The notes under the pieces: generated by a model
The model's database searches: none
Told to the model about the DNA's origin: nothing
What the model saw: only the letters and a program-made list of their open reading frames with translations
Position numbers and translations under genes: made by a program
Virus record (IMG/VR): IMGVR_UViG_3300025000_000278
Span: 1 to 34,618 of that record
Origin: a virus
Length of the DNA: 34,618 nucleotides
Reading direction: 5' to 3' (one strand)
Shown here: in pieces, positions 1 through 34,618 of the stretch
How the letters are laid out: each line of letters starts with the position of its first letter
How positions within the stretch are numbered: the stretch's first letter is position 1

Positions 1-51
1 AGTTGATTCGACAACTATTTCGCGTTTTCGCGCGTGAGAAGGGGGTATCCG

Positions 52-393
52 ATGGCAAAATCTAAATTCAAGGTGCTTGAAGAGACTATCCGGAGTGATC
101 TAGTCAACCAACTTCATGCCAACAACAAGTTCGGGAAACACTACGAAGACCTAGTCGACGACTACATCTACTACTTCCGACTCAAGGACCAATTGCAGAA
201 GGACATCCGCAAGAAGGGGCTACGCTATGAGGCATCCACCGGAAACGGTCATGCTTCCCTCAAGCCCAACGAGTCGGTTCAAAACGTGCTCAAGGTCACC
301 TCCCAGATGCTGAAGATCCTCAATGATCTAGGCATGCAGGAACCGATGATCGTAGAAAGCAGTGGCGACAATGTTTATCTGCCGGGAGATTGA
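52..393 (+). CDS. terS: terminase small subunit (P27-like)
   Basis: Small, charged, mainly helical protein (113 aa) that would recognise phage DNA and recruit the large terminase for packaging. Its size, the central RLKDQLQKDIRKKG helix and a C-terminal helix ending in NDLG fit the P27 family of small terminases, and it sits directly before the large subunit. I chose ATG at 52 because GAAGGGGG lies 7 bases upstream; the in-frame GTG at 34 would place the ribosome binding site inside the gene. The end overlaps the large-subunit start by 23 bp. Family assignment rests on position and general pattern. Confidence 0.85.
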   Translation: MAKSKFKVLEETIRSDLVNQLHANNKFGKHYEDLVDDYIYYFRLKDQLQKDIRKKGLRYEASTGNGHASLKPNESVQNVLKVTSQMLKILNDLGMQEPMIVESSGDNVYLPGD

Positions 394-2050
394 GGACTAC
401 CTTGCTTGGGTGAAACAGTATCCTCAACGAGTGAATAACGAGCGGAAGCTGCTGATCAAAAACATCATCCTGCCACTGTTGGCGCGTGAGGACATCACGT
501 TTGATGAAACGACGTACCGCAACTGTCTGAAGTATTGTCAGCATTGGTACTATCCACTCTTCCCCTATCAGAAGTTCTGTTACGCGTTTGTCTTCATGTA
601 CGATGCGGAAGGGTATCCGGTCTTCGACAACTTTCTCTTCATGATGGGTCGCGGCAATGGCAAGGACGGATTCATGATGCCGTTGATGAACTTCTTTCAG
701 ACCCCGCTGTTTGGCATCAAGAACTATCATGTCGACATCGTGGCTAACGCAGAGGACCCGGCGCACAACTCCTACCTCGTCGTGTACAACATGCTGGAGG
801 CCAACGCTGCGAAAGTACGCGGCCTGTTCTACTGGAACAAAGTCGAGATCATCAATCGCGAGACGCAATCCATCCTTCGTTACAACACCTCCAATGCCAA
901 GACGAAGTACGGCAAACAAACCGGAGCCATCTTGTTCAACGAGTACCACACCTATGTCGACTATTCGCAGATCAAGACGTTCACATCGGGCTTGGGAAAG
1001 ATCAAGCATCCGCGAACTTTCATCATCACCACCAACGGCGAAGTGCGGGAAGGTCCTCTGGATCAGATGCTCGAATTGTGTCGGCAGATTCTCAACGGTG
1101 AACTGAAGCATCTGCGAATCTTCCCCTTCATCTGCAAGATCGACGAGGAGGCGGAGATTGACAAGCCCGAGGCTTGGGAGAAGGCAAATCCAAGCATGGA
1201 GTTCCTGCCCGAACTCAAGCGTCAGATTCAACGGGATTACGAGATGATGAACGTCTCACCCAGGCTTCGCAACGAATTCATCACAATGCGTATGAATCTT
1301 CCGCGGATCAATGCCGAAACGGCGGTCGTAGAGTTCGAGAAGGTCATCGCCACCAATTACCTCGTTGAGAAGTTGCCGGATGGCAGCGAACGAAGGATCG
1401 AGCGCGAGTTCCCGGATTTCACCGACGAACTGACGGTCGTAGGACTCGACTATGCGGATCTGCGCGACTTCGCTTCGGTCCGATTCATCTTCAAAAAAGA
1501 CGGGATGATCTACACCAAGGGGATGACCTGGGTCAACACCCGATCCCCGTTCTACCGTGACATCAAGTTCGATCTCGCCAGCATCGGGCAAAACGAGTTC
1601 ATGGATTTCGTGCTCGTGGACGCGCCGACGATCGATCCCGAACTCTGTGCCAAGTACATCTACGACCATGTGGATCAATACCAAATCGTCAAGATCGTCA
1701 TGGACAACTACAAGTTCCGCCTGGTCCGCCAGGCTTTTGAAGCCTATGGGTTCTCGGTGGAAAGCAAACAGAATCCCTTTGGGGCGGTTCGCATGATTTA
1801 CAACTACTCATCCGTCCTGGCGATGACCATTCCGTCGATCTTGTTCTATCTCCAGGAAGAGAAAATCATTGCGGAGAAAAGCGCCATGTGGCGTTGGGCG
1901 ATCAACAACACCGGGTTGAAAGTCGGGTCGGATGGCAACATGAGCTTCTTCAAGATTGAACCTCGATTGCGCAAAAACGACCCGTTCATGGCATTCGCCG
2001 CCGGGATGAGCGCCGAACAACTGTTGGATGTACGGACCATCTACATCTAG
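371..2050 (+). CDS. terL: terminase large subunit
   Basis: Packaging ATPase and nuclease (559 aa). The N-terminal half carries a Walker A variant GRGNGKD (about residues 93-99) and a Walker B-like strand AILFNEY (about 186-191). The C-terminal half looks like the RNase H-like nuclease: GLDYAD (about 358-363) and later acidic residues in VLVDAP and IVMDN. Length and order match Terminase_1-type (HK97-like) large subunits. Oddity: Asn stands where the Walker B Asp is usual (FNEY rather than FDEY). Start: ATG at 371 or the in-frame GTG at 362; both overlap terS and have weak ribosome binding sites, suggesting translational coupling. Confidence 0.95.
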   Translation: MFICREIEDYLAWVKQYPQRVNNERKLLIKNIILPLLAREDITFDETTYRNCLKYCQHWYYPLFPYQKFCYAFVFMYDAEGYPVFDNFLFMMGRGNGKDGFMMPLMNFFQTPLFGIKNYHVDIVANAEDPAHNSYLVVYNMLEANAAKVRGLFYWNKVEIINRETQSILRYNTSNAKTKYGKQTGAILFNEYHTYVDYSQIKTFTSGLGKIKHPRTFIITTNGEVREGPLDQMLELCRQILNGELKHLRIFPFICKIDEEAEIDKPEAWEKANPSMEFLPELKRQIQRDYEMMNVSPRLRNEFITMRMNLPRINAETAVVEFEKVIATNYLVEKLPDGSERRIEREFPDFTDELTVVGLDYADLRDFASVRFIFKKDGMIYTKGMTWVNTRSPFYRDIKFDLASIGQNEFMDFVLVDAPTIDPELCAKYIYDHVDQYQIVKIVMDNYKFRLVRQAFEAYGFSVESKQNPFGAVRMIYNYSSVLAMTIPSILFYLQEEKIIAEKSAMWRWAINNTGLKVGSDGNMSFFKIEPRLRKNDPFMAFAAGMSAEQLLDVRTIYI

Positions 2051-2062
2051 AAAGGAGGTAAC

Positions 2063-3211
2063 ATGGGAATTTTTGATTTTCTGATTGCCCGACCGGACGG
2101 TTCGATCAGTCCCCCGACCGCCAGTGAAGAGTGGATACTTCAACAACGGGCGGATCGGTTAAGGATTCAGGAGTTGGCCATCGAGAAGGCGGTCACGATG
2201 ATCTCGCGGGTCATTGCGAAAGCCGAGTTTCTGGTCTATAGGAAAAGAGAAGGCAAGATTCTGCCGACGAAAGACAGCGTCTATTACAATCTCAACATCC
2301 GACCGAACCCCAACCAAACCGGGACCGTCTTCTGGAACAACGTCATCCATCAACTTCTGAAAGAAGGGGAAGCCCTCGTCATCGATGACAACGGGTTCTA
2401 TCTGGCCGACACCTTCAGTAAGGGCGAGGAAGTGAAGTATCCGCGCTCCTTCAAGGATGTCCGGGTCGGGAACGTTGAGTATCGATACAAGGCTTTCAGC
2501 GCTCGCGATTGCCTGTATCTCACCTTGGGCGAAGGGGACACGAAACACTACCTCGCGAATTACTTCAGCGAGATCGGCGACTTGTTGGCCTTTGCCGCTT
2601 CGGACTACAAAGAGCGCAACACGAAGCGTTGGCGCGTCAGTACGCAAGCCACCGGGACGGAAGTGAAGTCCGCGGAGACTGGGAAACGGCTCAAGGGTCA
2701 GGATTACGCGGACATGTTGGCACGTCAGCTGAGCGATCCGAAAGTGCGCGCGGTCAACATCGACTCGACCGTCATGGTGGACTCGCTGAATAGTGGCGAC
2801 GCCAAGACCTCGTCCGATGTCCAAGGCCTGCTCAAGGAAACCATGATCGCGGCAGCCTTCGCGTATCACATCCCCCAAGATGTCTACTTCGGGATCAAGA
2901 CCGAAAAATCGACGTCCATCGACGACTTCATCACCTTCGCTTGCGACCCGATCTTTGAAATCATCGAAGATGAAATCAATGCGAAATGGGTCTCGAAGGA
3001 GGAATATCTCTCCGGCGAGAAAGTCAAAGCAGACAAGTCGCGTGTGAAACACACCGATTTCTTCGACACGGCCGACAGTGAATACAAGTTGATGGGATGT
3101 GGCTACAGTCATAACGATCTGCGAATTGCGAAGGGCTTGGAGCCCATCGATGAACCTTGGGCCAACGAGCACAACTTCACGCTGAATCTCGGGAAAGGAG
3201 GTGACAAATAG
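2063..3211 (+). CDS. HK97-family portal protein
   Basis: Dodecameric portal at the head vertex through which DNA enters and leaves. 382 aa, typical of the short HK97 portal group, with the usual N-terminal LAIEKAVTMISRVIAKAEFLVYRK helix, the NIRPNPNQTGTVFW segment and the late IPQDVYFG motif. Strong GAAAGGAGG ribosome binding site 7 bases before ATG. Lies between terL and the protease, as in HK97-like phages. The stop codon overlaps the next start by one base. Confidence 0.93.
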   Translation: MGIFDFLIARPDGSISPPTASEEWILQQRADRLRIQELAIEKAVTMISRVIAKAEFLVYRKREGKILPTKDSVYYNLNIRPNPNQTGTVFWNNVIHQLLKEGEALVIDDNGFYLADTFSKGEEVKYPRSFKDVRVGNVEYRYKAFSARDCLYLTLGEGDTKHYLANYFSEIGDLLAFAASDYKERNTKRWRVSTQATGTEVKSAETGKRLKGQDYADMLARQLSDPKVRAVNIDSTVMVDSLNSGDAKTSSDVQGLLKETMIAAAFAYHIPQDVYFGIKTEKSTSIDDFITFACDPIFEIIEDEINAKWVSKEEYLSGEKVKADKSRVKHTDFFDTADSEYKLMGCGYSHNDLRIAKGLEPIDEPWANEHNFTLNLGKGGDK

Positions 3212-3906
3212 TGAAAAAGTTTTATGAGTTCAAACTTTCAAGCGATGCGGAGGACACGACCGAACTGCTGATCCACGGCGATATCACCTCGATGAAGTGG
3301 GAAGAGTCGGATGTTGGATCTTTCGATATCGCCAAAGAACTCAAAGAAGTCAAGTCGTCGAATCTGTTGGTACGCATCAACTCCTATGGCGGGGAAGTCG
3401 CACAAGGACTAGGAATCTACAATCTGTTGAAGTCCTTCAAGGGAAGAGTGACGACGGCCAACGACGGGTTCGCCTGTTCTGCGGCGAGTGTGATCTTCAT
3501 GGCGGGTGAAAAGCGGGTCATGCCGCGCTCGAGCCTGTTGATGATCCACAACGCGGCGACCATCGCCTATGGCGACAGTAATGATTTCAAGAAGATGGCG
3601 GATACGTTGGAGAAAGTCACGCAACCCAGCGTGGAAGTCTACAAAGCCGTCAGCAAACTCAGTGAAGCGGAAATCAAGAAGATGATGGACGATGAAACCT
3701 GGATCTCCGCGGACGAAGCCTTGGAGTACGGGTTTGCGACGCATGTACTCGAACAAGAACCGACGCAGTCGCTAGAACATCACTATCTTCATAAAGTGGT
3801 GATGGAATTGAAGGCATTGAAGCATCAGCAGTCCGCGGCGACGCCGCCCATGCACGAAGACCCGGATCCCATCTGGGGCAACTACTTCGGCACGAAAGGA
3901 GAATAG
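3211..3906 (+). CDS. ClpP-like prohead maturation protease
   Basis: Serine protease of the ClpP fold (231 aa) that would cleave scaffold or capsid delta-domain during head maturation. Visible ClpP marks: INSYGG (oxyanion region, about 56-61), GFACS with the likely nucleophile Ser90, and MIHNAA with His113. GTG start overlapping the portal stop by 1 base, preceded by the excellent AAAGGAGGTGA at 3194-3204. Followed at once by the capsid gene, the usual arrangement. Confidence 0.93.
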   Translation: MKKFYEFKLSSDAEDTTELLIHGDITSMKWEESDVGSFDIAKELKEVKSSNLLVRINSYGGEVAQGLGIYNLLKSFKGRVTTANDGFACSAASVIFMAGEKRVMPRSSLLMIHNAATIAYGDSNDFKKMADTLEKVTQPSVEVYKAVSKLSEAEIKKMMDDETWISADEALEYGFATHVLEQEPTQSLEHHYLHKVVMELKALKHQQSAATPPMHEDPDPIWGNYFGTKGE

Positions 3907-3908
3907 CC

Positions 3909-5051
3909 ATGAAAGGCGATACCATTTCTCAACAAATCAAGACGAAAGTCCTTGAAACCCTCAACGACAAGTCGATGGACCGCTCCGAAGCCGTCTTCGC
4001 AGCGATCGACCAGGTTGCCAATGCCTACCACAACGACTTGGTTCAAAAAACGCAGGAGGAGGCTCGCCGCGCAGCCTTTGACGAGGCTTATAAGAAATCG
4101 CTGGGATTGCGCAATCTGTCCGAGGAGGAAACGAAGTTCTATGAAAAACTTCCCAATCTCCGCCAGACGATCACCGCAAGCCAAGCCGACATCATCCCCA
4201 CGACGATCATCGACAATACCCTGGCCGGTCTTAAACAAGAGAACGACCTGTTCGAACTGATCAACTTCGCACCGGCGGGAGTCACCAACTGGTTGAGCGC
4301 TTCGAAGAGCGGAGCGGCGGCTTGGGCGACCATCACGGAGTCCCTGACCGCCGAACTCAATGCTTCCTTCACCTCGCTCAAGATCGACATGTACAACCTG
4401 TACGTGCTGCTGTTGATCCCTAAGGCGATCACCAAGTTGGCTTTGCCTTTTGTGGACCGGTACTTCACGGCGATCCTCAAGGAAGCCATGCGGGACGGCA
4501 TCGCCGCCGGCTTCTTCGACGGGGACGGAGCGAAGGGACCGATCGGCATCTATCGTACGATCGCGGCCGGACATGCCGCGCGCGCCCTCAGCACGGCGAT
4601 CACCAACTTCTCCCCCAAAGGGTTGGCACCGGTCAAGAAGGCGCTCTCCAACAACGGCAAGCGCACCGTCAGCAAGATGTATCTCGTCTGCAATCCGGCC
4701 GACGAAGCGGATTACGTCGCGCCGGCGCTCTACGACAAGGAAGGTCGTATGGTTTCTTCGTTCAAGAACCTAACGGTCATTCCGGATGCCAACCACGCGC
4801 AAGGGAAAGCCGCGTTCGTGTTACCGAAAATGTACACGATGGGTTTCGACGGCATCCAGATCACCACGTACAAGGAAACCAAGGCGTTGGATAACGTCGA
4901 CCTGGTCATCGCCAGTACCTTGGGGAACGGGATGGCCGCCGATGACAACATCGCCTTCCCGTTTGACGTCACCAAGCTTGAAGAATACGTCCCGAGTGTC
5001 GTCGTCGCCAATACGATCCTGGCTCCGGTCAACACGAAGGAAGTCGTTTAG
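3909..5051 (+). CDS. major capsid protein, HK97 fold
   Basis: 380 aa. The N-terminal ~100 residues are charged and helical (a cleavable delta-domain or scaffold in this family), followed by the HK97-type core: IPTTIIDNTL, then LFELINFAPAGVTNW, and a C-terminal half with SKMYLVCNP and GKAAFVLPKMY. Ribosome binding site AAAGGAG 7 bases before ATG. Two bases separate it from the protease. An 11-bp hairpin follows directly. Confidence 0.93.
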   Translation: MKGDTISQQIKTKVLETLNDKSMDRSEAVFAAIDQVANAYHNDLVQKTQEEARRAAFDEAYKKSLGLRNLSEEETKFYEKLPNLRQTITASQADIIPTTIIDNTLAGLKQENDLFELINFAPAGVTNWLSASKSGAAAWATITESLTAELNASFTSLKIDMYNLYVLLLIPKAITKLALPFVDRYFTAILKEAMRDGIAAGFFDGDGAKGPIGIYRTIAAGHAARALSTAITNFSPKGLAPVKKALSNNGKRTVSKMYLVCNPADEADYVAPALYDKEGRMVSSFKNLTVIPDANHAQGKAAFVLPKMYTMGFDGIQITTYKETKALDNVDLVIASTLGNGMAADDNIAFPFDVTKLEEYVPSVVVANTILAPVNTKEVV

Positions 5052-5065
5052 TCAACCGATGAGTG

Positions 5066-5092
5066 AAGGCGTAGGAGCGATCCTACGCCTTT
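5066..5092 (+). terminator. hairpin after capsid gene
   Basis: Perfect 11-bp stem AAGGCGTAGGA / TCCTACGCCTT with a GCGA (GNRA) tetraloop, 15 bases after the capsid stop. The T tract behind it is short (TTTCC), so it may act as a partial terminator or as a 3' stabiliser that raises capsid mRNA over downstream genes. The role is inferred. Confidence 0.7.
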
Positions 5093-5114
5093 CCACATAG
5101 AAGGGAGTCAGATT

Positions 5115-5390
5115 ATGGAACAAAATAGCATCGCCCCACTGGTCGCCGAGTTTCGCGCCGAGAACAACATCGCCACCTCCATCCCCGACAGTGTGTTGAT
5201 CCAATACCTGAAGGAAGGGGAAGCGATGTTGAACGGCTTGGTCGAGCATCTAGAAATCGATTTTAGCACCGATCTGACCTCGCGCGCCTTGTTGAAAGAC
5301 TACATGCGCTATGCCCACTTCGGAGCCCGTGCCGAGTTCAAATCGGTGTACGCCGGTGAAATCTATGCGACGCAAATTAAGTACCTCTAA
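5115..5390 (+). CDS. head-tail connector (gp6-like)
   Basis: 91-aa helical protein with the size and position of the HK97 gp6-like adaptor that docks under the portal: it begins with helices around IPDSVLIQYLKEGEAMLN and has LLKDYMRYAHFGARAEFKSVYAGEI near the end. GAAGGGAG ribosome binding site 8 bases upstream. Its 3' end overlaps the next reading frame by 26 bp. Confidence 0.8.
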   Translation: MEQNSIAPLVAEFRAENNIATSIPDSVLIQYLKEGEAMLNGLVEHLEIDFSTDLTSRALLKDYMRYAHFGARAEFKSVYAGEIYATQIKYL

Positions 5391-5745
5391 GCGCCTTCCC
5401 GTCTACAATGACGGGATGTTGCGCGTTTATCGGCTCAAGCAAACCGAGACGTCGTTTCGGACGGATTTCCTTCAGGACACGGGGGTCACGATGGGGTATC
5501 GCGAACTGTCGATCTATGACAAAACGCGGGTCGCTTACCAAGCGCGTGATCTTGAAGTGACCAAGAAACTGATGGTTTCGCAGACCACGTTGTTTGACGA
5601 GATCCTGTCTGTGATCGAACTCGACGGGAAACAGCACAGGGTTCACAATGCGACACAGGCCGAAGATCCGGAAGGATACATCGAGACGGAGCTGACTTGT
5701 GTCAACGTTCAAATCCCATACAAAAAGGAGAATGAACTCTTATGA
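5365..5745 (+). CDS. head closure / head-tail adaptor protein
   Basis: 126 aa, rich in beta strands, in the place of the head closure (stopper) protein. SVIELDGKQHRVHNATQ and ETELTCVNVQIPY fit the small barrel that seals the portal channel. Start uncertain: ATG 5365 overlaps the connector gene; ATG 5416 (MLRVYRLK) is an alternative that gives 109 aa. The end overlaps the next ATG by four bases (ATGA), which points to coupled translation. Confidence 0.7.
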   Translation: MRRKLSTSKRLPVYNDGMLRVYRLKQTETSFRTDFLQDTGVTMGYRELSIYDKTRVAYQARDLEVTKKLMVSQTTLFDEILSVIELDGKQHRVHNATQAEDPEGYIETELTCVNVQIPYKKENELL

Positions 5746-6080
5746 CGAAACAAGAACTCGATGCGCTGCTTCAATCGTTGAAACCCGGCATTGAAATCAG
5801 TGAAGGGGAGAGCGACGTTGTCGGTTCCTTGCCGCGTATCGCGTACTGGGAATACCACTGGGAGTTTCTCAATGCCAGCGGAAATGCCTACACGAGCGTC
5901 GTGACCTATCAAATTTCCTTTTTCTCGCAGACGCCCAGACACTCGAAACTGATCGAACTTCTCACTAAGTTGGATGCGAGCGGGGCGCTGCCTTCGGTAC
6001 AACATGAAGCCATCAGCGCACCGACGCGGATGATCCACTCGTTCTTCTCACTCGATGTGCTCGAGGATCTGCTGGGATGA
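5742..6080 (+). CDS. probable tail terminator / tail completion protein
   Basis: 112 aa with an alpha/beta pattern: an N-terminal helix (QELDALLQSLKPG), strand-rich middle (YWEYHWEFL, TSVVTYQISFFSQ) and the helix HSKLIELLTKLDASG. Such small proteins between head closure and major tail protein usually cap the tail tube at the head side. In many HK97-like phages the gp10-like gene comes first; here the two appear in reverse order, so the roles could be swapped. ATGA overlaps on both sides. Confidence 0.55.
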   Translation: MTKQELDALLQSLKPGIEISEGESDVVGSLPRIAYWEYHWEFLNASGNAYTSVVTYQISFFSQTPRHSKLIELLTKLDASGALPSVQHEAISAPTRMIHSFFSLDVLEDLLG

Positions 6081-6445
6081 GTGATGACTTCAATTCCGGA
6101 TTCGATGAACTCTCAAGCCTCCTCGCACAGTATTCCGAAAGCACTGAGAACGTCACGAATGCTTTGACGGAAGGCGCCAGAGCGATGGTCGAGGACCTCA
6201 AGAAACTACCCAAACCGAAATCCAAGATCCTCAAGCCGGGGTACACCCATCTGGTGGACTCGTTCACGTTTCGGCGTCAAGGGCGTGAAGTGGAAGTCGG
6301 CTGGGGAAAATACTACGGTCCGATGGTGGAGCGCGGGACGATTACCATGTTGCCGAAAACGCATCTGCGTCCGGTTTGGGAACAAAACAAAGACAAGTAT
6401 CACGCCATCATGATCAAAGCCCTCGGGCTTGGAAAGGAAGGGTAA
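6077..6445 (+). CDS. HK97 gp10-like head-tail joining protein
   Basis: 122 aa. The first half is a helical run (SLLAQYSESTENVTNALTEGARAMVEDLKKLPK). The second half has the family look VEVGWGKYYGPMVERGT with a proline-rich HLRPVWEQNKDKY tail, as in HK97 gp10-type proteins that help assemble the head-tail junction. ATGA overlap with the upstream gene and three bases before the major tail gene. Confidence 0.75.
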   Translation: MSDDFNSGFDELSSLLAQYSESTENVTNALTEGARAMVEDLKKLPKPKSKILKPGYTHLVDSFTFRRQGREVEVGWGKYYGPMVERGTITMLPKTHLRPVWEQNKDKYHAIMIKALGLGKEG

Positions 6446-6448
6446 TGC

Positions 6449-7060
6449 ATGGCCATCACAAGTAAAACGCCTTACATTAAACAATCGGTCGGAGCGCAAT
6501 ACATTGCGTTTGCCACCGGAGTCAATCCGTTGGTTTTTGAAACCAACATCGAGAAGACGGAGACGGTCAAGTCGATCAAGACAACCGAAAATGCGGACTC
6601 GACCGTCGTTCGCGCCTCCGGGAAGGACTACAAGACCATCTCGAAAGCCTCGAGCGTCGAAGTCGCCATCGAGGTCATCGCCTTTGTCGCGGAAACGTTG
6701 GCGAAGATGCGCGGGGAAACCGTCGATGTCGGCGGCTTGGTGCTCTCGGGTGCGCAGACGGATCGTCCGTACTTCGCCTACGGGAAGGTCGTACTGCTCG
6801 ACGGTGGGAAAGCCCGCTACGAATGGTTCCCGAAGTGTCAGTTGGTTTCCAACACCGATGATATCAGCACGTCGGAAGAATCGTTCTCCGAACAGAATGA
6901 CACCCTCACGATCAAGGCGTACGCCTTCGATGCCGCGGGGAACATCAAAACCTATGTCCAAAGCGACATGACGAATTTCCCGGCCGGGTTGACCGAAGCG
7001 GAATTCTTCGCCGCTCCAATTCTCAACGCCGCCGGTTTGACGGCAGCCAACGGGGTCTAA
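6449..7060 (+). CDS. major tail tube protein (phi13-like)
   Basis: 203 aa, forms the stacked rings of the tail tube. The pattern (N-terminal YIAFATG..VFETNIEKTETVKSIK, then ASSVEVAIEVIAF and the strand KVVLLDGGKARYEWFPKCQL) matches the phi13-type major tail proteins of Gram-positive siphophages. Ribosome binding site GGAAAGGAAGGG upstream. Next come the tail chaperones and tape measure, the standard order. Confidence 0.9.
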   Translation: MAITSKTPYIKQSVGAQYIAFATGVNPLVFETNIEKTETVKSIKTTENADSTVVRASGKDYKTISKASSVEVAIEVIAFVAETLAKMRGETVDVGGLVLSGAQTDRPYFAYGKVVLLDGGKARYEWFPKCQLVSNTDDISTSEESFSEQNDTLTIKAYAFDAAGNIKTYVQSDMTNFPAGLTEAEFFAAPILNAAGLTAANGV

Positions 7061-7097
7061 TCAACCCCTTGATAAACGAACAACGAAGGAGCACACC

Positions 7098-7430
7098 ATG
7101 AAGAACAAATTCATCAAACTCGCCAATGACGAGACCATCGAAATGAACGTCAATTTCCTCACCTTGAAAAGCATGGGGGACCAAGGGTTGTTCACGGCGG
7201 ACTTCGCTTCCGAAAACATCAAAGACCGGATCGACATCGCCGCTAAACTCATCTATGCCTTGATGTATTCCAACGGGAAGAAAGTGACGATGGAAGACGC
7301 ATTGCGCCTGGTCCCGATCGGGGAAGAGGACACGTTGATGGAACTCATCGAAGAATTCCAACTCCGTATGGAGGCGTTTCAAAAAAAAACCGCCTCCCGC
7401 GAGCAGCTAAAAGCCCAACTGATGAAATAG
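7098..7430 (+). CDS. tail assembly chaperone, short form (gpG-like)
   Basis: 110 aa product of unshifted translation. It is acidic and helical, as expected for the chaperone that coats the tape measure during tail assembly. GAAGGAGC ribosome binding site 8 bases upstream. Near its end the codons Gln-Lys-Lys are encoded by C followed by nine A, a slippery run that lets some ribosomes continue in the -1 frame (see the extension and frameshift site). The pair stands between major tail protein and tape measure, as in lambda G/GT. Confidence 0.88.
   Translation: MKNKFIKLANDETIEMNVNFLTLKSMGDQGLFTADFASENIKDRIDIAAKLIYALMYSNGKKVTMEDALRLVPIGEEDTLMELIEEFQLRMEAFQKKTASREQLKAQLMK
7370..7397 (+). promoter_or_regulatory. 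programmed -1 ribosomal frameshift site
   Basis: A run of nine A (7381-7389) supplies the heptamer A AAA AAA in the right register. GGAGGCG (7370-7376) just upstream is Shine-Dalgarno-like and is also perfectly complementary to CGCCTCC (7391-7397) just downstream, so the slippery run sits in the 14-base loop of a 7-bp hairpin. A second stem GCCCA(A)CT / AGTGGGC (7413-7437) lies about 25 bases downstream and could act as the pause structure. Which element matters cannot be told from sequence. Confidence 0.8.
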
Positions 7431-7567
7431 AGTGGGCGAGTGTGCTGTATGTCGCGCATACGATCGGGTTGAGTGAAGAGGAACTCTGGAAAAGCGATCC
7501 GTTGCTCTTTTATCAAATGGTTGATTATCACCTGAAGGTGGAAAGGAGTAAAGCCAATGGCGGATGA
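7388..7567 (+). CDS. T extension of tail chaperone, read by -1 frameshift (gpGT-like)
   Basis: After slippage at A-AAA-AAA (7382-7388) the -1 frame stays open for 59 codons to TGA at 7565-7567. It encodes an acidic, aromatic-rich segment with EIEWASVLYVAHTIGLSEEE and DPLLFYQMVDYHLKVE, just what C-terminal T domains of frameshifted chaperones look like (short, with Trp/Tyr helices that bind the major tail protein). The fusion of 7098-7388 with this stretch gives about 156 aa. It has no start of its own and ends 11 bp inside the tape measure gene. Confidence 0.85.
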   Translation, partial: NRLPRAAKSPTDEIEWASVLYVAHTIGLSEEELWKSDPLLFYQMVDYHLKVERSKANGG

Positions 7568-9863
7568 ACTCAAACGCGTAGGTCTCGTCTTCAAGGAAGA
7601 CGGCGCCGTCGATTTCAAACGATCCCTCAGCGAGGTCAACAACGCGCTGGCCAATAATCGTAACCAATACAAGTTGACGCAGTTGGAGTGGGACAAGAAC
7701 ACGTCGGCCAGTCAGAAATTGCGCGCCGAACAAGAATACCTCAGCCAACAATTCGCTTTTCAGGGCGAACGCGTGGATGTTCTACGTCAGAAACTGGCGG
7801 ACTTGGAAGGCGCTGAGAATCAAAACCAAGCCGCCATCAGCAAAACGCGCAAAGAACTTCAATCCGCCGAAGTCAGCATGGTCCGCTATGGGAAAGAATT
7901 GGAAGACGTCAACAAGAAAGTCAAAGAAGGCACGGCGGATCTTAAAGCGATGGCTGAGAAGCTCGAGGTCGTCGGAGAAAAAGCGACCAAAGCCGGGAAA
8001 TCGATGACCAAGAACGTGACGGCTCCAATCACGGCACTGGGTGCCGCGGCCGTCGTCGCGTTCAACAAAGTCGACGAAGCCTATGACGGAATCATCACGG
8101 CGACCGGTGAGACCGGCGCGGTCCTGGATTCCCTGACCGCTTCGTTTGATGCCATCTTCGGGAATTTTCCATTTGAAGCCCAGGCGGTTTCCGATGCCCT
8201 CGGCGGAATCAACACCCGCTTCGGATTGACGGGGGATGCGCTGGAAAGTGCATCGGTGAAGTTTCTCAAGTTTGCGGAAATCAATGGCGTGGATGTCAAG
8301 ACCTCCGTCGAACTCGCACAGCGGGCGTTGGCGGCGGCGAACGAGCCCTTGGGAAACTATGGGACATTGCTTGACATCGCGACGAAAGCCGGCCAGAAGA
8401 CCGGATTGAGCGTCGACGCGCTGCTTCAGTCCTACATTAAGAACGGCGCCCAACTGCGTGCCTTGGGTCTGGGGATGGGCGAAAGCATCGCCTTCCTGGG
8501 TCAAATCGAAAAAGCCGGGATGAACGTCGAAGTGGTGTTTGCCGGATTGAAGAAAGCCAATGGTGCCTGGGCGAAAGAAGGCAAGAATGCCAACGAGGAA
8601 TTCGCCAAGACATTGCAGGCGATGAAGGATGCCCCCTCGACCGCTGAAGCTGCGAAAATCGCGGTTGAAGCTTTTGGCGCAAAAGCCGGTGTGGAACTGG
8701 CGGATAACATCGCACAAGGAAAATTCTCGATCGATGAAATGCAGACGTCGCTGTCCAATTTCGCCGGCGCAACCGAAGAAACGTTCGCGGCGACACAGGA
8801 CCCCATCAATGAAGCCAAAGTGGCCTACAATGCACTAACATTGGCGATGGCTGAACTTGGAAAAGTGATTCAAGAAGCCCTCGGACCGATCATGAAAGCT
8901 TTGGCCGGTTGGTTGCGCGATGTTTCAAAGTGGTTCAAGGATCTGCCCGGACCGATGAAAGACTTGATTCTGGTGATCGGATTGGTGTTGGCCGCTTTGG
9001 GACCGTTGTTGATCTTTGTCGGTTGGGTCGCCGGCGGCATTTCAAGCATCATCACCTTAATCACAACCTTGGCGCCGCTTCTGGCACCGATCGGAGCCGC
9101 GGTAGGTGGCATCAGTATCGCCGTACTTGCGACCGTGGCGGCGATCATCGCGGCGATCGCTATCTTAGCGATTTTCGGGGATGAAATCCAAACCGTCATG
9201 AGTGACGTCTCCACGTTTGTGAACGGGGTTTTCGGGACTTTACGGAATTTCTTTGAGAACGGGATCCTCGCCGGCTTCACCGGGTGGATTCTTTTCTTTC
9301 AAGACTTGTTCAATGCCATCGTCAAAATACTAAACGGGATCATCGACATCATCCGAGGGACGTTCACAGGTGACTGGAAACGCGTTTGGACCGGTGTTCT
9401 GAATGTCTTCAGCGGACTCTTTGACGGGTTGTGGGGCATTGTCAAACTCCCGTTCAACCTGATCATCGGCGGCTTGAACGCCCTGATCAACGGCATCAAC
9501 TGGGTCATCGGCGGGTTGAATAAAATCAAGTTCGACATCCCGGACTGGGTCCCGGTCGTGGGTGGGAATTCGTTTGGCATCAACCTGAAGTCGTTGGGGA
9601 ACATCAAGTATCTGGCCAACGGGGGCGACCTCATGGCGGGGATGGCGGTGGTCGCGGAAGCCGGACCGGAGCTCTTGCTTCAACAAGGGAATTCGACCAA
9701 GGTCGTTCCACTCTCGCAATCGTCCAAGAATCACGTTGAAATCATCGATTATGACCGGCTTGAAGCTCTCTTGCTTCGGGTATTGGCCAAGATGAGACTG
9801 GAAATCGGGACGGACGGCGTTTTACGGTTGATCCGTCGTGAAATCTTCGGAACGGGGGTGTAA
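7557..9863 (+). CDS. tail tape measure protein
   Basis: 768 aa, the longest tail protein apart from the fibre. Residues 1-150 are coiled-coil-rich (heptads around LAEQEYLSQQF and RKELQSAEVSM). Then comes a TP901-type core (NVTAPITALGAAAVVAFNKVDEAYDGI) and a hydrophobic stretch at roughly 460-545 (LILVIGLVLAALGPLLIFV and following), typical of tape measure proteins that enter the host membrane. The C-terminus has GGDLMAGMAVVAEAGPELL, a common tape measure ending. At about 1.5 angstrom per residue the tail would be near 115 nm. GAAAGGAG ribosome binding site; overlaps the T extension. Confidence 0.93.
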   Translation: MADELKRVGLVFKEDGAVDFKRSLSEVNNALANNRNQYKLTQLEWDKNTSASQKLRAEQEYLSQQFAFQGERVDVLRQKLADLEGAENQNQAAISKTRKELQSAEVSMVRYGKELEDVNKKVKEGTADLKAMAEKLEVVGEKATKAGKSMTKNVTAPITALGAAAVVAFNKVDEAYDGIITATGETGAVLDSLTASFDAIFGNFPFEAQAVSDALGGINTRFGLTGDALESASVKFLKFAEINGVDVKTSVELAQRALAAANEPLGNYGTLLDIATKAGQKTGLSVDALLQSYIKNGAQLRALGLGMGESIAFLGQIEKAGMNVEVVFAGLKKANGAWAKEGKNANEEFAKTLQAMKDAPSTAEAAKIAVEAFGAKAGVELADNIAQGKFSIDEMQTSLSNFAGATEETFAATQDPINEAKVAYNALTLAMAELGKVIQEALGPIMKALAGWLRDVSKWFKDLPGPMKDLILVIGLVLAALGPLLIFVGWVAGGISSIITLITTLAPLLAPIGAAVGGISIAVLATVAAIIAAIAILAIFGDEIQTVMSDVSTFVNGVFGTLRNFFENGILAGFTGWILFFQDLFNAIVKILNGIIDIIRGTFTGDWKRVWTGVLNVFSGLFDGLWGIVKLPFNLIIGGLNALINGINWVIGGLNKIKFDIPDWVPVVGGNSFGINLKSLGNIKYLANGGDLMAGMAVVAEAGPELLLQQGNSTKVVPLSQSSKNHVEIIDYDRLEALLLRVLAKMRLEIGTDGVLRLIRREIFGTGV

Positions 9864-9866
9864 GGA

Positions 9867-10541
9867 ATGTTTCGATTCAAAGGAATCACAAATGAAGAAA
9901 TGGAAGTCGTCGCGGAAGAAGAGAATTTTCTTGGACGCGCCGCTCGAAGAGTTGAAAGCACCGCCGTGTTCGACGCCGACGGTGCTTCGTTTCGCTATGG
10001 GGGGAGGGAACCAATTGAACGCAGCGTCAAACTGTTTGTCTTGAATCTTGAGCGGATGGACGACATCTTGGCGTGGTTGGATGGGGAAGGGACGTTTGAA
10101 TTCGAAGGCCGCATCACGACGGCGCGCTTCTTGACGGAAGTGGTTCCGGAGCGCCTGTCGGCCATCAAGATCATCGAAACGCGGTTTATCCGGGATGCCT
10201 TCTGGTATCCACTGACGGAAGCCGACCAAACCATCAGCACGTTCCCGGCGGTCATCACCAATCCGGGGAATACGGAATCCGAACCCTTGCTAAAAATCAC
10301 TGGAAGCGGAACGGTCAATCTCACCTTGAACGGTGTGACGTTCGCGTATGTTTTCGATACCCCCTATGTGTATATCGATTGCCAGTCCGGTCCGGGTCGC
10401 GATGTCTTCCATCTTGATGTAAAGAAGACGCGCAACAAATCCGGCGGATATCCTTTTCTTTCTCCCGGGTCTAACGACTTGGTGATCAATAGCGGGACGA
10501 TTTCAGAAGTCATCGTCACCAAGCGTTCCAGGTTTCTCTGA
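9867..10541 (+). CDS. distal tail protein (Dit)
   Basis: 224 aa. It has the Dit plan: a strand-rich N-terminal half with PIERSVKLFVL and a C-terminal galectin-like half with NPGNTESEPLLKITGSG, VNLTLNGVTFAY and YVYIDCQSG, the latter a hallmark of Dit C-terminal domains. It forms the hexameric hub joining tail tube to baseplate. Located between tape measure and Tal. Its TGA overlaps the next ATG by one base. Confidence 0.88.
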   Translation: MFRFKGITNEEMEVVAEEENFLGRAARRVESTAVFDADGASFRYGGREPIERSVKLFVLNLERMDDILAWLDGEGTFEFEGRITTARFLTEVVPERLSAIKIIETRFIRDAFWYPLTEADQTISTFPAVITNPGNTESEPLLKITGSGTVNLTLNGVTFAYVFDTPYVYIDCQSGPGRDVFHLDVKKTRNKSGGYPFLSPGSNDLVINSGTISEVIVTKRSRFL

Positions 10542-12031
10542 TGCGAAATGAAATCTATGTCCATTTAGCAACCGAGACCAGCTTTACGGACACCTTCGGG
10601 ATTCCGAAGAATGGCGAAGGATCCCTGTTTCCCCTGTCTTGTATCGAAACCAAAGATGCGGATACCTGGGAAGTCGAAATCATCGCTCCGGTTAATGATC
10701 AATCGCTTTTGCTCCATGACCGCATCGTATACTTGAAGACCCGGTATGGTTACCAACCCTTTCGGATTGGTAATCCCGAGTATGGCGACGTCTCGGTTTC
10801 GGTCGTCGCCAAACATGTTGGTTTTGACCTTCAGAATGTGTATCTGGACTTCTCGACTTCGATTGAGAACACCTGTCAGCAAGCGATGGATGACATCTTG
10901 AGCCATGCCATTCCGGCCTGTTCCTTCACCGCCTTCTCTGATGTGTCCGGGGTGGACACGTTTTCCATTTTGCAGGTGTCGGTCCTAGATGCCTTCATCC
11001 AACTTGCCGAGCAGGCGGGAGCCTACCTTGACTTCGATCATTTCCAAATCCGCATCACCACCTCTCAAGGTTCGGATCACGGGGAATCGATCGAATATGG
11101 CAAGAATCTGCTTGGAGCGACGGTTATCGAGAACTGGGACAATGTCGTCACGGATCTTCTACCCGTCGGCAATGCGGAATTAACGCTTCCCGAAGAGTGG
11201 TTGCATGCGGATATCGCCTATGATCGTCCGTATACAAAGCGAATCGAGTTCAATACCGACATGGAAGACAACTTACGCTTTGTGGCGACACTTTATTTGG
11301 CGCGCTATAAGGTGCCTCGTATCAATTATGACGTCCGTTCAACTGCCATTCAGAACGTTCAACTCGGGGACACGATCTCTGTTATCGCGCCGAAGTTCAG
11401 TATCCTAACCCAAGTCATCCGATATCAAAACGACGTGCTTCAGGACGAGATCGTCGCGGTCGAATTCGGGAATTATCAGACCGGATTGAAGCAACTCTTC
11501 GGTGAATACCGTGCGACCATCGAAGCTTCGGCCATTCGCAAAGCGCAGTTGAAAATCGATGAAGTCAACGGGCGCATCTCCGCCATCGCACAGAACATCG
11601 TCCTGATCGCCGGGGACATCGAGAGTCTTGAACAAGGGACCACGGAAATCAACCAACGCTTCGACGGTGTGACGATCACCATCAATCAGCAAGTCGATGC
11701 CTTGGCGCAAGTGCAAGCGGCTACGGACGAGAACACCGCGGCGATCGATGCGACAGCGGAAGCCCTGACGCTTCAGAAAACCTACTACGATTTCGGACCG
11801 GACGGCCAAGTCATCGGTCGCAGCGACAGTCCGGCACAGATCCGCATGGAATACGATGCTGAGTCCAAGGCGCAGGTGGTCGTGACCGACGGATACAACG
11901 ATACCTTGCTACTGAAATCAAACGGGGTGAAGGCGAACAACATTGAAGTGGTCGAATCCTTCATCGCCGGGAATCACAAGGTGCAGAAACTGACCGGGAG
12001 TGACTCGGTTACGATTTGGTTGCCCATCTAG
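10541..12031 (+). CDS. tail-associated hub protein (Tal, gp27-like)
   Basis: 496 aa. The N-terminal ~350 residues look like the prophage endopeptidase-tail or gp27 hub fold (VLDAFIQLAEQAGAYLDFDHFQI, KRIEFNTDM, VQLGDTISVIAPK). They are followed by a coiled-coil stalk (EINQRFDGVTITINQQVDALAQVQ region, about 375-435) and a short C-terminal domain. No peptidase active site is recognised. It plugs the baseplate and probably carries the fibre proteins encoded next. Confidence 0.85.
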   Translation: MRNEIYVHLATETSFTDTFGIPKNGEGSLFPLSCIETKDADTWEVEIIAPVNDQSLLLHDRIVYLKTRYGYQPFRIGNPEYGDVSVSVVAKHVGFDLQNVYLDFSTSIENTCQQAMDDILSHAIPACSFTAFSDVSGVDTFSILQVSVLDAFIQLAEQAGAYLDFDHFQIRITTSQGSDHGESIEYGKNLLGATVIENWDNVVTDLLPVGNAELTLPEEWLHADIAYDRPYTKRIEFNTDMEDNLRFVATLYLARYKVPRINYDVRSTAIQNVQLGDTISVIAPKFSILTQVIRYQNDVLQDEIVAVEFGNYQTGLKQLFGEYRATIEASAIRKAQLKIDEVNGRISAIAQNIVLIAGDIESLEQGTTEINQRFDGVTITINQQVDALAQVQAATDENTAAIDATAEALTLQKTYYDFGPDGQVIGRSDSPAQIRMEYDAESKAQVVVTDGYNDTLLLKSNGVKANNIEVVESFIAGNHKVQKLTGSDSVTIWLPI

Positions 12032-12046
12032 AAAGGGGAGGATTGC

Positions 12047-14416
12047 ATGGCATTAGTCATCACATCATCAGTCGCAATCAACGATTCAACCTCCTCCTAT
12101 AGCGCGGTCGTCTCCGGGAAATTGGTTTCCAATGCGCGAATCGACTTCATCCTTAAAATCAACGGGGTCGCCGTCGCGAGTGTTTCCACGACCGGGACCA
12201 GTGCGACGCTGACCGGCGTGTTGGCTTCCGAGATCTACGACAACGCCCAGGGTCACTCTTTAACCAACGCGGCGACGCTTGAAGCCCTGGAAGACAATGG
12301 ACTAGGGGGTGTCGCGCAATCAGCCTCGAAGTCGGGGAACATCACCATCAACGCGCGGTGCAGCGGGTTAAACACCAGCTCACCGACAAGCGGTTCTCCC
12401 ATCAATCTCGATAGCGGGGATCCGGTGAACATCAGCGCATCCTGGACACGACCCCACGCAGCGTTTCGCGGTCGATTGAAAGGTTATGTCTACAATGGCT
12501 CCACCTATGTCTTGATCTTCAATCGGTATGACTATACGACCAGTGCGAATTTCGACGTCGTGGCGCTGGGATACAACGACGAGATGATCGCCGCGATGAA
12601 CGGAGTCTCACCCCGCAATTTCAAACTGGAACTCTATACGCAGTTTGATGACGGGACGGTGGACAATCTGGACATCGGCGGACTGAACGATTCTGACATC
12701 ATCACCAACGGAGTAACCAAGACCTTCGTCACCCTGTCGCGCATCGCCATCGGGAATTTCGAACTATTACCAATCGATCTGAGTGTACCGTTCACTCTGA
12801 CCACTTACGGGTCGTTTTCGCACACGATACGTTTGTTTTTGAAGAAAACGGATGGAACCTCCGTCCTGATTAAGACACAAAGCGTCTCAGCTGGCGTGGT
12901 CTCCGGGAATTTCGCGATTGGAGCCACGGAACGCTCGATCATTCTCAATGCGCTGCCGACGTCGACGTATGCGACGACGTATGCCGAAGTGGACACGGCG
13001 GCATATGGAACCACCGACAGCAAATCCGTCGCGACGACATTGACGCTTAACGCCGAATTCAAACCGGTGATCGGATCCATCGTCCATGCGGAGAGCGCGG
13101 CGACCCAATATGTCAAAACGGCGCTGGGATATGGGGCAGGGACGCCGTTCTACGTGACGTCGAAGTCCAAAGTCGCCTTCACCATTCCCATCACGCATGC
13201 CACGGGAGCGACGTTGGCGATGATCCGTGTGCAATTCGCAGGGACGGACAAATCACAGGCTGCAAGCCCTCTGACGACGGATGCACTGGTTACGTCCGGT
13301 TCTTTGATGGCGACGATCACGGTCACCGACAGTCGCGGTCGGACTTCGACACTGACAACAGCCGCCATCGTGGTTCGCTCCTACACCTATCCGAAAGTCG
13401 ATAAGTTCGAAGTGTTCCGCGCTGCATCCGTGTCCGGTGCATTTGATCCCCTTGGCACCTATCTTCGCGCCGTTATCCAGGGAACGGCCTACTCCGTGCT
13501 TGCCTTGGACGGCGCGACGCAGAAGAACTGGATCAAGTACAAGATCGACTACCGCGTCAAAAACACCGGTTCCTTCAGCAACAACGCGGCGGTTATACCG
13601 GGCGGACTGACGTTTGGAGAATTGACCATCAACGGAATCGCCGGTTTTCTCGCTGCGAATGCCTATGATGTCCGGATTCGAGTGTACGACGCTTTCTACG
13701 ACTTGGACAATGACGCCTCGCCGCTTGAAGACACCGACGACTACGCGGAAACGCTCACCTTGCTTCAGATCGCCGGGGTTTCGATGTTTTTGGGTCCGGA
13801 TTATGTTGCGTTCGGGAAGGTGCATAGCGGGGGTGCCAACAATACGATCGAAGCACTGAAGGCGATCGTGGCCGGGACACAATTGATTTCCCAACAGGAA
13901 ACCGGGACGCCTCCGTTGGTGGTGGCATCCACGACGCAAGTTCCAAACCTCAACGTTGACCGTCTAGATAATTATCATGCCGGGAACGCCTCCGGGCAGA
14001 TTCCGGTATCCAACGGTGTGATGAACGACAATCTGAACGCCGATCTTTTGGACGGATTTGAAGGTGCGGATCTTCAGGACATCCTCGCGGTCGGATCCAG
14101 CGGGACACATTACTGGATCAAGTTCAAGGATGGGACGCTGATCAAGTATGGTGTGGCGTCAGTAACGATGGCGGTTGCCACAACGTGGGGAAGCGGGTTC
14201 ACTTCGGCGGAGCAAACCTACACCTTCAACACGACGATTCCGTTCACTACGGTTCCACATGTTTCACTGGATCTCATCAATTCCGGCGGATCGACAATGA
14301 TCGCAGCAATCACCAATGCGACGGCTCTGCTTTTCAAATTCGTCGCGTTGCGATTTGCGACATTGGCTTCCGGCGCGATTACCTATAAGTATTTTGCGAT
14401 TGGGCGTTGGAATTAA
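12047..14416 (+). CDS. minor structural / tail fibre protein (DUF859-like)
   Basis: 789 aa, very rich in Thr, Ser, Ala and Gly, made of successive Ig-like beta domains over residues 1-560, with the SGDPVNISASWTRPHAAFRGRLKGYVYNG region resembling DUF859-type minor structural proteins. After FLGPDYVAFGK come the degenerate repeats LNVDRLDNYHAGN and LNADLLDGFEGAD (a motif common in fibre stalks). A C-terminal knob of about 105 residues starting THYWIKFKDGTLIKYG resembles gp53-like fibre tips. Likely contacts the cell surface. AAAGGGGAGG ribosome binding site. Confidence 0.8.
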   Translation: MALVITSSVAINDSTSSYSAVVSGKLVSNARIDFILKINGVAVASVSTTGTSATLTGVLASEIYDNAQGHSLTNAATLEALEDNGLGGVAQSASKSGNITINARCSGLNTSSPTSGSPINLDSGDPVNISASWTRPHAAFRGRLKGYVYNGSTYVLIFNRYDYTTSANFDVVALGYNDEMIAAMNGVSPRNFKLELYTQFDDGTVDNLDIGGLNDSDIITNGVTKTFVTLSRIAIGNFELLPIDLSVPFTLTTYGSFSHTIRLFLKKTDGTSVLIKTQSVSAGVVSGNFAIGATERSIILNALPTSTYATTYAEVDTAAYGTTDSKSVATTLTLNAEFKPVIGSIVHAESAATQYVKTALGYGAGTPFYVTSKSKVAFTIPITHATGATLAMIRVQFAGTDKSQAASPLTTDALVTSGSLMATITVTDSRGRTSTLTTAAIVVRSYTYPKVDKFEVFRAASVSGAFDPLGTYLRAVIQGTAYSVLALDGATQKNWIKYKIDYRVKNTGSFSNNAAVIPGGLTFGELTINGIAGFLAANAYDVRIRVYDAFYDLDNDASPLEDTDDYAETLTLLQIAGVSMFLGPDYVAFGKVHSGGANNTIEALKAIVAGTQLISQQETGTPPLVVASTTQVPNLNVDRLDNYHAGNASGQIPVSNGVMNDNLNADLLDGFEGADLQDILAVGSSGTHYWIKFKDGTLIKYGVASVTMAVATTWGSGFTSAEQTYTFNTTIPFTTVPHVSLDLINSGGSTMIAAITNATALLFKFVALRFATLASGAITYKYFAIGRWN

Positions 14417-14441
14417 GGCGAATGCCTAGAAAGGAGAAGAG

Positions 14442-14774
14442 ATGGGTTCATTAACAGTGCACGGTAAAAACACCGCTGCAACACAGCTAGGTTTGGCTTA
14501 TCCGTATATGGCTTTGTTTACTGATGATGCCGGGACAGTGGAGTTAGTCGGGTATACACGTCCGGCATGCAATTGGGGAGCGCCTTCGAATGGGGTGATC
14601 AATCTTACGGCTGCCTTAACAATCGACGTTCCAGCCGGTGCATCGATTAAGTCGTTCGGTCCGATTTCAGCGCTCTCCGGCGGGAATCTCGGTGGCGTTC
14701 ATAATGCCGGCGACGAGACGTTCACCAATGCCGGGAAGTATCAGATCACCAGTTGTCCGCTAACGGTCACATAA
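14442..14774 (+). CDS. small baseplate/fibre-associated protein
   Basis: 110 aa, all-beta. The segment INLTAALTIDVPAGASIKSFG followed by SALSGGNLGG resembles the short tail-fibre proteins of actinobacterial and other siphophages (pattern: F-x-V-P-x-G-T..GG). Likely a fibre tip, chaperone or decoration protein. GAAAGGAGAAG ribosome binding site. Placed among receptor-binding genes. Function inferred from pattern and position only. Confidence 0.55.
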   Translation: MGSLTVHGKNTAATQLGLAYPYMALFTDDAGTVELVGYTRPACNWGAPSNGVINLTAALTIDVPAGASIKSFGPISALSGGNLGGVHNAGDETFTNAGKYQITSCPLTVT

Positions 14775-14781
14775 GGCATGT

Positions 14782-16179
14782 ATGCCTAGCGTAACACTTT
14801 ACCCGAGTTCGCATACGCTTGGCACAAACGGGGCGAACTTTCTCAATCCAACCAATCTTAGAGCGAATGATGGAATCTATGCCACAGTCACACAAACGGC
14901 AAAAAATACGACCTCTCAAATCTACTTGGAAGCGTTCGATGCGTCTTCGATTCCCAGTGGATCGACGATCAACTCCATCATCGTCAATGTCGAACGAAAG
15001 ATGTCCTCGACATCCTCGATCCAATCTGTCGCAATCCAAGCCTACAAAGCTTCAGTGGCGATGGGTACCAAAACAACGAATACGACCGAGCCGTCGACGG
15101 ATACGGTTCTCTCGAACTCAAACACCGGTTCGTGGTCCTTTGCCGATTTGCCCAACTTGCGAGTCCTCCTGGAGAATATTCGAGGAAACTCGACGGCAGC
15201 CTGTACCGTATCCTATGACTATGTTTCCATTACCGTGGATTATACGGAACCCGTGGATACACGAATCGTATCGGGTGATTTTGGAACAAATGTTTCATTC
15301 GAAGCCAGTAATGAAAAGACTGCTTTAGTGAGTGCGTCACTGGGGTGTATTTGCGAAGTGAATGGTGGATTCACAGCCACCCATGTTGGTTTTGGGAACA
15401 TTGATTTAGTAGTTTCCATCATTGGGGGAAGCGTCAGAGTCGTTTCAATCGATGGAAGTCTTGACGTTTCAACTGCACTCTCTGGGATTTCTCAAAAGGT
15501 GGTTGATGTTGAAAGCATTCTTGGTGCTTCCATTCTTATCAGTGGGGCATACATCAAGACAGGAATTCAAGCCGGAATCATCGAAGCGGACATCCCTATC
15601 AATGCGGAGGGAATGAAATTAAGCATCCAAAATGGAAGCATTTCGCTCGGTGGTCAGATCATTGGTCAAAACACGAAAACCGGTCAACAGAGTGGCCAGT
15701 TTTTGCTTCAAGCTGATCTAGCAGGGGTTTTTATCAAACTTGCAGATCAAGTTGGAACAATCGATCTCCTGGTTACGATGAATGGGGCTGGACAACGAGT
15801 GTTGGAGACGGATGAAGTGAAGTCGGTGGCAGGGAATATCGTCATTGCCGTCGATTTGACTAGCCAGGTAGAGCGAACATCGACAGGATCAGGCATGATT
15901 TCATGTATTGTCGAAAACGCCGCAGAAGCCCTTAAAATGACGCTCAGAGTCGGTGGCATTATATTGGAGTGTGGATGTGCCGGCGAACACTTCGTTATTG
16001 AATTCTCCAATATTGAGTTTGAGAAATCATCCCATCAGATCAGTTCCAGTAAGCATATTTCGCTAGGATCTGTGCAAATTGATTTTGGCAACTCCAGTGG
16101 TGAGAAACGATTGAACAAGAAAGAACAAGGGCACGCCTTCATTCAGAAGCCCATAAAAAGTGAGGTGAAGTGGTCATGA
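14782..16179 (+). CDS. baseplate protein with jelly-roll N-domain and 20-residue repeats
   Basis: 465 aa. Residues 1-155 form a strand-rich domain that looks like a carbohydrate-binding jelly roll (NLRANDGIYATVTQ, QIYLEAFDASSIPSGSTINSI). Residues 165-410 are twelve copies of a 20-residue unit with pattern G-x-[ILF]-x3-[VI]-x-[IL]-x-[GA]-x3-[KR], broken only by one 6-residue insertion after copy nine. The C-terminal ~35 residues are basic. It probably forms an elongated solenoid or fibre that reaches the host surface. The ribosome binding site is poor (AAGGCATGT). Ends overlapping the next gene. Confidence 0.7.
   Translation: MPSVTLYPSSHTLGTNGANFLNPTNLRANDGIYATVTQTAKNTTSQIYLEAFDASSIPSGSTINSIIVNVERKMSSTSSIQSVAIQAYKASVAMGTKTTNTTEPSTDTVLSNSNTGSWSFADLPNLRVLLENIRGNSTAACTVSYDYVSITVDYTEPVDTRIVSGDFGTNVSFEASNEKTALVSASLGCICEVNGGFTATHVGFGNIDLVVSIIGGSVRVVSIDGSLDVSTALSGISQKVVDVESILGASILISGAYIKTGIQAGIIEADIPINAEGMKLSIQNGSISLGGQIIGQNTKTGQQSGQFLLQADLAGVFIKLADQVGTIDLLVTMNGAGQRVLETDEVKSVAGNIVIAVDLTSQVERTSTGSGMISCIVENAAEALKMTLRVGGIILECGCAGEHFVIEFSNIEFEKSSHQISSSKHISLGSVQIDFGNSSGEKRLNKKEQGHAFIQKPIKSEVKWS
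15274..16011 (+). repeat. twelve 60-bp coding repeats (20-residue units)
   Basis: Unit starts fall at residues 165, 185, 205, 225, 245, 265, 285, 305, 325, 351, 371 and 391 of the protein starting at 14782. Spacing is exactly 20 residues except for one 26-residue step. The DNA copies are diverged, so the periodicity is visible only in the protein: Gly at position 1, Ile/Leu/Phe at 3, a small aliphatic residue at 7 and 9, Gly/Ala at 11, Lys/Arg at 15. Confidence 0.8.
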
Positions 16180-16490
16180 TTTTTGAAAGGTATACCGGCG
16201 AGTCCATCGAGCGTGAAATCACTGTGCTCGACAAGGAAACCAATGAAGTGGCTGATCTGAGCGGGGCAATCGCCAAGTTCAAATGTGTCTCTCGCGCTGA
16301 CGCGACATCCATCATGTTGGAAAAAGAATGTGTCATTGCATCGAATGTAGTCAGTTTCACGTTGGGCTCGGCAGAAACACAGACAGCAGGCGACTTTATT
16401 TACGAGATGAAGCTAAAACTCGGGTCCAAAGAATCGGTTCTTGATCGCGGTGAAATTCATTTAAAACAGTCTCTAATTACGGAGATCTAG
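16176..16490 (+). CDS. BppU-like baseplate upper domain protein
   Basis: 104 aa, single Ig-like beta domain: DKETNEVADLSGAIAKFKCVSR, SFTLGSAETQTAGDFIYEMKLKLG, ESVLDRGEIHLKQ. This is the usual look of BppU N-terminal domains that attach receptor-binding proteins to the baseplate. I chose ATG 16176 (GAGGTGA 7 bases upstream, ATGA overlap with the previous stop) over GTG 16170. Confidence 0.65.
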   Translation: MIFERYTGESIEREITVLDKETNEVADLSGAIAKFKCVSRADATSIMLEKECVIASNVVSFTLGSAETQTAGDFIYEMKLKLGSKESVLDRGEIHLKQSLITEI

Positions 16491-16502
16491 AAAGAGGGAA
16501 AT

Positions 16503-16847
16503 ATGATCAACACCATCCTACTCATCCAAATCCTCGTCATCGCCTTAATTGTCGAGGTGATTGCACTTCAAACCATTCAGATGGTTAAAGGCTACATCCC
16601 CAACACCAGGGCGATCCCCTTCGTTTCTCTCATCCTAAACCTGATCTTGGCCAGCGCCTTCGTCTGGTTCTTCGTGACGTTTGATGAAACGTACCCACTC
16701 TATAAATTGTTTGTCGGTCTCTGGGTTGGGTTCATCTCGTGGATCGGTGCAGATACTCTCTATAAAACACTGAATAGCAAAGGGTTATTGAAATCTCAAA
16801 GCGAGATGTTGCCGCCTGAAGGTGAGAAACCGGAAGGTACGGAATGA
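16503..16847 (+). CDS. putative holin
   Basis: 114 aa with three predicted membrane segments (about residues 3-24, 38-61 and 68-90) and a charged, Pro/Glu-rich C-terminal tail, directly upstream of the lysin. Such a protein would open the membrane at the end of infection so the lysin reaches the cell wall. AAAGAGGG ribosome binding site. I did not match it to a specific holin family. Confidence 0.7.
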   Translation: MINTILLIQILVIALIVEVIALQTIQMVKGYIPNTRAIPFVSLILNLILASAFVWFFVTFDETYPLYKLFVGLWVGFISWIGADTLYKTLNSKGLLKSQSEMLPPEGEKPEGTE

Positions 16848-16948
16848 TGTCCGAGAGAATCGAAGAGATTGAATTGAGCGATCTCGACTACAGTGTCGAG
16901 ATCGCTTTCCTGCTCGCCCAGGAAGAGGAGGGGAAGAAACATGACTAA
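16844..16948 (+). CDS. tiny acidic protein between holin and lysin
   Basis: 34-codon ORF that overlaps the holin stop (ATG inside GAATGATG) and the lysin start. GGAAGG lies upstream at suitable distance. It is acidic (ERIEEIELSDLDYSVEIAFL), with no signal or membrane segment. The codons for SDLDYSVEIA also form a 12-bp hairpin. It may be a real short protein or mainly a device that couples translation of holin and lysin. Confidence 0.4.
   Translation: MMSERIEEIELSDLDYSVEIAFLLAQEEEGKKHD
16877..16906 (+). other. 12-bp inverted repeat upstream of lysin
   Basis: Perfect stem AGCGATCTCGAC / GTCGAGATCGCT with a 6-base loop TACAGT, 34 bases before the lysin ATG. Only TTCC follows, so it is not a full terminator. 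It could delay lysin expression relative to the holin by folding the mRNA, or protect the downstream message. The role is inferred. Confidence 0.6.
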
Positions 16949-17876
16949 AACGAATCTCGGGTTAGTGGAATACGTCAAATCCAAACTTGCACTGAAAACC
17001 ATCTACATGCTCGGTGGATTCGGGCGGATCCTGACTCAGGCAATGATCGATCGCCGTATCAATATGGGATGCCCGCACACGATCCGGAATCTATCTACAA
17101 TACAAGCCGGGATAGGTCGATACTGCTTCGACTGTGTCGGATTGATCAAAGGGTATCTTTGGGAGATTTCCCCGGGCAGAGTCGACTACAACATTCCCAA
17201 AGGATCCGATCAGAACGTCGGCATGATGTACAACAGTTGCACTCAAAAAGGAGTGCTCGTATCCATGCCTGATATTCTAGGACTGTTGGTATTCACAAGG
17301 GATTTGGGACACGTCGGAGTCTACATTGGTAGGGATGCAGCAGGGAAGCGGCAATACATCGAAGCCACTCCGGCATGGGGTAAATGGGGAGTCTGTCAAT
17401 CAAACGACGACATCCGTTCCTGGGCGTTCTGGGGAAAGTATCACCTAATCGAGTACATTGAGCCGGTTGTTGAACCAGCTGTCCCGAAACTGAAATTCAA
17501 AGCCGGTCAAAAAATCGTTCTCAACGGGAGGGTATACAAGAACTCACTCATGGGTGGTCCGGGTGCGATCTTCTCCAAACGTGTAGGTTACATTCGATTT
17601 CTGGTCGATGAAGAAATTGTGCCGGCACCATACCACATCGATGGATTAGGTTGGGTCAAAGAGGAGTCACTAGCATTAGCACCAATCACGATTGAGATTC
17701 CCAAAATCAAGACCGGTGACAAGGTAAAGATTTCCGGGACACATTATGCCACCGGTGAGAAAGTCCCGTTCTGGGTTAAACTACGCGTCCATACAGTGGC
17801 TGCTGTATCAGGATCCAAAGCGCGTCTCAAAGAAATCAACTCATGGGTGAACATTAAGGATCTCAAGAAGGTTTAG
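16941..17876 (+). CDS. endolysin, NlpC/P60-type with SH3-like C-terminal domains
   Basis: 311 aa peptidoglycan hydrolase. Residues 1-170 form a cysteine peptidase: YCFDCVGLIKG gives the nucleophile (Cys65) at the head of a helix, LGHVGVYIG gives His124, and YIEATP follows. Residues ~185-245 and ~258-311 are two SH3-like strand-rich modules (FKAGQKIVLNGRVYKNS; IKTGDKVKISGTHYATGEKVPFWVK), likely wall binding. I chose ATG 16941 (GAGGAGGGG 8 bases upstream); upstream in-frame codons overlap the tiny ORF. Acts on the cell wall after holin action. Confidence 0.88.
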   Translation: MTKTNLGLVEYVKSKLALKTIYMLGGFGRILTQAMIDRRINMGCPHTIRNLSTIQAGIGRYCFDCVGLIKGYLWEISPGRVDYNIPKGSDQNVGMMYNSCTQKGVLVSMPDILGLLVFTRDLGHVGVYIGRDAAGKRQYIEATPAWGKWGVCQSNDDIRSWAFWGKYHLIEYIEPVVEPAVPKLKFKAGQKIVLNGRVYKNSLMGGPGAIFSKRVGYIRFLVDEEIVPAPYHIDGLGWVKEESLALAPITIEIPKIKTGDKVKISGTHYATGEKVPFWVKLRVHTVAAVSGSKARLKEINSWVNIKDLKKV

Positions 17877-17880
17877 AGCG

Positions 17881-18189
17881 ATGGATTGGTTACTACAAAG
17901 TATCGCCACTAACCTGGTGTGGGCGGCGCTTGGCGCCATGATGAGTTATATCCTTTTCCTTCGTAAGCAGCTTAAGTCAATGAAGAACGCGCTTGTTGCA
18001 TTACTTCGAAATGCAATCGTATCAGCGTACAATAAGTCGGTCGAACGGAAATTCGCACCGATTTTCGAACGTGAGAACGTTCAAAAGCTCTTCGATGAAT
18101 ATAAAATCCTTGGTGGAAACGGTACGATTGATCACTTGATTGATGAATTCCATGAACTTCCAACGCATCAGATCGAGCAAGCCCCCTGA
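17881..18189 (+). CDS. second lysis-module membrane protein (holin-like)
   Basis: 102 aa. One N-terminal membrane segment (about residues 5-27, LVWAALGAMMSYILFL), then a charged helical region with AYNKSVERKFAPIFERENVQ and LGGNGTIDHLIDEFHELPT. This arrangement recurs in small membrane proteins beside lysins in Bacillota phages. It may be a holin, antiholin or accessory lysis factor. Four bases after the lysin stop, and it is the last gene before a strong terminator. Confidence 0.6.
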   Translation: MDWLLQSIATNLVWAALGAMMSYILFLRKQLKSMKNALVALLRNAIVSAYNKSVERKFAPIFERENVQKLFDEYKILGGNGTIDHLIDEFHELPTHQIEQAP

Positions 18190-18206
18190 AAATGGGGGCG
18201 TTTTTT
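18181..18206 (+). terminator. terminator of the late operon
   Basis: GCCCCC / GGGGGC stem with loop TGAAAAT followed by G and TTTTTT. It begins within the last codons of the preceding membrane-protein gene and closes the structural and lysis transcript. The accessory region starts here. Confidence 0.9.
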
Positions 18207-18237
18207 GTTTACATGGTTTAATCACTGTGATATCCTT

Positions 18238-18320
18238 TAAACATGATGAAAACGTGATAATGTACGCAAAAACATGCATAATGTACGGAAAAACATGCAA
18301 AAAACATGAGAAAAACGTGA
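18238..18320 (+). repeat. helically phased A-tract / ACRTG repeat array
   Basis: Six AAA(A)CATG or AAAACGTG boxes at about 18241, 18252, 18272, 18293, 18304 and 18315, with spacing of 10-11 or 20-21 bp, that is, on one face of the helix. Two perfect-but-one 21-bp tandem copies (18257-18277 and 18278-18298, ATAATGTACG followed by C or G and AAAAACATGC) form the core. The array lies directly upstream of a good promoter (18339-18367). It may be intrinsically bent DNA, a cooperative operator, or both. Confidence 0.65.
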
Positions 18321-18338
18321 AGTTCGTCATCAAATCAC

Positions 18339-18367
18339 TTGCAATCACCCATGGGCGGATGTACTAT
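18339..18367 (+). promoter_or_regulatory. promoter of the structured RNA
   Basis: TTGCAA (18339-18344), 17-bp spacer, TACTAT (18362-18367). Start expected near 18373, so the RNA begins with the hairpin described next. The preceding phased A-tracts may act as an UP-like element. Confidence 0.65.
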
Positions 18368-18371
18368 AAGG

Positions 18372-18549
18372 TTGAGGTAAGGAGGACTCATCTTACTTCA
18401 AACCTAACGCTCATTATTGAGCGAAGATCATCGATTGAAACGCTAACCAGTACGCGTTAAACAAATAACTGGCGCGACCATTAGTCGCTTACCCGTATGC
18501 GACTGAAAAGTAACGGGCGAGAATATCCTCCTTCGTGGAGGATTTTTTT
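18372..18549 (+). ncRNA. predicted type III antitoxin RNA (tandem pseudoknots)
   Basis: About 175-nt RNA between its own promoter and its own terminator, ending 11 bases before the toxin ATG. It starts with a hairpin (GAGGTAAG / CTTACTTC, 10-base loop), then CGCTCA-TTAT-TGAGCG. Two H-type pseudoknot units follow. Unit 1: stem 1 AACGC(18439)/GCGTT(18454), stem 2 CCAGT(18447)/ACTGG(18468). Unit 2: stem 1 AGTCGC(18483)/GCGACT(18499), stem 2 CCCGT(18492)/ACGGG(18513). Both have a 3-nt loop 1 (TAA/TTA), 2-nt loop 2 (AC/AT) and an A-rich 8-9-nt loop 3; the period is 44 nt. Terminator: ATCCTCC-TTCGT-GGAGGAT-T7 (18525-18549). In type III systems such repeats bind and inhibit a ToxN-like RNase. Confidence 0.72.
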
Positions 18550-18559
18550 AGGGGGAAAC

Positions 18560-19027
18560 ATGATCGAATTTGGGTTATATACTATGACAGATGAGTATAT
18601 GCATGATTATTATCCAGCCAGATATCCTCAAGATAAGGCATTCAAACGACCATTTTTTTTAGTTATTGATGATACTTCCGTAAATGGTTTGATTTGGCTT
18701 GTTCCACTTAGCAGCAAAACTGATAAATATTCTCCAATTTTAGCTAAGTATGAGAATGCTGGAAAGATAATCCATCTATATGGAAGTAGTGATTCCGTTA
18801 TTTTAACCCAGAATGTTGTTCCAGCCCTACCTAGACATATTGATGAAGAGTTTCAAGTAAGGCAAATACATTATGTTATGCATAGCGATTTGATTAAGAA
18901 AGAGATTCAAAAGAAAGTGAGTGCCGTTAGAGTTCTGATTAAAAGAGGATTGATTCCGGATCACGAGGCAATTAAATTGTTGGAGCAAAGACTTCTAGAT
19001 GAGATCAAAACTGACAAATTTATATGA
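18560..19027 (+). CDS. ToxN/CptN-like endoribonuclease toxin (predicted)
   Basis: 155 aa. The first half is strand-rich with KRPFFLVIDD and GLIWLVPLSSKTDKYSP, the pattern seen near the start of ToxN/AbiQ-fold toxins (a barrel related to MazF/Kid). QNVVPALP and a long helical C-terminal half follow. I chose ATG 18560 (GGGGG 5 bases upstream); the frame is open further upstream but that would cross the terminator. Terminator-then-toxin order and the pseudoknot RNA upstream are the defining layout of type III toxin-antitoxin loci, where leaky read-through makes the toxin. Size and the 44-nt repeat period fit the CptIN/TenpIN groups better than ToxIN (36 nt). Remote similarity; catalytic residues not identified. 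Confidence 0.62.
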   Translation: MIEFGLYTMTDEYMHDYYPARYPQDKAFKRPFFLVIDDTSVNGLIWLVPLSSKTDKYSPILAKYENAGKIIHLYGSSDSVILTQNVVPALPRHIDEEFQVRQIHYVMHSDLIKKEIQKKVSAVRVLIKRGLIPDHEAIKLLEQRLLDEIKTDKFI

Positions 19028-19092
19028 AACAATTATTGGAAAAATTGTATGAAACGTTTGATTACGATACAGAGCCGCAAAACCTTGTGAGT

Positions 19093-19114
19093 ACCCATGC
19101 TAAATGGGTTTTTT
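19093..19114 (+). terminator. terminator after toxin gene
   Basis: ACCCAT-GCTAA-ATGGGT followed by TTTTTT. A 30-codon ORF (19024-19116, starting ATGA over the toxin stop) runs into this hairpin and is probably not a gene. Confidence 0.8.
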
Positions 19115-19152
19115 AAAGCCATGATTAAGAACTATCTAAAAGGAGTACATGT

Positions 19153-19398
19153 ATGAGAAAAATCAGTGATCTCTCTGAGCAAGGGAAGGAAAACCTTCTC
19201 GACAAATTACGTACGATATTTGAGGACATTGGACTTGGCTTAGATAAAGGTGAATCATTCATTCAAAATGCATTGGTTCACGTATCAGATCGCTGGGAGA
19301 TTAGTGAAAAGGATCTTTACGAATTCTACATGGGTTATTTCAATGGAGAAAGTCGAAAAAACTCATCAATTTTTGATGACGAGCAATTAGGAGATTGA
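19153..19398 (+). CDS. hypothetical protein, 81 aa
   Basis: Not recognised. Acidic helical protein (KENLLDKLRTIFEDIGLGLDKGESFIQNAL, then EKDLYEFYMGYFNGE). AAAAGGAG lies 8 bases before ATG. No membrane segment. It stands alone between the toxin terminator and a tiny ORF, in the AT-rich accessory region, so it is probably expressed from the prophage. Function unknown. Confidence 0.6.
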   Translation: MRKISDLSEQGKENLLDKLRTIFEDIGLGLDKGESFIQNALVHVSDRWEISEKDLYEFYMGYFNGESRKNSSIFDDEQLGD

Positions 19399-19435
19399 CT
19401 TTCATCGACGTATAAGAGTATTAGGAGGTGATATT

Positions 19436-19534
19436 ATGATCCTGGCATTCTGGTTGGAGTGCTTTCTAGATTTCTACCGTGAGGTTGAGAAATCCGGATT
19501 TACTAAGCAGCATAGTGACGAGAGAATGATTTAG
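19436..19534 (+). CDS. tiny MILA-family protein, copy 1
   Basis: 32 aa, too short for normal gene finders, but TTAGGAGGTGATATT precedes the ATG (a near-perfect ribosome binding site) and the product MILAFWLECFLDFYREV recurs in the 36-aa ORF at 21527 (about 21 of 32 positions identical, with the same upstream bases). The conserved part is aromatic and amphipathic. Function unknown; a small toxin or membrane-active peptide is possible. Confidence 0.55.
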   Translation: MILAFWLECFLDFYREVEKSGFTKQHSDERMI

Positions 19535-19636
19535 TATACAGAGTAATAGTTTTCCTAGAATCTAAGTTATTATCTAGGCTGAATTATCAATCGTTTTATG
19601 ATTATATGATCCTATAATTTTAAAGTTTCTTACTAG

Positions 19637-19645
19637 TGTTATTAT
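19637..19645 (+). promoter_or_regulatory. extended -10 promoter of the HNH gene
   Basis: TGTTATTAT matches the extended -10 form (TGnTATAAT); no clear -35. Start expected near 19652, just before the GAGGGGGGAG ribosome binding site, so the leader would be very short. Confidence 0.5.
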
Positions 19646-19669
19646 ACAGTGACGAGGGGGGAGCTAAGC

Positions 19670-20710
19670 ATGTCAAAGCCTAATTTCAATGTCGTTGTAT
19701 TCGTATTTCTGTTTATTTTACCAATTTTCATACTTTTCAAAGTTTTGTCAGCAATTGGTTCTATACTTACCAATCAACTAACATTAGTTTTAGTACTTAT
19801 TCTTTTGGCTTTTGCTATTATATATAAAATTCTTGAGTACTTTTACTACCAGTCCGATGATTTTCTAGAGATTAAGAGGCGATTTGAGGACTATGTTAGC
19901 GACTGTAATGGTTTGAATGCACATATAGATGAGCTGAAACTAACATATTCCAACCTTGAGAAAACCCAATATGGAAATGCTAGTCTATCCGATTCAAGTA
20001 ATTACAATTTTAGAAGAGTACATCAAGTTGACGCAGTAAAGTCTAATTTCGTATATGAATGTTCAGCTCTAATATGTAAAAATGCGGAAGCACAACCATT
20101 CAAATATCTGTGTAAGTACTTTAATATAAAGCCTGATGAGAAATCACTCAGTAATTTTGAGAAAGTTTTGAATAATTTCTCTGCAGCTGAGGAAGGGAAA
20201 ACCTTTCTACATGATAAACTCGAAAGTATAAAGTTGTCGGTTAAAAATGATGTTCCTTGGTATATTGGTAAATTTGGTATGAAAAAGTTAATGCATAACT
20301 TGGGTTTTTGGGAAGTGGATTTTAAGACGATTTATTATCCAACTTATTCTTTTAGGTACATAAGCCCCGGTGGGAACAAGTCAACTCGTTGTGATATTAC
20401 ATTAGATATTAGAAACCTAAATGATTTCATAAAGTATCTTTCAAATATTGTGAAATTTAACAAAAGTGTTGAAGGCCAAAGAGCAATCATGACTTCAAGT
20501 TTGAGAGAATACATAAAGAAACGAGATAAATACACCTGTAAAAAATGTGGAGTGTCATCTAGCGATGAACCACATTTGCTATTAGAAATCGATCATATCA
20601 TGCCTGTTTCAAGAGGTGGATTAACTACGGAAAGTAATTTACAAACGCTTTGTTGGAAATGCAATAGAGCAAAGGGTGCAAAGATCCTAGCTGAGGAAGC
20701 AAGATACTAG
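19670..20710 (+). CDS. membrane-anchored HNH endonuclease
   Basis: 346 aa. Two N-terminal membrane segments (about residues 8-30 and 37-54) place the rest on the cytoplasmic side. Residues 60-120 are helical; 200-270 form an alpha/beta region (WYIGKFGMKKLMHNLGFWEVDF, TRCDITLDIRNL). A classic HNH zinc finger closes the protein: CKKC (Cys290, Cys293), EIDHIMPVSRGG (His309), SNLQTLCWKCN (Asn323, Cys328, Cys331). Unlike the packaging-type HNH at the end of the window it has its own promoter and lies in the accessory region, so defence against other phages or superinfection exclusion is plausible. I chose ATG 19670. Confidence 0.75.
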   Translation: MSKPNFNVVVFVFLFILPIFILFKVLSAIGSILTNQLTLVLVLILLAFAIIYKILEYFYYQSDDFLEIKRRFEDYVSDCNGLNAHIDELKLTYSNLEKTQYGNASLSDSSNYNFRRVHQVDAVKSNFVYECSALICKNAEAQPFKYLCKYFNIKPDEKSLSNFEKVLNNFSAAEEGKTFLHDKLESIKLSVKNDVPWYIGKFGMKKLMHNLGFWEVDFKTIYYPTYSFRYISPGGNKSTRCDITLDIRNLNDFIKYLSNIVKFNKSVEGQRAIMTSSLREYIKKRDKYTCKKCGVSSSDEPHLLLEIDHIMPVSRGGLTTESNLQTLCWKCNRAKGAKILAEEARY

Positions 20711-20774
20711 TTCATTTCAATTTTTTTAGGGATTATCGTTTTAAATGCATACGTGATTACTAGGAGGTGATTGA

Positions 20775-20936
20775 ATGATCCTGGCCATTATGCAAATCGT
20801 AATCAAAAAGACCGCTCTTCCGGCGGCCTTTTTTAATTGGATCGATAGTGTTTGTGTGCATGTTGCTATTTTTTGTCGCACAAATTTGGATGAGAGACAT
20901 CATGTGTGCTATAAACAGTTTGCAGAAAGGAGGTGA
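20775..20936 (+). CDS. possible tiny MILA-family ORF, copy 2
   Basis: TAGGAGGTGATTGA precedes ATG, and the first codons ATGATCCTGGCCATT match copy 1 almost exactly. After ten residues (MILAIMQIVI) the frame enters a terminator (20805-20834), and the remaining codons look non-coding, so a functional product would have to be short or made by read-through. Its TGA falls inside the ribosome binding site of the next ORF. Probably a decayed copy or a leader. Confidence 0.25.
   Translation: MILAIMQIVIKKTALPAAFFNWIDSVCVHVAIFCRTNLDERHHVCYKQFAERR
20805..20834 (+). terminator. terminator downstream of the HNH gene
   Basis: AAAAAG-A-CCGC / GCGG-C-CTTTTT stem with one mismatch, loop TCTTCCG, then T. About 95 bases after the HNH stop and inside MILA copy 2. 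The A-rich left arm makes it usable in both directions. Confidence 0.75.
20886..20915 (+). promoter_or_regulatory. promoter of the 47-aa ORF
   Basis: TTGGAT (20886-20891), 18-bp spacer ending in TGC, TATAAA (20910-20915): an extended -10 promoter. Start expected near 20922, giving a leader of only about 20 bases that is almost entirely ribosome binding site. Confidence 0.6.
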
Positions 20937-20941
20937 CTATC

Positions 20942-21085
20942 ATGACTGAGGAGAATATGAGTGTTTTAATGATCGAGATTTTGATTGCCTATAACGATGT
21001 GTTAGTTCAGGGAAGAAAGTTGATTAGCAACAATTCACCTAAAAATACAACGTTAGACCAAGATTATCATGAAGAAGAAGTCTAG
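20942..21085 (+). CDS. small peptide, candidate type I toxin
   Basis: 47 aa with the very strong site GAAAGGAGGTGA 5 bases before ATG, like TxpA/BsrG-type peptides. The N-terminal part is hydrophobic and helical (MSVLMIEILIAYNDVLV), the C-terminal part polar and acidic. The transcript would end at the 11-bp hairpin 21198-21262, which also ends a predicted minus-strand RNA, the usual convergent layout of type I toxin-antitoxin loci. The hydrophobic stretch is weaker than in known toxins, so the assignment is tentative. Confidence 0.45.
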   Translation: MTEENMSVLMIEILIAYNDVLVQGRKLISNNSPKNTTLDQDYHEEEV

Positions 21086-21191
21086 TTCAAATTACATCGG
21101 GAAAACAAATTGAAGATTTAGATTATGGCGGATGCCAGGGCATTCGAAATAATACTATTCACCACCTATACGTATTTCCCTAGTAAAAGAA

Positions 21192-21294
21192 CAAAAGAAA
21201 AAGCAGCCGAACCAGTATTCTACTAGAGGGTAATTCCACGGAGAAGTGGGCGGCTGCTTTTCTGTTCTAGTATCTTCAATTAACATCTTGTTTA
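21192..21294 (-). ncRNA. candidate antisense RNA of the small peptide locus
   Basis: Reading the minus strand, an extended -10 promoter TGTTACAAT (plus 21301-21309, weak -35) would start an RNA near 21294 that ends at the shared hairpin about 100 bases later. It would be complementary to the 3' end of the 47-aa ORF transcript over about 65 bases, enough for an Fst- or RatA-like antisense regulator. Predicted only from promoter and terminator signals. Confidence 0.4.
21198..21262. terminator. bidirectional terminator
   Basis: Perfect 11-bp stem AAAAGCAGCCG (21199-21209) / CGGCTGCTTTT (21251-21261) around a 41-base loop that itself contains CCAC-GGAGAA-GTGG. T runs follow on both strands (TTTTCTG on plus, TTTTTCTTTTG on minus). 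Confidence 0.8.
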
Positions 21295-21526
21295 GTAGTA
21301 ATTGTAACATTCTTGCCACGAAATCTGACATTATGCAAAACTATCAAACACCACTTAAACCCTTCTTATACAATAAATATCATGTTTTATCATGTTGACA
21401 CCATTTAAAACTATCTAAATTCTTTAATACGCTATTGTGAGGTAGTAGTATATAAATCACAGAATAATTAGTATTTCGTTAGGATAATGCAAAATAAGGT
21501 CATATTTGGGAATAGGAGGTGATATT

Positions 21527-21637
21527 ATGATCTTAGCGTTCTGGTTAGAATGTTTTCTAAGCTTCTATAGGGATGTGGATGCTTCCAATCTATCGGACCA
21601 GCAAAAAGATGAAGTAATGATTTGGTATGTAAGTTGA
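21527..21637 (+). CDS. tiny MILA-family protein, copy 3
   Basis: 36 aa. AATAGGAGGTGATATT before ATG is the same ribosome binding region as copy 1, and MILAFWLECFL-FYR-V is shared. The DNA differs at many third positions (CTG/TTA, GCA/GCG, TTG/TTA) while the peptide is kept, which argues for selection on protein. Unknown function. It lies about 60 bases before the attP arm repeats. Confidence 0.55.
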   Translation: MILAFWLECFLSFYRDVDASNLSDQQKDEVMIWYVS

Positions 21638-21699
21638 GTTTTTCATGAATACAAATAGTTTATAAACCATTAAACAATTTGTTTGATATATTAAACAAT

Positions 21700-21719
21700 A
21701 GTTGATGGAAAGTTGATGG
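21700..21719 (+). repeat. attP arm-type repeat, left copy
   Basis: AGTTGATGG twice with an 11-bp period (AGTTGATGGAAAGTTGATGG). Identical to the 20 bp at 21894-21913, on the other side of the core. Probably bound by the N-terminal domain of the integrase. Confidence 0.75.
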
Positions 21720-21814
21720 AATTTATTTGGCGCGCAATAGATTTAATGGCGTAGAGTTGCATAAAATATGGTAATAAAGGTAAAATCGGCGTTAACTTGT
21801 GTAGATGTCCTGTT

Positions 21815-21841
21815 TGGGTTTGTTTCCCATCATCCGCTCCA
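21815..21841 (+). other. attP core: 3' end of a tRNA-Gly-like sequence
   Basis: GGG-TTTGTTT-CCCAT-CATCCGC-TCCA reads as T-stem, T-loop, T-stem, acceptor 3' strand, discriminator U and CCA. Acceptor ending CCGC plus U73 is characteristic of bacterial tRNA-Gly. Only the 3' part is present and the T-loop is degenerate, as expected for an attP that restores the end of the host gene on integration. It lies between the integrase 3' end and the accessory region, flanked by the two arm repeats. The exact crossover cannot be fixed without attB. Confidence 0.7.
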
Positions 21842-21850
21842 GTGGTGAGT

Positions 21851-21876
21851 AAAAGCCCTTGAAATAGGGCTTTTTT
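21851..21876. terminator. bidirectional terminator beside attP
   Basis: AAAAGCCCT-TGAAAT-AGGGCTTTT stem (9 bp) followed by TT. It can end transcripts from the accessory side and the leftward integrase transcript. Confidence 0.75.
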
Positions 21877-21893
21877 AGTGCATTAGCATCCAA

Positions 21894-21913
21894 AGTTGAT
21901 GGAAAGTTGATGG
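21894..21913 (+). repeat. attP arm-type repeat, right copy
   Basis: Exact second copy of the 20-bp element at 21700-21719, in the same orientation and again as two AGTTGATGG units 11 bp apart. It lies 52 bp from the core and 38 bp from the integrase stop. Confidence 0.75.
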
Positions 21914-21950
21914 GATTTTTAGAAATTCGACCTTCGGAAATTGACATTAT

Positions 21951-23225
21951 TTAAGAAGATACCTTCTTGAGACCGCTTTTTGTGAGCTTAATATGATCAG
22001 GAAATCTCTTTTTTGAACTTGCATGAGTTCTTCTCGACAGTTTCAACGGGGCGACAACTGTCATTGATTTTACCATCTCGATTTGTTTTTCTCTCCAAAG
22101 ATGCGCGTAAGTTTTGTCGATTTCTTCTCGCGAATCACCTACACGCTTGGCAATTTGCATATCACTATATCCCATATTTATTAAGTAAGAAACATGCGAA
22201 TGTCTGAAGTCGTGAATATTAATAGGTTCAATCCCAGCAACTTTAAAATAGTAGTCCTTAATATTACATAATGTCGTCGGTGGTAACCTATCATAGAAGC
22301 TGACAAGTGGGCGATCAAGTGAATAGCCAGGAAGAGTTCGATAATGGTAGATCAGGTTGATTAATAACTGATCCACTTCATCTGGTACTACAATATTTCG
22401 ATTTCCGTTTTTTGATTTCGGTGGTGTAATAATTTTGTTCGTATAGTCCCAGTTCTTGTAGACACTAAGTTCTTTATTGATGAAATCGTAGTCTCTAATA
22501 TCGAGCGCCATGAGTTCACCCTTACGTAGTCCACACCAGAACAACAATGAGAATATGATTGTATGCTGCATTCTATTCAATTCTTCATCTGGATGGCTTT
22601 TAGTCACCCTTGTATGGGCTTGTATCACACCATACAGCGTTCTATACTGTGAGGTGGTAATAATGGACATTGAAGGTAGAACAGGTACTGTACGGCGTTT
22701 CCTGAAGCCCACGTACCGTAATGGGTTAAAGTTGCACATCTTTTTTGTGATCGAGTATTCGAATATTGCATTGAGCAAAGTTTGTATTTTTTCAAGAGTT
22801 CTATTATCATAATGTTCTTCTCTTTGATTGCCAGAAGCTTTGGTGCCACTTACATAGGTGGCACTAAGTAACTTCTCTTGCCATTTTTCAATATGGATCG
22901 GTTCGATGCTTGTGAGAATCATCTCACCAAAAAAGACCTTAATGTGTTTTTCGTAAACTTTCTGATTATCATATTGAGAACGCAACTTCATGAGGTCACG
23001 GTCCTTTTGTTTCATGTATTCAGTAAACAAATCATTAAATGTGATAATCGTGCTTGCATCACGACTTTTGATTGAATCCATAAACGCAGATTCAGCATCA
23101 ATTGCATCCTGTTTTGACCATTTATCATTTCGCTGCTCTTTTTTTCGCCAATTACCGGTAGGGTCCTTGTAATTCAATCTAAAACCATAGACATACTTTT
23201 TGTCTTTTTTTAGCTTGGTAAGCAT
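21951..23225 (-). CDS. int: tyrosine integrase
   Basis: 424 aa. Order: N-terminal AP2-like arm-binding domain (KKYVYGFRLNYKDPTGNWRKK, residues ~9-29), SAM-like core-binding domain (~62-165), and catalytic domain with Arg234 (GLRKGE), His338/Arg341 (HDFRHSH) and Tyr373 (TYAHLW). Catalyses integration at attP. I chose ATG 23225 because AAGGAAG lies 7 bases upstream and the start follows the repressor stop by one base (TAG-T-ATG); an in-frame ATG at 23261 would overlap the repressor. Co-transcribed with the repressor, so it is probably expressed in the lysogen. Confidence 0.93.
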   Translation of the reverse strand: MLTKLKKDKKYVYGFRLNYKDPTGNWRKKEQRNDKWSKQDAIDAESAFMDSIKSRDASTIITFNDLFTEYMKQKDRDLMKLRSQYDNQKVYEKHIKVFFGEMILTSIEPIHIEKWQEKLLSATYVSGTKASGNQREEHYDNRTLEKIQTLLNAIFEYSITKKMCNFNPLRYVGFRKRRTVPVLPSMSIITTSQYRTLYGVIQAHTRVTKSHPDEELNRMQHTIIFSLLFWCGLRKGELMALDIRDYDFINKELSVYKNWDYTNKIITPPKSKNGNRNIVVPDEVDQLLINLIYHYRTLPGYSLDRPLVSFYDRLPPTTLCNIKDYYFKVAGIEPINIHDFRHSHVSYLINMGYSDMQIAKRVGDSREEIDKTYAHLWREKQIEMVKSMTVVAPLKLSRRTHASSKKRFPDHIKLTKSGLKKVSS

Positions 23226-23226
23226 A

Positions 23227-23862
23227 CTAGAACTTCCTTCGAATTTCGATGACTCGTCCAACTATTTCTACTGGGATGGATATGATCTCTTCATGATTGA
23301 AAACAAGCGGCTCGTAATTATTATTGAAAGGGATCAACATAATGCCTGATTCACGTTTAACAACTCGTTTTACCGTAGCATCATGTCCATTGATCAGGAC
23401 TATTCCAATTTGTCCACTATCAACATCTGCTTGTTTCTTAACGATTGCAATATCACCATCAATGATTACTGGTTGCATGCTATCACCCCTGATTTGTAAT
23501 GCAAAAAAGTCCCCAGTCTTCGCTAATTCCGGAGATATTTCTTCGTAATCAATAATATCTTGAACTGCTTCGATTGGTAACCCCGCAACAACTTTTCCCA
23601 AAACCGGTATCTTTATTCCGTTCGTTGATGGAATCGGCATCATATCTCTATGGTAGTCATTTTCATAACCAAGTAGCCATGTTTCTTTCACACCTAATGC
23701 AATTGCAATTCTAGAAATCTTGTCACTCTTTGGCATCACCTTACCGCTCATATATTGACTAATAAAAGATTTACCAATTCCGGACTTTTCTGATAAATCA
23801 GATTGTTTGAATCTTTTCATTTTGAGTGCTTGATGAAGCCTTTCAACAAAGATGCTGTCCAT
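23227..23862 (-). CDS. CI-like repressor, XRE helix-turn-helix plus S24 peptidase
   Basis: 211 aa. The helix-turn-helix is at ~18-45 (KQSDLSEKSGIGKSFISQYMSGK). The C-terminal LexA/CI fold has the self-cleavage site VVAGLP (Ala93-Gly94), catalytic Ser128 in RGDSMQP and Lys165 in ATVKRVV. Keeps lytic genes off in the lysogen and is expected to cleave itself when RecA is activated by DNA damage. Divergent from the Cro-like gene across a 166-bp control region. Confidence 0.93.
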   Translation of the reverse strand: MDSIFVERLHQALKMKRFKQSDLSEKSGIGKSFISQYMSGKVMPKSDKISRIAIALGVKETWLLGYENDYHRDMMPIPSTNGIKIPVLGKVVAGLPIEAVQDIIDYEEISPELAKTGDFFALQIRGDSMQPVIIDGDIAIVKKQADVDSGQIGIVLINGHDATVKRVVKRESGIMLIPFNNNYEPLVFNHEEIISIPVEIVGRVIEIRRKF

Positions 23863-23956
23863 AGTTTCTCCACCTTTCTATAATGATAGAATATTACTAA
23901 TTGAACTAATAATCAAATATATTTTACAAATAGTTTAAATAATTGAACTTATCGTA

Positions 23957-24010
23957 TTGACATAAAGTATCGATGCAATATATTATGTTTATAAAGTTCA
24001 ATATTGAACA
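23957..24010 (+). promoter_or_regulatory. early rightward promoter and operator
   Basis: TTGACA (23957-23962), 18-bp spacer, TATTAT (23981-23986). Immediately downstream, AGTTCAA-TA-TTGAACA (23995-24010) is a near-perfect palindrome over the start site. Further TTGAACT half-sites lie at 23901-23907 and 23943-23949 in the same control region. They are probably bound by repressor and Cro. Confidence 0.8.
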
Positions 24011-24028
24011 TCACGAAAGGAGAATCAA

Positions 24029-24253
24029 ATGATCATATATGATTTTTCTAAGCTTAAGGGAAGAATCGTGGAAAAATGTGGCACACAAGAAGATTTTGCC
24101 GTGAAAATGGGGAAATCAAGAGCTTCGATCAGTTCAAAATTAAACAATAAGGCGACGTTTAGTTCGGACGAGATCGAAAAAGCGAAAAACATCCTTGAGA
24201 TCACAAATGATGAAATTGGTATGTATTTTTTTACCTATAAAGTTCAAAATTGA
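24029..24253 (+). CDS. Cro-like regulator
   Basis: 74-aa helix-turn-helix protein: GTQEDFAVKMGKSRASISSKLNNK is the DNA-binding unit, and the C-terminal part (SSDEIEKAKNILEITNDEIGMYFF) matches small Cro/DUF739-type proteins. First gene of the rightward early operon, AAAGGAG ribosome binding site. Likely represses the repressor promoter and commits to lysis. Confidence 0.85.
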   Translation: MIIYDFSKLKGRIVEKCGTQEDFAVKMGKSRASISSKLNNKATFSSDEIEKAKNILEITNDEIGMYFFTYKVQN

Positions 24254-24257
24254 ACTT
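24240..24257. promoter_or_regulatory. second palindromic operator
   Basis: AAGTTCAA-AA-TTGAACTT, the same half-sites and 2-bp spacing as the operator at 23995-24010. It overlaps the Cro stop codon and the ribosome binding site of the next gene, an unusual place for an operator. Possibly a roadblock or looping site. Confidence 0.7.
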
Positions 24258-24269
24258 AGGAGATTGAGT

Positions 24270-24575
24270 ATGCCAACATTAAGAGAATTACTTAAGAAAC
24301 CCTTTTGGAAGGCCGGTGACCTTGCGCAAGCTTTGGGTATAAATGAGAGAACAGCTCAACGAAAAATGGCTGAAATTAGGGCTCAGTTGAAGAAAGAAGG
24401 ATTCATCAATGTACATCATTCGATGGCACCGACATCAGTTGTCATCTCAAAGTTAAAGATCGATGTCGAATGGTATGAAAAAAATGGATTACTTGATGAA
24501 GAGCTTGAAGCAACAGATGTTCATAGAGTGTCTGGTTCAAAGCCATTAGTTCGAAGTCAAAAAGTACGTTGTTAA
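24270..24575 (+). CDS. helix-turn-helix protein, possible excisionase or regulator
   Basis: 101 aa. N-terminal winged-helix-like unit PFWKAGDLAQALGINERTAQRKMAEIRAQLKKEG, then SVVISKLKIDVEWYEKNGLLDE. No catalytic motif. Position right after Cro suits an excisionase or early regulator. AGGAG 8 bases before ATG 24270. Confidence 0.6.
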   Translation: MPTLRELLKKPFWKAGDLAQALGINERTAQRKMAEIRAQLKKEGFINVHHSMAPTSVVISKLKIDVEWYEKNGLLDEELEATDVHRVSGSKPLVRSQKVRC

Positions 24576-24595
24576 GAGACAAAAGAAGGAGACAT

Positions 24596-24748
24596 ATGAA
24601 ATTATTCAAAGTTTCTAACAGTTTTCGCAGTGATGACGGTCCGATCTCTTGCTTGGTAGTCGCAGGATCAGCGGATCGAGCGCTTGATTTGGCAAAAGAG
24701 GCATTCATCAAAGAACCAGAAGAGGAGTTACTGAAATGGTCGAGATGA
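24596..24748 (+). CDS. hypothetical protein, 50 aa
   Basis: Short alpha/beta protein (MKLFKVSNSFRSDDG, ISCLVVAGSADRALDLAKEAF). AGAAGGAGA 5 bases before ATG. Overlaps the next tiny ORF by 13 bases. Not recognised. Confidence 0.6.
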   Translation: MKLFKVSNSFRSDDGPISCLVVAGSADRALDLAKEAFIKEPEEELLKWSR

Positions 24749-24843
24749 TCATCACGGTTGTCGTCTCATTATCGGTTGGATCCATCCTCGGAGTAATGAT
24801 TATGGCTTGTATTATCGTCGGAGCAAGGAGTGATAAGAAATGA
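24736..24843 (+). CDS. tiny single-pass membrane protein, 35 aa
   Basis: One hydrophobic segment (ITVVVSLSVGSILGVMIMAC) with a positively charged end (GARSDKK), so the C-terminus should face the cytoplasm. GAGGAG 9 bases before ATG. Ends with an ATGA overlap with the next tiny membrane protein. Possible roles are membrane leakage control or superinfection exclusion; unproven. Confidence 0.5.
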   Translation: MVEMIITVVVSLSVGSILGVMIMACIIVGARSDKK

Positions 24844-24935
24844 AACTTCAAGAAATCACATTCATTCTGAATTGCATTACAGTAATCATCCTACTAATTC
24901 TCATATTAAGACTCGCGAAATTCAACAGTAAATGA
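24840..24935 (+). CDS. tiny single-pass membrane protein, 31 aa
   Basis: Almost entirely hydrophobic (ITFILNCITVIILLILILRL) with a basic tail. Coupled to the previous ORF by ATGA. Its 3' end overlaps the converging minus-strand gene by 30 bp. Function unknown. Confidence 0.45.
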   Translation: MKLQEITFILNCITVIILLILILRLAKFNSK

Positions 24936-25433
24936 TTGGCTTTTCTTTCGATATCCAATACTGCGTATATATGTGACTTTAATTTTAATCTTTGTCGAAG
25001 GAGGTTCCATGTAGTAACTGAATTGAATGCTGCTATTCGATTGTAAAACTTGCGGATCATCGAGGATAAATTCATCTTCGGTAGGTAAAGGTATTTCAGG
25101 CATTTTCATACCAAATCCGAGGTCATAGTATCTTGTTTCGGGTGTATAGCCTACTAGAGGCTCAATTAGTTTGTTTTCAGAAGTAAAGAATTCGATTTTA
25201 GTGATTTTTGCAGGAACAGATGAAACGTTATGCAGTCGAAAATCAAACAAACTTACATCACCTTCTCTTCCACTATAAGTACAGTTATCAATTTCCATCT
25301 TGAAGTGATTAAGTACCTTGGTTAGCCAAATTCCATAAATGGCAATTACTAGTGCCAACACAGCAATAATGAAGTTCCATTGTTCAAATTCAATTAGGTT
25401 TAGCGCAAAAGAAGTTTGAGTAATCAGTCTCAT
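24906..25433 (-). CDS. membrane-anchored protein of unknown function
   Basis: 175 aa on the minus strand within a plus-strand early operon. One membrane segment near the N-terminus (NFIIAVLALVIAIYGIWL, about residues 20-38), then a strand-rich soluble domain (SLFDFRLHNVSSVPAKITKIEFFT) that looks immunoglobulin- or C2-like. I chose ATG 25433 (GGGGGT upstream). An extended -10 promoter TGATATACT lies at plus 25462-25470. Independent promoter and opposite strand are typical of lysogenic conversion genes. Confidence 0.65.
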   Translation of the reverse strand: MRLITQTSFALNLIEFEQWNFIIAVLALVIAIYGIWLTKVLNHFKMEIDNCTYSGREGDVSLFDFRLHNVSSVPAKITKIEFFTSENKLIEPLVGYTPETRYYDLGFGMKMPEIPLPTEDEFILDDPQVLQSNSSIQFSYYMEPPSTKIKIKVTYIRSIGYRKKSQSFTVEFRES

Positions 25434-25500
25434 GTTTTTACCCCCTATACTCATTTGAACTAGTATATCACAGCCACATTGCTATAAGAAAGGATGCAAT

Positions 25501-25860
25501 ATGCTATCAAAAATCATTGTAATCGCCGAAACAACAGAAGGCGCCATAAAAGTCATCCAAGAAATGAAGAAAGCTCACCCGGAGATCACATCAATCGAAG
25601 TCAGAATAACACAAAAAAGCGTCGCTACGAACGACGCTTCGAAAGATCGATTAACCAACTTGAATATATCTGAGGCAGCAACTCTTTCATCACTTAAATG
25701 CATGTATATGCAAAGAGAAAGTCTTCCAGAAGTCAAGATAGAGCCAACAAACTCAGATTGGTGTTGTGTAATATCGGGTATAGATGGGACCCATCGAACT
25801 CGAGGATGGGAACCTAATCTTGACGATTTAATGGCTCAAGACTGGAGAATAGTAAATTGA
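25501..25860 (+). CDS. hypothetical protein, 119 aa
   Basis: Not recognised overall. The N-terminal half is alpha/beta (KIIVIAETTEGAIKVIQEMKKAHPEITSIEVRIT). The C-terminus GWEPNLDDLMAQDWRIVN resembles the end of DUF2829-type phage proteins (pattern W-x-P..DLLAEDW), a family that includes the Thoeris inhibitor Tad2; the rest does not match, so this is only a pointer. AGAAAGGATG ribosome binding site. Confidence 0.6.
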   Translation: MLSKIIVIAETTEGAIKVIQEMKKAHPEITSIEVRITQKSVATNDASKDRLTNLNISEAATLSSLKCMYMQRESLPEVKIEPTNSDWCCVISGIDGTHRTRGWEPNLDDLMAQDWRIVN

Positions 25861-25881
25861 TGAAATTTTGGTGATGATAGT

Positions 25882-26112
25882 TTATTTCCAAGCACTCTCG
25901 CTTAAGTGAACTTTGTAAATCCACCCTGAACCATAGATTAACTCGATAAAGCCTAATTTCTTTAGAATTTTGATCGCAATTGCAATATCATCATCATCAA
26001 TATCGGAAAATTGATCGCGAATCTCTGAATAATACACATCTCGGGATTGTGTGCCGATATAACGAGTTGCTAGAAAAGTAAAAATCTCGCTAGATAAGTC
26101 AGTTCCTTCCAT
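25882..26112 (-). CDS. small winged-helix-like protein
   Basis: 76 aa on the minus strand. YSEIRDQFSDIDDDDIAIAIKILKKLGFIELI followed by a strand pair looks like a winged-helix DNA-binding unit. I chose ATG 26112 because GGAGGAGGTG stands 5 bases upstream, stronger than for the in-frame ATG 26148. Divergent from the antirepressor gene, so it may regulate it. Confidence 0.6.
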   Translation of the reverse strand: MEGTDLSSEIFTFLATRYIGTQSRDVYYSEIRDQFSDIDDDDIAIAIKILKKLGFIELIYGSGWIYKVHLSESAWK

Positions 26113-26170
26113 TTTTACACCTCCTCCCCAGGTCACACCTGTTTCCATTAAACACTAAGAAAGGGGCATT

Positions 26171-26944
26171 ATGCAACAACTCGAAATCTTCAATTACCAA
26201 GATAAGAATATCCGGACCGTGGTCATCAACAATGAACCTTGGTTCGTACTCAGAGATGTATGCGAAGTATTAAACCTGACAACTCCATCAAGAGTATCTG
26301 AACGGCTTGATCCAGACGAGGTGAGTCTAACTCATATCGTCGATTCTAAAGGTAGAAATCAAAAAACGAATATCGTCAGTGAGTCCGGCTTATATGCAGT
26401 TATCCTTCGGTCCGACAAGGAAGAGGCCAAAGAGTTCAGAAAGTGGGTGACGTCTGAAGTATTGCCGACGATCCGCAAAAGGGGGATGTTCCTGACGGTG
26501 GAGATGGTCGAGAAGACTATTACGGATCCTAACTACGTTCTTGGTGTTCTTCAGGCGTATTCAGATGCCAGGAATGAAATCTCCATCAAGGATCAGATCA
26601 TTGGTGAACTTCAACCCAAATCCGATTACCTGGATGTCATCCTTCAGTCCCAGTTGACCATGACCATCACGCAGATTGCAAAGGACTATGGAAAGACCGC
26701 GATCGAGATGAATCAATTGCTCCATGACCTGAAAGTACAATTCAAAGTGAATGATCAATGGGTGCTCTATCAATACCACCAAGCCAAAGGATATACGCGA
26801 TCCGTCACAGTGCCTATTACGCGAGGTGACGGTCGGCCGGATACGAAGCTCAATACCCAATGGACGCAGCGCGGCAGAGTATTCCTCTATAACTTGTTGA
26901 AAGAACACAATATCCTACCGCTGATCGAGAAGAAGCGAACATGA
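26171..26944 (+). CDS. phage antirepressor, BRO-N plus KilAC-type C-domain
   Basis: 257 aa. The BRO-N domain spans residues ~1-105 (RTVVINNEPWFVLRDVCEVLNLTTPSRVSERLD, SESGLYAVILRSDKEEAKEFRKWVTSEVLPTIRKRG). The C-terminal ANT/KilAC domain has MTITQIAKDYGKTAIEMNQLLHDLKVQ and GRVFLYNLLKEHNI. Expected to counteract the repressor or another regulator. AAAGGGGC ribosome binding site; overlaps the next gene by 4 bases. Confidence 0.88.
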   Translation: MQQLEIFNYQDKNIRTVVINNEPWFVLRDVCEVLNLTTPSRVSERLDPDEVSLTHIVDSKGRNQKTNIVSESGLYAVILRSDKEEAKEFRKWVTSEVLPTIRKRGMFLTVEMVEKTITDPNYVLGVLQAYSDARNEISIKDQIIGELQPKSDYLDVILQSQLTMTITQIAKDYGKTAIEMNQLLHDLKVQFKVNDQWVLYQYHQAKGYTRSVTVPITRGDGRPDTKLNTQWTQRGRVFLYNLLKEHNILPLIEKKRT

Positions 26945-27228
26945 AGCCTCTACCAAACTTCATTATTCTCTCTCAGAACCATGATCGCTATGAAGTGCTC
27001 AGATATACGGATTATGGGAAGATCGCATTACTAAAGGGGCGTGACGAAGTATCGCCGTTTGTCCTGGCGACTGAGCTTCATGTCTTACCCAACGGATCCT
27101 ATGCCTGGAATTCAAAGATTTCATTTTCTGAACAGCGAATGGCGGTTCGAGAATTTGAAAATGAAGCGCGGATCTTCCGCGAAAATAATCAAGGAGACAA
27201 AAATGAGAAATCAAAATTCGTCCGCTAA
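26941..27228 (+). CDS. hypothetical phage protein, 95 aa
   Basis: Strand-rich N-terminal two thirds (FIILSQNHDRYEVLRYTDYGKIALLKGRDEVSPFVLATEL) and a helical end. Starts by ATGA overlap with the antirepressor and overlaps the next gene by 26 bp. No motif recognised. Confidence 0.65.
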   Translation: MKPLPNFIILSQNHDRYEVLRYTDYGKIALLKGRDEVSPFVLATELHVLPNGSYAWNSKISFSEQRMAVREFENEARIFRENNQGDKNEKSKFVR

Positions 27229-27889
27229 CCTAAATCAACCACGGCCAGTAAGACGTTCAAAAGACCAAAGGATGACCATGGTCCTGATTGCATTTGTTCT
27301 CTTCAGTGCTTTCACGCTATCCATGTCAACGTTGATTCGCATCAATCTTGAGCAGCATCTCCAATCTACGTTGCTTGAACTCGAAAACATTCAGGAAGAG
27401 AATGATTCACTCTGGAGCACAGTCATCGCTCTCCAGTCCGAAAACGATGAATTGAGTGCAGAAAACAAGGCAATGCTTCTCTTGTGGCAGAATCAAGAAC
27501 CTGAGACACGTGAAGTCTGTTCGACCTCCACTTTTAAGTCCTGGATGGATTTTCGGGCAATTACTTCAAAATCTTCGGTCCAGTATAAACTCCAGCAATC
27601 AGCCACTACAGATAAGAACTACGGATTCAGGATGATCGATGGCAACATTCTCGTCGCGATGGGACCTCAATACGGACCTGTCGGATCGAAATATATCATT
27701 CAGTTCGAAGATGGGAAAGTGATTAATGCCATGATTGGAGATATCAAACATCAAGGTTGCACATCCGATGATGGATCCATGATCGAGTTCATAGTCGATT
27801 CAAACACATTACCAAAGTTTCTGAAGACATCCGGTAACTTCAATCAGTTATTCCACGGGTCCATTTCAATGATCAGAGAAGTGAAATGA
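27203..27889 (+). CDS. membrane-anchored coiled-coil protein with barrel-like C-domain
   Basis: 228 aa. Basic N-terminus, one membrane segment (about residues 24-43, MTMVLIAFVLFSAFTLSMST), and a coiled coil ~48-92 (LLELENIQEENDSLWSTVIALQ). The C-terminal domain (ILVAMGPQYGPVGSKYIIQFEDGKVINAMIGDIKH) recalls double-psi barrel or 3D-type wall-active folds. The topology would put that domain outside the membrane. ATG 27203 has AAGGAGA 6 bases upstream. Overlaps the ASCH gene by 4 bases. Possible role in blocking DNA entry of other phages; inferred. Confidence 0.6.
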   Translation: MRNQNSSANLNQPRPVRRSKDQRMTMVLIAFVLFSAFTLSMSTLIRINLEQHLQSTLLELENIQEENDSLWSTVIALQSENDELSAENKAMLLLWQNQEPETREVCSTSTFKSWMDFRAITSKSSVQYKLQQSATTDKNYGFRMIDGNILVAMGPQYGPVGSKYIIQFEDGKVINAMIGDIKHQGCTSDDGSMIEFIVDSNTLPKFLKTSGNFNQLFHGSISMIREVK

Positions 27890-28548
27890 AACCGATCCTG
27901 TTTAACACTGAAATGGTGAGGGCAATCATTGACGGTCGCAAGACGGTCACAAGGCGAGTGATTAAAGTTCCTACGAGCTATGACAAAATAGGGATTAAAA
28001 AGAATAGTAAATCGGTAATGTTTGATGAATGTGGTGAATACATGGTCAATCGAGAAGAAAAGTACTTTTTCTTAAGCGATAAATGGAAAGAAGTCAAGTT
28101 TCCGTGTCATATCGGCGACATCCTATACATCCGCGAAACGTGGCAAACGTGGTACGACGAAATCGTCGATGTAATGAAGTATTGCTATTACGAAGATATG
28201 ATTCGTAGAAATGTTGTGTTCACTGAAGAAGAAGATGAACCAATTAAATGGAAGCCATCAATCCATATGCCCAAAGAAGCTGCACGAATTTTCTTGAAAG
28301 TCACCGGTGTAAGGGTTGAACGACTGCAAGCCATCAATACACGTGACCACAACGAACTGTTTTGGGAAGGCTACCCATATGGGTTTTCAGATCATGAAGG
28401 GATACCACCAATTCAATTATTTGAAAAACTATGGGATTCAACAGTAAAAGACGATCAATACAAGTGGAAATCGAATCCCTGGGTATGGGTGATCGAATTT
28501 GAACGATGTGAAAAACCGGAGTTTGGTAATGACGTCGATAATGGATAG
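27886..28548 (+). CDS. ASCH-domain phage protein
   Basis: 220 aa. The start MKPILFNTEMVRAIIDGRKTVTRRVIK, the GDILYIRETWQ motif and the late NPWVWVIEF strand are the standard marks of phage ASCH (PUA-like, RNA-binding fold) proteins. The role in infection is not known for the family. It overlaps the previous gene by ATGA. Confidence 0.8.
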   Translation: MKPILFNTEMVRAIIDGRKTVTRRVIKVPTSYDKIGIKKNSKSVMFDECGEYMVNREEKYFFLSDKWKEVKFPCHIGDILYIRETWQTWYDEIVDVMKYCYYEDMIRRNVVFTEEEDEPIKWKPSIHMPKEAARIFLKVTGVRVERLQAINTRDHNELFWEGYPYGFSDHEGIPPIQLFEKLWDSTVKDDQYKWKSNPWVWVIEFERCEKPEFGNDVDNG

Positions 28549-28605
28549 AAAACAAATGATAATGCAAACCAGTGAACCAATTAACATGGTCAAGGAGGTT
28601 AACTC

Positions 28606-28908
28606 ATGAAGACATTCAAAGGCAAACGGTCATTGGCCGAAGTGAAGATTTTACTTCGAGAACGTGGCTACAGTATTCCGCGTTCAAGCCAGGAACAGTA
28701 CAACCAAGGCAGCGATTGGATCCTATTTATCGGAAAGAAAGATCGCATTCTATATAACACGATCGCCGCCACCTTCACGGTTTTCGATTTGAAGACGGAC
28801 GAAGTGCTTGGGACGCATCTCAGCACACATCTTGAGAGTGAGACATGGTACCTGGATCTGTTGAATACGTTTTATATCGAATCGGAGGAAACCGAACATG
28901 ACGCGTGA
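28606..28908 (+). CDS. hypothetical protein, 100 aa
   Basis: Alpha/beta: helix SLAEVKILLRERGY, strands DWILFIGKKDRILYNTIAATFTVFDL, then an acidic helix and tail. Strong AAGGAGG 9 bases before ATG. Overlaps the next gene by 11 bases. Not recognised. Confidence 0.65.
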   Translation: MKTFKGKRSLAEVKILLRERGYSIPRSSQEQYNQGSDWILFIGKKDRILYNTIAATFTVFDLKTDEVLGTHLSTHLESETWYLDLLNTFYIESEETEHDA

Positions 28909-29203
28909 AATCGAAGACCAGAACAATCTGATCGAGACGCTTAGAAATCTTCGGAAGGCTGATGAGGAATGCATCAAACAACTGATCGAGACGGTGAAGG
29001 AACGAGATATGGTCATCTATAAGCTTCGGAGGTCCTTTGTCCGCCAACAACTCATTCTACTTGCGAAACGTAATATGAAGCCGCTTGATCAAGTGAAGTT
29101 CGATGCCGTCGATTACATTCTCCTAAAGACGTGTGGAATCGATTCCACCACCGCCGACGTCTTAGCCAAAGAGATCATTGAAAATCTGACGGAGATGCCT
29201 TGA
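28898..29203 (+). CDS. hypothetical coiled-coil protein, 101 aa
   Basis: Residues 1-60 form a charged coiled coil (IEDQNNLIETLRNLRKADEECIKQLIETVKERDMVIYKL), and the C-terminal part is a small helical bundle. Between a hypothetical gene and the second recombinase; could be a partner of either. ATG follows GAGGAAACC. Confidence 0.6.
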   Translation: MTREIEDQNNLIETLRNLRKADEECIKQLIETVKERDMVIYKLRRSFVRQQLILLAKRNMKPLDQVKFDAVDYILLKTCGIDSTTADVLAKEIIENLTEMP

Positions 29204-29206
29204 TCG

Positions 29207-30046
29207 ATGAACAGATCCGAAATGACAAACCAACTGGATGAATTCCTCATCGAACTGAAGTATCAGGAGAAGTCGGATCGGACACTGGCCAAGTATCGAA
29301 ACAATATCAAGGGGTTCATTGAATTCATCCAGCACGAAAAGGACATCTCGAAAGACGATGTTCTTTCATTCAAGAGAAAACTCACCTCAGGTGACTACAA
29401 GCCATCCACGATCAACTCCTACATCGTCGCGGTGAATAAGTTCATCCGGTGGTGTGGAGAAGAAAATCTCTCCGTCAAGAAATTGAAGCAGCAGCAGAAA
29501 TCAAGCCTGGAAGATGTGGTGTCACCAAACGAATATAAACGGCTCCTACGCTTTGCAAAACAGTTAGGGTATGAAGACATCTACCTCATCATGAAAATCA
29601 TTGCCTCGTCAGGGATACGCATCAGCGAGCTGGATTACTTCACGGTCGAGAACGTGAAGAAATTCTATATCCATGTGCGCAACAAAGGGAAGGACCGCGA
29701 CATCATCCTGATCCAAGACTTGGCGCGCGAATTGAGAAAGTATTGCCGGGATCGTCATATTGTGACCGGTCGAATATTCCAGTTTCATCAACGCACCGTC
29801 CGAAAGCGTATGAAGAAAGTCGCCGGTGCCGCGAGGGTGAATTTGAATAAAGTTCATCCTCACAGCTTCCGTCATCTTTTCGCCAAGTCCTACATGGAAG
29901 AGTTCAATAATGTACTTGAACTGGCCGACATCCTCGGACATTCCAGTCTAGAAACGACGCGGATTTATACCCGATCGACCAGTGCCGAAAAGCGCAAAAA
30001 GATGGAAGAAATGGGTGAGAAAAAGCCTGAAAAAAGGGGTCGATAA
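29207..30046 (+). CDS. second tyrosine recombinase (XerC/D-like)
   Basis: 279 aa, compact Xer-type layout: SAM-like N-domain (EFLIELKYQEKSDRTLAKYRNNIKGFIEF, ~12-40) and catalytic domain with Arg138 (SGIRISEL), Lys160/162 (RNKGKDRD), His219 and Arg222 (HPHSFRHLF), His245 (LGHSS) and Tyr254 (TRIYTR). All catalytic residues are present. It is unlike the integrase (no arm-binding domain) and lies in the plus-strand early operon just before replication genes, so a role in resolving multimers, inversion or host-site recombination is plausible. Ribosome binding site weak. Confidence 0.85.
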   Translation: MNRSEMTNQLDEFLIELKYQEKSDRTLAKYRNNIKGFIEFIQHEKDISKDDVLSFKRKLTSGDYKPSTINSYIVAVNKFIRWCGEENLSVKKLKQQQKSSLEDVVSPNEYKRLLRFAKQLGYEDIYLIMKIIASSGIRISELDYFTVENVKKFYIHVRNKGKDRDIILIQDLARELRKYCRDRHIVTGRIFQFHQRTVRKRMKKVAGAARVNLNKVHPHSFRHLFAKSYMEEFNNVLELADILGHSSLETTRIYTRSTSAEKRKKMEEMGEKKPEKRGR

Positions 30047-30175
30047 TTGCAAAAAGTATCCCTATCAAAAAAACGTATTAAAAGCCCATGAAATAAGGCT
30101 ATAAACATCGTTTTGACAAGGGCCGATAATATTAAGGTTATCGCTCCACCGAAATAGAGAAAAAAAGGGGTAAAA

Positions 30176-30646
30176 ATGGACGATCAAAACAATCAAAATC
30201 AAGAGCTTCCATCACCAAAAAAGAAGGGTCGAAAGCCGCTTGATGAATCAGAAATAAAGATTAGTGAAGAACGCAGGGTCCAGTTGGTTCAAGAAATGGA
30301 ACGCTATCAATTCCGGTGGAAGGACCTCGCGCAGAAGTGCGAGTTGGATTATTTCATGCTGATGCTTCATAAAAACGGGCGTGCAAGAATCACAGAGAAA
30401 AAATGGCAGCTCCTCCAAGGAGCGCTTGACTTCATGATTGCAGAGGCGACGGTCCAGAAATATGTCTTGGAAATGCTCGAGCGTAACGGATGTACAGTCA
30501 TCCAAAAACATCGAATCCTTGGTCAAGAAAAGGAGTATATCAAGCATCTGGAGATTCTTGGGTACAAATGCAGAATTGTGGATGTGAGTCGGTTGGATCG
30601 ATGCTATAAAATCGTCCTGGAGAGGAAATTGATCAATGGCCGCTGA
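30176..30646 (+). CDS. hypothetical DNA-binding-like protein, 156 aa
   Basis: Basic N-terminal tail (PSPKKKGRKPLD), then a helical unit RFRWKDLAQKCELDYFMLMLHKNGRARITEKKWQLLQGA that resembles a repressor-type helix-turn-helix, then an alpha/beta C-terminal part. AAAAGGGG ribosome binding site. TTGACA at 30113-30118 upstream hints at a promoter, but no convincing -10 follows. Overlaps the replisome gene by 11 bases. Confidence 0.6.
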   Translation: MDDQNNQNQELPSPKKKGRKPLDESEIKISEERRVQLVQEMERYQFRWKDLAQKCELDYFMLMLHKNGRARITEKKWQLLQGALDFMIAEATVQKYVLEMLERNGCTVIQKHRILGQEKEYIKHLEILGYKCRIVDVSRLDRCYKIVLERKLINGR

Positions 30647-31403
30647 AGTCAAATGGATCAAGATCGTCACGAACATTTTCGATGATGAGAAGATCAAGTA
30701 TATCGAAACCTTGCCGAATGGCGACGAGACCATCGTCATTTGGTTCAGAATCCTGTGTCTGGCTGGAAAGTCGAATTCAAACGGGTTGTTGATGATGACG
30801 GATCGGATCGCTTATACCGACGAAATGTTGGCCAGCATCTTCAACCGGGATACGAAGTCCGTCCAGTTGGCATTGAACATTTTCAAGGAGTTGGGAATGA
30901 TCGAGATGATCGATAACAAGATATATCTAACCAACTGGGAGAAACATCAGAACACGGACCAATTGGAAAAAATCCGTGAGAGTACCCGGCGCAGAGTGGC
31001 AAGTTATCGACAGAAACAAATCGAAGGTAACGCAGTGGGTAACGTTACATGTAACGTTACAGACACGTTACACGTAACGCCATGTAACGCAACAGAATTA
31101 GATTTAGATTTAGAAGAAGAAAGAGATAAAGAAAAAGATCTTTCTTCTACCGCGCGAGAGAAAAATGAGCTTGAAGTCTTCGAAGTCATCGAGCAAGAAT
31201 TCAAACGACCTCTCTCATCCAACGAGATCGATAAGATCACTTACTGGCTTGAGAAGGTGGGTGATGCCTATTTCATACACGCATTGAGGGAGTCCGTGAT
31301 GTACCAAAAAGTGAGCATCGCTTACATCGACCGCGTCTTATTGAACTGGACCAGTAAAGGATTCACATTGGATCAACTCAATGAAGGCATTCAGTCCCAG
31401 TAA
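30636..31403 (+). CDS. DnaD-like phage replisome organiser
   Basis: 255 aa. The N-terminal winged-helix domain (VKWIKIVTNIFDDEKIKYIETLPNGDETIVIWFRIL, residues ~5-110) is the phage replisome-organiser type. A Thr/Asn then Glu-rich linker (~128-172) follows, then a DnaD-type C-domain (EVIEQEFKRPLSSNEIDKITYWLEK, with VSIAYIDRVLLNW near the end). It would bind the origin and help load the host helicase. The linker-coding DNA contains the GTAACG iterons, so the origin is inside the gene. Confidence 0.88.
   Translation: MAAEVKWIKIVTNIFDDEKIKYIETLPNGDETIVIWFRILCLAGKSNSNGLLMMTDRIAYTDEMLASIFNRDTKSVQLALNIFKELGMIEMIDNKIYLTNWEKHQNTDQLEKIRESTRRRVASYRQKQIEGNAVGNVTCNVTDTLHVTPCNATELDLDLEEERDKEKDLSSTAREKNELEVFEVIEQEFKRPLSSNEIDKITYWLEKVGDAYFIHALRESVMYQKVSIAYIDRVLLNWTSKGFTLDQLNEGIQSQ
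31027..31130. repeat. candidate replication origin: GTAACG iterons and AT-rich stretch
   Basis: Eight GTAACG/CGTTAC hexamers in 63 bp: plus strand at 31027, 31039, 31051, 31074 and 31084; minus strand at 31043, 31055 and 31066. Two form the palindrome GTAACGTTAC with 12-bp spacing. An A-rich purine stretch (31091-31130) follows and could be the unwinding element. Comparable to iterons inside lambda O. Confidence 0.75.
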
Positions 31404-31419
31404 GGGACATGGAGGGAAA

Positions 31420-31902
31420 ATGACGTTAACACTCAAAGAACAGGCACTGGCGAAAATGCTTGTCGAAATGAACCAGCCGCATGATGAAACCATCGATGAA
31501 GTTCATAATTTCCTATGTGAACAAGAGGATGATGAATTGTTCGTCGGGATACTCATTGAAGGAAAGACAATCCAAGATGCGATGAATTACCTTGTGGCTG
31601 AGGCGAAAAAGAACCATCGCTTCAGAATCAGTGATTCAGAAGGCTTTAAGATCATCAAACAGTATTTTCTTGGTTCTGAAACGAAAGTCGCTTCCGTCGG
31701 CAAAGTTAGCAGCCGACCGGTCCAGACCTCACAAGCCGAAAGAGAGAAGCAAGTAAGTAAGTCCATCAAACCCAGCGTGAAGAAAAAGACGGACACGGGT
31801 TCGAACCTATCAATCTTCGACTTCATGGATGAGATTCCAACTGAATTGGAAGGGGACAATGACGAAGATGAAGAAGATGAAACCGACGAAGTTGACGACT
31901 GA
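31420..31902 (+). CDS. PcfK-like protein
   Basis: 160 aa. The N-terminal helical domain (LTLKEQALAKMLVEMNQPHDETIDEVHNFLCEQEDDELFVGILIEGKTIQDAMNYL region) fits PcfK of pheromone-responsive plasmids. The middle is basic and disordered; the end is strongly acidic (EGDNDEDEEDETDEVDD). I chose ATG 31420 (GGAGGG 4 bases upstream). Its 3' end overlaps PcfJ, the same pairing as on plasmids. Biochemical role unknown. Confidence 0.75.
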   Translation: MTLTLKEQALAKMLVEMNQPHDETIDEVHNFLCEQEDDELFVGILIEGKTIQDAMNYLVAEAKKNHRFRISDSEGFKIIKQYFLGSETKVASVGKVSSRPVQTSQAEREKQVSKSIKPSVKKKTDTGSNLSIFDFMDEIPTELEGDNDEDEEDETDEVDD

Positions 31903-33409
31903 AGAAGTCATCATCGAGATTCCTGATATCCCTCAACTGGCGCGTATCGGTTATGACGAGATGCCGCACTATCTCTTTCGGAAAGATGGATTCTACTATT
32001 GCGGTCACTGTGGACATCGATTTGGGAAGGCGATCCTGAGCGCATCACCGGATCAGTGCCCGATGTGTCAAACCCCCTACGTGTTGAAACAGATCACCAA
32101 GCGGACGAACTATCGCAACTTGGAAACACATATGTTCGCCAGAGTCTTGCAGAAATATGAGGGACGGATCGTAAAGCGTGACTACATGATTCGCCACTAT
32201 GTGTCGGATATGAAGGAAATGGTTAGCATCGACGAAGTCGAGCGAGAGACCATCTACAAAGGTCAGTGCTACCAGCATCGGAAGCACCCGATCCGAGGGG
32301 ACGAACCGTACTTCAACAAGTACACGCGACGATCTGGAACGTGGGATGAAGGAAACTTCAGACTCAGTGATTATGAATTCCGGATGAAGAAAAGCTTTGA
32401 GTTTTTCCCGGAGTCGCTCGAAGCGTTCCTCTCGGATACGGATCTTAGATACTCTGGTGTGGGTTCCTTCACAGAAAAGAAGCATGGGAAGAATTTGAGC
32501 TGGTACGCGATGCGATACATGCGGGAAGCAACCAACTATCCTTGGGTCGAGTATCTCTACAAACTCGGGATGACAAATCTCTATGAGGAAGTGATCAGTT
32601 TCTCAACGGACCATCGCTACGTTCGCCCAGAAAGCCTTCGCCGGTATTCGAAATTCATTCGCGAGAACAATGCTTCGACCAGGCATCTGATCGTCTATCG
32701 CACTTTTGAGAAACTTGGGGTGAAACTCACCTTCGAAGAAGTGGATATGGTAGGAGTAAGAGACAATGCGTTGAAAATCATCGCGATGAATAAAATCACA
32801 GGAATGAGTCACTCGAAGATCATCCGATATGTCCAAGATGAAGTGAAGCAGGAGATTGGATGTGGAGCGAGTCGTCATCTCGATTATGTGCGATTGAATC
32901 ACTATATCGACTACATCGAGATGATGGTCAAGATCGGGCTCAAACCGGATACTACGATTCTGGCTTTTCCAAAGGATCTCAATAAGGCACATGACGATGC
33001 GGTAGGGAAGTTCAATGCATTGAAAGCGGAGTTGGAGACAAATGCGTATAAAGAAATCTACGAGAAGATTCGTAAGCTTGAATTCAAACATCAGGAGTTA
33101 AGGATTGTCGCACCGAGAAGCATCTCAGAGATTCATGAAGAGGGGAGGGCGTTGAATCATTGCGTCGGCAGTTACTCGCAACGTGTGTTGGATGGGGCGA
33201 CGGTCATTCTATTCATCCGAAAGTCAGAATCACCAAACACTTCGTTCTATACGATGGAATACAAGAACAAAAAGATAGTCCAGGTCAAAGGGCGGGATAA
33301 CAAACAAATGAGTGATGAGATAGCGATGTTCGTGGGTGAATGGGAAAAGTGGTTGAACAAGAAGAAGAAAGCGACGGTGGTTCGACTTGAACAGTGCGCC
33401 GCAGTCTAG
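31859..33409 (+). CDS. PcfJ-like protein
   Basis: 516 aa. N-terminal zinc-ribbon (CGHCGHRF ... CPMCQTPY, about residues 50-80) and the C-terminal PcfJ core: EEGRALNHCVGSYSQRVLDGATVILFIRKSE, then NTSFYTMEYKNKKIVQVKGRDNKQ. The conserved Asn-His-Cys-Val-Gly suggests an enzymatic or metal-binding centre. Found beside replication genes in plasmids and phages. Start among ATG 31859, 31868 or 31877; GGAAGGGG lies just before 31859. It overlaps PcfK by 44 bases. Confidence 0.78.
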   Translation: MTKMKKMKPTKLTTEEVIIEIPDIPQLARIGYDEMPHYLFRKDGFYYCGHCGHRFGKAILSASPDQCPMCQTPYVLKQITKRTNYRNLETHMFARVLQKYEGRIVKRDYMIRHYVSDMKEMVSIDEVERETIYKGQCYQHRKHPIRGDEPYFNKYTRRSGTWDEGNFRLSDYEFRMKKSFEFFPESLEAFLSDTDLRYSGVGSFTEKKHGKNLSWYAMRYMREATNYPWVEYLYKLGMTNLYEEVISFSTDHRYVRPESLRRYSKFIRENNASTRHLIVYRTFEKLGVKLTFEEVDMVGVRDNALKIIAMNKITGMSHSKIIRYVQDEVKQEIGCGASRHLDYVRLNHYIDYIEMMVKIGLKPDTTILAFPKDLNKAHDDAVGKFNALKAELETNAYKEIYEKIRKLEFKHQELRIVAPRSISEIHEEGRALNHCVGSYSQRVLDGATVILFIRKSESPNTSFYTMEYKNKKIVQVKGRDNKQMSDEIAMFVGEWEKWLNKKKKATVVRLEQCAAV

Positions 33410-33686
33410 TGCGAAGTTACTTCAAATTCTTCAAGAAGAGTTTCCGCGAATCTCTTGGACTCAAACCGTGTTGTTTGGTTCGGAATGCATCATGGGAGCG
33501 ATCAAACGCACAAGAGTATATATAAAAAATCAAAAGAATTTCACCTTCGGAATCGACGTGGAGCATAAGGGGATGAAGTGGTCGCAACGAGTCAATTCAT
33601 TCGAGCAACTGAAGAATGAAATCACATACTACTCTCGACTTGCGGATCCGGAAGTTGTCAAAGAGATACAGACTTCGTTGTTTTAG
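33387..33686 (+). CDS. hypothetical protein, 99 aa
   Basis: TTG start (no ATG/GTG nearby) overlapping the PcfJ end by 23 bases. Alpha/beta: helix KLLQILQEEFP, strands TQTVLFGSECIMGAIKRTRVYI and KNFTFGIDVEH, ending with a helix. Not recognised. Start uncertain. Confidence 0.55.
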   Translation: MNSAPQSSAKLLQILQEEFPRISWTQTVLFGSECIMGAIKRTRVYIKNQKNFTFGIDVEHKGMKWSQRVNSFEQLKNEITYYSRLADPEVVKEIQTSLF

Positions 33687-33706
33687 ACAGAGGGGAGGCT
33701 ACCAAA

Positions 33707-34120
33707 ATCAAAGAACGGGACGTCAAGATCGCTCTCGAGAATTATGACTACTACATTACGGAAATCTGTGAATTGTCCAAGAAAATGGAAGAATTGGAGG
33801 CTAAATCGACGAAAGTTGGCTCAAGTGTCGCAAAATTACCGCAAAACCCGATGGATCACGGACATCGGATCATCCTGAACATGGAAGCGAAGGAACGTGT
33901 TCAGAAGGAAATTGATTATTACCAAAGGAGTGTCGATATCGTTCAACAGTTGCTTGGGTACTCATCCGAAAGTGAAAGAAAAATACTGATTGAACGCTTC
34001 TTCAAAAAAACATCGATTGAACAAATATGTGCTGATCTAGGTCTCGCTAGGACTACAATGTTTGAGCGAACCGAAGGTATAATCAAGAGATTCGTATTGT
34101 GGTCTGAAAATCCGGACTAG
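33707..34120 (+). CDS. sigma-fold late regulator (ArpU/DUF1492-like), possible AUC start
   Basis: About 137 aa. The N-terminal half is coiled coil (DVKIALENYDYYITEICELSKKMEELEAKS). The C-terminal half is sigma region 4-like: LLGYSSESERKILIERFFKKTSIEQICADLGLARTTMFERTEGIIKRF, as in ArpU/RinA-type activators of late genes. No ATG/GTG/TTG gives a full N-terminus; GAGGGGAGG (33690-33698) stands 8 bases before an in-frame ATC at 33707, while the first standard start is TTG 33773. It lies just before the late promoter and terminator, fitting a late-gene activator. Confidence 0.7.
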   Translation: MKERDVKIALENYDYYITEICELSKKMEELEAKSTKVGSSVAKLPQNPMDHGHRIILNMEAKERVQKEIDYYQRSVDIVQQLLGYSSESERKILIERFFKKTSIEQICADLGLARTTMFERTEGIIKRFVLWSENPD

Positions 34121-34135
34121 TACGGAGAAAAAATG

Positions 34136-34144
34136 TGCTATTAT
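34136..34144 (+). promoter_or_regulatory. candidate late promoter
   Basis: TGCTATTAT, an extended -10, with no good -35 (expected at 34116-34121), as for promoters that need an activator. It would start near 34151 and run into the terminator at 34199-34223 before HNH and terS. Confidence 0.5.
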
Positions 34145-34198
34145 GTTATGGGGTAAAGGTGTAGATAAATCCCAAACAAGATTATTAAAAACTAACCG

Positions 34199-34223
34199 AA
34201 AGACGGCAATCACCGTCTTTTTT
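34199..34223 (+). terminator. terminator between late promoter and HNH gene
   Basis: AAAGACGG / CCGTCTTT stem, loop CAATCA, run of T. It ends the early/replication transcript and any RNA from the candidate late promoter unless it is read through. Confidence 0.85.
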
Positions 34224-34239
34224 GCGTAATTGGAGGCAA

Positions 34240-34575
34240 ATGAGAACACTCGAGGAACTAGTGGCCATCATTACCGTGGATCCGATCAAGTTTTACAAGA
34301 CTAGAGAATGGCGAGATAAACGGGAAGAAATCATGGGTAGGGATCATGGTGAATGCCAGCGATGTGCCGGAAGATGGAAGAGTGATTTCCCAATCAAGAA
34401 TATACGGTTGAGTAAGGCGAAATATGTGCATCATATTCAACCCTTAATTGAAGCGCCTTATCTTTGCCTTGAGAACGACAACCTCGTTAGCTTATGTTTC
34501 TCTTGCCACGAGACGGTTGAGAGACGAGGATTCAGTAAAGAAAAGAAGATTCCGCTCACGATTGAGCGATGGTGA
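34240..34575 (+). CDS. HNH endonuclease of the packaging module
   Basis: 111 aa. FYKTREWRDKREEIMGRDHGECQRCAGR, then YVHHIQPLIEAPYLCLENDNLVSLCFSCHE: zinc-binding Cys pairs and the HHI...N...H signature. HNH proteins beside the small terminase (HK97 gp74 type) are needed for terminase cutting at cos. GGAGG 4 bases before ATG 34240. Confidence 0.9.
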   Translation: MRTLEELVAIITVDPIKFYKTREWRDKREEIMGRDHGECQRCAGRWKSDFPIKNIRLSKAKYVHHIQPLIEAPYLCLENDNLVSLCFSCHETVERRGFSKEKKIPLTIERW

Positions 34576-34603
34576 CACCCCGGGTCAAATCCAGGGTGTT
34601 TTT
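34575..34603 (+). terminator. terminator after HNH gene
   Basis: ACACCC-C-GG / CC-A-GGGTGT stem with one mismatch, loop GTCAAAT, then TTTT. The remaining bases to the window end, joined to bases 1-51, form a short HNH-terS gap that contains CGCG-TTTT-CGCG and AGTTG/CAACT inverted repeats and is the likely cos region. Confidence 0.8.
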
Positions 34604-34618
34604 CCTTTCAGTTGGGAA

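Follow-up and report, generated by a model that had tools for sequence, protein, structure and literature searches.

A 20-residue repeat protein encoded by an optional three-gene cassette of a temperate siphophage genome is a probable component of an accessory virion fibre

An optional cassette of three genes, found in one phage genome and missing from a close relative, encodes a 465-aa repeat protein that probably (we put the probability at roughly 0.6) makes up the long part of an accessory fibre on the virion. The cassette would be of the same type as the fibre genes of Ralstonia podophage GP4 and the optional gene trio of Alishewanella phage LSH1, and the repeats would form a solenoid shaft. 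Strict 20-residue repeats recur beside genes for Gp80-like proteins, and this recurrent partnership is new. The likely function of the 465-aa protein follows from the cassette, which had been missed in the preliminary description of this DNA.

The window, by which we mean the whole 34.6-kb stretch of DNA analyzed, is an IMG/VR virus record whose gene content is that of a temperate siphophage: terminase, portal, Clp-type protease, capsid, tape measure, Dit, Tal and a tail-fibre-like protein, together with a holin, an endolysin-like gene, an integrase, a CI-like repressor and a replication organiser. The terminase shares 43% identity with its counterpart in Erysipelothrix phage SE-1, and Bacilli and Clostridia MAGs contain relatives of it. 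Two different tyrosine-recombinase genes are present (21951–23261, minus strand, and 29207–30046, plus strand), and the replication end (31381–33409) holds PcfK-like and PcfJ-like genes, whose names come from conjugative plasmids. The gene of the repeat protein stands after a 789-aa tail-fibre-like gene and before the holin gene; the label of baseplate protein, which was inferred, is plausible.

The open reading frame of this gene (14782–16179, plus strand) encodes 465 aa, as first described. Residues 165–410 (15274–16011) are made of twelve 20-residue units, starting at residues 165, 185, 205, 225, 245, 265, 285, 305, 325, 351, 371 and 391, with one 6-residue insertion, EVKSVA (residues 345–350, 15814–15831), between units 9 and 10. 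The mean BLOSUM62 score at lag 20 was +0.25, where 5000 shuffles gave −0.79 ± 0.15 and at most −0.23, which places the observed value ~7 SD above expectation; the second-highest peak of self-similarity was found at lag 40. The unit table and the lag-20 score bear out the arrangement of twelve units and one insertion given in the preliminary description. The six-position motif proposed there for the unit is too strict, as it was matched in full by 2 of the 12 units and at five positions by 8, while units 2 and 12 matched two and three positions, respectively. A looser column pattern holds better: glycine occupies column 1 in 10 of 12 units, column 3 is hydrophobic in all of them and column 5 in 11, columns 7 and 9 are hydrophobic or small throughout (with one Asn at column 9), column 11 is always Gly, Ala or Ser, and column 15 is Lys or Arg in 10 units. 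This single column takes 10 of the 11 Lys/Arg residues found inside units.

The DNA copies are diverged, as had been claimed. Mean pairwise identity between units is 0.35 for DNA and 0.18 for protein, and at third codon positions it is 0.30, where 0.26 is expected from composition; the unit is therefore old. That the hydrophobic, Gly and Lys/Arg columns persist although the third positions have diverged implies structural selection.

The repeats are flanked by two other parts. The N-terminal domain (residues 1–158, 14782–15255) is a putative beta-sandwich that matches a 470-aa open frame of another IMG/VR phage, L131 (E = 6.6e-7); what it has in common with the proteins of phages L134, L136 and L141 is a short IPxGxTIxS-type motif only. 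The C-terminal tail (residues 411–465, 16012–16176) contains 9 Lys/Arg against 6 Asp/Glu, and Arg/Lys-rich tails follow the repeats in several homologues too. No direct sequence homologue of the entire protein was found: it belongs to no Pfam family, tblastn returned no relative in phages, plasmids, viral contigs or genome contigs, and a consensus-unit query had no match among phages. Searches with a repeat profile (392 genomes) and with the N-terminal domain (295 genomes), covering the phylum of one Erysipelotrichaceae MAG, which may not be that of the host, gave no usable match either. A sequence search of the PDB with the window protein, its marine counterpart from contig L143 and Burkholderia phage BcepIL02 gp56 found no relative.

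The cassette (14435–16494) encodes, in this order, a 110-aa protein like phrog_240 and Gp80 (14442–14774, plus strand; phrog_240, E = 1.2e-13), the 465-aa repeat protein and a 106-aa putative beta-sandwich adaptor (16170–16490, plus strand; phrog_1084, E = 5.4e-4). The three genes are gained or lost as one block. By blastn, window positions 11669–14434 correspond to positions 2–2770 of the close relative L003 (92%) and window positions 16495–17885 to L003 2768–4158 (82%), with nothing between them, so that L003 is cleanly without the three cassette genes, a single block of 2060 bases. On either side of the block the two phages remain close, their upstream tail proteins being 95% and their endolysin-like proteins 88% identical. 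Each boundary carries a ribosome-binding sequence on the plus strand, CTAGAAAGGAG on the left (14426–14436) and CTAGAAAGAGG on the right (16487–16497), within which homology to L003 resumes at 16495. The motif CTAGAAAGRRG occurs four times in the window (2047, 12028, 14426 and 16487), each time immediately before a gene, where none would be expected by chance; one pair flanks the cassette and another pair the tail-fibre-like gene. Such copies could plausibly have acted as recombination joints through which the cassette was gained or lost.

A profile of the 110-aa protein with its homologues, to which it is 32–38% identical, matched PDB 8jou_a (E = 6.4e-10) and 9c39_K (E = 5.3e-6); the window protein alone did not reach the Pfam Gp80 family. 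The 106-aa protein stands where other trios carry Gp77, LtfC or BppU_N proteins, with no Pfam match and no hhalign match to Gp77.

Unlike the 465-aa protein, its 110-aa neighbour has homologues, and the relatives of the cassette were reached through it. In the marine contigs L142–L144, a Gp80-like gene is followed in turn by genes for a repeat protein of exactly 20-residue period and for a 117-aa protein; Pfam assigns the products of the outer two genes to Gp80 'fiber I' (E = 2.9e-45) and Gp77 'fiber-tail adaptor' (E = 2.3e-14). Further trios were found in BcepIL02 (gp55–57), Gordonia phage Puppers (gp26–28) and mycobacteriophage Tourach (gp22–24), where gp22 is Gp77, gp23 is Gp80 and gp24 has a period of 20 (z = 7.4; scored after the locus count given below). 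The layout is thus seen in marine, Burkholderia, Gordonia and mycobacterial phages. The third protein is Gp77, LtfC or BppU_N depending on the phage, so the adaptor seems to be exchangeable.

To count this association, we took 15 non-redundant loci picked by their Gp80-like gene and not by repeats, with Gp80-like proteins <60% identical to each other and neighbours that could be scored. An immediate neighbour with its best lag at 20 and z of at least 5 was found at 10 of the 15 loci, and the other five had no clear period-20 neighbour. Among the other open reading frames of these loci, 3 of 132 had a lag of 19–21 at z of at least 5, and as two of these (Puppers gp28 and Nigel gp28) are true Gp80 neighbours, the background is about 1 in 130. 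What looked like a lone repeat is in this way a member of a recurring fibre module. A Gp80-like gene with an adjoining 20-residue period can serve as a signature for accessory fibres that family searches miss, since Pfam scans of the repeat proteins collected here never matched the repeat region itself. One published observation counts against a virion fibre: in Burkholderia phage JC1, gp53 and gp55 were detected in virions by mass spectrometry and the repeat protein gp54 was not (PMC9144972).

Two characterized systems resemble the cassette. In GP4, Gp80 and Gp77 are podophage fibre and adaptor proteins with structures in PDB 8JOU and Pfam families PF23140 and PF23148, as described by citing papers and Pfam, and the trio of BcepIL02 (gp55–57) is recognizably of the GP4 type. 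The window likewise has a Gp80-like gene directly upstream of the repeat gene and that of a small protein downstream in the place of Gp77. However, its genome is of siphophage type with Firmicutes relatives, its adaptor is not detectably a Gp77, and gp56, which is the repeat protein in the BcepIL02 trio, has no match among PDB sequences.

In LSH1, gp34–36 form an extra structural module, treated as virion proteins, whose three genes are always found as a set, carried by roughly half of the related genomes; gp35 matches chain g of PDB 8JOU, and gp36 has an Ig-like fold (PMC13243795). The N-terminal domain of gp34 is lyase-like, and it is followed by a region, a doubtful beta-helix in the AlphaFold model, which the authors could not interpret and for which they consider a linker (PMC13243795). 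The window shares with LSH1 the optional three-gene set, the 8JOU-like protein and a long protein that would pair a payload domain with a beta-helix-like region, but the payload of gp34 is lyase-like and the N-terminal domain of the window protein is a different one. The 20-residue period is not described for LSH1, and we observed it only in a likely homologue. Slicko01 and Slickus01 are named as carrying larger gp34-like proteins (PMC13243795), and Slicko01 WGH49683, an open frame of 1850 residues (record positions 103569–109100; L180:15573–21122) annotated as hypothetical, has a period of 20 in its second half (z = 12.2); it is likely the gp34 homologue meant in that paper. A 20-residue solenoid shaft would offer a testable reading of the domain that was left unexplained in 2026. 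The period as a criterion for the module is proposed here and is not part of any published definition of the GP4/LSH1-type module.

From these comparisons, we infer a virion location, a fold, a polarity and a payload role for the 465-aa protein. The N-terminal domain would be either the payload, probably a glycan-binding beta-sandwich, or an attachment domain. The twelve units would stack into a rigid shaft, most likely as a flattened beta-solenoid in which each unit makes one turn: residues 2–10 would form a strand, residues 11–13 a Gly turn and residues 14–19 a second strand, with the Lys/Arg of column 15 lined up on one outer edge. Attachment to the virion, probably close to the tail tip, would be through the basic C-terminal tail together with the Gp80-like and putative beta-sandwich partners, and the gain or loss of whole units would alter the length of the fibre.

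The same module might instead decorate the head or neck, an alternative that we consider fairly unlikely. It draws on the filing of phrog_240 under head and packaging, on the position of the trio close behind the capsid gene in Burkholderia-type podophages and beside the terminase in the marine contigs, and on GP4 and DEV, which are reported to carry fibres on a collar round the tail near the head–tail adaptor. The window cassette, however, comes after the tail-tip genes, and repeats of this kind are found fused to tail proteins: 20-residue-type repeats are joined to Tal (Prophage_tail) in L134 (6394–9090) and L136 (6389–9187), and in PVJ1 (L173:3402–4427), a Mu Gp48-like domain is joined to a repetitive N-terminus.

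We then asked whether the repeat is one and the same across phages by aligning the mean hydropathy of each column, with Lys/Arg masked, to the window unit in a rigid 20-residue phase. BcepIL02 gp56 (p = 0.010), MW202462 (p = 0.004) and L143 (p = 0.006) fitted the window unit, and after this fit their Lys/Arg fell at columns 15.2, 15.8 and 16.0, respectively, compared with 15.3 in the window. Ochrobactrum phage OH also fitted (p = 0.002) and lacked a basic column. PBC5 and Nigel gave a weak fit in a different register, and MW202879, Cerasum, POI1126 and L134 gave no significant fit to the window unit; their repeats may have diverged or may be merely similar. One column layout is therefore common to at least four phages. 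A version of the test that allowed jumps was too permissive and was dropped. An HMM of the window unit recognized MW202462 clearly (E = 2.5e-9) and the other families mostly weakly; such scores were rejected as proof of descent because reversed sequences score too (3.7e-8 for the reversed window protein and 4.8e-6 for reversed MW202462), and common descent of the repeats is thus not proven.

At somewhat less than even odds, there might be a single widespread, unnamed 20-residue beta-solenoid repeat with a conserved basic column, which phages of Gram-positive, Gram-negative and mycobacterial hosts use as a length-adjustable fibre shaft and combine with a connector of the Gp80 kind and a beta-sandwich adaptor that can be exchanged. 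The marine contigs (L142–L144 and L150–L154) share the exact 20-residue period with the window, L142–L144 also its gene order, and L143 has its basic residues in the same column. They differ in an Ala/Thr-rich unit without Gly, another N-terminus and C-terminal ExR-type repeats. Repeat number, which the preliminary description had suggested comparing among related phages, was seen to vary in this marine family rather than within the window's own lineage: the ends of the proteins align, and the gaps between their middles, of 80, 40 and 20 residues, correspond to whole units.

In the marine family, as in L143 (5354–6400), the ExR-type motifs occur about every 9 residues at the C-terminus, after the 20-residue repeats, and W-rich motifs occupy the same place in L158 and L159. 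Docking to the adaptor is possibly the role of these short C-terminal repeats.

A single-sequence model of the window protein was uninformative (pLDDT 33). Alignments of the window repeats with the marine ones lost phase in places and were left out of modelling. The L143 protein, modelled from eight sequences, was all beta, with a pLDDT of 53 overall and 62–70 in the central repeats, and can be taken as a solenoid with modest confidence. In VIA-align, its best rows were the SufB/SufD beta-helix (~200 residues, Z 13.6, rmsd 4.5) and curlin CsgA (152 residues, Z 11.5, rmsd 8.0), which have no sequence relation to the repeat proteins and are structural analogies to the L143 model, not to the window protein. 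Foldseek found nothing for this model at E ≤ 0.001; its third viral row was a 762-aa minor tail protein of Tourach, and Tourach gp24, which adjoins the Gp80-like gene, is a minor tail protein of exactly 762 aa. The proposal of the preliminary description that each old unit forms one turn of a beta-solenoid fits the unit-wise insertions and deletions and, with modest confidence, the L143 model, although the model of the window protein itself is of no help; a 20-residue turn of two strands would suit the column pattern of the window.

Phage fibres are often trimers, and the units could build a fibre of another fold, for example a beta-spiral of three intertwined chains, all the more as the modelling was single-chain only. 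The single-chain solenoid obtained for L143, with its central repeats at the higher pLDDT, argues against this alternative, which we regard as unlikely, and for the solenoid shaft.

The preliminary description had also suggested that the Lys/Arg ladder could bind an anionic polymer of the cell wall such as teichoic acid. The ladder itself is real, and its ten aligned residues would line up in a solenoid. But the repeat region is net acidic (12 Lys/Arg against 25 Asp/Glu), and PBC5 (Sinorhizobium), MW202462, DSL-LC06, Nigel and others, Gram-negative-host phages included, likewise have a phase-locked basic column, so the column marks repeats of this kind and not teichoic-acid binding, and a receptor-binding role for the repeats is improbable. 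That the region does no more than link the N-terminal domain flexibly to the tail, its period being a relic, is very improbable, since the columns are kept over near-chance third positions, even though a linker is what the LSH1 authors consider for the matching region (PMC13243795). The solenoid shaft of an accessory fibre is the reading we retain as most likely for the twelve units.

Beyond the cassette, the comparison with L003 brought up two further features. Past the endolysin-like gene and one small gene, L003 carries an IetA/IetS anti-phage defence pair (4486–8096; PADLOC, E = 1.8e-136 and 4.4e-244) that was not noted in the window, so this region may be an accessory site. In addition, window positions 19409–19537 (81%) and 21514–21637 (72%) both match the same 138 bases of L003 (8553–8690) and are copies of a repeated, perhaps non-coding element.

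Follow-up and report, generated by a model that had tools for sequence, protein, structure and literature searches.

What is a structured RNA, followed by a terminator and a gene for a 155-aa protein, doing on a phage genome? The locus lies in IMG/VR virus record IMGVR_UViG_3300025000_000278, and the window analysed here is the whole of that stretch, 34,618 bases (positions 1-34,618). A preliminary description had read the locus as a type III toxin-antitoxin system with a tandem pseudoknot RNA and an RNase of the ToxN/CptN fold. Our analysis supports the type III assignment and narrows it to CptN-type. We consider it very probable that the locus is CptIN-type cargo of a temperate phage, whose host is probably a member of the Bacillota, and that CptN, once freed, would help to retain the prophage and probably give the lysogen abortive protection. 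What was computed for the locus is homology, predicted fold, catalytic residues, antitoxin geometry, gene order and phage context.

Phage setting and features of the locus

Tape-measure and tail genes, an integrase and a CI-like repressor are annotated in the window, which we therefore take to be from a temperate tailed phage. The tape-measure protein has 280 matches among phage records, each below 60% identity. Those named phages that fall within the ten best matches listed infect Enterococcus or Staphylococcus, and Arthrobacter and Gordonia phages are likewise found within the 280; with hosts so mixed, placing this phage's host in the Bacillota is a guess from sequence. The features discussed below are listed by position.

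18249-18320, plus strand: five copies of AAAACRTGM ahead of the RNA, spaced 20/21/11/11 (motif count)
18339-18367, plus strand: weak candidate promoter, TTGCAA-17-TACTAT (by eye)
18369-18405, plus strand: 5' leader hairpin of about 13 bp (folding)
18408-18423, plus strand: second leader hairpin, 6 bp with a loop of 4 (folding)
18433-18477, plus strand: predicted 45-nt processed unit 1 (E. rectale register)
18439-18472, plus strand: pseudoknot 1 core, S1 AACGC/GCGTT, S2 CCAGT/ACTGG, loops 3/2/9 (pseudoknot scan)
18478-18522, plus strand: predicted 45-nt processed unit 2 (E. rectale register)
18484-18517, plus strand: pseudoknot 2 core, S1 GTCGC/GCGAC, S2 CCCGT/ACGGG, loops 3/2/9 (pseudoknot scan)
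18525-18549, plus strand: Rho-independent terminator separating the antitoxin RNA from the toxin gene (terminator scan)
18550-18555, plus strand: ribosome-binding site AGGGGG (read directly)
18560-19027, plus strand: CptN-type endoribonuclease toxin, 155 aa, intact ORF (homology, predicted fold)
19093-19114, plus strand: terminator-like hairpin 3' of the toxin gene (terminator scan)
21951-23261, minus strand: integrase
23227-23862, minus strand: CI-like repressor

The toxin is a divergent CptN

The terminator and the intact ORF behind it were found where they had been described. The 155-aa product matches the NCBIfam model NF047359 (CptIN family toxin) with an E value of 7.1e-19 and a score of 68.1 bits, short of the curated 90-bit cut-off; this equivalog is an annotation model and not the biological definition of CptIN, and given the score we hold the claim at "divergent CptN-type". 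The sole phmmer match in the PDB is 4RMO, the CptN toxin of Eubacterium rectale (E 2.7e-17), to which the window toxin is 31% identical. The only Pfam match, Retrotran_gag_4, is at chance level (E 0.17, under its cut-off), and PADLOC gave no match for this protein. An AlphaFold2 model built on the 60-row alignment A3 (mean pLDDT 85.4, pTM 0.81) retrieved 4RMO first in Foldseek (E 1.8e-9, TM 0.77), followed by MazF chains (E from 3.0e-4), ToxIN 7D8O (E 2.6e-3), ToxN 2XD0 (E 3.7e-3) and AbiQ 4GLK (E 4.4e-3), an order that bears out the fold proposed earlier. The active-site Ser - Ser/Thr - Arg/Lys triad aligns with S51, S52 and K53, and Y7, R30, D55, K56 and Q84 are also kept. By homology and predicted fold the protein is a CptN, a far outlier, and it is CptN-type rather than ToxN-type.

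It is extremely unlikely that the protein is instead a stand-alone MazF/PemK-like toxin, of type II or an orphan, with the upstream RNA incidental. Most of the 50 Foldseek rows listed are MazF chains, and a downstream ORF of 81 aa (19153-19398) that matched no family could in principle encode a protein antitoxin. However, these chains rank below 4RMO, the first of them by more than five orders of magnitude in E value; RNA of CptI geometry lies directly upstream of the toxin gene, as it does in relatives; and a terminator-like hairpin stands between that gene and the 81-aa ORF.

The divergence itself calls for attention. In a tree of 61 rows the window toxin has the longest branch (4.09, against a median of 0.19) and is placed, unsurely, near the E. 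rectale protein beside two relatives, L010 and L012. Its Phe98 aligns with Tyr104 of CptN, a position that is Tyr or His in 59 of the 61 rows and Asp in the one remaining; in the crystal of the E. rectale protein Tyr104 stacks on G44 and helps hold A45 (PMC4627078), and it seats the scissile base. His93 stands where 58 of the 61 rows have Tyr. In INPHARED phages tblastn with the window toxin found no relative, nor did scans of viral contigs for exact peptides from the toxin or from a two-row alignment; four plasmid matches from tblastn are 26-28% identical to the toxin. The long branch, the two substitutions and the lack of a close relative in these searches would suit a decaying remnant, in which toxin homology and RNA are real and divergence has impaired the toxin or the processing. 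We think this very unlikely, since ORF and triad are intact and both pseudoknots are fully paired despite their divergence from each other.

The antitoxin RNA holds two CptI-like pseudoknots

A pseudoknot scan of 18339-18559 returned two units, and neither the best nor the second-best was equalled in strength in any of 200 dinucleotide shuffles, so the two tandem H-type pseudoknots first described stand. Both units have loops of 3/2/9 and 5-bp stems, within the ranges first given; the spacing had been put at 44 nt and is 45, the E. rectale CptI layout without a gap. Three of the ten stem pairs are changed on both sides between the units with pairing kept, in line with the earlier remark that different stem bases preserve the structure. 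Strict-geometry units also occur singly at three further places in the window (both strands), the tandem pair only at 18439 and 18484. Rfam models returned nothing at gathering thresholds for the window RNA; four matches at E 3.6-8.8 are at chance level.

The reference repeat of E. rectale was taken from a primer in PMC4627078 and consists, in order, of a 6-nt tail, a 5-bp S1, a loop of 3, a 5-bp S2, a loop of 2, an A-rich loop of 9 and five tail nucleotides with GA at the end; that paper gives loop 1 as one base, G13, and the 3 of our parsing takes in its neighbours. In this register cleavage is predicted after CGCGA (18477) and after CGAGA (18522). The kink base, U30 in E. rectale, is replaced by C in the first unit and by A in the second. 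Across 14 distinct strict-geometry units C11, U12, G22 and A29 are invariant, and the same source reports that A29U destroys antitoxicity in E. rectale. In the alignment of these 14 units, 8 of 10 pairs change on both sides, and covariation is 0.781 as against at most 0.219 for slid versions; the units were chosen by geometry, which makes their pairing 100% by construction, and the count of further pair types points the other way (14 against a shuffled mean of 15.8, with 482 of 500 shuffles at or above the observed value). We therefore rest the structure on the window-scan shuffles, on the survey of 107 loci and on an alignment of three viral loci, the last two described below.

Rao et al. (PMC4627078) describe E. 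rectale CptN as cutting its transcript into 45-nt units, with a 2:2 ring that cages the toxin. The inter-unit linker of the window, CGCGACCATTA, does not have the GA^AAG context seen in E. rectale, and it contains no ApA step. Because the stems have diverged, the linker is without ApA and Phe replaces the Tyr that seats the scissile adenine, one might suppose that the pseudoknots are not cut apart and act as a single asymmetric dimer joined covalently, which would add a variant to the type III antitoxins; an RNA fused in this way could present two different faces in closing the 2:2 ring. By eye, 5 of 63 linkers, the window's included, are without AA, so that the window would have company in this arrangement. 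We regard it as unlikely, and take cleavage into two 45-nt units as the working model.

Leader, promoter and flanking elements

The hairpins ahead of the pseudoknots do fold as had been described: the leader (18370-18437) has a folding z of -4.25, and none of 200 shuffles is as stable. Their reading as signs of a new variant, or as a degenerate third unit, was dropped, since pseudoknot scans find no third unit in the leader and relatives' leaders hold long hairpins too (at least 9 bp in 19 of 60 distinct leaders, the window's among them; shuffles give 64 of 600). They may have a protective or spacer role. Antitermination through the 5' hairpin loop, whose GGAGGA is the same sequence as part of the terminator's 3' arm, was also set aside. 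The 6-nt leader-terminator match of the window is joint longest among 38 loci tested (window included), and the longest match averages 4.34 over these loci against 4.19 with shuffled leaders, averages that lead us to regard it as probably chance at this locus.

The promoter of the preliminary description finds no support here and stays a guess: TTGCAA-17-TACTAT is absent from the six sites of a consensus scan, and six is itself the shuffle level (mean 6.1). Upstream of it, the AAAACRTGM array may represent regulator sites or phased A-tracts; the motif occurs eight times in the whole window against 2.5 expected, a count reached in 0 of 100 shuffles for a pattern chosen post hoc from 18249-18320.

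Relatives carry the same arrangement

CptN relatives were found with a DNA motif scan for W..P..SS(K/R).DK(Y/F), which yielded 6 viral (IMG/VR) contigs and at least 115 genome stretches. In BLASTP, all except one of the 123 motif ORFs match either CptN or the toxin of the window; the set counts the window ORF and one plasmid locus, and is biased toward this motif. Identity between the window protein and the 59 A3 relatives is 20-32%, and all ten of these relatives that were scanned pass the NF047359 cut-off, with 142.9-196.9 bits. The PHROG family phrog_33519, which has no functional name, matches the window toxin (9.2e-20) and also the three relatives tested (L010, L007 and L059), and its members are probably CptN. 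Thus phage-borne CptN is already in databases, unnamed, in six IMG/VR contigs and in this family. On a Fusobacterium plasmid (L003:2983-6289) the genes for a CptN relative, for an annotated ToxN/AbiQ-family toxin and for an HNH endonuclease follow one another.

For 107 of the loci at least 250 nt upstream were available, near-identical loci being kept in. With looser loops, a tandem pseudoknot pair spaced 42-51 nt lies upstream in 67 of the 107 (window included), whereas shuffles gave 1 in 535 and control windows elsewhere in these loci 0 in 507; a stricter stem score gives 63 of 107, against 0 of 535 and 0 of 495. Terminator-like hairpins are found in 69 of the 107 (window included) and in 42 of 535 shuffles. 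Tandem pseudoknots are thus far commoner upstream of homologues than by chance; 40 loci gave no tandem pair under the scan rules, some of them because their units break those rules (L002 and L033 show units). Homologues without structured RNA had been named as the case that would speak against the locus; excluding the window, 66 of 106 loci have the pair, and the proposal passes this test. Units of strict E. rectale length are present at least once in 15 of 107 loci, against 12 of 1,070 shuffles, so the strict geometry is not general among CptN loci. Covariation across homologous loci, suggested as a check, is seen in a plain MAFFT alignment of the viral loci L007, L009 and L011, where S1 goes from ACCGC/GCGGT to GTCGC/GCGAC with two compensated pairs.

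Likeness to known systems

The window locus is a known kind of system and a far-diverged member of it. With E. rectale CptIN (4RMO; Rao et al. 2015, PMC4627078) it has in common the toxin fold and triad, two 45-nt genetic repeats with identical stem and loop lengths by our parsing, an A-rich loop that includes A29, a GA closing each predicted unit at its 3' end, and a terminator followed by the toxin. Unlike that system, its two units differ from each other in both stems and it departs at U30 and Tyr104; it is also phage-borne, whereas E. rectale CptIN is chromosomal. ToxIN (P. atrosepticum, B. thuringiensis, E. coli) and AbiQ share the toxin superfamily and the logic of pseudoknot RNA, terminator and toxin. 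Their fold match to the window toxin is much weaker than that of 4RMO, and the ToxI and antiQ repeats given in a review (PMC5086642) are 34-36 nt, in contrast to the 45-nt spacing here, which places the window locus outside ToxIN/AbiQ. The same review mentions one toxIN locus found on a prophage.

A cargo slot shared with a sister phage

A sister contig, L127, is 92% identical to the window at 11669-14434 and 82% at 16495-17885, and its likeness returns at 19409-19537 (81%). Between these stretches (L127:4549-8096, window 17881-19409) L127 carries IetA and IetS (PADLOC E 2.1e-136 and 4.4e-244), preceded by a 104-aa ORF that is a holin by position only, and the window has its own, different 102-aa ORF and the CptIN locus. 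IetAS is an entry in the PADLOC library of known and candidate defence systems, and the swap, a single case read from sequence, is consistent with a slot that takes defence genes as cargo. Another close relative, L133, is 96-98% identical over two stretches; its 23,146-base record, possibly a fragment, has no toxin match.

Other genes near the slot may be noted. A 353-aa protein (window 19649-20710) has an HNH nuclease domain at its C-terminus (Pfam HNH, 9.6e-13) and, by eye, a hydrophobic N-terminus, and is a second candidate cargo gene. A small ORF beginning MILAFWLECF, about 32-36 aa long with a strong ribosome-binding site, flanks the cargo genes in two occurrences and a third copy of its start only (window 19436-19534, 20775, 21527-21637), and is present in L127 too. 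The idea that it marks a widespread cargo boundary was dropped, as one pattern scan of viral contigs matched none beyond this sister.

Mechanism and role

We propose that a single transcript would carry the two non-identical 45-nt pseudoknots, a terminator with partial readthrough and then cptN. By analogy with E. rectale CptIN, CptN would bind the pseudoknots and cut the RNA about 5 nt past stem 2 of each, after GA, and the 45-nt units would cage it inactive in a 2:2 protein-RNA ring. Were the supply of RNA to stop, through loss of the prophage or through transcription shutdown by an infecting phage, the RNA would vanish first, and the freed CptN would cut cellular and phage RNA. The prophage would thereby be retained and the lysogen probably protected abortively, a defence suggested by genomic context.

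Retention might be the whole of the selective role: in this account the CptIN is real and works as an addiction module for the prophage, not in defence against other phages. E. rectale CptIN placed in E. coli brought retention of a plasmid to 100% and aborted 0 of more than 200 coliphages (PMC4627078). On the other side, an integrated prophage would presumably need addiction less than a plasmid does, and the PADLOC-listed IetAS at the same slot of the sister phage points to a defence slot and leads us to favour a role in lysogen defence. Addiction without defence is a possibility to be taken seriously, though we lean away from it; an anti-phage role, suggested by IetAS at that slot, is plausible.

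The locus illustrates that the geometry of an antitoxin can stay exact while the toxin and the stem sequences drift far, and we suggest the name CptN for phrog_33519. Here a temperate phage carries a far-diverged CptIN at the slot where its sister has IetAS. Since E. rectale CptIN aborted no coliphages in E. coli, a phage-borne CptIN in such a slot would be well suited to testing whether there is any defence in the CptIN branch.

Follow-up and report, generated by a model that had tools for sequence, protein, structure and literature searches.

The HNH gene lies in a low-GC accessory stretch

The window analysed here is a virus record of 34,618 bases with a siphovirus gene order. The best matches of its large terminase come from a faecal phage and from Erysipelothrix, Staphylococcus and Listeria phages, so the host of the phage is likely to be a member of the Bacillota. 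Close relatives of the phage were not found by megablast of the phage collection, and viral relatives were not found with the window integrase and the window toxin as queries. GC content is 50-57% across the first 15 kb and in most structural genes but drops to 34% at 19-22 kb, and the HNH gene lies within this 34% GC accessory stretch. The following features were placed on the window.

16893-17876, endolysin-like ORF, upstream of the low-GC stretch
17881-18189, one-helix ORF, after the endolysin-like ORF and before the low-GC stretch
18439-18517, plus strand, probable antitoxin RNA of type III, with two H-type pseudoknot-capable units in tandem at a distance of 44 nt
18525-18550, terminator, between the pseudoknot-capable units and the CptIN-like toxin
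18560-19027, plus strand, CptIN-like toxin of 155 aa (NCBIfam NF047359)
19656-19663, plus strand, ribosome-binding site GGGGGGAG, 6 nt before the ATG, read from the sequence
19670-20710, plus strand, gene for a putative membrane-anchored HNH nuclease of 346 aa (P0001), from ORF, translation and homologues
20812-20826, plus strand, terminator-like hairpin, from a consensus scan only
21951-23261, minus strand, integrase gene, beyond the low-GC stretch
34222-34575, plus strand, second HNH ORF, of packaging type, at the end of the record

A preliminary description had set the gene between two toxin-antitoxin loci. The upstream one holds up: 18439-19027 on the plus strand is probably a type III toxin-antitoxin locus, a neighbour of the HNH gene and not part of it. 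Its pseudoknot units, terminator and CptIN-like toxin are laid out as in type III systems (PMC5086642), and two such pseudoknot-capable units were obtained in 1 of 3000 shuffles. The toxin matched NF047359 with E=1.1e-18 and 67.5 bits, which is below the curated cut-off of 90, and an Rfam search for a type III antitoxin gave no significant match. An 81-aa ORF lies between the toxin and the HNH gene. Downstream of the HNH gene, by contrast, there are short ORFs only, none of them linked to a toxin-antitoxin family. The gene had also been credited with its own promoter and terminator. A consensus scan of the plus strand at 19027-19670 revealed no sigma-70-like site, and sites in the region were rarer than in shuffles; the scan thus lends the promoter no support. 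The terminator-like hairpin does exist, but it does not follow the gene immediately: it is about 100 nt downstream, among small ORFs.

Two kinds of repeat were observed in the same region. A ribosome-binding site followed by an ATGATC(C/T)T(G/A)GC start occurs in three copies that are 81-84% alike (19416-19446, 20755-20785 and 21507-21537), two of which flank the HNH gene. The first and third copies begin similar ORFs of 32 and 36 aa (MILAFWLECFL-FYR-V), and the repeat pattern had no match in viral contigs. Just outside the integrase gene, a 25-nt direct repeat (96%), AGTTGATGGAAAGTTGATGG, is present at 21700-21724 and 21894-21918, and is possibly an integrase arm-site or attachment-region repeat.

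Membrane helices, a conserved middle domain and an intact HNH domain

About 70 full-length relatives of P0001 were found. They are 31-64% identical over ~300 residues across phyla, which excludes a chance ORF, and the family carries no name. The protein is divided as follows.

19685-19765, plus strand, membrane helix 1, residues 6-32 (AlphaFold2 helix; Kyte-Doolittle peak of 3.06 at residues 8-26)
19775-19852, plus strand, membrane helix 2, residues 36-61 (AlphaFold2 helix; Kyte-Doolittle peak of 2.82 at residues 37-55)
19853-20485, plus strand, conserved middle domain, residues 62-272, ~210 residues (alignment and models)
20495-20686, plus strand, HNH nuclease domain, residues 276-339 (Pfam PF01844 and invariant columns)

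The two hydrophobic helices fit the earlier reading of the window protein as two-pass, but several relatives have one helix instead of two, and the conserved feature is therefore the anchor rather than the two-pass arrangement. Helix 2 is the anchor that most relatives keep, and it is followed by a (Y/F)(F/Y)x(S/G/N)xxF motif. The next part had been described as a ~230-residue linker or alpha-beta region. In the family alignment it is instead a conserved domain, made up of helices, a disordered stretch (94-125), a helical part (133-211) and a beta hairpin (225-244) with a GGN turn, of which the GG is invariant. This domain had no match in Pfam, the PDB or BFVD.

Structure prediction, which had been proposed for the middle region, was performed on the whole protein and on residues 59-346, and gave models of moderate quality (pLDDT 73.5 and 76.7; pTM 0.56 and 0.54, respectively). 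Foldseek was used to compare both models with the PDB and the whole protein also with viral models. The HNH domain alone found matches, namely the nicking HNH structure 4h9d, with a probability of 1.00 but an E of 0.1, and McrA-type enzymes; none was returned for the middle domain.

Pfam PF01844 matched residues 290-337 with E=9e-13, and the catalytic His/Asn and zinc-binding CxxC pairs of the HNH superfamily are present. D308, H309, N323, N332 and K335 as well as the zinc cysteines C290, C293, C328 and C331 are invariant in 37 aligned sequences. By its sequence, the HNH domain has every catalytic and zinc position intact, and DNA cleavage is its putative activity. This agrees with the intact HNH finger of the preliminary description, which also named His309 correctly.

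The family is anchored, sporadic and mobile

Relatives covering most of the protein are encoded on plasmids, phages or prophages, viral contigs and chromosomes of Bacillota, Pseudomonadota, Actinomycetota, Bacteroidota, Fusobacteriota, Thermodesulfobacteriota and candidate phyla. Of 71 sequences, counted with near-duplicates, 68 have a strong N-terminal membrane helix ahead of the conserved domain, and the sequence of this helix is not conserved across the family. L010 and L056 are without a strong helix, and L013 is marginally below the threshold. L010 (560-1540), a gut phage relative, has a soluble helical stretch in place of the membrane helix, comparable to the helix-less homologues of the SNIPE nuclease discussed below. 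Several relatives carry an R/K-rich stretch directly after the helix, such as LYRLVRYIRKER in L076. By the positive-inside rule, basic residues at this position suggest that the C-terminus, and with it the nuclease, is cytoplasmic.

The family tree mixes phyla, with Saccharibacillus (Bacillota) nested with Undibacterium (Pseudomonadota) at a support of 100/98, and on this tree the gene is horizontally transferred. Its occurrence is sporadic: the full-length gene is present in 7 of 100 Psychrobacter genomes and in 3 of 71 genomes from the family of a Paraclostridium genome (G001). An occurrence as housekeeping genes only had been named as one outcome that would refute a defence role, and the homologues do not show it. 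They occur in prophages, on other mobile elements and, in several hosts, near defence genes.

No constant partner gene was found among 149 neighbours, and no neighbour family occurred in more than two of ~25 neighbourhoods, so the gene forms a module of its own. It adjoins an integrase gene in four viral lineages (L054/L055, L069, L076 and L079), and in one further lineage (L059-L061) it follows a CI-type repressor gene of the same strand at a distance of 24 nt. These positions suggest that the gene is expressed in the lysogen.

An uncontrolled count gave about five independent contexts with defence neighbours among the ~22 loci examined. ZacAB neighbours the gene in L016, PDC-S02 in L019 and L025, and a DpdF-like helicase in L032. 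In the Psychrobacter loci L029, L030 and L031, the HNH gene immediately follows Zorya I B-C-D on the same strand, and the copy in G060 likewise comes directly after Zorya I genes, with ZorD upstream. Among the 100 Psychrobacter genomes, ZorC is present in 14 and the HNH gene in 7; the two are adjacent in three genomes (G011, G012 and G060) and far apart in G070. In L030 (genome G012)/L095, ZorD is split between frames, and so is the HNH gene. The Zorya-adjacent cases may stem from one ancestral event. Membership of Zorya was considered and rejected: most Zorya loci are without the gene, most copies are without Zorya, and most ZorC-bearing Psychrobacter genomes lack it. Adjacency in so few ZorC genomes points to a defence-island link, not to a Zorya component.

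A putative nuclease acting on incoming DNA

The preliminary description proposed that a nuclease tethered to the membrane could cut DNA at the point of entry. This fits the anchor, the intact HNH domain, the predicted cytoplasmic C-terminus and the accessory, mobile, lysogeny-linked and, in several hosts, defence-associated context, and it has a proven precedent of like layout in SNIPE (PMC13190303). The family, the conserved anchor, the intact active site and the context are established by computation; cutting at entry and protection against phages we infer. Since the parts are in the same order as in SNIPE, we regard it as the most likely reading, with an even chance of being correct, that the prophage carries a single gene for a membrane nuclease which cuts DNA on its way into the cell, for superinfection exclusion or defence. 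In the lysogen, the prophage would produce this single-component DNA entry nuclease. The protein would be held in the cytoplasmic membrane by one or two N-terminal helices, with the remainder inside the cell, and tethering would keep the nuclease off the chromosome. The middle domain would sense or hold the incoming injection complex or DNA; this sensing is a guess, as no solved or modelled structure among those searched is related to the domain. The C-terminal HNH domain would then nick or cut the DNA during entry, and the outcome would be superinfection exclusion or defence against phages and possibly plasmids.

Five other roles were weighed. In the first, the protein is an abortive-infection or toxin-like membrane nuclease, which infection releases or activates, so that the host chromosome is damaged and cell death stops the phage. 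The probable type III toxin-antitoxin locus nearby and the solitary gene are consistent with this role, and HNH effectors are generally common in such systems. However, conserved anchoring suggests that the nuclease is kept off the chromosome, and a partner sensor or antitoxin gene is absent; we consider this role unlikely.

A second possibility keeps the cutting at entry and changes the target, with the nuclease directed mainly against plasmids or conjugative DNA, or used for exclusion by the mobile element itself. Five unrelated plasmids carry the gene (in Psychrobacter, Pseudomonas savastanoi, Vagococcus, Arthrobacter and Rhodococcus), and on two of these it adjoins replication or mobilisation genes. 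Viral contigs, however, carry it at least as frequently, and no link to a specific transfer system was seen. It too is improbable in our estimate.

Phage-encoded HNH proteins commonly serve packaging, and the protein might likewise degrade host DNA or take part in replication or packaging in the lytic cycle. The packaging role suits another ORF of the window, the packaging-type HNH ORF at 34222-34575, which would come ahead of the terminase genes should the record be circularly permuted, and that identity was rejected for 19670-20710. Together with the lysogeny-module position, the membrane anchor and the occurrence of the family on plasmids and chromosomes, this makes a lytic role quite improbable.

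The remaining two roles are very improbable. A homing endonuclease of the free-standing kind, or another type of selfish HNH element, would account for a solitary, scattered gene with an HNH domain, but the conserved membrane anchor and the 210-residue domain have no evident part in homing, and no intron, intein or constant insertion site was seen. An outward-facing nuclease for DNA uptake or nutrition would have a model in membrane-anchored nucleases such as the competence nuclease EndA, but is at odds with the basic residues on the domain side of the helix, the cysteine-rich zinc site, which suggests the cytoplasm, and a mobile rather than core gene.

Comparison with known membrane-sited and HNH systems

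HNH nickases and McrA-type restriction enzymes (4h9d, 6ghc and 5zmm) share the HNH fold of the C-terminal 60-70 residues, but they are without a membrane anchor and without a match to the middle domain. In the Psychrobacter relatives (L029, L030, L031 and L095-L101), the HNH domain is followed by C-terminal Ltp repeats (PF07553, 6.8e-29), which are absent from the window protein and from most of the family. In its classic form, Ltp is a lipoprotein that lies outside and acts in superinfection exclusion.

Zorya is likewise a membrane-sited defence with a DNA-cutting effector, which in type II is the HNH nuclease ZorE. Full-length homology to ZorE was not found: NF041791 scored 19.7 bits against a cut-off of 600, on the HNH part only. 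Zorya I stands directly ahead of three of the seven Psychrobacter copies, whereas most copies of the family were not seen near Zorya. No motor genes of the ZorA/ZorB type were apparent beside the window copy in the ORFs read by eye.

The closest parallel is SNIPE (PD-lambda-1), which combines a membrane helix, DUF4041 and a GIY-YIG nuclease in one gene (PMC13190303). SNIPE resides in the inner membrane with its nuclease on the inner side. It binds the tape measure protein and cuts phage DNA while this is being injected, and it turns toxic once its anchor is removed (PMC13190303). Both SNIPE and the HNH family consist of an N-terminal membrane helix, a middle domain and a C-terminal nuclease within one gene, and both occur in prophages, phages and plasmids. 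SNIPE homologues have one N-terminal membrane helix in 59% of cases and two in 7%; the window protein has such a transmembrane helix by hydropathy, AlphaFold2 and the family survey. In contrast, its nuclease is HNH and not GIY-YIG, and the long helical linkers of SNIPE are absent from the HNH family. No Pfam PF13250 match to DUF4041 was reported for the window protein, and homology was not detected by hhalign against a profile of nine DUF4041 proteins (probability 0.3-0.9%); the best profile match spans 26 columns with an E of 0.06 and amounts to a hint at most. With a different nuclease and no detectable DUF4041 homology, the protein is not a SNIPE. The surveyed loci do include DUF4041 genes: L093 (phage ES18) encodes a SNIPE-type DUF4041 protein at 1647-3176, possibly a moron and close to the tape measure gene, and in L089 and L092 a NINE protein gene is directly upstream of the DUF4041 gene.

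In the open-licence literature, SNIPE was the only membrane-bound nuclease that surfaced, and a membrane-anchored HNH nuclease family was not found. We tentatively propose, at somewhat less than an even chance, that the HNH family arose independently of SNIPE as a second family of entry nucleases tethered to the membrane, spread across many bacterial phyla, which prophages, some of them with the gene directly behind a CI repressor, use for superinfection exclusion, and whose sensing domain recognises the injection complex. The strategy would be that of SNIPE, carried out by unrelated parts. SNIPE shows that a nuclease can separate self from non-self by location rather than by sequence. If our proposal is true, this membrane-location strategy arose more than once, with prophages using the HNH family to guard their host, and DNA entry may be sensed in a new way by the middle domain. 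As a one-gene system, it is directly testable.
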